A DNA stretch of 64,000 bases from Rhizoctonia solani (taxonomy: Eukaryota; Basidiomycota; Agaricomycetes; Cantharellales; Ceratobasidiaceae): positions 1,240,001-1,304,000 of the forward strand of contig NC_057380.1 in assembly GCF_016906535.1 (NCBI RefSeq), read 5' to 3'. The stretch's first letter is position 1; every line of letters starts with the position of its first letter. Under the pieces are notes generated by a model. The model was not told the DNA's origin. It saw only the letters and a list, made by a program, of their open reading frames with translations, and did not search any database. This document shows, in pieces, positions 1 to 64,000 of this stretch. The position numbers and the translations under genes are program-made.

Positions 1-1250
1 CCTGTAGCCTCTTGAGTACCTCCCGCACATGAGCTTTGTGATCTTTTTTGTTCAGGGAGAAGACTACGATATTGTCCAGATATATGATGACGTACACATC
101 CAAAAGGTCTCTGAATATCTCATTCATCATATCTTGAAAAGCTGCCGGCGCGTTTGTCAAGCCAAAAGGCATAACCAAGTACTCAAATAGCCCGTATTTT
201 GTCTTGAAGGCTGTTTTCCATTTGTTGCCTTCTTTGATTTGGACTAAGTTGTAACCTGCTTTAAGATCAAATTTGCTGAAGATCTTAGCACCTTGTAGTT
301 TCTCAATGAGGTTTTGTGGTAATGGCAGGGGGTAGACGTTCTTTTTGATCATACTATTCAGACGCCAATAATCCACACACATATGTAGTTTCCCATTTTT
401 CTTTTTGACAAATAATATGGGGGATGCCATAGGAGATTTAGATGGACAAATCAGACCAGTCTTGAGTTGTTTTTTGATGTTTTCCTTGAGTTCAGCATCT
501 TCCCTTGGGCCTAGACTATATATGGGGCCATGTCAAGGTTTTGCATCAGGAAGCAACTCAATAGCAATATTGTATGGATGGTGGGGTAGCAATTTTGACA
601 ATTCCTCCTCCAAAAATACCTTGGAGAATTCTTGGTAAGGAGAGGGGATTTCTTCTACCGCTTTAAGTTCTAAGACAGTAGGTATAGCTAGTCAGTTGTT
701 TGAGCAGTATAAAGAATTAAAAACAAGTGTATGTTTTTCCCACAAAATTTGGGGATTGTGCTTTTTTAGCCATGACATTCCTAAAACTAGTTGATGATTG
801 CCAATGTTTGAAATGTGACACTCTAGTTCTTCAGTATGATTGCCAATGGTGCACTTGAAGCAAGTAAAATGAGTGATTTGGCCAGAGTCAATTTCTTGGC
901 CATCAATAACACATAGCTTTTTTGGAATTGGGTGTAAATAAGTGGGAAGTTGATAGGTTTCCACTAAAAGAGGGTGTATGAAGCAAGAAGTTGCTCCAGA
1001 GTTGATCATGGCTTTCCCCTGGAAGGGTTTAGCCAAAAAACTTGATTTTTGAAATTTGGGAGATTCACATGGATTTGCAGTAAACAACACATATATTTGA
1101 GATGAGTTACATAAAGAGAGTATTTCTAGATCATTGTTTACATAATGCAAATCTGCAAGCATACAGCCAAGTGCCTTACTCTTAATTGGCCTTGGCTTTC
1201 CCTTTTCCTGACTCTTCTTCATCCAAAATGACTTCAATACAATTTTCTTC
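1..1250 (-). pseudogene. Ty3/gypsy pol fragment (protease + reverse transcriptase), element 1
   Basis: This is the pol part of an LTR retrotransposon read on the minus strand and cut by the window edge. The 1408-692 open frame holds a retropepsin-like domain, with NSGATSCFIH near 1001-1003 where the family has D-S/T-G, so the catalytic Asp is Asn. The same frame continues leftward through two TGA codons (692-694 and 533-535) into a reverse transcriptase. That domain shows PLPQNLIEKL, FSKFDLKAGYN, FGLTNAPAAFQ and an active site YLDN at 71-82 instead of YLDD. RNase H and integrase lie outside the window. Two stops and the protease change mean this copy cannot make an active polyprotein. Family assignment is secure; the D-to-N changes are seen directly. 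Confidence 0.9.
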
Positions 1251-3182
1251 CTTGGGCCTTTCCCAAGACCATTCAATATTAGCCACATGTCCAGACATGG
1301 GCTTTGAGGGGCAATTACACGCAAAATGTCCCTTACCACTGCACATGTGACACATGACACTTGCAAAGCCTTTTCCATCAAGGTCCATTGGGCCTGGACC
1401 TTTGGCATTTGAGGCTAGGACAGGGGTGGGAGCAATGATAGGCTTGATGGGCGCAGCAGCAGCAGGATGTTTGTCTTTTTGAGGGAGGGGAAAGGAATCA
1501 TAGTATCTTTTGATTCTCCATTCCACCTAACGTTTGGCATATTGCCAGAGGTTGTGCAAACAATGGAAGTAATAGCGCCTTTCTTGGCACAACAAGTGGT
1601 TGGATTGATCATGTAAACGTTATCTCCTACGTTAAGGCAAGTACAGGTAGGAGTGGGAGTGGACTGGGAGATAACGTTTGGGGATGTACAAGCTGTAGAG
1701 GAAGAGACAGATGGATTGGACAGACGTGTAGATTCAATATGATTTGCAATTTCTTCTGCCTTGTTGTAAACTTGCTGAGCCATAGCACGGCGCCATTGGA
1801 ACATGGTGGAGAACATGATGTCCTTGATGTCATTTTTGAGGCCATTATAGTACTTGTCACACAAAGTCTCATCACTATAGCCTAAGGACATGGAGTATTG
1901 TTGGAACTCTTGAGTGTACTCTTGGACTGAGGTCTTTTGCTGCAAGTTGTTCCATTTTTGACAATACTTCTCATTGCAATTTGTATCCACATAGTGCTTA
2001 GTAAATTTGGCCCAAAACACATCAATGTCTTCCAATAAGGGGACCGCTTCACCCCTAAACACCTTCCTTTCTTTGTATGGGCAAACCCAGTCTCCAGCAG
2101 CTCCCTTGAAATATGATGTAACCCACAAAATTTTCTCTTTGTGGGATCAATTGGCCCCTTTTGCCCTTATATAAGCCTGACAGGCAATGATAAAATTAAG
2201 GGCGTCTTCTTTTTTGCCACTAAACTTGTTGGGCTTGGCAAACTTTAAATCAGAACTTGGGGATGACAGGGCAGGGAGATTGGTGGAGGTGGCAGTGCCA
2301 GAAGGTGCAGGAGGTGGAGGTGGAGCCGTGGGACAAGTGGTGGACATGTGGAGTAGCTGATCTTGCACAGCCTGGATGGACGCAGTGGCTCCTTGGATTT
2401 GATTGGAGTAAAAAATGTGTTGATTATGTGATTGATTGCAATATTCCTCCAGTTCAGCCCTTAATAGTGCTAATTGATCACTTTGGGCCTTGTAAGCACC
2501 TTGCAATTGTGAAAATTCTTTTTTCAGGATGATCATATTTTTGGCTACCATATCAAGAAGTTCACAATCTGACATCTGATCAAAAGACATAGGGGAATAT
2601 ACATGAGGCAGCACAGCTGCAGGAGCAGGAGTATGAGTTTGAGAGGATGGGGCAGACCATCCTGATTGTACTTGGGGGGTGGTTAAACTAGTCCCTCCCA
2701 TTGCGCCCAAACCAGGTGTTGTTATGCAATACTGCAAAAAATTTGTAATCCCAGTAGTAGTGAATTTGCCCCCTTCCATCTTGGGTAGCGTCTTGGATAG
2801 ATGTATGTAAATTGTCAAGCTCAATTTCCTTTTCTACCAACAGCCTGTCCTTTTCCTCAATAAGTTGTTCTTGCTCTTCAATGGTTAGAGCAAGGTCACA
2901 ATTATGGGCTTCAAGGTTTGCAATCAAATTCCTATGTTCTTGTGCCTCTGTTTTGTATATAGTGTTAAGACATTTGGCAAAGGATCAATGACTTTTTATG
3001 ATTGCAATATTTTGGACAAGGCCAGGTTCCTTGATTTGGGCTATGTGTTCTTTGAGGTTCTTGATTTGACCCAAAAGGATATGATTGATGTTGACAAGGG
3101 TTTTTTCAAGATAAAGATATTGAGTGACAATGGAGTAAGGCCAAAAAATGGCAAAAAGAATAAGATCTAAGAAATCAAACAC
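1182..3182 (-). pseudogene. gag of element 1 (coiled coil, gag core, CCHC zinc knuckle)
   Basis: Reading right to left, a glutamate-rich coiled-coil-like N-terminus (3182-2688, with a TGA at 2985-2987) shifts frame into a gag core (2824-1415), which is crossed by a TGA at 2147-2149. The C-terminal part (1526-1182) lies in a third register and carries one CX2CX4HX4C knuckle, CHMCSGKGHFACNC, as in retrotransposon nucleocapsids that package RNA. Pol follows in the original register. At least two small indels and two stops break the frame, so this is a decayed copy. The exact start is uncertain; ATG at 3182 is the outermost in-frame choice. Confidence 0.8.
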
Positions 3183-3189
3183 TAGAATG

Positions 3190-4007
3190 CGTTCCCAATA
3201 TAAATTGGTACTTGGTCAGATAGGTAACAACAGATTTATAGCGCTAAATACTAACTGTTTGCTTCCCCACTAGCGTTAAACTATCCTTTACTAATATCAA
3301 CAGCTGTGTACAAGCATGATTATTAATCAGGTTTTTAGTAAGCAGAGGTTTGGCTGACTAACAGTGTATGGCTAAGGGTGCGGACACCTTGGTATGCGGA
3401 CAATTGCTGGCAAAGGGCTATCCTGCAACCTTACTGGTACTTGTATTCCTGTCTTTGATTATGACACAGGGGCTACAATGTGATACCATTTCAGGCTTTG
3501 GTGCTTATCTAAGCGCAGTTCTTGTGTGTTGACAAGAGTACAAGTAGCAAGACTTGACCTAGTGTCACAACTAAGCTTGGACCTATGATAAAAGGGGGCT
3601 TAAAGTCCATGGCCCTATCACCAATGGACTATGAGGCAAAGAGGGGCAACAAAGGCCCAAGGGGTATGGTAGAGGTAGAGGGCAACAAGGCCTGGGTTAT
3701 GGGTTTTTAGTTAAGTGCACTTATGGCCAACTAGGGGCCTGGGCAAGGGGTAAGGGTAAGCTTAGGATGAATTGACAAAGAGGTCAAGTCTTGCTGTTTA
3801 GCAGCAACTTGACCTGGTTTAAATACATGAAGAAAGGCACATCAAAAACAACAGTACTAAACAACAAGTCATTTACAATTTCACATCATATATCAAATAT
3901 GTCACGTGATCTTGATGAGTCATAAATATATACCAAAAAAGGAAACTGTCTCAGAAAAAAGCTAGAAAATAGTAAAAAATCATGTCATGCCAATGAGGGT
4001 TGTGACA
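3190..4007 (-). repeat. Probable 5' LTR and leader of element 1 (minus orientation)
   Basis: On the minus strand this stretch begins at 4007 with TGTCACAACCCTC, close to the LTR2 start seen at 48258, and leads toward gag. To the right LTR1 sequence resumes at 4008 (GTTTTCTAACTC), so element 1 sits inside LTR1 copy A. A TATTTAAA box and a short hairpin (GGTCAAG...CTTGACC) lie near 3790-3830. The inner LTR boundary was not determined. No protein gene is visible here. Confidence 0.5.
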
Positions 4008-5316
4008 GTTTTCTAACTCATTTAAATATGTATAAACTCAGCTGAGTAGATAAACAGTAACAAGTAATATTTCTCCTGTTTGAGGTATTTATTATATAAC
4101 ATTCTATCTTGTGGCTACACACAGAAATATTCAGGGTCCCCCCTGTTGCATAGGCAAGTGCTCTGGCGCTCAATCAGCGTTTAAGCGCCAACGCACTAAA
4201 TGCGCCATTTCTCCATCACCCGGGCATTTCACACTGCCGAATCGCTTGCGCTTAGGTGCGCCTGTTTGTGCGCTCCAGAACGCCGGGTCAAACTCCCAAA
4301 ACGGACAACATTTGGCAGAGTTATGCCCCATTTACTGTAAGTACCCAATGCAGCAGTATCCTACCTTTGGGACTGTTTACTCCAAGGGTGAAACACTTAC
4401 CCTTGGGACATCCAAGGACCCACACAGGTAAATACTGCCTTGGGGCAAATATTAGGATCTGTTATTATTTACCATGTACCCAAGTATTGGCTCCCTCAAG
4501 TGTTTCAGTTGCCACATGTACCTCCTGTACCCCCTCTTGGTATCAATCATGTATATACTTGTTTGTGCACCTTCTCAGGGTATAAAAGGACCCTGTGAAG
4601 ACGCTTCTAATGCATCCATTTATCCACTCTATATATTGACACATACACAAGCCTTTAACAGCTTATCTGTGCATTTACTTTAGTGATTGACTCACTGTAA
4701 ATAGCATAGGAGGTTATTTGGCACACTAAGACCATAGGCCAGTCCCAACAGACACAGGGTAACCTATTAGTGTACTTACTGCAACCCTGTGCCCCTTGAC
4801 TGTCACAGTTGTTGAGCTCAACATTGAGTATAATGCAATGATACTGTAAGGACTGTTGTGATTGAGTGATAGTGTTTCAATCCACCATACCCCCTATATT
4901 GTAGATAGCTTTATCTATAATATCTCATAAATCCTAGATATTTTAGGTACACCCCATAAGTCTTAAGTCTCACTTAAGCATACATAAGTCCTATACTTAT
5001 TAGGCAGATCCCATAGATCCTGTACATTAGTCAGGTAACCCTCTTACCTAAGGTGCTATCCCATAGACCTTAAGTATACATACCCTTAGTCACTTAGGCT
5101 TAAGTAACATTAGCTTAAGGTACTATACATAACCAACCACCTGCACTTGATAGTTGCTAGACTATTTGTTAGGAGTTGTTATTCCTGATAACCTAGCCTA
5201 TATTGTGCATATTCTGTGCATATATTCTGATTCTTAATAATAGTTCTTAGTTATTCCCATATACATTTTGTATATAGTAATTCTTTCTTACTCCTGTACC
5301 TACACAACTCTTAACA
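4008..5316 (+). repeat. LTR1 copy A (3' part of a ~1.5-kb LTR)
   Basis: This matches LTR1 copies B (37225) and C (60855) from the ATTTAAATATATA block onward. It contains the promoter-like TATAAAAGGACC near 4580, the AT-rich stepped block at 4890-5110, and the LTR end CTCTTAACA at 5316. The first part of the LTR is missing because element 1 is inserted upstream. Short ORFs at 4111-4683 recur in the other LTR1 copies and are LTR sequence, not genes. Confidence 0.75.
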
Positions 5317-5425
5317 CAACCTACTCAACATTTGAATCTCTAAGTCAAACTTATCTTATGGAGGATGGGTTTTGTATAAATGCTCCCACTTAACTCTCAC
5401 TATTGCCATCCCACTCATACTGAAT

Positions 5426-6325
5426 ATGTCTACTCAGAACATCATCAATATGTCCTTTACTCAAGGCTTCTACTGCTTCCCCATCTTCACTACTTATTGC
5501 AATGATGTGCCTCTCTCCCCTGAGACAGGTATTATTGAGGCTAACCATGTTTGCAACCTATACTATATCTATGCTAACTGTCACAATGATCATCCTTCAC
5601 CCTAATCAGAGAACCATCCTGACCCTCTGGAGCAGCGTATCCATGCCATGCCAGATGTTGAGGTATTCCTCATGGCTGACAACCACCCTCCTCAGTGGTT
5701 CCTAGGTGTTGACCTTGCTCATGCTCTCCATGGGGCATGCTACCATGCTCTCCAAGTCTTTGGGGATGCAGTTCAACCCTCAGGATGGAATCACCATGAT
5801 CCCTGGGGCAACTATGATTATGCCTCCAAGCTTGAGGAGATTAACTTCCCCTACATCTCTTGTCCTATATGCTTTACTTGTGACCTCTACCATTTTCCCT
5901 TTGACACATTCCAGGAATTGCAGCACCAAGTTCATCACAATAATTTCCACATCATCTGCCTCAATGCACTGTCAATCATTATGAATGCTAACAAGCAGAA
6001 CCACTATAGCAACTTAGCCCATGTTGGGTATTTTTGTGGTTCCCCTGCTTGTGTGTCAGCACACCACTCCTGTTGTTGTCTACATGGGCACCCTGTCATT
6101 GAGCGCTCTGAAGATGATTTATCAGATTCAGGTAAGCAGAATTGGCATAGATTTAATATGTGCACTAAATATACAAGGATATGCATCACAGGATTCTGTA
6201 TCAACAGATACAACACCAATGACAAGTCCTTGGGCCTGCTTACGCTGCCCACTGAAGTTTCTTTGCCACCTGCATTGTGTTATGCAATGACTAATTTAGA
6301 CATATGCACCCCTAATTGCCAATAG
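5426..6325 (+). pseudogene. Unrecognised ORF, one stop inside
   Basis: One frame stays open from ATG 5426 to 6325 except for a TAA at 5603-5605. The translation is rich in His, Cys, Trp and Asn and has a CPICFTC cluster. A possible donor (GTAAGC) follows position 6133. It lies directly downstream of LTR1-A and may be internal sequence of a retroelement or a captured gene. No family is recognised, and a chance open frame cannot be excluded. Confidence 0.25.
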
Positions 6326-6599
6326 TGAATAGTGCAAACTAGAGTAAGCATACTTGCTCTATCCAAATATGGGCATGAGCATTACTATATTTGGAAACTG
6401 GCAGTGCTATAAGACCTTTTATACTTCATTCCCTTATTGTGCTTGCATATACACGTTTGATTGTGCAAAATGGTTATAATATTATTTCTATGATTTATAG
6501 CATTTTTTGTATCATACATTTATATGTAGGAACAGTACTTACAGAGCATAGAATAAGTGCAAGTAAGCATGCAAGTGCTGGCGCTTAGTAATTGCAAAT

Positions 6600-7279
6600 A
6601 AGCGCCAAAGGTCGGCGGGAAATTGGCATATTACTATGTGGACAAATACCAACAGGTTGAAGGCTCCAGCATCTCAGCTCCCAAAAAGGAATTGTCTGAT
6701 TCTGAGCCAAATTGATGGAGATACTAACCATTTAAGTTTCTAGCTTTTTCTATGAGATCCTACCTTGCCTCAAGGTTATTTTTAGCATTCACACTAATGC
6801 AATTTAGTCATGTATGCTCTAGAACATCCTATAAATAGACCTGGGTCTATCTCACTAGGACTTATTGGGACTAATTGGTCTTTACATATCAAATAGCTCA
6901 GACTGTACCTCTCATGTAACTTCCTCTTTTGTACATCATGTATGTAGTTATTTGTTCACCCTCTGGGGTATATAAAGCCCCTGAGGGAGACCCTATGAAT
7001 ACATCTTCTTTTAATCCCATTCTTACCCCTTGTGTGAACTTGAAGATCTATTAGATCTTCTTTACTTAGTTTAGAGTGTCTTATTTTGCTTTCTTAGCCT
7101 CTTGAGCTCACTGAACTTAACCTGTAAGGCATCTTGGTGCATATAGCCTCTAGCAAGGTCCCAATAGATACTGGGTAGCTAGGAAAGGCTCTAGGGCAAC
7201 CCTGAACCTCTTGAGTAAGTCAGTTGGGAGAGTGTAAGGCCTTGGGAGCAGCATATACACTTTAATTAAGTGCAATCTC
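6600..7279. repeat. LTR-like non-coding stretch
   Basis: No gene is seen. The stretch carries a GGTATATAAAGCC promoter-like box near 6970 followed by pyrimidine-rich sequence, as the other LTRs here do. It ends where reversed LTR1 copy D begins with TGTTAAGAG. Boundaries and family are unknown. Confidence 0.3.
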
Positions 7280-9416
7280 TGTTAAGAGTTGTGTAAGTAC
7301 AGGAGTAAGAAAGAATTACTATATACAAAATGTATATGGGAATAACTAAGAAGTAGTATTAAGAATTAGAATATATGCACAGAATATATGCACAATATAG
7401 GCTAGGTTATCAGGAATAACAACTCCCAACAAATAGTCTAGCAACTATCAAGTGCAGGTGGTTGGTTATGTATAGTACCTTAGACTAATGTTACTTAAGC
7501 CTAAATGACTAAGGGTACACTGAGCAGCAAAAGTATTGCAGGTCAGGAGAGGTCAAAAGTTTATCTCTATTGCTGAGCAGCTAATTAGTGAATTCCATCT
7601 AGATTATACTGACACATGTGGCCATTGTAACACTATGTTTTAGCATAAAATCTTACAAATTCATCAAGAACTAGGCTCACAACCCCACTTTTGCTGTAAT
7701 GCAACCTGCAAAACTTTTGCCAATTGTGTTCAGCATCTTACAAATCTGCATATAACTGATTATGTAGTTCAGTACAAGTTCTGGTTTTTTGCACACACAT
7801 ACTCAGTTATATGGGCCATTGCTGGACAGAGTATCAGCTTGTTCCACCAATTAGGGACTGTGTAACAGAGCTATCTTCTTGGGGCCTGTAAAGGAAACTC
7901 AAAATTGCAGTTGCATTGCACTCAAGGCACTGTGTGGGCTGGAAATGCTATGGAGTATCTCAGGTGACTGCTGGTACCCAGTGAAACAGCTTCCATGACC
8001 TTCCCATACCTGTGACTGGGAATATAAGAGATTGCAGTGGGTGAGGCTGTATGAGCTGAAAATTGAAATGCCACTCATAAGCTGAAATCCAAGCCAAATG
8101 ACATATGACTTTTAGCAGTAGTAGACACAGGTCAAGGGTATGCTGAGATAAATGATCCAGGGCAGCAGTGATGTGTACACAAAGATAGCATGCAGTATAC
8201 ACAGAGATTGCAGCCAATGGGTGGGGTCTCAAATTGAACATGTTCTAACTCTGTGATTGTCAATCAGGAAACAGCCACTTTTCCATCATAAGGTCTGTAC
8301 TAGAGGAACCTTCCACTGTATGAGTTTCCACCTCTTCCAATTCACAATCACAGAGTTAGAACATGTTCAATTTGAGACCCCACCCATTGGCTGCAATCTC
8401 TGTGTATACTGCATGCTATCTTTGTGTACACATCACTGCTGCCCTGGATCATTTATCTCAGCATACCCTTGACCTGTGTCTACTACTGCTAAAAGTCATA
8501 TGTCATTTGGCTTGGATTTCAGCTTATGAGTGGCATTTCAATTTTCAGCTCATACAGCCTCACCCACTGCAATCTCTTATATTCCCAGTCACAGGTATGG
8601 GAAGGTCATGGAAGCTGTTTCACTGGGTACCAGCAGTCACCTGAGATACTCCATAGCATTTCCAGCCCACACAGTGCCTTGAGTGCAATGCAACTGCAAT
8701 TTTGAGTTTCCTTTACAGGCCCCAAGAAGATAGCTCTGTTACACAGTCCCTAATTGGTGGAACAAGCTGATACTCTGTCCAGCAATGGCCCATATAACTG
8801 AGTATGTGTGTGCAAAAAACCAGAACTTGTACTGAACTACATAATCAGTTATATGCAGATTTGTAAGATGCTGAACACAATTGGCAAAAGTTTTGCAGGT
8901 TGCATTACAGCAAAAGTGGGGTTGTGAGCCTAGTTCTTGATGAATTTGTAAGATTTTATGCTAAAACATAGTGTTACAATGGCCACATGTGTCAGTATAA
9001 TCTAGATGGAATTCACTAATTAGCTGCTCAGCAATAGAGATAAACTTTTGACCTCTCCTGACCTGCAATACTTTTGCTGCTCAGTGTATGTATACTTAAG
9101 GTCTCTAGGATAATACCTTAAGTAAGAGGGTTACCTGACTAATGTACAGGATTTATAGGATTTGCCTAATAAGTGTAGGACTTTATATGCTTAAGACTTA
9201 AGACTTATGGGGTTTACCTAAAATATCTAGGATTTATGAGATATTGCAGATAAAGCTATCTACAATATAGGGGGTATGGTGGATTGAAACACTATCACTC
9301 AATCACAACAATCCTTACAGTATTGTTGCACTATACTCAAGGTTGAACTCAACAACTGTGACAGTCAAGGGGCACAGGGTTGCAGTAAGTACACTAATAG
9401 GTTACCCTGTGTCTGT
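7280..9416 (-). repeat. LTR1 copy D, reversed and split by a foldback element
   Basis: The minus strand matches the 3' two-thirds of LTR1. It begins (plus coordinates) with TGTTAAGAGTTGTG, the reverse of the LTR end. The copy is interrupted at 7518-9086 and resumes at 9087 with sequence that continues the LTR exactly when compared with copy E at 63700. It stops at about 9416 against the Tnp2 fragment, so the LTR 5' part is lost. Confidence 0.8.
7518..9086. mobile_element. 1569-bp perfect foldback (palindromic) element with TA duplication
   Basis: Two 743-bp arms (7518-8260 and 8344-9086) are exact reverse complements wherever I compared them, separated by an 83-bp loop (8261-8343). The ends read CACTGAGCAGCAAAAG and its complement, flanked by TA on both sides (7516-7517 and 9087-9088). 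The uninterrupted LTR1 site (GGGTATGTATAC, near 63717) has a single TA. TA duplication and a CACTG end fit Tc1/mariner-type mobilisation. There is no transposase; the identical 93-codon ORFs at 7960-8241 and 8363-8644 are mirror images of one another. The arms show no decay, so insertion looks recent. Confidence 0.9.
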
Positions 9417-11590
9417 ACTCTTCAACCTATTTGGCAAGCCCTTGGCATATTTCTTGAATTTTGTCACATGGTAGGTCAAATGAGACAACAAGCCATAGAA
9501 GTCTGACAAGTCAAACAAAATGCCAGTAATACTGTTTGTCAGAGAACTGCTTATACAGAAGCAAAGGAGCCATTTGTGTTGTGAGTATGTTCCAGGACTC
9601 TGCAATGAAATGTGATGGCTTGCGCAGGTTGGGGATGGGGCAGCCAAAGGAACCAGACATAGTATGTTTTGATGGGACACAAGCATCACAGAAAGCATTC
9701 CATGTATTAAGCCTCAAATGATAGTCTTCAAGACCAGCATCCAGATTGTTAAAATCACCAGTCCAAAGTTCAATAAGTTGTGGGATCAGATTTTGCCAGA
9801 CCATATGCATGAGATTGACAGGAAATTAGTGAAGGATTGACACAGAGGGGACACAAGCAAATAATGTAATGCCTTTGATACCAAATTCAGTTGCAAGTTG
9901 TTTTTGTTCCACCATGTTTTTGGCCTTAAGCACTTTGAGCCCAGTAGCAGTACATTGATCATGTTTATGCAACAGGAGGTTGAGGATCCATTCAAAAACC
10001 ATTGGGCTGGTGAAGTGGACAATAGCAATGGGATCCACCACCCAATGTGGGTCCAGGTACAGTTGGCATCAGGCAGAATCAGCAGGGTAAGCAGCCGTTG
10101 TGTCCAACAAATTTGAGAATCTTTGTAAGGGCAGGAATGTTGCCAAAGATTATCAATAGATGCATGCAAAGAGCAAACAGTTGATGTTGATTGATGTTGA
10201 CAGCTGCCACTCCACACAATAGATCACAAAGCTTGTTGATCAGGGGCTGGAGAAACAAATTGATGTTGGAAGGGCATTTCAGACCTGGTATAATGCCAAT
10301 GCAGATCATATTTTCAATGAGAGTGTGTTTGTTGGGCAGTAGGTTATAGTTGATGATGAGAATTGGCCAGCAGGTATTGTTGCAATGTTTGAAGGGACAA
10401 GTTCCATCCATAGATATTCCTAGTGCAATCTCATGCGCATCTTGAAAGTATTTATAGGGCATTGTTTTGCCATCAATTGTGACAAAGAGATTGCATGGTT
10501 CAAGGTACCAAAGCCAATCAAAGATATTGGCTATAGTTCTGTTGTTGTTGATATACTTGTCTTGATAGCACATCTTCTTGGCAGTAATTGGACAAGCAAA
10601 TAGAGCACACAGTTGAGGAATGGGGGGATAGATGTGAAATGATTCCTTGGTTTCCCAGCCAAGTCAAAGCGCAACTTGTGACAGACTGGGCAAGCCTGCA
10701 AATGGTCCAAGTAACCTATGAACACAACACAGGAGCTTACACAACAATGATGTTGGCTGGCAGCTAGTCCCAATAGTTCTCAAGCATGGGTATGCAGGTG
10801 TTTGATAGAAGGAATTTGTGTTCCCTTGGGACTATTGATAGGTTGGTAATGTTTAATTAATTTGGCAAAAAGAGCTTGGGATGGTTTGTATCTATCATAA
10901 AGATCAAATGAAGAGAGTTTGTCATAATCCTCATCTTCAAGGAAAGTATGAGCTAGATAATGTAGTATGAGTAATGGATGAATAGGTGATAATTGGGCAC
11001 ATACCTTCTACAACTGACTCAAAAATATTCTTGGCATCCATAATCTCCTCTCCTGAGAGGCCATAAGTTGACATGTTGAGGTTACCAAGGCAATCCAATA
11101 AAGCTATAAGACTGATATCATCCAGTTCTTCCAGCTGATTGGCTCCAGTTTGAGTGCCAGTCCCATCATCCAGTAAAACAACTTCATGGGGAGTCATAAT
11201 AAATGCAATTGTGCAAGATTTCTTGCCACATATTGGGCTTGGTAAGTGGTATATCTTCAGCAAATAGGTCATCTAGGTTGTCTGATGCTTTGTTACAAGC
11301 AAAAGGGGGAGTACCAGGGATAAGTTTGGGGGGATTTGAGTACTGCAAATTCTGGGAATTTTGTTGCAAGATAGCTGCCTGTACTGATGTTTGGCATATC
11401 ATATTGCAAAGTTTTCTTGAGAGATATTAGCATTTAAGCACTCCAATACATAAGAACATACCAATTATTTGAACCCCTCTGCACCAGTGTTTTGAACATT
11501 GCTTGCCTCATATGTGCCCTGCATGCATGCTCAGTAAATATACCACAGCATGCACATCTACACTGTGTTTCTTTTTGCCAGCCATTTAGC
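9417..11590 (-). pseudogene. CACTA (EnSpm-like) Tnp2-family transposase, decayed
   Basis: Read leftward from about 11590 there is a Cys-rich start (CRCACCGIF), an acidic segment (11402-10937), a CPVCHKLRF zinc motif near 10690, then the Tnp2 core at 10573-10079. The core includes IALGISMDGTCPFK, PILIINYNLLP and IIPGLKCPSNINLFLQPL. A C-terminal block (9810-9417) begins MHMVWQNLIPQLIELWTG. These follow the order of basidiomycete Tnp2 transposases, which cut and paste CACTA elements. At least two TGA stops (near 10780 and 10080) and a slip in a C run near 10620 break it. Its 3' end is cut at the LTR1-D junction. Candidate introns lie near 11455-11410 and 11010-10950. Confidence 0.85.
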
Positions 11591-12103
11591 AAATTTCATG
11601 CAGGGTCTGAGACATAAGTAGGACTGAAGCTGTGAAACTCTAAGTGCCAAACTCCACAACCATGTGCCATGCAAAATGTGGTGCACTTTCATTTTGATCA
11701 CACCTGCACCCATACCTGTCTCCTCCACCTCCCTTGACATCAGGTAAGTTTCCAACTGCGCATTTTGAATATTATTGATAGCTAACATGTCTACAGATGC
11801 CAGGGAAGAGACTGGAACTTGTGCAAAAAACACAAAAATCTTAGAATTTATTCACCCAGCTTGCAGGTGCATATTTCCTGTATTATTCTGTCATATTTGA
11901 ACTGGTTAGCTGATATTTCATCTGGTAGACTTATCCAACTTGCCTCCCAGGTACAAAGCAGTAAGCGCAAGTGCAGGGAGGAAATTTGATTTATGATTTA
12001 TTTTTGCGTGTGCCCCAAATTCACTAGTTTAACTACTAACTCAAGGTATTATTCTTTCCTATTCATTACATTGCTATTCAATTGCTCATATATTATAGAT
12101 ACC

Positions 12104-15023
12104 ATGGCAATACCCTCAAAATCACAGCCCACCACCAAACCATCCAAACCACCAAAACCTTTCTGTCAAATGCAGAAAGGGTTGTGCAGTGTGAGAACAC
12201 CACAGCGTATAAATATGCCAAGGCATCCACACTTGCGTCTGCTGCCCCCTGCAAAGGACCCTGCTATCACAACACAGACAACAACAATGCAGACAACAAC
12301 AACAATGACAATGACAACAATGCAGATGACAACAACAACAATGACAATGACAATGACAATGACAATGACAACAAGGCTGGTGGTTGTGATAATGGTGGTT
12401 GTGGCTGCAGCCACAGGGGTAATTGGATTGCAGATGCAACCAATCATACATAACTTGCCTTTTTTATGTGCATACATTCACATGCATCCAAACTAGTTTG
12501 ACCTTACAAGTCAGGATGCAGGAAATATATTTATGTTGCTAACAAGTTGGGCAAATACAAAAGATACAAGATGCTTGATTGCCCAGAAGGCAGCCTGAAA
12601 GGGCTTGACACTCTCATGGAAATGGATGGACCCAGGAATAAAGCCCTTTTAAAGGATCCAGGTATGTTGTCTTCATTGTCCTGTTATGCTTGCATAACCC
12701 ACACTTGACCAAGAACCATGTTGGCACTGTTGTGCAGCATGTGTCTTGCAGCATCCCTGGGTGCACCTACATTAGGCTCACCAATGAACAGTGTCATAAA
12801 CAGAGGAAAATAGAACTAGCCAGAATTGAACCAGCTTGACCACTAAGCCATAGAGCCCTATTATTCCTCTGCTGACAACCCATGATTACACCTGCTACCC
12901 CCCAAATTTGGGCTTGGGCCAGCATGCAACCACTTGTACTGGTCATGTGACCATGTCCAGGACAAACAGCAAGGATCCATCAACACCCAGGTGAGTGTGC
13001 AATTCACTTCTCAGTATTCAAAATCTAATTTGTCCATTTGTCTAGGTTTACAAGGCATACCCAATTATGCAGTGGTACTGTGACAATTGGGTGGTGAAAG
13101 AGTTGACAATCTGCACACTTACACATCAATGCAACCATCAAGTGCAAATCAAAAAGGCTGGCAGGCAAGTTGCCTGGTGCAACAGACTCAAGGCACAACA
13201 CAAAGTAAGTATTTTTAATTACATGTCTATTGTTGATATTGATTAGGACAATCCTCAGGCAAAGAGAGTTGGGAATGCTTGTACAACTAAGACAAAGGGC
13301 AAAGGAAAACAGTAAGTTGCCTCCACAATTTGTCCAATCTCATAGTATGATGTGATCTAGCAATTGGAGCCCAATCCATCTAGCCTCACCTATCAAACCA
13401 ACAAGGGATCTTCAAAGGCACATGTAATCTTGTGCTGCAATCTAATTGAATTAACAATTGTGTTCAGAACCAGCCCCACCACTCAACTGTTCCTGAGGAT
13501 CAGTCTGATGACAGTGATCCTGCCCCCATTGCCAATCCAACCAGGCCCAGACCCAGACCCAGGGTGAGAATGTTTGGTCATGCGCATACTACAATACATT
13601 GAACCAGCACCACACCAGACTACCTGCATAGATGATTCCAAAGAGGAGGCAAGCAATGCTAGGCCATTGCCATTGGGGCAGACAACCAAAAATAAGGTTA
13701 GTAATATCCCTTCCCAAACAGCTTAATTTGATGTAGGACCTGTCAGACCTCAAAATGTGCTCCCAGGGCCACTTCCAATGAAGAGTTTGATGACAAGCCA
13801 ACTCCAGTTGTCAAACCCCTCAGTGCAAAACAAAGGGTGGAGGATGCACTAGCAGTACATCCCAAGTTTGATTGTTGCATTGCCTAACCCAAGATTTAGT
13901 TGCCAAACCACGCCCCCAAGAAGGCTTGCACCCAACCAGTTGAAAGCTCCAAGGACAAGAGCATCAATGACCCCAAGCCTTTGTTATCAAAGTCAAAGGG
14001 GAAGGGAGTGGTTAGTAGTATGCTTATATTCATATGGTTTTGTGTAAAATACAACAACAGGCTTGCAAGCAGGTGTGCCAGGTAGCCAAAGATCTCAGCA
14101 ACAATGGGGAACCAGCTCCAGCCCTTGAACATCTGGTGACAAAGCAGAAAGCTAAGGAGGCCCAAAAGGTATGTGTTCTAATTTGAATTCTCACCTTGCT
14201 CATTAGGAACAATTGCAGAGGAAGGTGCAGAAACGCCTTGTTGAGGACAACAGCAAATCCAACCCAGCCCCAGCCAAATTGCAAGGGAATAAACACATAC
14301 AGGTGCATCAAATGAGATAGATTATTGATTTTTCTACTCATACATAGCAGGAAATTTATCCACCTGTCAGCTCAACACTTGTCTCCAGCATGCCCCCTTG
14401 TCCTGCCAAAGTTGAAGAACCTGCAAGCACAGAGGAAGAGGCTACGCAGGAGTATCTATCACCTCTTGCACCCAGTACCCCAACTCCAGCTGCGGTCCCA
14501 CATCTTGGTTTGGACAGCCCTGAAGCCAGTACCTGCAAACATTGCACTGGACTGGACAGCAACAAGGACACCCCAATGCTTAAGCCTGCCCAGAAGAGAG
14601 CTCAGCCCAGCGCCTTACCAGCACCTTCTCCCCCTGCCACCACCTACAACAAATCAGTTGATGCAGGGAAGAAGTGCAAGACTCCACACAACAAGCCTAC
14701 TGCCACCCAGGGCAAGCGCAAGGACATGTACACTCAAAAAGAACAGCCAGCTAAGAAGGGTTTAACAACTGCAACCTTGGCAGGGGCAGATGAGGAGATG
14801 GTTGGACCCAGCGCAGCTGCTGAGTCTCAGGCAGCACCAAAGGGTAAACAGGGGCAAAAGGCAAAACAAGAGTTGATCAATGCTACAGACGCATTGCTTG
14901 GGTGAGTTTTTCTTTTGTTTTTTCTTCACTTTTCACATCACTTATAACTGCCCTGATAGGGATCCAACCCCACCCGCTCCTGGAAGAAAGACCCAACAAG
15001 CTACCAGAGCCAATAAGTGCTGA
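12104..15023 (+). CDS. Unknown multi-exon gene with basic, Pro/Ala/Lys-rich C-terminus
   Basis: A plus-strand gene can be followed through several 45-60-nt introns (for example donor near 13206 with acceptor TTGATTAG, and 14902-14959). It starts near ATG 12104, passes a low-complexity Asn/Asp repeat (12284-12374) and an aromatic segment (QWYCDNWVVKE) near 13060, and ends with a 146-residue Pro/Ala/Lys-rich tail and the final exon 14960-15023. A 173-bp element (12792-12964) splits the exon around 12790; removing it with one 5-bp duplication restores the frame. The gene is divergent from Tnp2 and may be the second gene of the same CACTA element. No domain is recognised, and the first exon's frame is uncertain. 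Confidence 0.5.
12284..12374 (+). repeat. ACAATG/CAATGA simple repeat
   Basis: A run of ACAACA, ACAATG and CAATGA steps lies inside the first part of the unknown plus-strand gene. It is open in all three forward frames (Asn/Asp, Thr/Met or Gln-type translations), so by itself it says nothing about which frame is used. Confidence 0.85.
12792..12964. mobile_element. 173-bp LTR-like element, copy 1
   Basis: The sequence begins TGTCATAAACAG and ends CCAGGACA (TG...CA) and is flanked by AACAG on both sides (12787-12791 and 12965-12969). An almost identical copy of the same length lies at 59249-59421. On the minus strand it carries TGGCTTAGTGGTC followed by GGTTCAATTC, resembling pol III A and B boxes but too close together for a tRNA. 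It most resembles a solo LTR or tiny non-autonomous LTR element. Confidence 0.8.
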
Positions 15024-15909
15024 ACTATGCATGCAACTTGGCTCCAAATTTCCCCCTTGTTTTGATTCCCTTGCCTTGTCTTTCCTCTTGTCTTTGCTTT
15101 TGTTTCTGCTCTTTCAGACTCCCTTTAACGCTTTTTATTTGCTTCTAATTATTTTGTTTGCTTTGCCTGTGTTTCTCCACTGTCTATGCTGTATCATCTC
15201 ATCTCTGTTGGACTTGCACCCTCCATTTAACTTAAACACCTTGGACATTCTTCTTTTTGGACAATTTCAGCCTTTTCTTTCAATCTTCCCTTTGGAAGTT
15301 CCAGGGCCAGTTCCCAGGACACCCAGAGTTTAGGCCCAGACTGTGTATTTTTATCATATCTTTTTTGTGGCAACTTTTGCAGTTAGCATGCGGAAGTTGC
15401 AGTGGTAAAGCCCAGATCTACTGGGGTTTGGCCATGGTTTCAAGTTTTATGTTGTATTTCAAGTTTGGAAGTTCTGGCAGTAGGCCGCAGGACACTTGGT
15501 GTTTAGGTGCAGAACAGAAAGTTGTCCTGGGGCTGTATTGTGTATTATATGCGGAACAACTGCAAAAATATATATTGTAATGTGAAACTGTAACGTAGGA
15601 TGACCACGGAATAACCGTGGCTAAGAAGAGTAACAGAGTAATCCAATGATAAAAATGTCCGCTGTGAAACCCCGGAAATGGTCATGATTCCGAAGGTTTG
15701 GAACAATATGAACTGGTCCGCAGCCAGAGCCCGGAACTTCCGCACAGTAGCCTTGTTACCTCCCGCAGGCAAAGTCCGGAATATTACCCCTGGAAGTTCC
15801 GCACTCTAGGGGGGCACAGTGGTATTTGTGAGATCCAAAGTAGAGCAAGTTGAACAATGCAGAATGCCTGAAAGGCAAGAGCTAATGCCTTTGCCCTTGG
15901 GCTCGGGAT
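15024..15909. other. No gene seen
   Basis: This is pyrimidine-rich 3' flank of the preceding gene, then a stretch with repeated GGAAGTTCC/GGAACTTCC palindromic words (15460-15810). It ends in the hAT target duplication CTCGGGAT at 15902-15909. The ORF at 14902-15333 is intron plus untranslated sequence. Confidence 0.5.
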
Positions 15910-16028
15910 CAGTGTTGGTAAATCCCAATGGGAACGTGGTTGGGCACTGGGATTACGTAAACGGGGCGTGGGATGGGATGGTTGGGAAGCAATGGGAATG
16001 TCACGTGATACATTTGCCAAACATAGTA

Positions 16029-17206
16029 CCGTGAGCGCCCGGGAAGTTGGACACATTTTGAAAGTTGCTGACGTCCAGGAGCAGCAACAGACTGGTAACT
16101 CATTCTAATAGCAAATTTATATACTTATGGGCACATTCTTCAACGTGCAAGTTGTTTTATTTAATTAGATTCAATATCAGCAGAATAATACCTAAATTAT
16201 GTTTAGCCCGGACAGAATGTCCGGATACGGGGAAGTTGGACACGTGACGGCCTTGATTCATCTGACTTGAGGCGTGAAAAAGTGAGTCTTACATACAGAT
16301 ATACCCCCCTTTGTGTTACAAATGAATGAAAAAAGCCAATTCGGAAAGATTGGGACACCTGAGTAGCAAGAAAACACCATAGATCTGGCAATTGAGGGTG
16401 AAAAAAGGGGGGCTTGGTCTCCAAGCAGCTGCTTCAAAATGCGGCACTCCTAAATTGGCACATAAAGACTAATTGAAGATTCAACAGGAACACCACATAA
16501 CACGTGAGCAGGAGCAAGCATTGAGTCTCCCAGAGGAAACAGAGGTGATTATGCTTTGTAACAAAATGGAGCGGCGTACCAACAATGATTGACAAGAAGT
16601 GGTTGAATGAACCTTTATATTCAACACTGAATCAAGTACGGAAGCGCTCAAAAAAGGCCTGTGAGATATAATTCTGATTTTCGAGGGAGCAGAACCTCAA
16701 ATAATCATACAACATGAAAAGGAGCAAAACAGAGAAGCAAACCCGGAAGCACGTGCTATGAACCTTGAAGGGGTTAATTTGGACGTGCGTGAGTGTATTT
16801 CCAAGCAGATATCGAAGAAATTTGTGAGAATTAACAAGCATATATACCCAGGTAGCATCAGCTCAAGGGAGAGGACACGGACAAGGTCATTGGGCCGGAA
16901 TTTCTGGAGGAAAAGGTTTGCTTGGTGAGCGTGGGTACTTTTCTATGGTTCAGCGCCTTACTTATCAAATTCTGACCAATGAATATTCTACTAGAGCCCT
17001 TGGAAGAGGGGGAGGAGGTCTGAGATGATAATTGCTACGTTTTCCTATTTTTATATTATTCAATTCACTTCAGAAACACATAGAAATGCCCTTAGTCTAT
17101 TTACTCAGGTGTATACATGCATTTGTAGCTCGAGTTTTTGTTGTTTGAGTCAAAAACGGCAAATGTCCGACTTCACGGGTGTGTCCGACTTCCCGGGCGC
17201 TTACGG
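16029..17206. mobile_element. Nested TA-flanked inverted-repeat element (in left hAT)
   Basis: The ends CCGTGAGCGCCCGGGAAGT and its near-complement (…CTTCCCGGGCGCTTACGG) form terminal inverted repeats of about 27 bp, flanked by TA at 16027-16028 and 17207-17208. The word GTCCGACTTC/GAAGTYGGAC recurs near both ends. No transposase is present, so it is a non-autonomous Tc1/mariner-type element that entered the hAT before the hAT was copied; the same insertion is at 30832-32010. Confidence 0.75.
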
Positions 17207-17251
17207 TATATACACATATTGGAATTAAATACAACAACGTAAAACGAACAA

Positions 17252-20008
17252 TTATGCGGCCGAATCGTCAATTTGTAGGGTTTGTTGCACGTCCCGAGTG
17301 ACCAGCCCGTAGAGCTCAAGCTCTGCTTTGAGATTGTCCAATCCGTTGGACTTGAAAACATCCAGTCCGTGCGCTTTGGACCCGGTACTACGGGAGTAAT
17401 CAAATAGATCACGTAGTGAGATGGGAGACTGAGTCCCAAAGAACAATCAAACCTTTTTCGGGAGCGTATTGGTGGGTGGTGTGGAGTTTGTTGTGCAAGA
17501 GTCTTTGAACTCATTGTCTAATGGGTCTTTGTCATTGAGTACATCTTGACGAAGTTGCATTGCAAGTGAGCGCACACTAGAGGTGGCTAAACCCTCCTCG
17601 GTTATATCGACGTCAGCAATTGACTCTGCAAGTTTGTCGGGCTGGTTATTGGCCCTTGAAATCACTGAGTCAAGGGCTGGAGAGCCAAATTGACGCTTCA
17701 GCCTTGAGCGCGTCTGTCCTTCATCTGCGTGCTTGCGTTTGAGGTCCATACGCACAACTGCAGTGTCAAATACCTTCTGGTATCCCAGTTGATTGCGCCG
17801 TTTTGTGTGGATGTGTCCCATCTCGCTGAATAGTTGCTTGCAGCCAGCCAAGTTAGCAACAATCAACAAAATGTGTATTGCTAAGTGAGCTAGCTGATGA
17901 CGTCCAGAATTTGGTGTTTCATAGGCAAGCAGGCCCAACCAGACATTGATCATGTTGAGGGGCTTACCCTAAGTACACGCAAGAACTTAGTAAGAAATTG
18001 TATGGGGCTCAATAATGATTATTATGTACTTACCGCTTGCTTGTGCATTGCCCGCTGCTCTTTGTAATCCCATCAATTGGGGTGAAACTCGCTTTGAGAG
18101 TCGTAATAGTCAAGAAACGCTTTGTATAATTCGAGGTCATTTTCCTTACGAAAGACTTGTTGGAACACGCGCTTGACAACGCCATAGAGCGCAGACCAAT
18201 TCAGTAAGGTGTTTTGTCAGCTAAATAGGCAAGCTCAAATGAAAGGGTTGAGGAAGACAGCCAGAATGAAGGGATCCTGGTCTGCCTTACCCCAGCGATG
18301 CTCTAAGCTCTCCAACACACACTCCCGAACCTTTGGATTGAACCCAAGGTGCGAAAATGTGTAATACAACCGCCCAAGTTCGACCAGAATATGATCCAGC
18401 CTAGTAGTCGCGGCCTGAGAGACATTTGCAGCGATTGCAAGTGGCTCTAGGTATAGCTTGAGCCTACAAGAAAAGGAGGTTAAGAATACATCTTAGCAGA
18501 TTCAATTAATTTATGTGCTTACTTGCCCAATCTATGCCAAAATTCAGGATCATCAATGTTCTTCAAGACAGTGTTGGCTTGCTCAATTGTCTCAGGGGAG
18601 CGTCCCGCACTTGCCCAAAACTCCTCAGGGTTACGTGCGGCAATGGCACAAAGTGATTGGGACTCAGACAGTAGGCTGCAGAACAAAAGGAAGTGAGAAG
18701 TCCATCAAGTGAGAACAGGGAGAGTGAGACTACAAGGCTTCCTGCCATCCCGCGCCTGCTCCTGACGGAAGAGTCCAAGTAAATAAGAGTGATTGAGCAT
18801 CCACTTAATGATATCAATTGCGGCATCTGCTGTATCAACAAGCCGTGAGGTTAGGCCCATGATATCGCCAACTATAAGGTTAATCTATTGCCAAGTTTAT
18901 CAGACCCCAACTGAATGCATACACAAGCCATATGTGCATACCTGGTGTGCCCAACAGTCAAAAACCAAAATATGAGGGCGTAAGCAATGGAGTCGGACTT
19001 GCATGGCTCGTGAGTTGCCTCCCGCATCAGACACCCAGGCAATGATACGGACATTGTGCTCCTTCTCAGCACTGTCTATATCATTGAGTACCAGCTTCAA
19101 GTGGTTGTTGGCTGTCTTGTGTTGCGCTGATAGATTGTGCACTTGAACAGTATAAGTCTAAAGTTTGTGTGTTAGTTGGTTGACAGTAGTGGCAGTTAGG
19201 CTAGCATACCTTGTAATCAACAGAGAGCATAGACGCAATTAATGCGTTCCGTTTAATGTTCTTCCATCCATCACTCATACCTGTAGCTAACCAACCCAAA
19301 TTGCCTCATGCATAGAGGAATTTGCAGCCTCAAGTTGAGTTTGAAGAATTGGCCCTGACAGCTTATGTCAATCGGGCAACATTGCATTTGGTAGCCACTT
19401 CTGAAAGAACTTATGGGTTTCCGGTGCATTGATAGCATGCCAGGCAAACCCATTTGCAACCCACAGTTTACAGAGATCGGAATTAAACTCTGTCTGTTGC
19501 TCCTTTGACAGCAAGTGGTAAATTTTGGGGAGGGCTGGGTACGGCAATGTCTTGCTATTGTTTCCGCGATCTGGGGTTGATCCTGTGGACCAAGGAATTA
19601 AGGCAGCTGAGGAGCAAGTACGCGCACGTTCTGAGGCCAGCCTATCCTTAGCCTCAGGGGATACAAGTTCACAGCTATGTATATGCGCTTCAAACGCTTC
19701 TCTACGACTGGGGATAGGGCAAACAAGTGAGATGGCTAGTAATCAACATGAGTATAACCAAAATATCCAAGTATCAAAAGAACTTACCCCAATGAAGGTG
19801 TTCAGTTTGTGGTCAAACTTTGGAGATGATACCATGCTCCAGTGCCTGTTGATCTTCCTGTTCCATAGTGCTGGTACATAATGCAATACATCCACAACAC
19901 CAAGCGTTCAAGTAGCTACCACCATTGTAGTTGTCCTTGTTGCCAGCCAATTTGAGGTCATGTGGTTGGGTTTGGAAGTACTGCCAGTGCCAGAGTGGTG
20001 CCGGCATT
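17252..20008 (-). pseudogene. hAT transposase, left copy
   Basis: This mirrors the right copy described at 28030-30786. Blocks include the C-terminal dimerisation region (17953-17447, GCKQLFSEMGHIHTKRRNQLGY) and the catalytic-core block (19142-18900, WVSDAGGNSRAMQVRL ... HILVFDCWAHQ). The in-frame TGA codons checked in the right copy are also here (for example the complement of CCGATTGACATAAG near 19369), so both copies descend from an already broken source. Confidence 0.85.
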
Positions 20009-20340
20009 GTTGTAGGAGGTAAAAGGTGAATGGGAGTTATCTTGGAACTTGGATCCTGACAATACTTATGTATGCGCGCTGATGCGCCTTGGTTGTTCAA
20101 GAATCGCGTAGAAACTAACATATATGGTAATTCTCTGACTAAAGCGATACTTGGAGCAGTGGGATTGACTTGGGTTTTGTTTGGCTGATGCGGACTCGGG
20201 CTTTGTCAGCTTTCGGCAAAAGTTCGCCGAGCGCTCAGAGATCGGCTCCCATATGGTCCCGAACACTTAATCCCTATCCCTCCCAGCACTTTCCAATACT
20301 GTTTGCCATGGGAATGGGATTTACCAACACTGCTCGGGAT

Positions 20341-20657
20341 TGTCGGTCATGGTGGTTGTCGTTGTCACGTGCTCCTTACATTTGCCTGCAGAAGACACGC
20401 GGCTTGTGCTTGTTTAGCATGGCCACGGTCCCCATCCTTAGGGCTGGTCCCAAACCTGCCTTGTGATTGCCTTGAGGTCGCCTTGAGGTAGGTACGAGCC
20501 TCTGCGTTACAGGGATTTATATCCCTGCCCTCTCGAGTCTTCGTTCTTTGTTCTATCACTCGCTAGTGAGTCGATAGCTCCCCATAACTAACACCTGCGC
20601 AGATCGCGGTTGAGGTCTTCAAGAAATATCATAAAACTCATACATAAGAAATTAGAA
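20341..20657 (+). promoter_or_regulatory. Probable promoter and 5' leader of the single-codon-exon gene
   Basis: This lies between the hAT right end and the first ATG of the gene. TTTATATCC at 20515-20523 is TATA-like, followed by a pyrimidine-rich stretch (20535-20560). A possible short leader intron (GTGAGT at 20565, CTAAC, CAG at 20600-20602) precedes the exon that ends in ATG 20658-20660. In that frame TAA at 20589 excludes an upstream unspliced start. All of this is inferred. Confidence 0.35.
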
Positions 20658-23600
20658 ATGGTACGCTGTCTCAAGGATCTGCTTCATACTCACTGAGAAA
20701 CGCTGATAACCATATACAATGATACTATTATCGCATTGCTTTGGCTGTGTCTGACATATGCAGGAATCAAAGGCAAAGGTATGACTCATATAAGGGTCTC
20801 AGCCACTTCGATCTGTTGAGCCTGATTGTAATCCTCGCACACTTTGAAGGATGTAAGACCGAGTTCGATGCAAGAGGCTGTGGTTCTGATAAAATAATAA
20901 AATGATACGCCTATATAGGAAGTGAGTAGGACATCAGCATAGAGATCCGGATTTACAGTTCGATTGACGAATCGATAAACCCACCCAGCAAGTGCGTACC
21001 AAACTCTCATGCTGTTCATGTTAGGAGTAAAGTAAGCTAAAATGTGGATAGGCGGTTCGTGTGCAACTTGCCAAATAGGATGTTGGTGCTGATGATGGTT
21101 GCCGCGAACGCTTCAACAGAGGGTGAGTGGGGTATTGTACCTGGATACAAAAGAGGCTAAGCCCTGTTTGGAAACAGGATGTGAGTACATGTTAACTGAC
21201 GTATCTAAGCGCGGTATGATAAAGCTCGAGTAGTGGGTATGTACAGATAAAACGGCATTGGAAGTTATGACCTTAGGCCGGGACCGCATATCAATATATA
21301 TATTGTGCGTTCAGGTGCGCGACTGTAGTGTTGTTACTAACCCAAGTCTCAAACTCAACAGAAGGTCAGTAGTCTCCTGGGTCCATATGAGTGTGACATC
21401 ATTTCCCACATCGTTTACAGATGGTAAACGTGTAAGAGCCCAGATGAGGCAAAGGACTAATATACGAACTATTATAGAAGGTATATATCGCGTCTACTAG
21501 CACCTTATTCGTACCTCTATTGACGTATAAGCCGCAACGACAAATATGGTAGTTGGTAGGTCTACCATACCCAAGGCTGACGACACGACATATTTGACAG
21601 CACTTATGGCCCGTTTGTTAGGCTGTACGTTCACCGAATTCTGACCAGAGAGAAACAGGATGATCTGTGAGTGTGCTGTGCGCCTCGCTAAACGCAGGTC
21701 GGCTAATGTGAATGGGCTGCATGTTATGCTAGCGTTAGTAATTTGCTCAGCTCATCTGAACACAATAGGCTCATGGGTATGGATAGTGTGCAGGAAGTAA
21801 GTACTTGAAGCCCAACGTGGTGGTATCCGCTTTGGGGCTGCCTGTATGTGTGAGCACGAAATTGTCTCGTAACCAAATCTGTATGGCTTACTTGTGCGAC
21901 AGAAACGAGGCGGGTGCCACCAGAGCTAAACGCATGCCATGTCAATAGGAGGTAAGTGACCTTTTTTCGAAGAAAGCGGGGTCTTATGTAGTGCATCAAT
22001 GGGCAGAGAGTGAGCAAATTAAGATCACTTCTAGAGTAAGTATGAGTGCCATGTACAATGACTTGAGAATTGGCTAATGGTCACACGTAGGATCGATGTT
22101 ATACTCATCAACGGAACAGGCAGTACGTATCCAAGTGTGAATTTGAACAACTTGAGTGAGAGCTGATGAGGTTCGGGTTACTGTATATGAGTAGTTGGTG
22201 CGTGAATTCATGGTTTGGTTACTGAGTGAAGGGTGAAAGAAGGGGACGCTAACTGTTGAAACCAAGGAGGTACGTACGCCATGGCCCTGAATCGCTTGGA
22301 TGATATGGAAAACCAATCGGAGCCTCGGGTCTAGACAGTGAGTGAAGGATGTTTCTAGGGAGAAAGCATGCTGAGATAATCTTTGTACACCTATGTCCCA
22401 TTTCAGAAGGTTAGGGCAGACTATCTGCTCGGTAGAGGTGCTCGCTAACGATGTCACGATTGATACCTGGTGAAACCAAGCCTGTGCGTACCGGAAAAAT
22501 AGGGATAGGCTACGAGGGCTGACAAGAAACTGGGTGCCAATTGGTATCTTAGCCGGTGAGTATGATGCTGATGTCGAAAACGGATGTATATTGAGGGTGG
22601 ACTACGTGACGTGCGGTATCTTAGAAGGTACGTATGGGGCTAATGTCGAGAATGAGATTTTACTAATGATGAACTGCGCGCTGTTCGGTTTATTAGCTGG
22701 TGCGTATGGGGCTGGTGTTGAGGATAAATATGCACTGACCACACACTGCGTGCTCTTCGGTATGTTAGCGGGTGCGTATGGGCTGGTGTCGAGGATGAAT
22801 GTGGACTGACCACACACTGCCTGCTGTTCGGTATATTAGCCGGTGCGTATGGGGCTGGTGTCGATGATGGATGTGCACTGACCACATACTGCCTACTGTT
22901 CGGTATATTAGCCAGTGCGTATGGGTCTGGTGTCGATGATGGATATGCACTGACAACACACCGCGTGCTGTTGGGTTTATTAGCTGGTGCGTATGGGGCT
23001 GGTGTCGAGGATAGATATGCACTGACCACACACTGCGTGCTGTTCGGTATATTAGAATGTGCGTACGGGGCTGGTGTCGAGGATGAATGTGCACTGACCA
23101 CACACTGCGTGCTATCCGGTATATTAGTGGGTGCGTATGGAGCTGGTGTCGAGGATGGATGTGCACTGACCATACACTGCGTGCTGTTCGGTATGTCAGG
23201 ATGTGCGTATGGGGCTGGTGTCGAGGATGGATATGCACTGACCGCACACTGCTGTTCGGTATATCAGGCGGTACGTATGGGGCTGGTGTGGAAAATGGAT
23301 ATACACTGACCACACACTACGTGCTGTTCGGTATATTAGCCGGTGCGTATGGGGCTGGTGTCGAGGATAGATATGCACTGACCACACACTGCGTGCTGTT
23401 CGGTATATCAGGATGTGCGTATGGGGCTGGTGTCGAGGATAGATATGCACTGATCACATACTGCATGCTCTTCGGTATGTTAGCGGGTGCGTGTGGGGCT
23501 GGTGTCGAGGATGGATATGCACTAACCACACACTGCCTGCTGTTTGGTATGTTAGCTGGTGCGTATGGGGCTGGTGTCGGGGATAGATATGCACTGACCA

Positions 23601-26600
23601 CACACTGCCTGCTGTTTGGTATGTTAGCTGGTGCGTATGGGGCTGGTGTCGAGGATGGATATACGCTGACCACACATTGCGCACTGTTCGGTATGTCAGC
23701 GGGTGCGTATGGGGCTAGTGTCGAGGATGGATATGCACTGACCACACACTGCGTGCTGTTTGGTATATCAGGATGTGCGTATGGAGCTAGTGTCGAGAAT
23801 GAGATTTTACTAATGATGAACTGCGCGCTGTTTGGTATATCAGTCAGTGCGTATGGAGCTGGTGTTGAGGATGGATGTGCACTGACCACACACTGCGTAC
23901 TCTTTGGTATATCAGTGGGTGCGTATGGGGCTAGAGTTGAGGATGGATATGCACTGACCACACACTGCCTGCTGTTCGGTTTATTAGCCGGTGTGTATGG
24001 GGCTAGTGTCGAGGATGAGATCTTACTAATGAAGAACTGCGCGCTGTTTGGTATATCAGTCGGTGGGTATGGGGCTTGTGTCGAGGATAGATATGCACTG
24101 ACCACACACTGCATGCTCTTCGGTATATTAGCGGGTGCGTACGGGGCTGGTGTCGAGGATGGATGTGCACTGACCACACACTGCGTACTCTTTGGTATAC
24201 CAGTGGGTGCGTATGGGGCTAGAGTTGAGGATGGATATGCACTGACCACACACTGCCTGCTGTTTGGTGTGTCAGGATGTGCGTATGGGTCTGGTGTCGA
24301 GGATAGATATGCACTGACTACACACTGCGTGCTCTTCGGTATATCAGTGGGTGTGTATGGGGCTGGTGTCGAGAAAGGATATGCACTGACCACACACTGC
24401 CTGCTGTTCGTTATGTTAGCGGGTGCGTATGGGGCTGGTGTTGAGGATGGATATACATTGACCAGATACCGCGTGCTCTTTGGTATGTCAGGATGTGCGT
24501 ATGGGGCTGGTGTCAAGGATAGATATGCACTGATCACATACTGCGTGCTCTTCGGTATGTTAGCGGGTGCGTGTGGGGCTGGTGTCAAGGATGGATATAC
24601 ACTGACTATACACTGCGTGCTGTTCGGTATATCAGTGGGTGCGTATGGGGCTGGTGTCGAGGATAGATATGCACTGACCACACACTGCGTGCTGTTCGGT
24701 ATGTCAGCGGGTGCGTATGGGGCTGGTGTCAAGGATGGATATGCACTGACTACACACTGCCTGCTGTTTGGTATATCAGTATGTGCGTATGGGGCTGGTG
24801 TCGAGGATGGATATGCACTGACCACACACTGCGTGCTGTTTGGCATATCAGGATGTGCGTATGGGTCCGGTGTCGAGGATAGATATGCACTGACTACACA
24901 CTGCATGCTCTTTGGTATGTTAGCGGGTGCGTATGGGGCTGGTGTCGAGGATAGATATGCACTGACCACACACTGCTTGCTGTTCGGTATATCAGTTGGT
25001 GCGTATGGGGCTGGTGTCGAGGATGGATATGCACTGACCACACACTGCGTGCTCTTTGGTATATCAGGGTGTGCGTATGGGGCTAGTGTCAAGGATAGAT
25101 ATGCACTGACCACACACTGCGTGCTGTTCGGTATATCAGTATGTGCGTATGGGGCTGGTGTCGAGGTTGGATATGCACTGACCACCCACTGCCTGCTGTT
25201 CGATATATCAGGATGTGCGTATGGGGCTGGTTTCGAGGATGGATATGCACTGACCACATACTGCGTGCTCTTCGGTATGCTAGCCGGTGCGTAAGGAGCT
25301 GGTGTCGAGGATGGATGTGCACTGACCGCACACTGCGTGCTGTTTGGTATATCAGGCGGTGCGTATGGGGCTGGTGTCGAGGATGGATATGCACTGACCA
25401 CACACTGCGTGTTGTTCGGTATGTTAGCGGGTGCGTATGGGGTTCGTGTCGATGATGGATATGCACTGACCACACACTGCCTTCTGTTTGGTATGTTAGT
25501 TTGTGCGTATGGGGCTGGTTTCCAGCATGGATGTGGACTGACCACACACTGCCTGCTGTTCGGTATATTAGACGGTGCGTATGGAGCTGATGTGGAGGAT
25601 GAATATGCATTGACCACAAACTGGGTGCTGTTTGGTATGTTAGCGGGTGCGTACGGGGTTGGTGTCGAGGAAGGATATACACTGACCACACACTGCTGCT
25701 TCGGTATGTTAGGAAGTGAGTATGGGGCTGGTGTCGACGATGGATGTTCACTGATCACACACTACATGCTCTTCGGTATATTAGCGGGTGAGTATGGGGC
25801 TGGTGTCGAGGATAGATATACACCAACCACACACTGGGTACTTTTCGGTATATCAGGGTGTGCGTATGGGGCTAGTGTCAAGGATAGATATGCACTGACC
25901 ACACACTGCGTGCTGTTCGGTATATTAGTATGTGCGTATGAGGCTGGTGTCGAGGATGAGTATGCACTGACTACACGCTGTATCGTTCCATACCTCAGTG
26001 GGTATGTGCACAATGTCCATCCATTCTACAAACTTACGGCTTTATATCTGCCATATAAGATAGTCAGTCTTTTCTTCTTTCTTACTTGCACTCTGGTCAT
26101 CAGTATGAGTTTACGCAGCGAGTGCGTATATATCTCATTGGGGGTACGAGTACTTACTAATTTTTTGACATCCTTTTTGCTTATAGAGTGTACGTTGTAC
26201 ATTCACTTTCGAGTGGCAACGTGTACTTACTTCCGCGGCTTGGTGTCTTTAATTAATGTTAGCCAGTGAGTTCATCACAGTTATCAATCTCTCATGAGAA
26301 CTTATTGCTACTGCTTTGGTCTGCCTTCTCTTCTAGTGGGTATGTTTGTATTTACCATTCACAATAGCTACAGAGGACACCCGTTGATCGGTCGGAATAT
26401 TCTCGTTCAATGTTTCAGTATGTGCGTACACGACATTAGTTTTAGTCAAGTGACTCGTGCTGACTGAACCTTGTATCTCATCCCCCAGAAGGTACAAATC
26501 CGGCAGCAATCTGGTAGAATAGGTGTTAACAAACTTGATCGATACCCAAATGTGCACTTTCAGGCGGTACGGACTTATTTCCTCTTGACAGCAAATTTGT

Positions 26601-27021
26601 GCTCACAAATTGAGGATTGGGCATATCTATTATAGAAGGTTCGTATACCCTGCATTCCTCGTTGGAGTACGTTGATGGATCGAGGACCTGCATTCATTAT
26701 GTTAGGCTGTGTGTATATTACCTTGACTACGTCGAGATAGCATTTGACTAACATACGTCTTGCCCTCCTAGCGGGTGAGTACATAGAGCCATTTGCTCAA
26801 GCATGCGCTCCAGTCTTGATTGTTGTTGATGTATTCTACAGCTGGTGCGTACATCGTCAGCAGAGCGGCGTTCTGTTTTGTGCTATTCAAACACTTATCG
26901 ACATACGCCATTTCAGGATGCAACTCTGAGAAGGCATGCCCGTCAACGGGTCGGGTCTCATGCCTCGGAATTACACCACGGTAAAAGTTATGTTGATCTC
27001 CGAACCGGTCATGGGTACTGA
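20658..27021 (+). CDS. Gene made of 82 single-codon (3-nt) exons
   Basis: From ATG 20658-20660 (last codon of its exon, donor GTACGC) the plus strand is a chain of intron-like segments. Each starts GTNNGT or a close variant, usually holds a CTNAC-like branch site, and ends AG. After a 15-nt exon (20764-20778, ESKAK), successive acceptors and donors are exactly 3 nt apart 82 times; one 8-nt plus 1-nt pair (21659-21666 and 21733) also sums to whole codons. The last exon begins at 26917 and ends at TGA 27019-27021. None of the 82 triplets is a stop. The predicted product is 125 residues: a charged start (DEQARDWKMKLADDLEE), a Trp/Arg/Asp/Pro-rich middle, and a basic end. Introns are mostly 53-79 nt. 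No homologue is recognised. The splice pattern is seen directly; expression is not. Confidence 0.72.
20764..22555 (+). other. 5' block of micro-exons with non-repetitive introns
   Basis: Exon starts and codons: 20764 (15 nt), 20850 GAT, 20919 GAA, 20989 CAA, 21052 GCG, 21120 AGG, 21178 GAT, 21234 TGG, 21362 AAG, 21421 ATG, 21478 AAG, 21553 TTG, 21622 GCT, 21659 (8 nt), 21733 (1 nt), 21794 GAA, 21949 GAG, 22007 AGA, 22120 GCA, 22195 TTG, 22267 GAG, 22335 ACA, 22407 AAG, 22481 CCT, 22553 CCG. The introns between them are not tandem copies. Good branch-like words include GTTACTAACCC (21335) and CGCTAACTG (22248). Three acceptors end AAG rather than TAG/CAG (20849, 22266, 22480). The 8+1 pair is the least certain part because the intron before it would be only 34 nt. 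Introns of 103, 125, 152 and 110 nt could hide further exons. Confidence 0.65.
22556..25998 (+). repeat. 72-bp tandem array: one intron plus one codon per unit
   Basis: About 48 units, nearly all 72 bp (rarely 68-71), run GTGCGTATGGGGCTGGTGTC ... GCACTGACCACACACTGC ... TTCGGTATATCAG followed by three variable bases. A subtype with TTTTACTAATGATG occurs at 22628, 23775 and 23991. Codon starts: 22625 AAG, 22697 CTG, 22769 CGG, 22840 CCG, 22912 CCA, 22984 CTG, 23056 AAT, 23128 TGG, 23200 GAT, 23268 GCG, 23340 CCG, 23412 GAT, 23484 CGG, 23556 CTG, 23628 CTG, 23700 CGG, 23772 GAT, 23844 TCA, 23916 TGG, 23988 CCG, 24060 TCG, 24132 CGG, 24204 TGG, 24276 GAT, 24348 TGG, 24420 CGG, 24492 GAT, 24564 CGG, 24636 TGG, 24708 CGG, 24780 TAT, 24852 GAT, 24924 CGG, 24996 TTG, 25068 GGT, 25140 TAT, 25212 GAT, 25284 CCG, 25356 GCG, 25428 CGG, 25500 TTT, 25572 ACG, 25644 CGG, 25713 GAA, 25785 CGG, 25857 GGT, 25929 TAT. 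Confidence 0.93.
25999..27021 (+). other. 3' block of micro-exons and terminal exon
   Basis: Codon starts: 25999 TGG, 26060 ATA, 26119 CGA, 26187 AGT, 26263 CCA, 26337 TGG, 26419 TAT, 26489 AAG, 26564 GCG, 26636 AAG, 26706 GCT, 26772 CGG, 26842 CTG, then the last exon from 26917. These introns (56-79 nt) have left the 72-bp repeat and share no obvious sequence, yet the AG-NNN-GT spacing is unchanged. Branch-like words include TTACTAATT (26154), GCTGACTGAAC (26459), GTTAAC (26525) and TGACTAACAT (26745). The final exon reads DATLRRHARQRVG and on to TGA 27019-27021; an alternative final intron (GTAAAA 26981 to CAG 27051) would change only the tail. Confidence 0.68.
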
Positions 27022-27691
27022 CCACTTCTGTGCTCGCATTCGACATCCCAGATCAAGCACAATCAGGATCTCAGGGGTCATGTCAAAACTAGCAAATCCG
27101 GGGCCGATGTTTTGGATGGTATGTAACAAGTAGCTACAAGGCAGACCGAGGAACTGATGGCTTACAAAGGGTACTGCGATTTGTGTGCGGGCATGTGTTA
27201 TGACTGCTAGGAAGTCAAGTGTGGTTGGAATGGAATACATGGATTTCATGAGAGCATAAAAGTGGTACTCGAGCTTCAGTGCTCCGGTTGTCGCGAGACC
27301 CATCAATAGAGGCAGTCGTCCGGCTCTAGATACGGGCGCTGGGAGATTGGACGCGCAACTGGGCGGCACCGGATGATTTGGGGCATTAAGACTCGAACAG
27401 AACTAGCAGGTCGAGTGGGCCATGCCTGACGGATAGTAGTGATGTGTGAAGGAACGGGGAAGATAAGCCACTGATGTCTGTCGAAGATCACTGGATTGAG
27501 TAGCATGAACGTCAGAAGCACAAAAAATCTGATCTTTCGGCTCGATATCCACGAACTCGGTAATGAGGGTTGCGCGTAAACATGAGTACCTGGGCCATAT
27601 ACCTTCTATAGAAATGTCATGTACTTACTAGTGAATTCTAGGATATTTTATTTGCTATAATCGAGTTGGTAAGTTGTAAGAGACCCAGTCG
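27022..27691. other. No supported gene between micro-exon gene and right hAT
   Basis: A minus-strand open frame (27369-26971, 132 codons) overlaps the gene's last exon antisense and resembles nothing I know. No splice chain continues on the plus strand. The stretch ends at the right hAT inverted repeat; the 8 bases before it (CCCAGTCG) are not repeated on the other side of that element. Confidence 0.4.
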
Positions 27692-28029
27692 CAGTGTTGG
27701 TAAATCCCATTCCCATGGCAAACAGTATTGGAAAGTGCTGGGAGGGAATAGGGATTACATAAGTGTTCACCATGGGATACCATATGGGAGCCAATCTCTG
27801 AGCGCTCGGCGAACTTTTGCCGAAAGCTGACAAAGCCCGAGTCCGCATCAGCCAAACAAAACCCAAGTCAATCCCACTGCTCCAAGTATCGCTTTAGTCA
27901 GAGAATTACCATATATGTTAGTTTCTACGCGATTCTTGAACAACCAAGGCGCATCAGCGCGCATACATAAGTAATTGTCAGGATCCAAGTTCCAAGATAA
28001 CTCCCATTCACCTTTTACCTCCTACAACA

Positions 28030-30786
28030 ATGCCGGCACCACTCTGGCACTGGCAGTACTTCCAAACCCAACCACATGACCTCAAATTGGCTGGCAACAA
28101 GGACAACTACAATGGTGGTAGCTACTTGAACGCTTGGTGTTGTGGATGTATTGCATTATGTACCAGCACTATGGAACAGGAAGATCAACAGGCACTGGAG
28201 CATGGTATCATCTCCAAAGTTTGACCACAAACTGAACACCTTCATTGGGGTAAGTTCTTTTGATACTTGGATATTTTGGTTATACTCATGTTGATTACTA
28301 GCCATCTCACTTGTTTGCCCTATCCCCAGTTGTAGAGAAGCGTTTGAAGCGCATATACATAGCTGTGAACTTGTATCCCCTGAGGCTAAGGATAGGCTGG
28401 CCTCAGAACGTGCGCGTACTTGCTCCTCAGCTGCCTTAATTCCTTGGTCCACAGGATCAACCCCAGATCGCGGAAACAATAGCAAGACATTGCCGTACCC
28501 AGCCCTCCCCACAATTTACCACTTGCTGTCAAAGGAGCAACAGACAGAGTTTAATTCCGATCTCTGTAAACTGTGGGTTGCAAATGGGTTTGCCTGGCAT
28601 GCTATCAATGCACCGGAAACCCATAAGTTCTTTCAGAAGTGGCTACCAAATGCAATGTTGCCCGATTGACATAAGCTGTCAGGGCCAATTCTTCAAACTC
28701 AACTTGAGGCTGCAAATTCCTCTATGCATGAGGCAATTTTGGGTTGGTTAGCTACAGGTATGAGTGATGGATGGAAGAACATTAAACGGAACGCATTAAT
28801 TGCGTCTATGCTCTCTGTTGATTACAAGGTATGCTAGCCTAACTGCCACTACTGTCAACCAACTAACACACAAACTTTAGACTTATACTGTTCAAGTGCA
28901 CAATCTATCAGCGCAACACAAGACAGCCAACAACCACTTGAAGCTGGTACTCAATGATATAGACAGTGCTGAGAAGGAGCACAATGTCCGTATCATTGCC
29001 TGGGTGTCTGATGCGGGAGGCAACTCACGAGCCATGCAAGTCCGACTCCATTGCTTACGCCCTCATATTTTGGTTTTTGACTGTTGGGCACACCAGGTAT
29101 GCACATATGGCTTGTGTATGCATTCAGTTGGGGTCTGATAAACTTGGCAATAGATTAACCTTATAGTTGGCGATATCATGGGCCTAACCTCACGGCTTGT
29201 TGATACAGCAGATGCCGCAATTGATATCATTAAGTGGATGCTCAATCACTCTTATTTACTTGGACTCTTCCATCAGGAGCAGGCGCGGGATGGCAGGAAG
29301 CCTTGTAGTCTCACTCTCCCTGTTCTCACTCAATGGACTTCTCACTTCCTTTTGTTCCGCAGCCTACTGTCTGAGTCCCAATCACTTTGTGCCATTGCCG
29401 CACGTAACCCTGAGGAGTTTTGGGCAAGTGCGGGACGCTCCCCTGAGACAATTGAGCAAGCCAACACTGTCTTGAAGAACATTGATGATCCTGAATTTTG
29501 GCATAGATTGGGCAAGTAAGCACATAAATTAATTGAATCTGCTAAGATGTATTCTTAACCTCCTTTTCTTGTAGGCTCAAGCTATACCTAGAGCCACTTG
29601 CAATCGCTGCAAATGTCTCTCAGGCCGCAACTACTAGGCTGGATCATATTCTGGTCGAACTTGGGCGGTTGTATTACACATTTTTGCACCTTGGGTTCAA
29701 TCCAAAGGTTCGGGAGTGTGTGTTGGAGAGCTTAGAGCATCGCTGGGGTAAGGCAGACCAGGATCCCTTCATTCTGGCTGTCTTCCTCAACCCTTTCATT
29801 TGAGCTTGCCTATTTAGCTGACAAAACACCTTACTGAATTGGTCTGCGCTCTATGGCGTTGTCAAGCGCGTGTTCCAACGAGTCTTTCGTAAGGAAAATG
29901 ACCTCGAATTATACAAAGCGTTTCTTGACTATTACGACTCTCAAAGCGAGTTTCACCCCAATTGATGGGATTACAAAGAGCAGCGGGCAATGCACAAGCA
30001 AGCGGTAAGTACATAATAATCATTATTGAGCCCCATACAATTTCTTACTAAGTTCTTGCGTGTACTTAGGGTAAGCCCCTCAACATGATCAATGTCTGGT
30101 TGGGCCTGCTTGCCTATGAAACACCAAATTCTGGACGTCATCAGCTAGCTCACTTAGCAATACACATTTTGTTGATTGTTGCTAACTTGGCTGGCTGCAA
30201 GCAACTATTCAGCAAGATGGGACACATCCACACAAAACGGCGCAATCAACTGGGATACCAGAAGGTATTTGACACTGCAGTTGTGCGTATGGACCTCAAA
30301 CGCAAGCACGCAGATGAAGGACAGACGCGCTCAAGGCTGAAGCGTCAATTTGGCTCTCCAGCCCTTGACTCAGTGATTTCAAGGGCCAATAACCAGCCCG
30401 ACAAACTTGCAGAGTCAATTGCTGACGTCGATATAACCGAGGAGGGTTTAGCCACCTCTAGTGTGCGCTCACTTGCAATGCAACTTCGTCAAGATGTACT
30501 CAATGACAAAGACCCATTAGACAATGAGTTCAAAGACTCTTGCACAACAAACTCCACACCACCCACCAATACGCTCCCGAAAAAGGTTTGATTGTTCTTT
30601 GGGACTCAGTCTCCCATCTCACTACGTGATCTATTTGATTACTCCCGTAGTACCGGGTCCAAAGCGCACGGACTGGATGTTTTCAAGTCCAACGGATTGG
30701 ACAATCTCAAAGCAGAGCTTGAGCTCTACGGGCTGGTCACTCGGGACGTGCAACAAACCCTACAAATTGACGATTCGGCCGCATAA
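28030..30786 (+). pseudogene. hAT transposase, right copy
   Basis: A transposase of the hAT superfamily can be followed through introns at about 28249-28300, 28828-28880, 29098-29151 (joining CWAHQ to INLIVGD), 29517-29574 and 30004-30070. It has a BED-like Cys/His start near 28330, the core WVSDAGGNSRAMQVRL ... CWAHQ (28896-29097), and the C-terminal dimerisation block at 30085-30260. In-frame TGA codons lie at 28667, 29801, 29819, 29963 and 30589, with no TAA or TAG in the frame I followed. A one-base shift is also likely near 28215. It cannot encode an intact enzyme. Confidence 0.85.
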
Positions 30787-30831
30787 TTGTTCGTTTTACA
30801 TTGTTGTATTTAATTCCAATATGTGTATATA

Positions 30832-32010
30832 CCGTAAGCGCCCGGGAAGTCGGACACACCCGTGAAGTCGGACATTTGCCGTTTTTGACTCAAACAACAA
30901 AAACTCGAGCTACAAATGCATGTATACACCTGAGTAAATAGACTAAGGGCATTTCTATGTGTTTCTGAAGTGAATTGAATAATATAAAAATAGGAAAACG
31001 TAGCAATTATCATCTCAGACCTCCTCCCCCTCTTCCAAGGGCTCTAGTAGAATATTCATTGGTCAGAATTTGATAAGTAAGGCGCTGAACCATAGAAAAG
31101 TACCCACGCTCACCAAGCAAACCTTTTCCTCCAGAAATTCCGGCCCAATGACCTTGTCCGTGTCCTCTCCCTTGAGCTGATGCTACCTGGGTATATATGC
31201 TTGTTAATTCTCACAAATTTCTTCGATATCTGCTTGGAAATACACTCACGCACGTCCAAATTAACCCCTTCAAGGTTCATAGCACGTGCTTCCGGGTTTG
31301 CTTCTCTGTTTTGCTCCTTTTCATGTTGTATGATTATTTGAGGTTCTGCTCCCTCGAAAATCAGAATTATATCTCACAGGCCTTTTTTGAGCGCTTCCGT
31401 ACTTGATTCAGTGTTGAATATAAAGGTTCATTCAACCACTTCTTGTCAATCATTGTTGGTACGCCGCTCCATTTTGTTACAAAGCATAATCACCTCTGTT
31501 TCCTCTGGGAGACTCAATGCTTGCTCCTGCTCACGTGTTATGTGGTGTTCCTGTTGAATCTTCAATTAGTCTTTATGTGCCAATTTAGGAGTGCCGCATT
31601 TTGAAGCAGCTGCTTGGAGACCAAGCCCCCCTTTTTTCACCCTCAATTGCCAGATCTATGGTGTTTTCTTGCTACTCAGGTGTCCCAATCTTTCCGAATT
31701 GGCTTTTTTCATTCATTTGTAACACAAAGGGGGGTATATCTGTATGTAAGACTCACTTTTTCACGCCTCAAGTCAGATGAATCGAGGCCGGTCACGTGTC
31801 CAACTTCCCCGTATCCGGACATTCTGTCCGGGCTAAACATAATTTAGGTATTATTCTGCTGATATTGAATCTAATTAAATAAAACAACTTGCACGTTGAA
31901 GAATGTGCCCATAAGTATATAAATTTGCTATTAGAATGAGTTACCAGTCTGTTGCTGCTCCTGGACGTCAGCAACTTTCAAAATGTGTCCAACTTCCCGG
32001 GCGCTCACGG
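30832..32010. mobile_element. Nested TA-flanked inverted-repeat element (in right hAT)
   Basis: This is the mirror copy of the element at 16029-17206. It begins CCGTAAGCGCCCGGGAAGT after TA 30830-30831 and ends …CCCGGGCGCTCACGG before TA 32011-32012. It lies at the same place in the hAT, so it was inserted before the hAT was copied. Confidence 0.75.
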
Positions 32011-32129
32011 TACTATGTTTGGCAAATGTATCACGTGACATTCCCATTGCTTCCCAACCATCCCATCCCATGCCCCGTTTACGTAATCCCAGTGCCCAAC
32101 CACGTTCCCATTGGGATTTACCAACACTG

Positions 32130-32694
32130 CCGGCAGCTGGCCATCTGCTGTCACAGCGGATTTTGTCCGCTCTAGTGCCTCAGGCGCGTTGGATCCACTT
32201 CCCCAGAGCGCTTCGTCGACTGGCTGCAACGGAAGCGCTGCACCCTGGGAAGCTGTAGGACAGTGTTCAAAGCGCGGAAAATTGCGTATACAACACTTTA
32301 GGGTAGCAGCTTAGATTCTGTTGTTTAATTATTGCAGCGTTGCGGGCGCTGGTGGGCAGCGGCGGAGTTTGGAATATAACAATATATTATAATTATTATA
32401 GCGCCTAATGCGCTGACGGAGAACCGTCATTACGCAGCATACATTCAAGAAAGTAGCCGTATTAGAACTTGATGTAAAGCGGATAAGAAAAAGGCAAAAC
32501 GTCAAAATACTATGAATCAATTGGGGGGGGGGACAAAAAAGACGCTGGAAGGTAGCAAGATAGATGGGAATTTGTACCATACCAATTTGATTAACAAGTT
32601 GGTTATATTACTTACGCTGCGCGCGTTCCTTTGACTAATTTTTGGCCTATGCAAATTGTTTTAGATAACACTTCAATATCTAGCCAAGATAGGT
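32130..32694. other. No gene seen
   Basis: GC-rich flank just outside the right hAT (32130-32330), then AT-rich sequence with a G10 tract near 32522. It ends at the stop of the minus-strand gene. Confidence 0.5.
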
Positions 32695-34965
32695 CTAAAA
32701 CACTACACGTACCCTTGCTTGCGCTGCCACTTTCCTTGCTCCCTTGTTAGTGGCTTGTGTGGAGGCGGCCCTCAGCGCAGCGGCTTTCCTGCTCTTGGAC
32801 CTCGATTTTGATGCTGCTGAGGGCAGGGGTAGTGCACTGGAGCTAGCAGCGGGTGGCTTAGAGCTAGCAGTTGGTGGTTTGGGTAGTTGAGATTGGGTCA
32901 AACGGGAGATTGGAGAGGCCGCTGGCATGGACTAAGAGAAATTACAACGCAAATTTAGACCACACTGTAGTGCCTACATATGAATATACTCACTGTCTTG
33001 AAGTTTTTGGCAAGGAAGGTTTGAGCTGGCATCTGGGAGGTAGTCTATGCGGCAAGAGGGATGATGAGATGAACATAGCTCCAAATTGAAGTAAAACTTA
33101 CTATGGTTGCCTTTCCTTTCTTTGGCGCCAGTGCATTGGGCATGGTGTTGTCTTCACTTGCCTTGCGCTTCTTACTACCTGCCGGGTTTGTATTCATAGT
33201 TTGAGTGGTGGTAACCGCGGGTGTATTTTTGTGTCAATTGCCAGAGTCTGGCTTGGAATTAGTAACCTTGGGAGCAGGGCTGGGCCTGGTTGAATGCTTA
33301 GATTAATAAAAGTGTCAGACCAGATGAGAAATTGATTTAAATGAGCTTGTGATTGAATGTATCTTGATGGGAGTCCTAGCTCTAGGCTCTTCATGTGCTG
33401 GAGTCTGATCATGGTTGTTGCTAACCTGAGCAGAACCCTGAGCCTTCTTGGTGAGGTTTGGTGGCTTGGGAGTCTGCCTGTAAGTTTCAGCTTTGTCTGA
33501 ATTGCTGGTGTTGAATGAGACCTGGGCATTCTTTGCATGCTGATCAGCCTTCACATTAGAAGGAAGTGGTTTGTCAATAAAGTTGTAATTGAATCAATGT
33601 GAATAGTGACTTACAATATGCCACAATTTGGTTGGCATTGTGGTAGTCCCCTCTTTGTTACCATTGTCATTTCTGAGGCCAAAACAGCCTGAGTTAAACA
33701 GGGTTGGCACTGGTAACAACCAATCCCTAGCAGTATGGAGCATTTCTGCAAGAGGTTGTTCCTTCATTCAGGGGTGTGGACAGATGGGAGGTACTGGAGT
33801 GCAATCAAGTGTATTGGTGTTAGAGAATAGGGGTTGACCCTTGTGTTGATCACTATCAGTATCCTTGCTAAAGCTTCCACCAGTGGAGGCTTGTGGCATG
33901 TCTGGAGCCAGAATGTCACCCACATTGGTCATCTAAATCATTGATTGAGGAGTGAGCAATAAACATATACAGCTGAAATAACCTTACCTCAACATCTTTT
34001 GACTCATCATCTGGCTCTTGCACTTCCTTTCCTTTCCCCTTGTCTGCTTTCTTGTCTCTCTTGCCTTTGTCCTTGTTTTTGTCTTCATCCTTCTCCTCAC
34101 CCTTGGCCTTGCTCTCATGCTTGTTCTTGCCCTTGACTTGGCCTTTGTGTTTGTTGTCCTTGGTGGTCTTTGGCTTTTGGGTGCACCCTAAGGAATAAAT
34201 GCATTAATAAGTTTGAAATGTGTCCATGAACAGCAGGGTACTAACTTTTGCCAGTTACCCAGTTATTATGTTTCTCCCTTGAGGCTTTCAGCATGCCTTG
34301 GAGCATTTGCCTGATTAACCAATCAGGATCTGAAATCTTCTGCTGTATCTTGGGGCGTAATTTGACCATCTTTTCCAAAATAGGTAACATGATTGAATTA
34401 AAATGATTTACTGCACCTATTGTGGTGCTTACCTTGTTAACAGTGTTGGTGACACATTGCAGGATGGGCTGCTTGGTGATACTAAACTGTAAATCAACAC
34501 CTTGCTTGGTTGCAATAGCATTGAGCTTGTCCTGTAGTAAACATGAATCAACAAACATACATACTTGGGGTTACACCAAAGATGAATTGTACCTGATAAA
34601 TATCCCAGCTGTTGTTGTTTAATCCACAAAGCATCTGCAGGTTGAATCCACACAATTTATATGGATTTGGGAAGTTCTGAAATCCTAGGATTGGCACAGT
34701 ATGTGCTAATATAATAGGTCAACAGTGAGCCAAAGACAAGTGAACCTGCAGCAAACTTTGAATCTGACATACCTAGTGGATCTGACAAAGATGCTGCTGC
34801 CTTGGGCCCACCACCAATACCTGTAGGAATTTTGGTATTTAACAAGGAGCAGTACATGTATGGTAGTTGCAACAATGTACTAATAATCATCCTCTTGAGA
34901 GTGGCTTGCTGCTCATGAAGATTCTTGATCTGAGCAGCCTTTTCAGCAGGTAGAGTAGCAGGCAT
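32695..34965 (-). CDS. Unknown lysine-rich multi-exon gene
   Basis: The minus strand reads from ATG 34965-34963 (MPATLPAEKAAQIKNLHEQQ) through exons joined by short introns: about 34770-34683, 34592-34532, 34431-34372, 34246-34188 and 33984-33930. The second exon continues in frame (FQNFPNPYKLCGFNLQML). The middle is an alternating Lys/Asp-Glu segment (34190-33990); near 33160 a SKKRKASE motif resembles a nuclear localisation signal; the C-terminus is Ala/Ser/Arg/Lys rich. At least two TGA codons (about 33773 and 33236) interrupt the frame I followed, so it may be decayed. The basic tail resembles the gene at 12104-15023 in composition only. Function unknown. Confidence 0.5.
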
Positions 34966-36413
34966 GGTGCAGTGAAAAAGAGGTAGCAAGAGGTAGCAAG
35001 AAAGCAAAGTTGACAACAAGTGCAAGTGTGCAAGTTGGTCCAAATGTTTCCCAAAAAGGACTTTTAAGCAAAAGGAAGACCCTGAAGAAGCTGTCTGGTG
35101 TTGCCTCAAACAATACTCTAGTGGCTTGGGAGCAGCAAACTCATCAATAATTTATTTTTGGCTTATATGGATTGAAGCCACACCCTCCAACATTGATTTT
35201 AACAATACTTATATTAACTCAAGACTTAGGCTTTGGTGGCTTTGTGTGTCCATTAAGATATCATTGGTATAAAACAAATATATAAATATGTGTATACATG
35301 AGTATTGTCAGAGACCAGTGGCAATGAGGGATCCAGCATGGACTGTGGAGATGAGAGCTGGGGCACCAAGATGCAAGCAGAACTTGCAGGTAGGTGGCCA
35401 AGCCTGACAATAGTTGGCTTATGCATAAGGGGATTCTTCAAGCTCTGAAAGGTGTGAGGGGATGGTTGGGTTGCAAGTCAAGGCCACATGATGCACTGCA
35501 GTGTTAGACTTGGAAACACAATGACAACTGTTGGCCCTGATTGACAGTTGATGCAACCAACAACCTTAGCTGAGTGTTTGCTCACTCTACCAAGCTGCTA
35601 CCACCATGCCTTCAGCAGAAAGTCTTTGTGAAAATGTCCTTGTTGCAGAAAAATGCATCATCCACAAACTGTCCTAGACATTGTCTGGATGCCAAGGGGG
35701 ATGGCACTTGTGGCTGGGTGTGTACAAGTAGATACTGCTTAAGGTGGTGAAGACTATCCTATGGCACCTAACTACCTAACTACAATGACCAAGGCTGTAA
35801 GGGCAATGGCAAACTATGTAACTTCAGTGAGAAAGCTGGTTAAGGCAGTGGTAACAATGTGACTACTTAGTGGAACCCAGACCTAAGGTCCTGGGTACTA
35901 GAGGTGTAACACAGGTACCTGTGCCCAACCCATGTTGCTTGCTACAGCCCACAGTTTGGCTCTGTCCCATGTGCACAATAGCTCAATCAATAGCCCTTGT
36001 TGAGGGTGCTTGAATAAGCTACTGCGCATGCAAGTTGATTGCATCCCTGTCAAGCAAACTGCAACACAGGTTCCACACAGGTACCTGTGTTACAGCTCTA
36101 CTGTGTACAAAGGGGGATGCAACAAGAGGTAATCAACCTGGGTGTTACCATGGTTGGTTGGCCTCCTTATTTATTCCAAGGGTGAACTAATTACAAATAT
36201 ACTATGTCCACTACCATATCAAATAAGAACCCTGCTCCAACTGCAGCCTTATTCATGCATATGTGTCACCTACATGTCATCAAGGTGGAGGTGGCTATGT
36301 CTACTGACTAAGCAGGGAGGGGGATGTGGCAAGGCACTTAGGATATGACATAAGCACCAAAGTCATGTGATTGAAAAACTTGTCTGTTTGCCTTTGTTTA
36401 AAATTGAGAAAAT
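34966..36413. repeat. Dispersed unclassified repeat
   Basis: No gene is seen. Sequence around 35660-36410 (CCTAGACATTGTCTGG, GGTAATCAACCTGGG, ATTGAAAAACTTGTCTG) recurs in diverged form at 55360-55880 and 55920-56480, so this is a mobile or repeated sequence without recognisable termini. Confidence 0.45.
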
Positions 36414-36952
36414 TGTCATGCCCTAGAGGTGTGACCACATTGCAATCCACTAAGTCAAAGAAAATGTGAATATATGCACCATTCTCCTGAAGGTTTATGG
36501 ATAAATGCACTTTATGTTAGATTAGGCACTGAGTGCTTATTATGTAATACAATCACATGACCTTCAGTCATGTGATCATGCTTTTGTTATCTTTGGTCAT
36601 GTGACCTTATCTTTGTTTTTGTGCTTGTTACTGTATATACTATTCCTCCTTCCTGTTGAATATAAGGAGGGTTCTGAGAGCCTTATGCCTCAGAACTCAA
36701 CCTCTTATCCCCATCCCACACTACTACCCTAAGACATACACTTAAGAGTATTGCCTGAGAGCATACCAGTCCCTGTCAAAGGTTGATTGCCCAGCTATCT
36801 TTATAGCATAGTGCACTCTTACTATATTGATCTTGTCCAACCCCTTATCTGGCAGTTGCCTTGAGCTCTGTTGGATCCTACTAGCCCATACTTAAGTCCT
36901 TCTGGGCTGTTAGCTAGTTAAGTTTACCTTGTGATAGTTGTTAGCTCTGACA
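36414..36952 (+). repeat. Solo LTR4, copy 1
   Basis: Begins TGTCATGCCCTAGAGG and ends GTTAGCTCTGACA, with a 5-bp duplication AAAAT on both sides (36409-36413 and 36953-36957). A TATAAGGAGGG promoter-like box lies near 36660. The sister copy is at 40485-41024. No internal retroelement sequence is attached, so the element has been reduced to one LTR. Confidence 0.9.
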
Positions 36953-37224
36953 AAAATGGGATTAAAACCCCTGGTATTAAGTGTGTCTACAACACAAACC
37001 ATTTGAAGGCATATGGTAAGGTTCCAAGCTATAGGATTGGAAGCATGAAACCCACCAGATGAGCCTGGTGCAGCTGTCACAACCAAAGTTGATGACAAGG
37101 AAGCTTTGGCTGTAGCAATGAATGGTATGTATTTTTACTAAATACAAGGGTCACAGTGTCCTAGACATCCTTAAGGGGCATCAAGGCAGCTGGCACTTGT
37201 GGCCATGTGGGAATACAGGTAAAC
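36953..37224. repeat. Remainder of dispersed repeat
   Basis: Continuation of the repeat interrupted by solo LTR4. No coding frame is recognised. It ends where LTR1-B starts. Confidence 0.4.
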
Positions 37225-38502
37225 TGTTATGGATATGACATTTCTTCAATAATCTGTACTTATTTTATTAATTACCCTAGTAATCTTACAGTAAATAAAA
37301 TGAGATAAAGATGCAAACTAGGGTTTTCAAGGTCCCTCTATCCAATTGCAACCTTTGCAAAACCTATAAACCTCAGGAATACCCTTAATATGCAATATCT
37401 TTTGCATATATGCTGTTTTCTCACTCATTTAAATATATATAAATTCAGCTGAGTAGATAAACAGTAATAAGTAATATTTCTCCTGTTTGTGGTATTTATT
37501 AGTTAAGATTCTATCTTGTGGCTACACACAGAAATATTCAGGGTCCCCCCTGTTGCATAGGCAAGTGCTCCAGCGCTTAATCAGCGCTTAAGCGCCAATG
37601 CACTAAATGCGCCTTTTCTCCATCACCCGGGCATCCCACACTGCTGAATTGCTTGCGCTTGGGTGCGCCTGTTTGTGCGCTCCAGAACGCTGGGTCAAAC
37701 TCCCAAAACGGACAACATTTGGCGGAGTTATGCCCTATTTACTGTAAGTACCCAGTACAGTGGTATCCTACCTTTGGGACTGTTTACTCCAAGGATGAAA
37801 CACTTATCCTTGGGACATCCAAGGACCCACACAGGTAAATACTGCCTTGGGGCAATTATTAGGATCTGTTGCTTGTTTACTATGTACCAAAGTATTGGCT
37901 CTCCTAAGTGTTTCAGTTGCCACATGTATCCCCTGTACCCCCTCTTGGTATCAATCATGTATATATTTGTTTGTGCACCTTCTTGGGGTATAAAAGGACC
38001 CTGTGAAGACGCTTCTAATGCATCCATTTATCCACTCTTATATATTGACATATACACACAAGCCTTTAACAGCTTATCTGTGCATTGACTTTAGTGATTG
38101 ACTCACTGTAAACAGCATAGGAGGTTATTTGGTGCACTAAGACCATAGGCCAGTCCCAACAGACACGGGGTAACCTATTAGTGTACTTATTGCAACCCTG
38201 TGCCCCTTGACTGTCACAGTTGTTGAGTTCAACATTGAGGATAGTGCAACAATACTGTAAGGATTGTTGTGATTGAGTGATAGTGTTTCAATCAACCATA
38301 CTCCTATATTGTAGATAGCTTTATCTACAATATCTCATAAATCCTAGATATATTTTAGGTACACTCCATAAGTCTTAAGTCTTACTTAAGCATATATAAG
38401 TCCTATACTTAGGCAGATCCTATAAATCCTGTACATTAGTCAGGTAACCCCTTTACCTAAGATACTATCCCAGAGACCTTAAGTATACATACCCTTAGTC
38501 AC
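37225..38502 (+). repeat. LTR1 copy B, interrupted at its 3' end
   Basis: Begins TGTTATGGATATGACATTTC as copies C and 58277 do, includes GGTATAAAAGGACC near 37987, and breaks off at CTTAGTCAC where the LTR2 of element 2 is inserted. The expected far-side GTCAC duplication is not found because element 2 has lost its 3' end. Confidence 0.85.
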
Positions 38503-39074
38503 TGTTACACCCTCTTGAAACATACCACCAGAATCTCCCAAATTTTCTCTATTTTTTAGTATTTTTTACGAACTTATATCTTTACCTTTTTGATCACGTG
38601 ATCCTGGTGCTTATAAATGCCAAGATGCCATGCCAAGATGCTGTGCCAAGGGCGCTTAGGAGAAATCCACACTTCTGCGCAGCCTGCAGCATGCTTTTTA
38701 TTTCATACAGACTCTTCTTTTCTCATGCACATTGACCATGTACATATGTTCCTTTTGTCTCTATATATACAGCAGGAAAATCACTTGGAACCCCCAAGTT
38801 GATTTTACCTTGTCTCTTATCCATTAGAGGAGGTACCCAGCCAGCTAAGTAGCTGGCCCCCAGTAGCAGAAGACACTTACCCCTTATTTAACTCACCACA
38901 CCTCCAGGCCAAAGGCCCCATTGCCAACAGTAGATAGTTAGTAGTTGCCTTAAGCAATTTAGCATAGCAGTAGTATAGCCCAGATAAGTTAGATTACATA
39001 AGCTTTGTCTGTAGTAGTACGGCCTCAAGTGCCCACCACTAGCAAGTACCCAACCTTACAGTTGGTGTACAACA
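38503..39074 (+). repeat. 5' LTR2 of element 2
   Basis: Starts TGTTACACCCTC and ends GTTGGTGTACAACA, matching solo LTR2 copies at 47699-48258 (reversed) and 62445-63014. TATATATA at 38762-38769 is followed 33 nt later by AAGTTGATTTTAC (38796-38808), the probable transcript start and self-primer. It is flanked by GTCAC on the left only, so this is the 5' LTR of a longer element. Confidence 0.85.
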
Positions 39075-39076
39075 TT

Positions 39077-39089
39077 GTAAAATTGACTT
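39077..39089 (+). promoter_or_regulatory. Self-primer binding site of element 2
   Basis: GTAAAATTGACTT lies two bases after the LTR. It is complementary to the LTR word AAGTCAATTTTAC of the 62.7-kb LTR2 copy, and pairs with this element's own AAGTTGATTTTAC through two G-U wobbles. No tRNA-type TGG site is present here. The arrangement matches Tf1-like self-priming. Confidence 0.65.
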
Positions 39090-39584
39090 TTGTAGGCTTG
39101 ATTCAACAAGGAGAAGGCTCCCTGTACTAGCACAAGGGAAACACACATGATTGGGGCCACTTTGGGGACAGAATAATCCACAGTCCACCACCCCCATGTA
39201 GTACCAAATTGCTACAAGGCAGACAAGTCCTGATCCCCTGCATACCACAAGTTTTGCTGGAACTCAGCAGATAGCAATCCCAGACAGCTGAACCACCCAC
39301 TTGCTAATAACCTGCTCATATCACAATTGACCAGATCTGCTGATTTGTTGTAGGGGTAGTCCAATGCTAGGTGTACAATGCAGGGACTTAGCGTACACAC
39401 TCTGCAGAAAAACTGCTCATAAGTCCTGTCACAGGCACACTTCCCCCATGCCATCTCCAATATTCCCTCCACACACTCTGGTGTCCCTCACCCCTACTCA
39501 CATCCCTCAAGCCACTCCTCCTATTGCTCAGTTCCAACCCATTCCCAACCACCCTCTTGCAGTGCATCTCCCTCTCCATGAGAC

Positions 39585-41336
39585 TTGCCCAGAATGGAAC
39601 CAGAGCCAACACCTGTTGCTCTCCTCAAGGCTATCCAAGCCTTATCCACCCAAGTTGGGGCCCTGCAGGACCAAGTCAAGTCCCAGGGCAAAGTCATCAC
39701 CCAGCTCATTGCCCTATGCAGGGAGACCAACAACTTTGTCTTGGATAAGGATCAAGGAAAGCCTAGCACAACAGCTGGGCCTTCAACCCCCCCCAGGACA
39801 GCAAGGAGGTCAAACCAAAACTCCAGGAATGGTTAGGCCTGGGCACAAAGCCCCTTTCAAACCCCTCAGAAGACCAGGGTTTGTCTACAACTCCAAGGAA
39901 GAGGAACCCTGGCCAGAAGAACCCTGCAGGCAAATCAAAAAAGAGCCTTGCAGCATGCCTAGGGATTTGAGGGCCCTTACCCCCTTTGACTCAAGCTCCA
40001 ATACAAAACATCCCAAAATGGAGCTACCTGACCCCTTTAAGGGCAACACCAGGGCGCATAAGGCTGTTCAATGGCTTGATTGTATGTTGCTATGGGGGGC
40101 CTTACACTGCAACTAGTTTGACAAGGATGAGCAGATGGTTGTATGGATCCTCTATCACATGGAGGACAAGGCAGCTGATTGGGCTCTCCCGCTCATAGGC
40201 AACATTATCAAGGGAGAAGGGAATGCCCCTACCACTATTCCAGGGCTGACAGTCCACTTCAAGGAGGCATTTGCCAATCCCAATGCCAAACAAGCTGCAG
40301 CATGCAAAATAGCTGCCCTCACCCAGACTGCCTCAATGGCGGAGTATGTCACCAAATTCTGCAACCTAATTGCAGAACTAGATTGGAATGAGGAGGCATA
40401 CATAGCCCAGTTCACACGCAGCCTCCACTGGAAGGTGAAGGAGCTTCTGTCCACAAAGGACAACATCCCAGACAACCTTGAAGCTGTCATGCCCTAGAGG
40501 TGTGACCACCTTAGAATCCACTAAGTCAAAGGAATAGTGAATATATGCGCTATTTTCATGAAGATTTATGGATATATGCATCTTTATGCTATTTAGGTGC
40601 TGAGCACTTATTATGTAATCTAATCACATGACTAAAGGTCATGTGATCACGTCTTTCTTATCTCTGGTCATGTGACCTTATCTTTGTTGTTATGTTTGTA
40701 CATGTAATTACTCTTCCCCTTCTCTGTTGAATATATAAGGAGGGTTCTGAGAGCCTTAAGCCTCAGAACTCAACCTCTTATCCCCTTCCTACATCTACCT
40801 ACCCTAAGACATACACTTTAGAGTATTGCCTGAGAGCATGCCAGTCCCTGTCAAAGGTTCTTAGCCCTGCTGTCTTTACAGCATAGTGCACTTTACTATA
40901 TCAGGTCTTGTCCTACCCCTTTCCTGGCATTGCCCCCAAGCATTGTTAGGCCCTACTAGCTGATAAGTCCTATATTAGGCAATAGCTTGTTAGGATTACC
41001 CTTTGGTAGTTGTTGGCTCTGACAGAAGCCATTTTTGCGGCTTCCATTAAAATTGACAACACCCACTGCAAAAACAAGGAAAATTGTCCCAAAAAGCAGC
41101 CTGCTAAGTCCCCAGCCACCATGGCCACCTCCACTTCCACCACCACTAGCAGGGTTTGCCTATCCAAGGACCCAAATTACATCACCCTGGAGGAACAAGA
41201 CCATTGCTGTGCTGCTGGCCTCTGCATCAAATGCAGTCAGAAGGGGCATGGCATCAAACAATGCCCTAATGGATGGAAGGCTACAATCAAGGAGACAGCC
41301 AAGGTGGCCAAGGATGCTGAGTCAGGAAAAGATTGA
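39585..41336 (+). pseudogene. gag of element 2, split by solo LTR4
   Basis: The gag begins about 39585-39597 (MEPEPTPVALLKAIQALSTQ), shifts frame near 39800, has a TAG at 40114-40116 where a sister copy has CAA (HCHQFDKEEQ near 59010), and runs to 40484. There a 540-bp solo LTR4 interrupts it; it resumes at 41030 and ends with a zinc knuckle, CIKCSQKGHGIKQC, near 41225-41270. The gag stop TGA is at 41334-41336, two codons after GGAAAA. Confidence 0.85.
40485..41024 (+). repeat. Solo LTR4, copy 2, inside gag of element 2
   Basis: Begins TGTCATGCCCTAGAGG, ends GTTGGCTCTGACA, and is flanked by GAAGC on both sides (40480-40484 and 41025-41029). TATATAAGGAGGG near 40730 is a promoter-like box. 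The insertion is younger than element 2. Confidence 0.93.
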
Positions 41337-43812
41337 AGTCAAGGACTGCTGCCAAGCCCCTGACTCAAAAAATGGACAATTTAGATAGTATTGAATTTGT
41401 ATCTCTTGCCTTAGACTTGAATAAAAAACTGTTACTCTTTATCAATCTTTATGTCCAGAATTTCCTGGCAGAACCCTTGAAAACCCTCATAGATTCAGGG
41501 GCCACTTTGAATTTCATCTCTCCATCAATTGTAGAAAAATACAAAATCCCAAAAACCCAACTTGAAAATCCACAAGTTGTGAGAATGCTAGATGGTACTA
41601 TATCCCAGACTGGTTGCATTTGGCATCAGGTTCAACTTGCAGTCTCAGCCAATGGCCATTCACACTCTATCCCCTTTCTAGTTTGTCCTATTGGCAACAC
41701 ACTGGCAATCCTAGGCATGACTTGGCTCACAGCAGAAGCTCCCCTCATTGACTAGCAACAGGGATTAGTCACATTCCCTGAACAAGTTCAGATTGCCTCT
41801 GAGGAAGAAGCAGACTTGGACCCACTGGCTGACCTACCTGCTCAGTACCACAAATTTGCCAAGGTCTTTGGTGAAGAGGAATTTAAGGTCCTCCCCCCAC
41901 ATAGGGAGTACAACATTGCAATTGACCTTATTCCCAACACCAAACTCTCACCTGGACCTATCTATGGCATGACTGATGCAGAATCTAAGGCACTCAAGCA
42001 ACACATTGATGAGGAACTAGCCATGGGCAAAATCCGCCCCAGTACCTCATCTGCAGGCACTCCTGTGATGTTTGTCAAGAAAGCTGATGGATCCCTTAGG
42101 TTGGTTGTTGATTACCAGAAATTGAATGACATCACACACAAAAGCATTTACCCCTTGCCACAACAAGATGACCTCATGGCTAAACTATGTCATGCCAAGA
42201 TGTTTACCAAATTAGACCTAAGGTGGGGATACAACAATGTGCGCATCAAGGAAGGTGATGAGAAGACTGCCTTCAGAACCAAATATGGGCTCTTTGAGTA
42301 CTTGGTAATGCCCTTTGGTCTGACTAATGCACCTGCAGCCTTTCAACATTGTATGAACAATCTGTTCCAGGACCTAATTGACGTGATGGTGGTAATCTAC
42401 TTGGACAACATCTTGATTTTTTTGGAGAAACCAGAGGAGCACCCTACCCACATAAGGGAAGTCCTTTCCAGGCTAATGAAGAATCAGCTATTTTGCAAAC
42501 TCTCCAAGTGCCATTTCCATGTTACAATGGTTGACTACCTTGGTATTGTCATCTCCCCAGCCAGCTTCTCCATGGATCAAAAGAAGATCAAAGCAGTTAC
42601 ATCAAGGCCACAGCTGAAGACAGTCAAACAGGTCCAGGCTTTCCTAGGATTTGTGAATTACCTCTGCCAGTTCATTCCTAATTTCAGTTCAGTGGCTCAA
42701 CCCTTGCATAACCTCACCAAAAAGGATTCCCCTTGGTTATAGGGACCTAAAGAGGAGGAAGCATTCCAAAGTCCCTTGTCACAAGATCACCAGTCTTGAT
42801 CCACTCAAACCTGGAACTACCTTACTACCTAGAAACAGACGTGTCAGGAGTAGCCATGGGAACAATCCTTAGTCAACAAGGGGAGGATAACTGTCTGCAC
42901 CCAATTGCGTACATATCCAAGTTGTTTTCAGGAGCTGAGGCAAGTTACAATACCTACAACAAGGAGTTGCTGGCCATCATCAAAGCCCTGGAGGAATGGC
43001 ACATCTTCTTGGAAGCCATGCATAAGCCAATTCAAGTTTTCACCAACCACAGGAATTTGGAATACTGGATGCAGGCACAGACATTTAATTGGAGGCATGC
43101 CTGTTGGCGCGTATTCTTGAGTGATTTCAATTTTGAAATACACTACTGCCCAGGGAAACAGTTGGGAAAATCAGATGCCCTGTCCAGAAGGTCAGATTAC
43201 ACAGACACACCCCAGGAACCAGAAATCATGCTCCCCTCAGAAGTATTTGCCAACATGTTGGAAGAAGAGCTTGAAATCGTCACAGAAATTTGCTCCAAAT
43301 TAAGGGAGGACCCTTCCCTCAATGCCATCATCAGTTTCCTAACAGAAGATGCAGACAATGCCCCTCCCTCAATTTGGAAAGCTCACAGGAATTACAATTG
43401 GGAGGAAGACCTTCTATGGTACCGTGGAAAATTGGTAGTCCCTGACTCAGAACCCCTCAAAGAACAACTACTGAAGGAATTCCACAACTCACCTCTGGTG
43501 GGACATCCAGGTCAACAGAGAACCCTCAAACTCCTGAGCTGGAATTACTGGTGGCCAGGAATGAAGTCCTCAGCCAAAGAAGTTGGTGTTGCCCCACCTG
43601 CCAGGCCAATCAATGTGCTCATGCTCCCACCATTGCTTTGAAACCCCTGGAAGTTCCCCTGTTCCCCTTCCATACCATCTCATACAACTTCATCACTGGT
43701 TTCCCTAAGTCACAAGGGTACAACGCCGTACTGGTGGTTATAGATTTGTTCTCTAAGCTTGGGCATTTTATCCCAACAACTAAGAAGGTATCTGCAAAAG
43801 GGCTAGCAGAAC
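41330..43812 (+). pseudogene. pol of element 2 (protease, RT, RNase H, partial integrase), truncated
   Basis: The pol lies in the -1 frame from the end of gag. The protease has IDSGATLNFI (about 41490). The reverse transcriptase (41816-42742) has TKLDLRWGYN, FGLTNAPAAFQ and the active site YLDN at 42398-42409. RNase H (from about 42796) has YYLETDVSG but TNHRNLEYW where TDH is usual. The integrase zinc region is broken by a frameshift near 43585 (CPTCQANQ is in the next frame). TAG stops at 41753 and 42739 replace Trp codons. The gene is cut at 43812, just after the first integrase Asp region, by LTR3 of element 3. Confidence 0.9.
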
Positions 43813-44257
43813 TGTCATGAGCCTCACCTGACATAATTATGTGCTGTCACCTCCCTCCCCCCAGGGTATTCATCTGGGGGACTCATCTGTATCCATCTCA
43901 TCTGTTTGCATAGTTCCTATCTTCCCTGTTTATGTTCTTCCCTCTTCCTTGTTCCCTTCTTGCACTTAGCCTGGACTTACTCCGCTCTAAGTGCTTCTAT
44001 CTTGCTTATCTTGCTGCACACCGGCCCGGTTCAATGTGTAGAGCTTCTGAGCCATATGCTCCATCATGCTTCCAAGTTGTGCGGCCCAGACACTGTCCCT
44101 CCTCCTTGTATTTACCCCCTTTCACTTTTGTTATAAAAGAAGACTGTGAATTGGCTTGGAAACCCCAAGAACAATTCACCTTGTCAATTTCCCACTCCCT
44201 CATCTGTGTGAATTGTCCCAATATCTCATAGCAGTCATTCCACTCTTGGTTGTGACA
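43813..44257 (+). repeat. 5' LTR3 of element 3
   Basis: Starts TGTCATGAGCCTCACC, ends CTCTTGGTTGTGACA. TATAAAAG at 44132-44139 is followed 35 nt later by AAGAACAATTCAC (44167-44179), the likely transcript 5' end and self-primer. It differs from the 3' LTR (50966-51420) by several indels. Confidence 0.9.
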
Positions 44258-44259
44258 TT

Positions 44260-44272
44260 GTGAATTGTTCTT
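44260..44272 (+). promoter_or_regulatory. Self-primer binding site of element 3
   Basis: GTGAATTGTTCTT, two bases after the LTR, is the exact reverse complement of AAGAACAATTCAC at 44167-44179 inside the LTR. The same site sits next to the reversed LTR3 of element 4 (53743-53755). Confidence 0.75.
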
Positions 44273-44478
44273 TCCTGGCTGTAGCCAATTTATCAACCTG
44301 GACATCACTCAGGTCCTCATCCCCACCTTTACTTCTTACAGTTCTCTTTTCCCTTGCCATGGGGCGCACTGGGTTATTGCACACCACCAACTAGGCTATC
44401 CTCACATTGATTCAGAAAGACCTGAACTCTTTTACCTCAATACATCCCTCAGATTGCATGTAGTTTGCATCAGACGCT

Positions 44479-46095
44479 ATGGCAGATGCCAGATAACGCA
44501 AATCATCAATGGCCTCACTTGCATTGAGGCAGGCATCCCCTCTTATCACTCCAGCCACACTAGAAGGACCTTGCAACGCACCTATAAGTTGCACAAGGGT
44601 CAAACTCCGTCCAGAAATCCTCTGGCAGCAAGAGGATGCTACAAAACTCAATCACCTGCACAGATATCTCATAGGCGACAATGCCAGCAGCAGATCTCAA
44701 CCCCCAGCGCTCCACAGACTACTGGAGAAGAACACAGGGCACCTTATCAGCCATCTAGATGCTTGGAAACAAACCATGTTGCAGGACGTTACACAAGCAG
44801 TAGAGAGCGCAATTCAGCGCCTTCTGACTGCCCCCAGCAGCACAGATCCACACACACCTCCCAGAAGAGTCTTCACAGTCATAGACAACACCCCCAAGGC
44901 CCCTTCTGGCTCAGGCAGCTCAGGCAACAAGGACTTCTTAGTCCCTATCAAGGATGAGCCTGACCCAAAAGGAGAAAGGGTCAAACTGGAGTCACCAGAA
45001 CCACCTAAAACAACCCCACACACCTCCTGGGCAATCCCACACACCCAGAAACACCTTGACCTCAACCCAGAGCAGCCCTTCACCAGACCAACGCCTGTAG
45101 ATCTCCCAAGCACATCTCAAGCAGCAACAATTAATCCCCTAAGCAAAGGATATCTATCAGCGCAACCAGGAGAAACAGATGAAGAAAAGGAGGCAAGAAC
45201 GCTACACAACATTGCTACCATCATGGGCAGAGCCTTATCTGTCCCACTGCAGAGCACCTTCAGGGGACTGTCCCAAACTCCTGGTCCAGTCCAAGCGAAA
45301 TCCAAAATCCCTGCTCCTGAGAAGTATGATGGCAAGAAGGGCCCTGCAGCCAAATCATTTATCCTGGATTGCAAAACCTACTTCCTTAGCAATGCTTCCT
45401 CATTCCCTTCTGATCACAGTTGAATCTCCTTTGTCCTCATGAACTTAAAGGATGGGCAACCCAAGAAGTGGGGACAGATCTACTTAGAGAAGCTGCTGAA
45501 TGGGGATGACAAGCCAACCTTGGAATCCTGGAATACCTTTGAAGCAGCATTCTTGCGCAACTGGAGCAATCCAGCAGCAGCACAAATTGTAGAACAACGC
45601 CTGCGCAAGCTCAAGCAGCTGAAATCAGCAAGCAAATATGCCACAGAGTTTAGAATCATAGCCAGCAAACTAGAATGGTCAGACCCTGCCCTCATTGCCT
45701 CCTTCCGCCAGGGGCTCAAGGCAGAAGTCAGAGGCAAGCTAATTGAGTACACCCTGCACAAGAACATCACTGCACTGGACGAGTATATCTCCACTGCCTG
45801 TCTAATTGATGACACGCTGTTTGAAGCACGCAAGGAGCTAAGAAAAGATAGCAACAGCAGCACCAGCTCACCACAACGCCCTGCTCAAGGGCGCTCAAGC
45901 AATTTTGTTTCCAAGAAGGTTCAGGAAGCAAGAAGAAACGCTGGAGAATGTTCCAAGTGTGGGGAGAAGTCTCACAAATGGGAGGACTGCAAGAATGGAT
46001 GGCACCTCAAAACAATAGAATGCTCTAAGCCTGAATCAGGGAAGGCTGCAGAAGTAGAAGAGCTGGAATCACTTCCCCAAGTGGGAAAAGTCTGA
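44479..46095 (+). pseudogene. gag of element 3
   Basis: Gag starts at ATG 44479 (MADAR) or, after a TAA at 44494-44496, at ATG 44509. It runs to a TGA at 45421-45423 (after FPSDHS) and continues in the same frame (ISFVLMNLKDGQPKKWGQ) to TGA 46093-46095. The C-terminus has a CX2CX4HX4C knuckle, CSKCGEKSHKWEDC, near 45952-45993. Element 4 carries the same TGA after SDHS, so the stop may predate both copies. Nucleocapsid role as in Ty3/gypsy elements. Confidence 0.88.
46083..46089 (+). promoter_or_regulatory. -1 frameshift heptamer GGGAAAA
   Basis: In the gag frame the bases read G GGA AAA, the X XXY YYZ form, two codons before the gag stop. Slipping back one base enters the pol frame exactly (AGT at 46089, open to 47698). 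The heptamer is kept in element 4, where the stop is TAA instead of TGA, and in element 5. Confidence 0.7.
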
Positions 46096-49000
46096 GGAAG
46101 TCTTGCCCTGTGTCTAGGCTTCCTGAATCTCCCTCAATGTCTATAGAACCCTTGTTTTGTGCAGCCCTGCAAACCAATAGATCACCACTGCTCACTATAG
46201 ACATAGAGGGAATCACAGACACTCAAACTGCTCTAATTGATTCTGGTCCCCCTGCTAACTTCATTGATCCCCAATTTGCCCGTTCTCACAACATTCCACT
46301 CATTGAATTGGATTCCCCATGCTCTGTCATTGGCATTAATGGCAAACAAGTCCGCAACCCTATCTGTTTCAAGGCTTGGTTAGTCTTTAGCTCTCAAAAC
46401 AGGCGATTTTCCGCCATCTTCTATGCTCTTCCCCTTGGAAACAGAAACCTTATCCTTGGAACCCCATGGCTCAGATTGGCTAATCCAGACATTGATTGGA
46501 CCACTATGAAAGTTTCACTCCGCTTAGCTACAGAAGCACGAGCTGGCAGCATCAATCCTGAGCCCCAGAACCTCCCTGTTGAATTCCAGGAGTTCCAGAA
46601 AGTGTTCAGTGAAGAGTTCTTTACCACACTGCCAGAACATTGCCCCTATGACATTGCTATTGACCTGGAAGAAGACAAACAGCCTCCCTATGGCCCTATC
46701 TATTCTATGACCCCTGCAGAGAGAGAAGCACTCAAGGAACACATTGATTCAGAACTTGCAGCTGGGAAGATTGTGCCAACCACCTCACCAGCAGGAGCTC
46801 CAGTGATGTTTGTAAAAAGGGCTGATGGCAGGCTTTGCTTAGTGGTGGACTATTGCCGGCTAAATGCCATCACAATCAAGGACAGATATGCACTACCCAG
46901 ACAGGACAAGCTAATTGAGAAATTGCGCCATGCTAAGATCTTCACAAAGCTAGATTTGAGGAATGGATATCACAACATCAGAATCAAGGAAGGAGATGAA
47001 TGGAAGGCTGCATTTTGCACTGCCCTTGGTCACTTTGCTCCCACAGTCATGCAATTTGGCCTTAGCAACGCCCCAGCTGTGTTCATGCGCTTCATGAACA
47101 ACATATTCCATGATTTACTTGACATCTCTGTGGTTGTGTATTTGGATGATATCTTGATCTTCTCAAACTCAAGAGAAGAGCATGTGGAACATGTCAAGGA
47201 AGTCTTATCTTGCTTGCTGAAGCATAATTTATTCTGCAACCCTGCCAAATGCTACTTCTTTGTCACAGAAGTCACCTACATTGGTCTTGTGATTACTCCT
47301 AAGGGCATCTCCATGGAGAAGGACAAGGTGCAAGCAATCATGGATTGGCCTGAACCCCAAAATGTGAAACAGGTGCAATCATTCCTAGGTTTTGCAAACT
47401 TCTACCGTTGCTTTGTTCCCAACTTCTCTTGCTTAGCACACCCTCTGAATATCCTTACTCAGAAGGAGCAACCATGGATCTGGCTAGTAGAACAGAAGGC
47501 TGCATTTGACGCAATCAAGGCTGAGATTTGCAAGGAGCCTGTTCTAGCTCACCCTGATGAATCTAAACCTTACACCTTGGAAACAGACGCTTCTGGAGCA
47601 GCCATGGGTGCTGTACTATCTCAGAGAAAGGAAGATGGTCATCTATATCCTGTTGCATTCATGTCAGCCAGTTTTTCACCTGCTGAGCTGAACTATGTGT
47701 TGTACACCACTGTAATGTGGGTACTCCCTAGTGGGGCGGGCGCTTAAGGCTGTACTACTACAGACAAAGCTAATCCACTGACTACCTAAGGCTATACTAC
47801 TGCCACTGTAAGGCGGACTTCTGCTGGGTTCTGATAGCAGAGGGGGCTTAGCCTGGGAGGTGTGGTTAGCGCAAGTGAAGGGGGGTTAACTTCTGAACTA
47901 CTGGGGGCTGGCTGCTTAGCTGGCTGGGGATCCTCCTCAATGGTATGAGACAAGGTAAAATCAACTTGGTGTCTCCAAGCAATTTTCCTGCTGTATATAT
48001 AGACAAGGGGCGCTATCTACATGGTCTGTGTGTGTGAGAAAGAGAAGTACATAATGTAAATAAGAAGAGAGCTGCGGGCTGCGTAGAAGCGTGGATTTCT
48101 CCTAAGCGCCCTTGGCACGGCATCTTGGCGTGGCATCTTGGCATAATAAACGCCGAGCTCACGTGACTAGAAAACATGAGATAATCGGATCGGAAAAAAT
48201 AGTAAAAATATCAGAAAAATCGTGCAAATCTAATGGTATATGTTAGAGGGTTGTGACACTATGACACACATGATAAGGAGCTACTTGCCATTAATCGTGC
48301 ATTTGAGCACTGGAGAATCTTCCTGGAAGGAACTGAGCAGCCAATCACTGTGTTAACTGATCACAAGAATCTGGAGTACTGGAAATCAGCTAGAACCTTC
48401 AACAGGTGTCATGCGCGCTGGCATCTCATGCTGGCGTCTTACAACTTTGTCATTGCTTATTGACCTGGGAAGCAGTCACAGAAACCTGACGCCCTGTCAA
48501 GACGACCAGATCACATGGACTTAGAACCATCTCCACAAGTTATGATTCCAGAATCTCACTTTGAGGCATTTTCAGCACACATAGATCTGTCCTTGTTGGA
48601 TCAAATCAAGGAAGCTACCCAGGAAGACCCTAGTCTTGACACAATCTTGCTAGCTGTATCAGATCCTAAATCCGTGCCCCACAGCGTTGCACAGAAGTTC
48701 AAGGACTATACAATTCAGAAGGGTCTACTTCTGTATCAAGGAAGAGTAGTTGTGCCAGATGAACCTGAGACCAAACAGCAACTCTTATCTCACTTCCATG
48801 ATTCTCCTGCTTCTGGTCACCAAGGAAGAGCACAAACTCTAGAGTTAATCAGTTGTCACTACTACTGGCCAGCAATGAAGTTCCAAGTCAACCGCTATGT
48901 GGAGTCTTGTGAAATCTGCCAAGGAAGCAAGGGTCATGCACACAACTATGCTCTCGACCCGCTTTCTGTCCCTGCAGGTCCCTGGGAAGACATCTCATAT

Positions 49001-50083
49001 GATTTCATTGTCAAGTTTCCCAAGTGTAAGGGTTATGACAGCATCCTGGTGGTTGTAGACCGCTTCTCAAAGATGATGCACCTGATTCCCTGCAAAGAAA
49101 CTGCTACTGCTGAGGATGTTGCTCAGATGTTCCTGGAGCATGTCTGGAAGCTACATGGCACTTCCAAGCACACTGTGTCTGACAGAGGGACTACATTCAA
49201 CTCCAAATTCCTCAAGGCACTGTACAAATCTCTGCAAATCACTCCTAGTTTCTCTACTGCTTACCACCCACAATCTGATGGGCAAACTGAGATCAAGAAC
49301 CAATGGCTAGAGGCTTACCTACGTCCCTTCATTAATCATAGACAGTCTGATTGGGTTGATTGGCTCCCACTGGCTGAATTTGCTCACAACAATGCCAGAA
49401 GCAAAGCAACGGGCAAATCGCCCTTTGAGATTGTGTATGGACGTTCTCCTGTCATTTCACCACTCCTGGAACCCACTGGATCACCTATTGCTGATGACAG
49501 AGCCAAGCAACTGGCTGAGACAATTCAGGAAGTACAGGCATCAATCAAATGGGCTCAGGAGCGCTACAAACAGACAGACACAGGGAAACTACCTCCTGAG
49601 TTTCAACCAGGAGACAAAGTTTGGCTTCTGGCTTCCAATATCACGTTGCAGCGCCCCAATGAAAAGCTAGACCACAAACAATATGGCCCTTTCCCTGTTA
49701 TAGAAAGAGTGGGCTCTCACGCCTATCGCCTGGCTCTCCCTGAGACCATGAGAATTCATGATGCGTTCCATGTCAGCTTGTTGTCTGCTTTCAAACAAGA
49801 CACAGAGTTTGATTGCACATTCACTCTTCCGCCGCCTGTGATCACAGCAGAAGGAGAAGAAGAGTACGAAGTAGACAAATTTGTAGATTGGGCAGCAGAA
49901 GACGGAATCTGGAAGTACAGGGTGAGATGGAAAGGATATGCGCCCCATGAGGACACATGGGAACCAGCCAAGGATCTACAGCATTGCAAGGACAAATTGC
50001 GCAACTTCTTTGCTAATTATCCAGATGCCCTGGCCGCCAACAACCCCATCCCTGTAAATGCGCACAAAGTTAAAAGAGGCTAG
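46089..50083 (+). pseudogene. pol of element 3: protease, RT, RNase H, integrase with chromodomain
   Basis: Domains in order: protease (ALIDSGPPANFI, about 46230); reverse transcriptase with TKLDLRNGYHN and canonical YLDD at 47139-47150; RNase H (LETDASGAAMG ... TDHKNLEYW); integrase with the H/C zinc region (48795-48920, CEICQGS), catalytic Asp-Asp-Glu context (VVDRFSK, SDRGTTF, QTEIKNQW), and a GPF-type segment; chromodomain (KYRVRWKGYAPHEDTWEPA, about 49910-49970). Chromodomain integrases direct insertion to marked chromatin. It is split by solo LTR2 (47699-48258) and has a TGA at 48461 where Arg is usual (Y-PGKQ). Otherwise nearly complete. Confidence 0.93.
47699..48258 (-). repeat. Solo LTR2 (reversed) in pol of element 3
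   Basis: On the plus strand it begins TGTTGTACACC and ends GGGTTGTGACA, with a CTATG duplication on both sides (47694-47698 and 48259-48263). Removing it with one duplication restores the RNase H frame (AELNY...DTHDKELLAI). About 560 bp. Confidence 0.93.
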
Positions 50084-50192
50084 ATGGTCAAACAACTCAG
50101 CAAGTCAAAAACTGCCCGCTTTGTCACTTTACAAGCTCTCACTGCCAAAACTCGCCCTGCTAAGCTCTTCTTGCGCTCCCCACTATCCCAGC

Positions 50193-50896
50193 ATGCCCAT
50201 CTTCAGCTCCATTGACGCCTTGGCTTACAACCCTTGCCTCAACATCAATTGCTACATCATGAACGGCCCAGAGGAGATGAGAGCACACCTAGACAGCTCT
50301 GCCAACATAATTCACGCTCTGATGAGTGCCAGCAGTTGCAACAAGGTCAGGTTCTTCAAGCGCAGCGTGTACAAGCACCTCAAGTGGGGATTCCTCTATT
50401 GGCTTGACCCAGGGGATAAGAAGGACCAGATACACTGTATGGAAAGCAAGTATACCGCTGGTGGCACTTCATTGCCTCCCATCCAGGTGCTTTCAGGGAT
50501 CTGGCACAATGGCATTGTCATGGGTTTGCTACCCCACCCCCTACAGTCTCCACACCTCCATCTGCAAGAGAGCTGACCCAGGCAATGCAGAACCTCATTC
50601 TGCTTTACCCAGCAGACCCACCAGCCTACACAAGCAGGCCAGCAACGCCAGTGACCCCTTCAGCACGCCCAGACACTCCCAGGCCATCAGAGGCGCATGT
50701 ACCAGCACCCTTGCCCTTCCCCCTGTTCTCCAGCATGCCAGACACCTGCTGGGCCCCAGGATACTTGTCCCCAGTGAGAGAAACACAATGGGAGCCTCAG
50801 AGCTACCTAGGATGGAGCAATGAGGAGATAAGAAGGAATGTGGAAACATTTGATGGCAATGAGAATGAGGAGCTGTTTAGTTTGAGGAGTTACTAG
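50193..50896 (+). CDS. Extra ORF downstream of pol in element 3
   Basis: After the pol stop a new frame starts at ATG 50193 (MPIFSSIDALAYNPCLNIN) and runs 127 codons to 50576. A one-base shift near 50540 would join it to 50896 (ATPPTVSTPPSARELTQAM ... FSLRSY), giving about 235 residues with a Pro-rich second half. It sits between the chromodomain and the polypurine tract, where Ty3/gypsy elements normally have no gene. It has no signal peptide and no clear membrane segment, so it is not obviously an envelope gene. No match is recognised. Confidence 0.5.
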
Positions 50897-50949
50897 CTAT
50901 TGATTGTTCTGAATGGATATAAGCAGCCCTTTGTCACTGCCTAAGGGCT

Positions 50950-50965
50950 TTTGAGGGGGGGGCAA
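50950..50965 (+). other. Polypurine tract of element 3
   Basis: TTTTGAGGGGGGGGCAA lies immediately before the 3' LTR. This is the usual position of the plus-strand DNA primer. Confidence 0.7.
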
Positions 50966-51420
50966 TGTCATGAGCCTCACCTCCTGACATGATTATGTGC
51001 TGCCTGTCACCTCCTCTCTCCCCCCAGTGTATTCGTCTGGGGGACTCATCTGTATCCATCTCATCTGTTTGCATAGTTCCTATCTTCCATGTTTATGTTC
51101 TTCCCTCTTCCTTGTTCCCTTCATGCACTTAGCCCGGACTTATTCCACTCTAAGTGCTTCTATCTCGCTTATCTTGCTGCGCACCGGCCCGGTTCAATGT
51201 GTAAAGCTTCTGAGCCATATGCTCCATCTTGCCTCCAAGTTGTACGGCCCGGACCCTGTCCCTTCTCCTTGTATTTACCCCCTTTCACTTTTGTTATAAA
51301 AGAAGATTGTGAATTGGCTTGGAAACCCCAAGAACAATTCACCTTGTTGATTTCCCACTCTCTCATCTGTGTGAATGGTCTCATTATCTCACAGCAGTCA
51401 TTTCACTCTTGGTTGTGACA
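50966..51420 (+). repeat. 3' LTR3 of element 3
   Basis: Starts TGTCATGAGCC and ends GGTTGTGACA. The bases outside (ACTTT) do not match those left of the 5' LTR (AGAAC), so the element as it stands is not a simple insertion. It abuts pol of element 4. Confidence 0.9.
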
Positions 51421-51920
51421 ACTTTCTGGAACTCCTGGAATTCAACAGGAAGATTCTGAGGCTCAGGGTTGATGTTGCCAGCTTGTGCTGTAGCTAGGCG
51501 GAGTAAAACTTTCATGGTGGTCCAATCAATGTCTGGATTAGCCAATTCAAGCCAGGGGGTTCCATGGATAAGGTTTCTGTTTCCAAGCGGAAGAGCATAG
51601 AAGATGGCGGAAAATTGCCTGTTTTGAGAGCTAAAGACTAGCCAAGCCTTGAAGCGGATAGGGTTGCGGACTTGTTTGCCATCAATGCCAATGACAGAGC
51701 GTGGGGAATCCAATTCAGTGAGTGGAATGTTGTGAGAATGGGCAAATTGGGGATCAGTGAAGTTGGCAGAAGATCCAGAATCAATTAGAGCAGTTTGAGT
51801 GTCTGTGATTCCCTCTATGTCTATAGTGAGCAGTGGTGATTTATTGGTTTGCAGGGCTGCACAAACAAGGGTTCTATAGACATTGAGGGAGATTCAGGAA
51901 GCCTAGACACAGGGCAAGAC
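51421..51920 (-). pseudogene. Protease region of element 4 pol, truncated
   Basis: The minus-strand translation matches element 3 pol from the protease (IDSGSSANF, NIPLTELDSPRSVIG) to PVEFQEFQKV, where it is cut at AAAGT by the LTR3 junction at 51420/51421. Nothing further downstream of this pol is present. Confidence 0.85.
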
Positions 51921-51924
51921 TTCC

Positions 51925-53538
51925 TTAGACTTTTCCCGCTTGGGGAAGTGATTCCAGCTCTTCTACTTCTGCAGCCTTTCCTGATTCAGGCTTAGAGCGT
52001 TCTATTGTTTTGAGGCGCCATCCATTCTTGCAGTCCTCCCATTTGTGAGACTTTTCCCCACACTTGGAACATTCTCCAGCGTTTCTTCTTGCTTCCTGAA
52101 CCTTCTTGGAAACAAAATTGCTTGAGCGCCCTTGAGCCGGGCGTTGTGGTGAGCTGGTGCTGCTGTTGCTATCTTTTCTTAGCTCCTTGCGTGCTTCAAA
52201 CAGCGTGTCATCAATTAGACAGGCAGTGGAGATAAACCCATCCAGTGCAGTGATGTTCTTGTGCAGGGTGTACTCAATCAGCTTGCTTCTGACTTCTGCC
52301 TTGAGTCCCTGGCGGAAGGAGGCAATGAGGGCAGGGTCTGACCATTCTAGTTTGCTGGCTATGATTCTAAACTCTGTGGCATGGTTGCTTGCCCATTTCA
52401 GCTGCTTGAGATTATGCAGGTGTTGTTCTGCAATTTGTGCTGCTGCTGGATTGCTCCAGTTGCGCAAGAATGCTGCTTCAAAGGTATTCCAGGATTCCAA
52501 GGTTGGCTTGTCATCCCCATTCAGCAGCTTCTCTAAGTAGATCTGTCCCCACTTCTTGGGTTGCCCATCCTTTAAGTTCATGAGGACAAAGGAGATTCAA
52601 CTGTGATCAGAAGGGAATGAGGAAGCATTGCTAAGGAAGTAGGTTTTGCAATCCAGGATAAATGATTTGGCTGCAGGGCCCTTCTTGCCATCATACTTCT
52701 CAGGAGCAGGGATTTTGGATTTCGCTTGGGCTGGGCCAGGAGTTTGGGACAGTCCCCTGAAGGTGCTCTGAAGTGGGACAGATAAGGCTCTGACCATGAT
52801 GGTAGCAATGTTGTGTAGCATTCTTGCCTCCTTTTCTTCATCTGTTTGTCCTGGTTGAGCTGATAGATATTCTTTGCTTAGGGGACTACTTGTTGCTGCT
52901 TGAGGTGTGCTTGGGAGATCTGCAGCTGTTGGTCTGGTGAAGGGCTGCTCTGGGTTGGGGTCAAGGTGTTCCTGGGTGTGTGGGATTGTCTGGGAGGTGT
53001 TTAGGGTTGTTTTAGGCTCTTGTGACTCCAATTTGACCCCTTTTCCCTTTGGGTCAGATTCATCCTTGATAGGGACTAAGAAGTCCTTGTTGCCTGAGCT
53101 GCCTGAGCCAGAAGGGGCCTTGGGGGTGTTGTCTATGACTGTGAAGACTCTTCTGGGAGGTGTGTGTGGATCTGTGCTGCTGGGGGCAGTCAGAAGGCGC
53201 TGAATTGCGCTCTCTACTGCTTGTGTAACATCCTGCAACATGGTTTGTTTCCAAGCGCCTAGATGGCTGATAAGATGCTCTGTGTTCTTCTCCAGTAGTC
53301 TGTGGAGTGCTGGGGGTTGGGATCTGCTGCTGGCATTGTTGCTTATGAGATATCTGTGCAGGTGATCGAGTTTTGTAGCATCCTCTTGCTGCCAGAGTAT
53401 TTCTGGACGGAGTTTGACCTGTGTGCGACTTATAGGTGCGTCGGAAGGTCCTTCAAGTGTGGCTGGGGTGATAATAGGGGATGCCTGCCTCAATGCAAGT
53501 GAGGCCATTGATGATTTGCGTGATCTGGCATCTGCCAT
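51925..53538 (-). pseudogene. gag of element 4
   Basis: A close copy of element 3 gag, starting MADARSRKSSMASLALRQAS at 53538. It has a TGA at 52599-52597 at the same place as element 3 (after SDHS), the knuckle CSKCGEKSHKWEDC, and the stop TAA after GGGAAAAGTC. Apart from the shared TGA the gag frame is open. Confidence 0.88.
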
Positions 53539-53757
53539 AGCGTCTGATGCAAACTACATGCAATCTGAGGGGTGTATTGAGGTAAAAGAGCCCAGGTCTT
53601 TCTGAATCAATGTGAGGGTAGCCTAGTTGGCAGTGTAATAACTCAGTGCGCTCTGTGGCAAGGGAAAAGAGAACTGTAAGAAGTAAAGGTGGGGATGAGG
53701 ACCTGAGTGATGTCCAGGTTGATAAATTGGCTACAGCCAGGAAAGAACAATTCACAA

Positions 53758-54215
53758 TGTCACAACCAAGAGTGAAATGATTGTTGTGAGATAATGAGAC
53801 GTTTCACACAGATGAGAGAGTGGGAAATTGACAAGGTGAATTGTTCTTGGGGTTTCCAAGACAATTCACAGTCTTCTTTTTGTAACAAAGTGCAAGGGGG
53901 TAAGTATAAGAAGAAGGGTTGGTGTCTGAGCTGCACAACTGGGAAGCAAAATAGAGCAAATGGCTCGGAAGCTCTACATAGTGAACCAGGCTGGTCTGCA
54001 GCAAGATAAGCAAGATAGAAGCACTTAGAACAGAAAAGTCTGGACTAAGTGCAAGAAGGGAACAAGGAAGTGGGAAGAACATAAACAGGGAAGATAGGAA
54101 CTATGCAAACAGATGAGATGGATACAGATGAGTTCCCTAGATGAATGCTGGGGGGGGGGGGGGAAAGGAAGTGACAAGCAATACAAAGTCATATCAGGAG
54201 GTGAGGCTCATGACA
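53758..54215 (-). repeat. LTR3 of element 4 (5' LTR, reversed)
   Basis: On the plus strand it reads TGTCACAACCAAGAG ... GTGAGGCTCATGACA, with the primer-binding word AAGAACAATTCAC at 53743-53755, two bases away. It contains a G14 run near 54149. Confidence 0.88.
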
Positions 54216-56540
54216 AGATATTATCTATTAAAGCAAGGGAAGCCATGGGAAAGCTGACTAACCTCAGAGACATTTTTGACAGCTGACTAGGGTCCAGCAC
54301 AGCTTAGGCGCCAGGTCTGTATGGCAGTCAGGGGATCCAACATGGACACAAAATGTTGTATGTAGCATGTATAGTGTACAAAGCAATCAAATAAAGAGCA
54401 AAAGTTATATTAAGAAAGCCTGTAAGGCATTATACATATATAATACTCAATAAATGATAGTGTTAAGCACAGTGTAAGACAAAGGCAGGGAAACAAGATG
54501 AAACAGCTCTATCTCAGCCAATAACTCACCAATTTGGACTTTCCTATGCTCATTTGGATCCAGGAGACCACGCAAAAAACCTTTATTAAGAGTCCTAAGC
54601 GTAACAACCACAGGAGAAAGCTACTACATGTCAGTTGCAAATTCAGGTATACTTGATTAGTCATTGCTGTACTGTGTTGTAATCAAACACTTCTGGGGTC
54701 TTTTTTGCCCAGGGCATGGTCCATAAAATACCCAGGTGTACCTTTGTGGAGAGAAAGAACAAAGCCAATTACAGCAGAAGCTGATCAAAATTGTAACTAT
54801 TTTAAAACCCCAAATAAGATCAAGAAGGACAGTGGGTGACTACATCAGTGGGAAGGGTTTCCCCATGTAGAAAGGTGTCTCTACATAGAGCTATCATCTA
54901 CAACTAGGTAAAACTAGGTATATGCAGGATCTCCCTATGTGAGCAAGATGATTTTTGAGTAAGGTTTTGTTTATTGAACTTTTTTATCCACCATATACAG
55001 AAAGCACCCAATTTCCAATTTGACCCACTTCCTAATCTTGCCAGCCAAATGTAATCCCTTGCTCACTCAACAGACTAAATAATATAAAATACCCTTAAGT
55101 GGGATGTGACCATGCTTCAGGGGGGGAAGGCACCTAAACCAGGGAATTAGGGGGGACTTAGAGGTTGCAGAAGTGACAAAGTCATGTGACCTACCATGTG
55201 ACCCCTTCCACATAGCTCTACATAGAGTCTACATGAAATGCTTATATGCTCTATATAAGAGGGGTGTCTACAAGTGTTCCAGTACTACATAGCTGATATG
55301 TAATACCATGTAGGAAGTAATTTTTACTGATGTACATGTGGGGTCAAATCTATGATATAGAATGTTGTAGACATGGTCTGGGACAGTATGGGTGCTGGCA
55401 CTTGCAGCTGTGCAAGTACAGGAGTAAGGTAAAACTGCTTAAGGCAGCAAGGGGCAACTATACAACAATGACCATATGCTGTAAGGTGTTGGCAAACTAT
55501 CTACATACAATGAACACCCTACTTAAGGCAGTGTGGAAGCTATCTACTTAGTGGCCAAGTGACAAGGCCTAAAGCCTGGGCAAGTAAGGTGTCAACAAGA
55601 GGTAATCAACCTGGGGATTACCATGGTTGATTACTCTCCTTATATATTACAGAGGCTATACAATTACAAATCAAGAGTATGCAAAACCTAATCCAATAAA
55701 AAGAGTGCTCCATCAGCAGCCTTACTCATGTATACATGTCACCAGTGATGTCATAGGTGAAGGTGGCTTTTTAGGTTTAGTATGCAGAGGAGGAGATGTA
55801 GCTTGGTGGTTAGCATGTGGTATAAGTGCTGAGATCATGTGATTGAAAATGTTGTCTGTTCTACGTGGTTTGAAATTGAGAAGATTGGAATAAATTCTGG
55901 GTATATGCATGTGTCCACAACCACTATCCTAGACATTGTTTGGGACTGCACAGGGACTGGCACTTACAGCCTGTGTAACTACAATTAACAACCAAGATAA
56001 TTATACTATGCCATTGAAGAGGCATCATGCTACTTAATGGGATTCCAGTGTATGCCTGTAGGCGTTGACAAGAGGTAATTCACCTGGGGACAAGCATGGT
56101 TGACCACCCTCCTTATATACTTGGAGTTACAAGCAGTCATTGGGAAAAACATTGCATAACTCAAGTGATTTTTTCAATTGACTTTTGTAACACTAGCTAC
56201 ATTTATAAGTCAGTGCTATTGACAATAGAAAATCAAATGCTGTATCAAACAAGAACCCTGCTTCATCAGCACCCCTACTTATGAGTTTGTGTCAGTCATG
56301 TGATTGAGGCAGAGATGGTGCTACTGCTTAGTAACATGGCAGAGGTGTTGGGTATATGGGTTAAGCACTAAGGCACTGTGTTCCTCCAAGGTCTAGATTA
56401 TCTGCACCTTCTGGGTTCACACTCAGGTCACAAAATTGAAAATGTTTTTTGTTGGACTTTGCTTTAAAGGAAGAAATGTACTAAAATCACTTCTCCTGTT
56501 CTGTGTCTACAACAAGATCCCATGCTCTGCAAAAGCCAAG
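54216..56540. repeat. Repeat-derived sequence without genes
   Basis: No coding gene is seen. Blocks at 55360-55880 and 55920-56480 resemble each other and the repeat at 35660-37224 (CTAGACATTG, GGTAAT(C/T)CACCTGGGG, TGATTGAAAATG). The remainder (54216-55350) is unassigned. Confidence 0.4.
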
Positions 56541-56664
56541 GGTGTAATAAAATAGGGGGGAAAGATCATGGTGTCATGGCATACAGTGATCCCTCATGAA
56601 ACCATGACACTAGGGTCATTTGGTCTCATGACACCATGATCTTTCCCCTCTATTTCATTACACC
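56541..56664. mobile_element. 124-bp MITE-like inverted repeat
   Basis: Two arms of about 40 bp, GGTGTAATAAAATAG ... AAAGATCATGGTGTCATG and its near-complement, face each other around about 44 bp. There is no coding capacity and no clear target duplication in the flanks. Confidence 0.65.
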
Positions 56665-57016
56665 TAATTATTGCTAATGACACTTTTAGTTTTTGTTGAA
56701 TGTTTTTGTATGGCTGTAAATATGTACCTGCTACATGGGGGTATTGTGTATAAGACTGCTTTAGGGGATTCATTACCTTAACTGAGCATTCCTTCTTTGT
56801 TTTTGACCTTATGTTTTACTTTTTGTCTTACCCCCCTTTTTGCTTTTGTTTTCCCTTTATTCCTTTTTTAATTATCCCTGCATTTTGTCATGCCTATCTC
56901 ACTTATCAAAACCAATTTAATTTTATACAATCTCAAGAGTCATAAATTAGTGTGCCTTGAAAGTTTATTGAATTGTTGTTGAATCCCAGAGGTACAACAG
57001 GTCAGTAAGGCTTGCT
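56665..57016. other. No gene seen
   Basis: AT-rich sequence with T-rich runs (56810-56900). Nothing recognisable. Confidence 0.4.
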
Positions 57017-58276
57017 GTAGATAAAGCTATCTACAATATAGGGGGTATGATGGATAGAAACACTATCACTTAATCACAACAGTCCTTACAGTATTTGTTA
57101 TGTATCACACAATATTTCATTCACAGCTCACCATCCACAATAATCTGTATATATCTGACTTTCTGATTTAATGGTCATTTGTCTCTTATTTTCCATTATT
57201 CCTGTCATTACTCTATGTAACGCTCATATTGACTGTATGTGTTACATATTGTTCAATAGAGCTCTTTTCGCTCGTTCTAACGCTGCCTGTCACGTGCTCA
57301 TACGATAAGATCTCATGGAGATATTAGCTTCACAAGACTCTATCTATGTGGCTCAAGTACCTTACTAATCATTATATTTATATCTTTACATCTAGCTCAT
57401 CACATGACTAGCTCTAACTTGGTAAATGAACCTTATTCCTAGCTTAGTTGAGTCATACCTCTCATGAGATTACTAAGATTCTTCTTATCTGGTAATTTCT
57501 AGTGGCACTGCAAATCCTGCTTATGAGTCATTCTGCTTGCCACCAGAATGACTCACACTAATGACTCACTCTAAGTGCTCATTGGCTGCCAAGCATTTCT
57601 TGATAGACTGAGTCATGTATTTAGATATTTCTATTTTTAACTAATTGCAGTTCAACCCAAGAGCAGTCACATTCCATCCTAGTCATATCTGTGCCTTCCC
57701 ACTTTACTCCACCTCACTGTTACTGTTGACTGTCACTCTTGGGTTTGGGCTTGCCCCCCTCAACTGTGTGATATATTGTGCCTCAAGATTTCAAATAACT
57801 TAAACTTGTATAAGTGGATCTCCCAAGTACCCATAGTGTGGAAAGGTTGTAGACCTGATACAGAGTTCTTAGGTTAAGTGAACAGAAAGCAATCATCCTT
57901 AAAGAAGGATATATACTAAGTAACCAGTTAGTTCCTGCAACTAGGAGTGAAAATTACATAACTATCTCTGCCAAAGGGAACCTGAGCCAGTACTCTTGCT
58001 CTTACAGAATTACTTACTAAGACACTTTACACTGAGAAAGGATATATCTGTAGTTGATTGTATTCAAGATAGCTAGACCCAGAGAACCCTAAAGAAGCTA
58101 CTTCTTTACTTAGCTTGGAAATTGGGAATCCTCCAACACAGACTCTGCTCAGCACCAGAGTCTCAACCTCTTTTCCCCCAATTTACAACAGTATTGTTGC
58201 ACTATACTCAATGTTGAACTCAACAACTGTGACAGTCAAGGAGCACAGGGTTGCAGTAAGTACACCAATAGGTTAC
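57017..58276 (-). repeat. LTR1 fragment (reversed), split by solo LTR5
   Basis: Reversed LTR1 sequence (GATAAAGCTATCTACAATAT... at 57020-57095, continued at 58191-58276). It is interrupted by a complete solo LTR and ends at 58276 against a plus-strand LTR1 start. Confidence 0.8.
57096..58190 (+). repeat. Solo LTR5 (1095 bp)
   Basis: Begins TGTTATGTATCACAC and ends CAATTTACAACA, flanked by GTATT on both sides (57091-57095 and 58191-58195). Removing it restores the LTR1 word CTTACAGTATTGTTGCAC. No other copy is in the window. Confidence 0.88.
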
Positions 58277-58575
58277 TGTTATGGATATGACATTTCTTCC
58301 ATAATGTGTACTTATTTTGTTAATTACACAAGTAATACTACAGTAAATGAAATGAGATAAAGATGCAAACTAGGGTTTTCAAGGTCCCTCTATCCAATTG
58401 CAACCTTTGCAGAACCTATAACTCTCAGGAATACCCTCAATATGCTGTATCTTTTGCATATATGCTGTTTTCTCACTCATTTAAATATATATATTCAGCT
58501 GAGTAGATAAACAGTAATAAGTAATATTTCTCCTGCTTGTAGTATTCATTGTACAAGATTCTATCTTGTGGCTAC
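58277..58575 (+). repeat. LTR1 5' fragment joined to gag
   Basis: The first ~300 bp of LTR1 (TGTTATGGATATGAC ... CTTGTGGCTAC) run directly into gag coding sequence of element 5. The rest of the LTR is missing, so this junction is a rearrangement. Confidence 0.75.
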
Positions 58576-59855
58576 CAGGACCCAGTCAAAACCCAGGGCA
58601 AGCACATCACACAGCTCCTTGCCTTATGCAAAGAAACCAATGACTTTGTGTCCAACAAGGATCAAGCAAAGCCTGGACCAACAGCTGGGCCTACCACCCC
58701 TCCAAATCAACAAGGGGTCCAAGCCAACACTCCAAGAATGGTTAGGCCTGGCCTTGCAGACCCCTTCCAGCCCATCAGAAGATCCAGAACCTACAACTCA
58801 GACACAGAGGATGAGCAGCCAAGAAGGATCAAGAAGGAGCCTTGCACAATGTCTAGGGGTTTAATGTCCCTTACCCCATTTGCCAAGGAGTCCAGTACAA
58901 AATGTCCCTAGATGGAACTCCCCAATCCTTACAAGGGGGACACAAGGGGATGGAAGGCCACACAATGGCTAGACAGGATGCTCCTCTGGGTGGCCCTACA
59001 TTGCCACCAATTTGACAAGGAAGAGCAGATGGTAGTACGTATACTCTGCCATATGGATGACAAGGTGGCTGATTGGGCCCTCCTGCTTATCAAGAACATC
59101 ATTAAGGGAAAAGGGTCTACCCTCAAGACCATCCAAGCCCTGGGAGCTCAATTTAAGGAAGCCTTTGCTAATCCAGATGCCAAGCAAGCTGCAGCATGTA
59201 AAATTGCCTCCCTCACCCAAATGGCCTCCACAGCAGAATACATCACAGTGTCATAAACAGAGGAAAATAGAACTAGCCGGAATTGAACCAGCTTGACCAC
59301 TAAGCCATAGAGCCCTATTATTCCTCTGCTGACAACCCATGATTACACCTGCTACCCCCCAAATTTGGGCTTGGGCCAGCATGCAACCACTTGTACTGGT
59401 CATGTGACTGTGTCCAGGACACACAGAATTCTGCAACCTTGTAGCAGAATTAGATTGGAACAAGGAGGCATATATTGCCCAGTTCACACATGGCCTTCAT
59501 CAGATAGTTAAGGAACTCCTATCCACAAAAGACAACATCCCCAAGGAACTGGAGACTGTTTTTGCTGTGGCAATCAAAATTGGTAACACATGCTGTGAAA
59601 ACAAAGAACTGCCCAAAAAAGGCTGAAACCCTGGGCACTTCAACCACTTCCACATCCACTACTACCACTCATCAGGTCCACCTATTGGAGGACCCCAACT
59701 ATGTCACCCTGGAGGAAAGGGATTGCCAATGGGCATCAGGCCTATGTGTCAAATGTGGTCAGAAGAGCCATGGGATCAAGCAATGCCCTTACAGATGGAA
59801 GGCCACCATCAAGGAGACCACCAAGGTGGCTGAGGACAAGTTGGGAAAAGAATAA
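58576..59855 (+). pseudogene. gag of element 5
   Basis: Related to element 2 gag (QDPVKTQGKHITQLLALCKE). A TAG at 58909-58911 precedes MELPNPYKGDTRGWKATQWL. The 173-bp element at 59249-59421 splits the frame, which resumes at FCNLVAELDW. After a frameshift near 59560 comes the knuckle CVKCGQKSHGIKQC. It ends TAA 59853-59855, two codons after GGGAAAA (59843-59849). Confidence 0.85.
59249..59421. mobile_element. 173-bp LTR-like element, copy 2
   Basis: Same length and sequence type as 12792-12964, with termini TGTC...GACA and a CACAG duplication (59244-59248 and 59422-59426). It is inserted in gag of element 5, so it is younger than that element. Confidence 0.85.
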
Positions 59856-60854
59856 GGTTGAGGATTACTGCCAAAACCTTGACCCCTGTTTTAGATGTGC
59901 ATGACTCCATTTCTAGTTTTGAATTTGTATCTTTTGCTCAGGACTCAAATAAAAAACCACTGCTCTATTTAGAACTAATCATGCATAGCTACCCAGTGGA
60001 ACCAATTAGGACCCTCATAGATTCTAGAGCTACTTTGAATTTCATATCTCCCTCCATTGTCAAAAAATTCAAAGTTCCAAAAACCCTACTCAAAAACCCA
60101 CAAGTAACAAGAATGTTAGATGGTACTATCTCCCAGACTGGTTGCATTTGGCACCAGGTCCAACTTGCCATCTTGGCCAATGGCCAATCCCATTCCATTC
60201 CTAGTTTGTCCCATTGGGGACACCCCAGCCATATTAGGCAGGACCTGGCTCTCCCAAAAATCCCCCCTGATAGGTTGGCATCAAGGCACAATTGCTTTCC
60301 CAGAGCAAGTCCAGATTGAATCAGAAGAAGCTGATAAGAATCCTTTGGATGGTCTACCACCCCACTATCACAAATTCTCCAGGGTCTTTGGAGAAGAGGA
60401 ATTCAAGGCTTTTCCCCCTCAAAGGGAATATGACATAGCCATTGACTTAATTCCCAATGCCAAGCTGTCACCAAGACCCATCTATGGAATGACTGATGCC
60501 AAATCAAAAACACTTAAACTTCATATAGATGAGGAACTAGCCATGGGCAAGATCAGGCCTAGCACCTCACCTACTGGAGGGCCAGTAATGTTTGTCAAAA
60601 AGGTAGATGGTTCCCTTTGGTTGGTTGTGGACTACAGAAAACTGAATGATGTCACCCTCATAAATGTTTACCCCCTACCATGGCAGAACAATCTCATGGC
60701 AAAACTACAACATGCCAGAATCTTTACCAAATTGGATCTCTGCTGGGGCTATAATAACATATGCATAAGAGAAGGGGATGAATGGAAAATGGCTTTTAGA
60801 ACCAAATACAGCTTGTTCAAATACCTAGTGATGCCATTTGGATTAAACAATACC
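59849..60854 (+). pseudogene. pol of element 5, 5' part
   Basis: In the -1 frame from gag: protease with IDSRATLNFI (the Gly of DSG replaced by Arg), then, after a frame change near 60200, reverse transcriptase up to VMPFGLNNT. It stops at 60854, where LTR1-C is inserted with the 5-bp word ATACC. The missing continuation, starting at the next bases, lies inverted at 63477-62372. Confidence 0.88.
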
Positions 60855-62371
60855 TGTTATGGATATGACATTTCTTCCATAATCTGTACTTATTTTATTA
60901 ATTACACAAGCAATCCTACAGTAAATAAAATATGATAAAGATGCAAACTAAGGTTTTCAAGGTCCCTCTATTCAATTGCAACCTTCACAAAACCCATAAA
61001 CCTCAGGAATACCCTAAATATGCAATGCCTTTTGCATATATGCTGTTTTCTCACTCATTTAAATATATATAAATTCAGCTGAGGAGATAAACAGTAATAA
61101 GTGATATTTCTCCTGTTTGTAGTATTTATTATACAAGATTCCATCTTGTGGCTACACACAGAAATATTCAGGGTCCCCCCTGTTGCATAGGCAAGTGCTC
61201 CAGCGCTTAATCAGCGCTTAAGCACCAATGCACTAAATGCGCCTTTTCTCCACCACCCAGGCATCTCACACTGCTAAGTCACTTGTGCTTAGGTGCGCCT
61301 GTTTGTGCGCTCCAGAATGCTGGGTCAAACACGCAAAATGGACAACATTTGGCAGAGTTATGCCCTATTTACTGTAAGTACCCAATACAGTGGTATTATA
61401 CCTTTGGGACTGTTTACTCCAAGGATGAAACACTTAGCCTTGGGACATCTAAGGACCCACACAGGTAAACACTGCCTTGGGGCAAATATTATGATCTGTT
61501 ATTTGTTTACTATGTACCAAAGTATTGGCTCCCTCAAGTGTTTCAGTTGCTGCATGTACCTCCTGTACCCCCTCTTGGTATCAATCATGTATATACTTGT
61601 TTGTGCACCTTCTCAGGGTATAAAAGGACCCTGTGAAGACGCTTCTAATGCATCCTACTTTTATCCTACTTTTACTCTCATATATTCACATATACACACA
61701 AGCCTTTAACAGCTTATCTGCACATTTACTTTAGTGATTGACTCACTGTAAATAGCATAGGAGGTTATTTGGCGCACTAAGACCATAGGCCAGTCCCAAC
61801 AGACACAGGGTAACCTATTAGTGTACTTACTGCAACCCTGTGCCCCTTGACTGTCACAGTAGTTGAGTTCAACATTGAGTATAGTGCAACAATACTGTAA
61901 GGACTGTTGTGATTGAGTGATAGTGTTTCAATCCACCATACCACCCATATTGTAGATAGCTTTATCTACAAGATCTCATAAATCCTAGATATATTTTAGG
62001 TAAACCCCATAAGTCTTAAGTCTTACTTAAGCATATATAAGTCCTATACTTATTAGGCAAATCCTATAAATCCTGTACATTAGTCAGGTAACCCTCTTAC
62101 CTAAGGTACTATCCCAGAGACCTTAAGTATACATACCCTCAGTCACTTAGGCTTAAGTAACATTAGTCTAAGGTACTATACATAACCAACCACCTGCACT
62201 TGATAGTTGGTAGACTATTTGTTAGGAGTTGTTATTCCTGATAACCTAGCCTATATTGTGCATATATTCTGTGCATATCTTCTGATTCTTACTATTAGCT
62301 CTTAGTTATTCTCATATACATTTTGTATATAGTAGTTCTTTCTTACTCCTGTACTTACACAACTCTTATCA
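60855..62371 (+). repeat. LTR1 copy C, complete (1517 bp)
   Basis: Runs from TGTTATGGATATGAC to CAACTCTTATCA, the only copy here with both ends and no insertion. TATAAAAGGACC lies near 61619. The left flank is ATACC, the right flank GAACC. Unequal flanks show that it is a recombinant. Confidence 0.9.
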
Positions 62372-63482
62372 GAACCCCCTTGGCATCCTTACAGACATCT
62401 AGGACACAGCAGGCTTGTATCCAAGTGGATGAGTACTAGACTTCTGTTACACCCTAACAAAATATACCACCAGATTCTCCTACTTTTTCTATTATGTTTA
62501 GTATTTTTTACAAACTTGTTACCTTCACTTGTTCAGTCACATGATCTTGGCACTTACCAAGTCAAGATGCCACACCAAGACCTGCCAAGATGCTCTGCCA
62601 AGGGTGCTTACCTTCAATCCATGCTTCTGTGCAGCCCACAGCATGCTTCTCTTTTCTCACACAACTTCTTTCTCCCATAGACTCTCAATTTGTAAATAGT
62701 TTCCTCAGTGTATATATACAGCAGGGAAATTGCTTGGAGTCACCAAGTCAATTTTACCTTGTCTATCATCACAGACAGCTACCAGTAGTCAGCAGTAGAG
62801 TTGAGTCCATAAGACCCTTAACTGATCATTAGTCCAGTAGTCACCCCCTCCTCCACTGGCCTGAGGCCCTCCCACACCATAGTTAGACAGCCTAGCACTG
62901 CCTTAAGCAGTTTTTCAGCAGCAGTTAGCCTTTAGGTAGTTGTTCACAGTGTTTAGTATGGCCATACATGCTCACCTACCAGCATGTACCCAACCTTACA
63001 GTTGGCATACAACAACTTCTGGTCACCAGCTCTTTTAGCTCCTGAAACAATGTTTCTTCTGAGGGATCCCAGGACCATACTGTTTCCTTCTTGGTGAGGT
63101 TGTGAAGGGGGCATGCTACCAAACTGAAATTGAAATGAGTTGTCTCAGGTAATTAACAAACCCCAGGAAGGCCTGGACCTGTTTGATTGTTTTGGGAGTT
63201 GACCATGATGTAACTGCTTCAACCTTCTTTTGATCCATGAGAAATCCTGCAGGGGAGATGACAATGTCTAGATAGTCCATGGTAGTGATGTGGAAATGAC
63301 ATTTGAGAGCTTGCTGAATAGCTGATTCTTCATCAATCTTGATACTACTTGTTGGACATGATGAGGGTGGTCCTGGGGATCTTCTGAGAAGAAGAGAATA
63401 TTGTCAAGATATATGACCACAGTCATGTCAATCAGATCCCTGAAGAGGTCATTCATGAAATGTTGGAAGGCAACAGGGGTAT
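62372..63482 (-). pseudogene. pol of element 5, 3' part (inverted), carrying solo LTR2
   Basis: The minus strand reads NNTPVAFQHFMNDLFRDLID, then active site YLDN (63400-63411) and SRLMKNQLFSKL. This continues the frame broken at 60854. After the solo LTR2 at 62445-63014 a short RNase H remnant (VLIHLDTSL) follows to 62372. The orientation is opposite to the 5' part. Confidence 0.85.
62445..63014 (+). repeat. Solo LTR2
   Basis: TGTTACACCCTAAC ... GTTGGCATACAACA, flanked by ACTTC on both sides (62440-62444 and 63015-63019). TATATATA near 62711 and the primer word AAGTCAATTTTAC at 62745-62757 are intact. Confidence 0.93.
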
Positions 63483-64000
63483 TGTTAAGGGTTGTGTAAG
63501 TACAGGAGTAAGAAAGAACTACTATATACAAAATGTATATGAGAATAACTAAGAGCTAATAGTAAGAATCAGAAGATATGCACAGAATATATGCACAATA
63601 TAGGCTAGGTTATCAGGAATAACAACTCCTAACAAATAGTCTACCAACTATCAAGTGCAGGTGGTTGGTTATGTATAGTACCTTAGACTAATGTTACTTA
63701 AGCCTAAGTGACTGAGGGTATGTATACTTAAGGTCTCTGGGATAGTACCTTAGGTAAGAGGGTTACCTGACTAATGTACAGGATTTATAGGATTTGCCTA
63801 ATAAGTATAGGACTTATATATGCTTAAGTAAGACTTAAGACTTATGGGGTTTACCTAAAATATATCTAGGATTTATGAGATCTTGTAGATAAAGCTATCT
63901 ACAATATGGGTGGTATGGTGGATTGAAACACTATCACTCAATCACAACAGTCCTTACAGTATTGTTGCACTATACTCAATGTTGAACTCAACTACTGTGA
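63483..64000 (-). repeat. LTR1 copy E (reversed), cut by window end
   Basis: Begins TGTTAAGGGTTGTG (the reversed LTR end), preceded by GGTAT, the complement of the ATACC left of copy C. It continues collinear with other LTR1 copies to the end of the window. Confidence 0.9.

Follow-up and report, generated by a model that had tools for sequence, protein, structure and literature searches.

Can a gene be built almost entirely from exons of a single codon? A sequence-only reading of the DNA analysed here, a 64,000-nucleotide stretch of the Rhizoctonia solani genome (the window), had proposed such a gene on the plus strand, with 82 consecutive single-codon exons and a frame of 125 residues ending at TGA 27019. 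The pattern holds, with changes in detail. Three-base exons flanked by AG and GT (AG-NNN-GT) occur 83 rather than 82 times at 20658-27092 of the plus strand, the flanking introns being mostly 53-79 nt long, and a second exon of 15 nt belongs to the chain as well. With the array exons fixed at 3 nt, the 83 single-codon exons divide into 22 in a left chain, 48 in a tandem array and 13 in a right chain. When the 15-nt exon and a pair of 3′ exons of ordinary size are added, the full model totals 87 exons, 86 introns and 123 residues, i.e. a predicted message of 372 coding nucleotides from a locus of only 6.4 kb. Its elements are listed below in window coordinates; the ends of the predicted protein are RDWIKMKLAEERALETKP and NPWYKAKARLDATL.

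20381-20600, plus strand: upstream region common to the copies of the gene, likely promoter and 5′ UTR; 75-91% identity in five copies that lack palindrome arms
20658-20660, plus strand: coding part of exon 1, ATG followed directly by the donor GTACGC; AATGGTACG identical in 7/7 copies
20764-20778, plus strand: exon 2 (ESKAK), 15 nt long; three other copies have 9 nt here, with the frame preserved
20850-22483, plus strand: left chain, 22 single-codon exons DEQARDWIKMKLAEERALETKP with non-tandem introns
21302-21304, plus strand: left-chain exon ATT (Ile); ATA or ATC elsewhere, always Ile
21625-21793, plus strand: 169-nt stretch with conserved splice-like signals; extra 8- and 5-nt exons possible, or one long intron
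21797-21948, plus strand: 152-nt stretch, perhaps a single intron after exon loss
22010-22119, plus strand: 110-nt stretch with a conserved intron-like segment inside
22553-25931, plus strand: tandem array, 48 single-codon exons with similar introns of mostly 69 nt (unit 72 nt)
25999-26844, plus strand: right chain, 13 single-codon exons WIRSPWYKAKARL with non-tandem introns
26917-26980, plus strand: penultimate exon, 64 nt; its downstream junction is also in the R. solani model AG1IA_08049
26981-27051, plus strand: phase-1 intron; donor, CTGAC-like site and AG common to the aligned copies
27052-27092, plus strand: last exon, ending in the C-terminal stop TAG 27090-27092

The 3′ end differs from the one proposed earlier. 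TGA 27019 was rejected as the stop codon because it sits inside the conserved phase-1 intron shared by the copies, within which a one-base indel distinguishes copies. The stop is TAG 27090-27092; a reading of the alignment by hand places it in frame in each of the five other copies that include a 3′ end. The final 34 residues of AG1IA_08049 are those of one copy (C12b) and span the predicted phase-1 junction; the model joins the last two exons in the way predicted here. In the left flank, the 169-, 152- and 110-nt stretches exceed the typical local intron and may hide exons; the extra splice-like signals that they contain are common to copies and would break the frame if used.

In the non-repetitive flanks the three-base spacing is commoner than any other, so the count that the earlier reading had named as a possible refutation leaves the pattern standing. 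AG lies exactly 3 nt before 14 of the 19 GTRNGT donors in the left flank (20850-22552) and before 8 of 12 in the right (26000-26920), as against counts of 0-5 and 0-1, respectively, for the other AG-donor spacings from 0 to 30. Dinucleotide shuffles, 1000 per flank, gave means of 0.56 (left) and 0.13 (right) with maxima of 4 and 3. A chain finder in which exon length was left free placed 3-nt exons at 70 of 83 internal exons of the window copy, compared with 1/13 and 0/7 in two other stretches of the window and 0/56 on the reverse complement, where it found 24 'exons' of six nucleotides. The fairly high score of the reverse complement (254 versus 442 for the window copy) reflects the recurring spacing that every tandem array has. 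The longest consecutive run of AG-NNN-GTNNG counts 71 in the window copy (gaps of 45-175 nt) and 1-3 in 16 control strands (eight 6.5-kb segments of the window, gaps of 45-110 nt). Chance spacing was rejected on the basis of the shuffles and the control segments. In agreement with the earlier reading, inheritance of the spacing from a satellite was rejected as well: the flanks are non-tandem, and they carry it in other copies too.

Similarity searches from two copies matched only the gene family and one relic (C3); these counts are lower bounds. Besides the window copy the family includes six more genomic copies (C13, C12a, C9, C12b, C16 and C12c). Outside the array lie 35 single-codon exons, and both AG and GT are kept at every one of them in C13, C12a, C9, C12b and C16 (34 exons scored computationally, the one at 21302 read from the alignment), including 22/22 in the left chain, and the right chain is intact (13/13) in all six copies having the right flank. 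Left-chain losses amount to 3/22 in C12c and 1/22 in the window copy, where exon 21302 has a non-AG acceptor; AG is present at this site in each of the six other copies. Some family members are decaying, as seen from the lost sites of C12c, the relic C3 and the one missing acceptor of the window copy. The presence of tandem DNA at the centre of a 16-kb palindrome, one copy that is cut off or without a detectable right flank (C12c) and one relic would fit a decaying non-coding satellite with chance splice-like motifs, or an assembly artefact. However, the seven copies reside on five contigs and are accompanied by two R. solani protein records, conservation extends across copies, and the control segments contain no such chain, which makes this reading scarcely credible.

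The copies also support the earlier view that the locus is protein-coding: they keep splice dinucleotides, codon length and frame while intron bodies diverge. Intron-body identity to the window copy is 91% for C12a, 77% for C9, 76% for C12b and 60% for C16; codon columns are 77-97% identical, and not one codon carries an indel in these four copies. Among distinct codon changes 15 of 33 are synonymous (6.2 expected, P 0.0001), and among single-base changes 14 of 27 (6.9 expected from the alignments' own substitution spectrum, P 0.002), phylogeny being ignored in both comparisons. The frame is kept and stops are absent across copies. Based on this comparison, which brings out a conserved, predicted coding chain along with the hypervariability described below, we consider it quite probable that the locus represents a protein-coding family with nearly every codon in a predicted exon of its own.

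A spliced locus need not use its triplets as codons. Recursive splicing has known AG|GU relay points (PMC13149111), and the three-base steps could work in this way to take out one long intron, or act as a spliceosome sponge. Here, however, AG and GT are separated by three retained bases that behave like codons: synonymous changes are seen among them, and stops are absent. The C-terminal exons of ordinary size share frame and stop with the chain, and the locus is small, whereas recursively spliced introns are described as tens to hundreds of kilobases long (PMC13149111). We regard a relay or sponge role as very improbable.

The array had been seen as tandem copies; missed was its outstanding feature, the hypervariable triplets between near-identical introns. 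With units located without using splice sites, AG and GT are found in 47/48 units of the window copy, the one exception being a one-base register shift, in 33/33 units of both C12a and C9, in 24/24 of C12b, in 12/12 of C16 and in 20/24 of the degenerate C12c. The most conserved of 69 array columns are G3, A41 (the branch A), T4, T39 and A70, followed by G71 and G7, which are level with A24 and A27. Thus, GT, branch-site A and AG are conserved above the intron body, as in spliceosomal GT-AG introns. By contrast, the triplet is the most variable three-column window of the 72-nt unit in all six copies tested. Pairs of units with identical 69-nt introns carry different codons in 118 of 161 cases from four copies (70/83 in C12a, 40/61 in C9, 8/14 in C12b, 0/3 in C16). 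The earlier observation that no triplet is a stop stands for the array: none was found, whereas shuffling the three triplet columns within each copy leads one to expect about 9.6.

An array period of 72 nt equals 24 codons, and the array could instead be an unspliced 24-residue repeat protein with two hypervariable adjoining residues, comparable to TALE or PRDM9 arrays, the splice-like motifs being incidental. One plus-strand frame of the array is indeed nearly open in four of six copies (one stop each in C12a and C9, none in C12b and C16), the window holds a 735-residue open stretch, and an R. solani read-through of the array is present in the protein database. But other array frames are open as well, in keeping with a period divisible by 3 (four of six in C9 have at most two stops), and the window-copy array contains at least 16 stops in every plus-strand frame. 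The 24-residue frame has a pN/pS of 0.93, i.e. no constraint is seen in this small sample (consensus arrays from five copies, compared over 18 codons in 10 pairs that are not independent), and the other two plus-strand frames give 3.88 and 0.71. GT, AG and the branch A are among the top-conserved columns, two of which (T4 and A70) fall on third positions of the 24-residue frame. AG-NNN-GT at 35/35 exons of the non-tandem flanks is unlike a repeat protein, and the right flank has several stops in every plus-strand frame of all six copies. With pN/pS, conservation of the splice columns and flank stops disfavouring it, we hold out little prospect for the unspliced protein. What the array shares with PRDM9 are homogenised units and variability concentrated in few codons; pN/pS argues against the unit itself being coding. 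The repeated unit of PRDM9 comprises 28 residues and is coding, whereas here it is an intron with one coding codon. PRDM9 is otherwise a close counterpart, its zinc-finger minisatellite of tandem coding units being described as turning over fast, with positive selection at DNA-recognition positions (PMC3890296).

For the coding chain favoured here, we propose ordinary splicing of the transcript under intron definition, using GTRNGT donors, CTNAC-like branch sites and AG acceptors. Because two spliceosomes cannot simultaneously occupy neighbouring introns with only 3 nt between them, introns would be removed sequentially, each step adding one codon. In the same genome, the actin gene has a 6-nt exon between introns of 60 and 59 nt (read from the conserved protein). 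Translation would yield a small hydrophilic protein of 85-123 residues with conserved N- and C-terminal segments around a hypervariable middle of 12-48 residues, encoded by the array. Each array unit would consist of one codon and a 69-nt intron. Because the similar introns provide long homology for recombination, unequal exchange or conversion inside them would reshuffle single codons, so that amino acids are added, removed, swapped or re-ordered one at a time and always in frame. Introns would be homogenised in this way while selection on the protein maintains codon differences. We favour such a recombination and selection engine, on balance, as the source of array diversity, which may be needed, perhaps, for recognition of a partner, rival or host.

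Linkage within the array bears on this engine. The codon's strongest links (z ≥ 6) connect it with bases 3-5 nt upstream, in C12a and C9, and in C12a also with the base 4 nt after the codon's last base, which is as expected if intron exchange separates the codon from the intron interior. Not all linkage is local: in C12a the codon is also linked to column 52 in the intron before it (z 5.5) and, more weakly, to more distant positions. No codon link in C12b or C16 exceeds z 3.2. The same gene might be driven by another engine, namely targeted exon mutation, or introns alone rewritten from excised intron RNA with copying that ends at splice sites. The extreme contrast between identical introns and differing triplets would suit this, as would codons such as GAT and TGG that are common to copies despite diverged array introns. 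On the other hand, variation extends to the bases 3-5 nt upstream of the codon (columns 67 and 69), which are linked to it; the border therefore does not coincide exactly with the splice site. In addition, the 5-17 codon types used per copy recur in short repeated orders (judged by eye), as shuffling would give. We consider this second engine rather unlikely; it shares the coding chain with the recombination model, and the odds of the two overlap. It is tempting, though speculative, to view the array as a library of single-amino-acid cassettes in which introns serve as homology arms and one codon as cargo, residues being rewritten frame-safely by recombination or by intron-RNA copy-back. As a skipped exon would cost one residue only, one transcript could give rise to a population of peptides.

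The predicted protein had no match in Pfam, nor had the window in Rfam and tRNA scans. A profile of five predicted proteins and a 300-residue read-through piece of the array each retrieved one R. solani fragment from the protein database, and both of these records read through introns where the single-codon exons begin; the 75-residue joined conserved ends matched nothing there. No spliced homologue was found in the protein database (3596 candidates scored; best 8000 of more; a single candidate). A check for homology to MEG and Bicycle proteins gave only the R. solani match at E ≤ 0.1 and no Pfam match, in a word-based search that misses very diverged relatives. In line with the earlier claim of novelty, titles and abstract openings among the matches listed from the open-licence PMC literature describe no gene of consecutive single-codon exons. 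Iso-Seq has been reported for R. solani AG8 (PMC12774589).

Several known systems resemble the locus in part. The similar introns studied here, as far as the lower-bound searches from two copies show, lie in tandem in one gene at one-codon spacing. Introners, by contrast, are dispersed over many genes. Schistosome micro-exon genes combine many small exons with fast-evolving products; their exons and those of bicycle genes are several codons long, and the introns of both are not known to form a homogenised minisatellite. Introner-like elements of fungi are described as near-identical introns multiplied within one genome (PMC4457414). Aphid bicycle genes, too, are reported to have many small exons and fast-evolving products, and in one of them, 'megacycle', more than 100 microexons encode about 2000 amino acids, i.e. 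by these numbers several codons per exon instead of one (PMC9168663). Microexons as short as 1 nt (plant APC11 and VPS55) or 3-15 nt are, like those here, exons far below normal size between ordinary spliceosomal introns, and easily missed in annotation (PMC8831610, PMC13149111). One fungal gene is reported with two 3-nt exons (PMC5639578); the genes in these accounts have one or few microexons among longer exons, compared with 83 here of exactly one codon each. HYP effectors of potato cyst nematodes have conserved ends around a hypervariable domain of shuffled units, which is described as a single exon of multi-residue motifs, with no single-codon exons in that account (PMC11228951).

The gene lies inside a palindrome of about 16 kb in total:

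15910-20333, no strand: left arm, 99.3% inverted match to 27691-32129
27691-32129, no strand: right arm, 99.3% inverted match to the left arm

The palindrome looks secondary, because relatives of the arms on C4, C3 and C9 have coordinates away from gene copies, and in five other gene copies the match is confined to the promoter-side end of the query. For the same reasons the idea that the gene is cargo of the palindrome was rejected.

Gene finders miss genes of single-codon exons, as the two database models that read through introns illustrate, and related families may therefore have been overlooked elsewhere. The array would be a route to protein diversity in which what repeats and recombines is an intron, with a single codon as the information, so that all rearrangements stay in frame; we know of no other example. 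If spliced as predicted, the locus would be an extreme case for intron definition, with 83 exons in one message that are too short for both splice sites to be bound at once. It would mean that the spliceosome is able to assemble a protein codon by codon, and would offer a natural test of the order and fidelity of splicing.

The window copy of the gene (20658–27092, plus strand) is predicted to consist of 5' exons, a left chain of single-codon exons, a tandem array, a right chain and 3' exons. The sequence-only reading had proposed an AG-NNN-GT spacing that extends beyond the tandem repeats, and this is borne out in both non-tandem flanks, where an AG lies exactly 3 nt upstream of 14/19 GTRNGT donors on the left and of 8/12 on the right, compared with shuffle means of 0.56 and 0.13. 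A chain finder run with exon length left free assigned 3 nt to 70 of the 83 internal exons. The same procedure gave 1/13 and 0/7 in two control stretches and 0/56 on the reverse complement, whose 24 six-nt spacings are a product of the tandem array. With array exons fixed at 3 nt, the gene model comprises 83 single-codon exons and 86 introns (53–169 nt; 48 of them 69 nt long), spans 6,435 bp from ATG to stop, and predicts a protein of 123 residues. Two conserved exon-like segments of the left flank (21659–21666, 8 nt; 21733–21737, 5 nt) are incompatible with the frame.

The gene is not unique in the 40.7-Mb genome of 16 contigs, in which the window occupies C11:1240001-1304000. Similarity searches yielded six more copies with 100–67% identity, designated by contig (C13, C12a, C12b, C12c, C9 and C16), and the following relic, in which the longest chain is 3:

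L044 about 4737-5330 (C3:61736-61933 and downstream): three array units, then a piece resembling the right flank (likeness by eye)

Exons of 3 nt also prevailed when the free-length chain finder was applied to these copies (C13, 70/83; C12a, 56/69; C9, 53/68; C12b, 50/59; C12c, 31/48; C16, 30/45). The 16-kb palindrome that surrounds the gene (15910–32129; arms 4.4 kb, 99.3% alike) is duplicated as a whole, and the C13 copy is part of that duplicate; the C13 gene differs from the window gene at five places, all outside codons. An ORF in the palindrome arms bears a faint resemblance to a hAT dimerisation region, short of the cut-off at E 0.11 and 0.053, and the arms have diverged relatives on C4, C3 and C9. 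By eye, an ORF near the C16 copy (L013 303-782, plus strand) resembles the C-terminal part of a UPF1-type helicase, and window positions 39331–54215 hold several gag-, protease- and polymerase-like retroelement reading frames, with an inverted copy (43813–46603/51421–54215, 93%).

Outside the array, the codons were compared in alignments of seven copies for the left flank and six for the right (C12c yielded no right flank). All 35 single-codon exons of the two flanks retain AG and GT in C13, C12a, C9, C12b and C16; 34/34 were found intact in the scoring, and the 35th, mis-registered there by one base, was read off the left-flank alignment. C12c has lost the pattern at 3/22 left-flank exons and the window copy one acceptor. 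Intron bodies are 91%, 77%, 76% and 60% identical to the window in C12a, C9, C12b and C16, and codon columns of the same four copies are 77–97% identical, with no gap inside a codon. The resulting peptides are DE[QR]ARDWIKMKLAE[EQ]RA[LM]ETK[PS] on the left (C12c excepted) and [WR][IMR][RQEH][SGN]PW[YFL][KE]A[KM][AS][RQ]L on the right. Synonymous changes are enriched, amounting to 15/33 where uniform change predicts 6.2 (P 0.0001) and, for single-base changes, to 14/27 versus 6.9 expected from the alignments' own substitution spectrum (P 0.002); these tests left out C13 and C12c and assumed independence among the distinct codons of an exon.

The 3' end of the gene required correction. The TGA at 27019, previously taken as the stop, falls within a phase-1 intron (26981–27051) whose donor, CTGAC-like site and AG are common to the copies. 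In the window the following exon ends in an in-frame stop, and manual reading places the same stop in frame in each of the five further copies that have a 3' end. AG1IA_08049, a deposited protein of R. solani AG-1 IA, shows the same junction as predicted across this intron, and its last 34 residues are those of C12b. A second R. solani record, P0002 (unnamed protein product, partial), reads through an array related to this one. On these two protein matches, the genome is taken to be that of R. solani or a very near relative. Judged by eye from the protein, 4/7 units of P0002 carry an added residue right where the exon lies, hinting at exons of two codons in another isolate.

The array itself is built of 72-nt units, each a triplet plus a 69-nt intron, and in four copies it can also be read in one frame as an open 24-residue repeat, that is, as an unspliced repeat protein. 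However, pN/pS in that frame is 0.93 (small sample), and the right flank has stops in every forward frame in 6/6 copies. Splicing into single codons is the reading favored by the units, which were located from the intron interior alone, with splice sites unused. AG and GT are both present in 47/48 units of the window (the exception being a one-base register shift), 33/33 of C12a, 33/33 of C9, 24/24 of C12b, 12/12 of C16 and 20/24 of the degenerate C12c array. Of the 69 columns examined, donor G and T, branch-site A and T, and acceptor A are the most conserved, followed by acceptor G and +5 G, which equal columns 24 and 27, two positions without known role. Conservation is lowest at triplet bases 1 and 2, and the triplet is the most variable three-column window in 6/6 copies tested (C13, a near-duplicate, was left out). 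Even between units with identical introns the triplet often differs (C12a, 70/83 pairs; C9, 40/61; C12b, 8/14; C16, 0/3); the window and C12c arrays contain no such pairs. The absence of stop triplets noted from the sequence alone holds across copies, with 0/204 array triplets (0/158 without C13) where within-copy shuffling of the three columns predicts about 9.6, a figure that supports coding without being a formal test because units are not independent. The third base (n = 158) is G in 101, T in 51, A in 6 and C in none.

On whether such short exons are spliceable, actin (L045, about 1165-1330) offers a comparison within this genome: its gene has a 6-nt exon, TTGCTG, flanked by introns of 60 and 59 nt, and joining it restores KAGFAGDDAPRAVF, the known actin sequence. 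Thus, this organism tolerates tiny exons flanked by short introns, and by extrapolation a long series of 3-nt exons might be spliced likewise.

Codons are linked most strongly to positions near intron edges: in the preceding intron, columns 67 and 69 in C12a (z 8.0 and 7.8) and column 69 in C9 (z 8.4) and the window (z 5.4); in the following intron, column 6 in C12a (z 6.1). C12a also shows a link to column 52 of the preceding intron (z 5.5) and weaker ones; C12b and C16 have none above z 3.2. Because the strongest links are at intron edges, exchange within introns seems, at least partly, to have parted the codon from the intron interior. Some codons, GAT and TGG among them, are shared by copies with array introns that have since drifted apart. 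It is reasonably likely that turnover would make the introns alike and selection would retain different codons, a model less certain than the coding chain.

The predicted protein is hydrophilic, and no known domain was found in it. Its ends are conserved and its middle varies, with Trp, Arg, Asp, Pro and Tyr abundant there, a layout that may point to a role in recognition or binding. Taken together, the genomic case for a protein-coding chain of single-codon exons is strong, and we regard this interpretation as highly probable. We consider the architecture to be real and, as far as literature and database searches show, undescribed.
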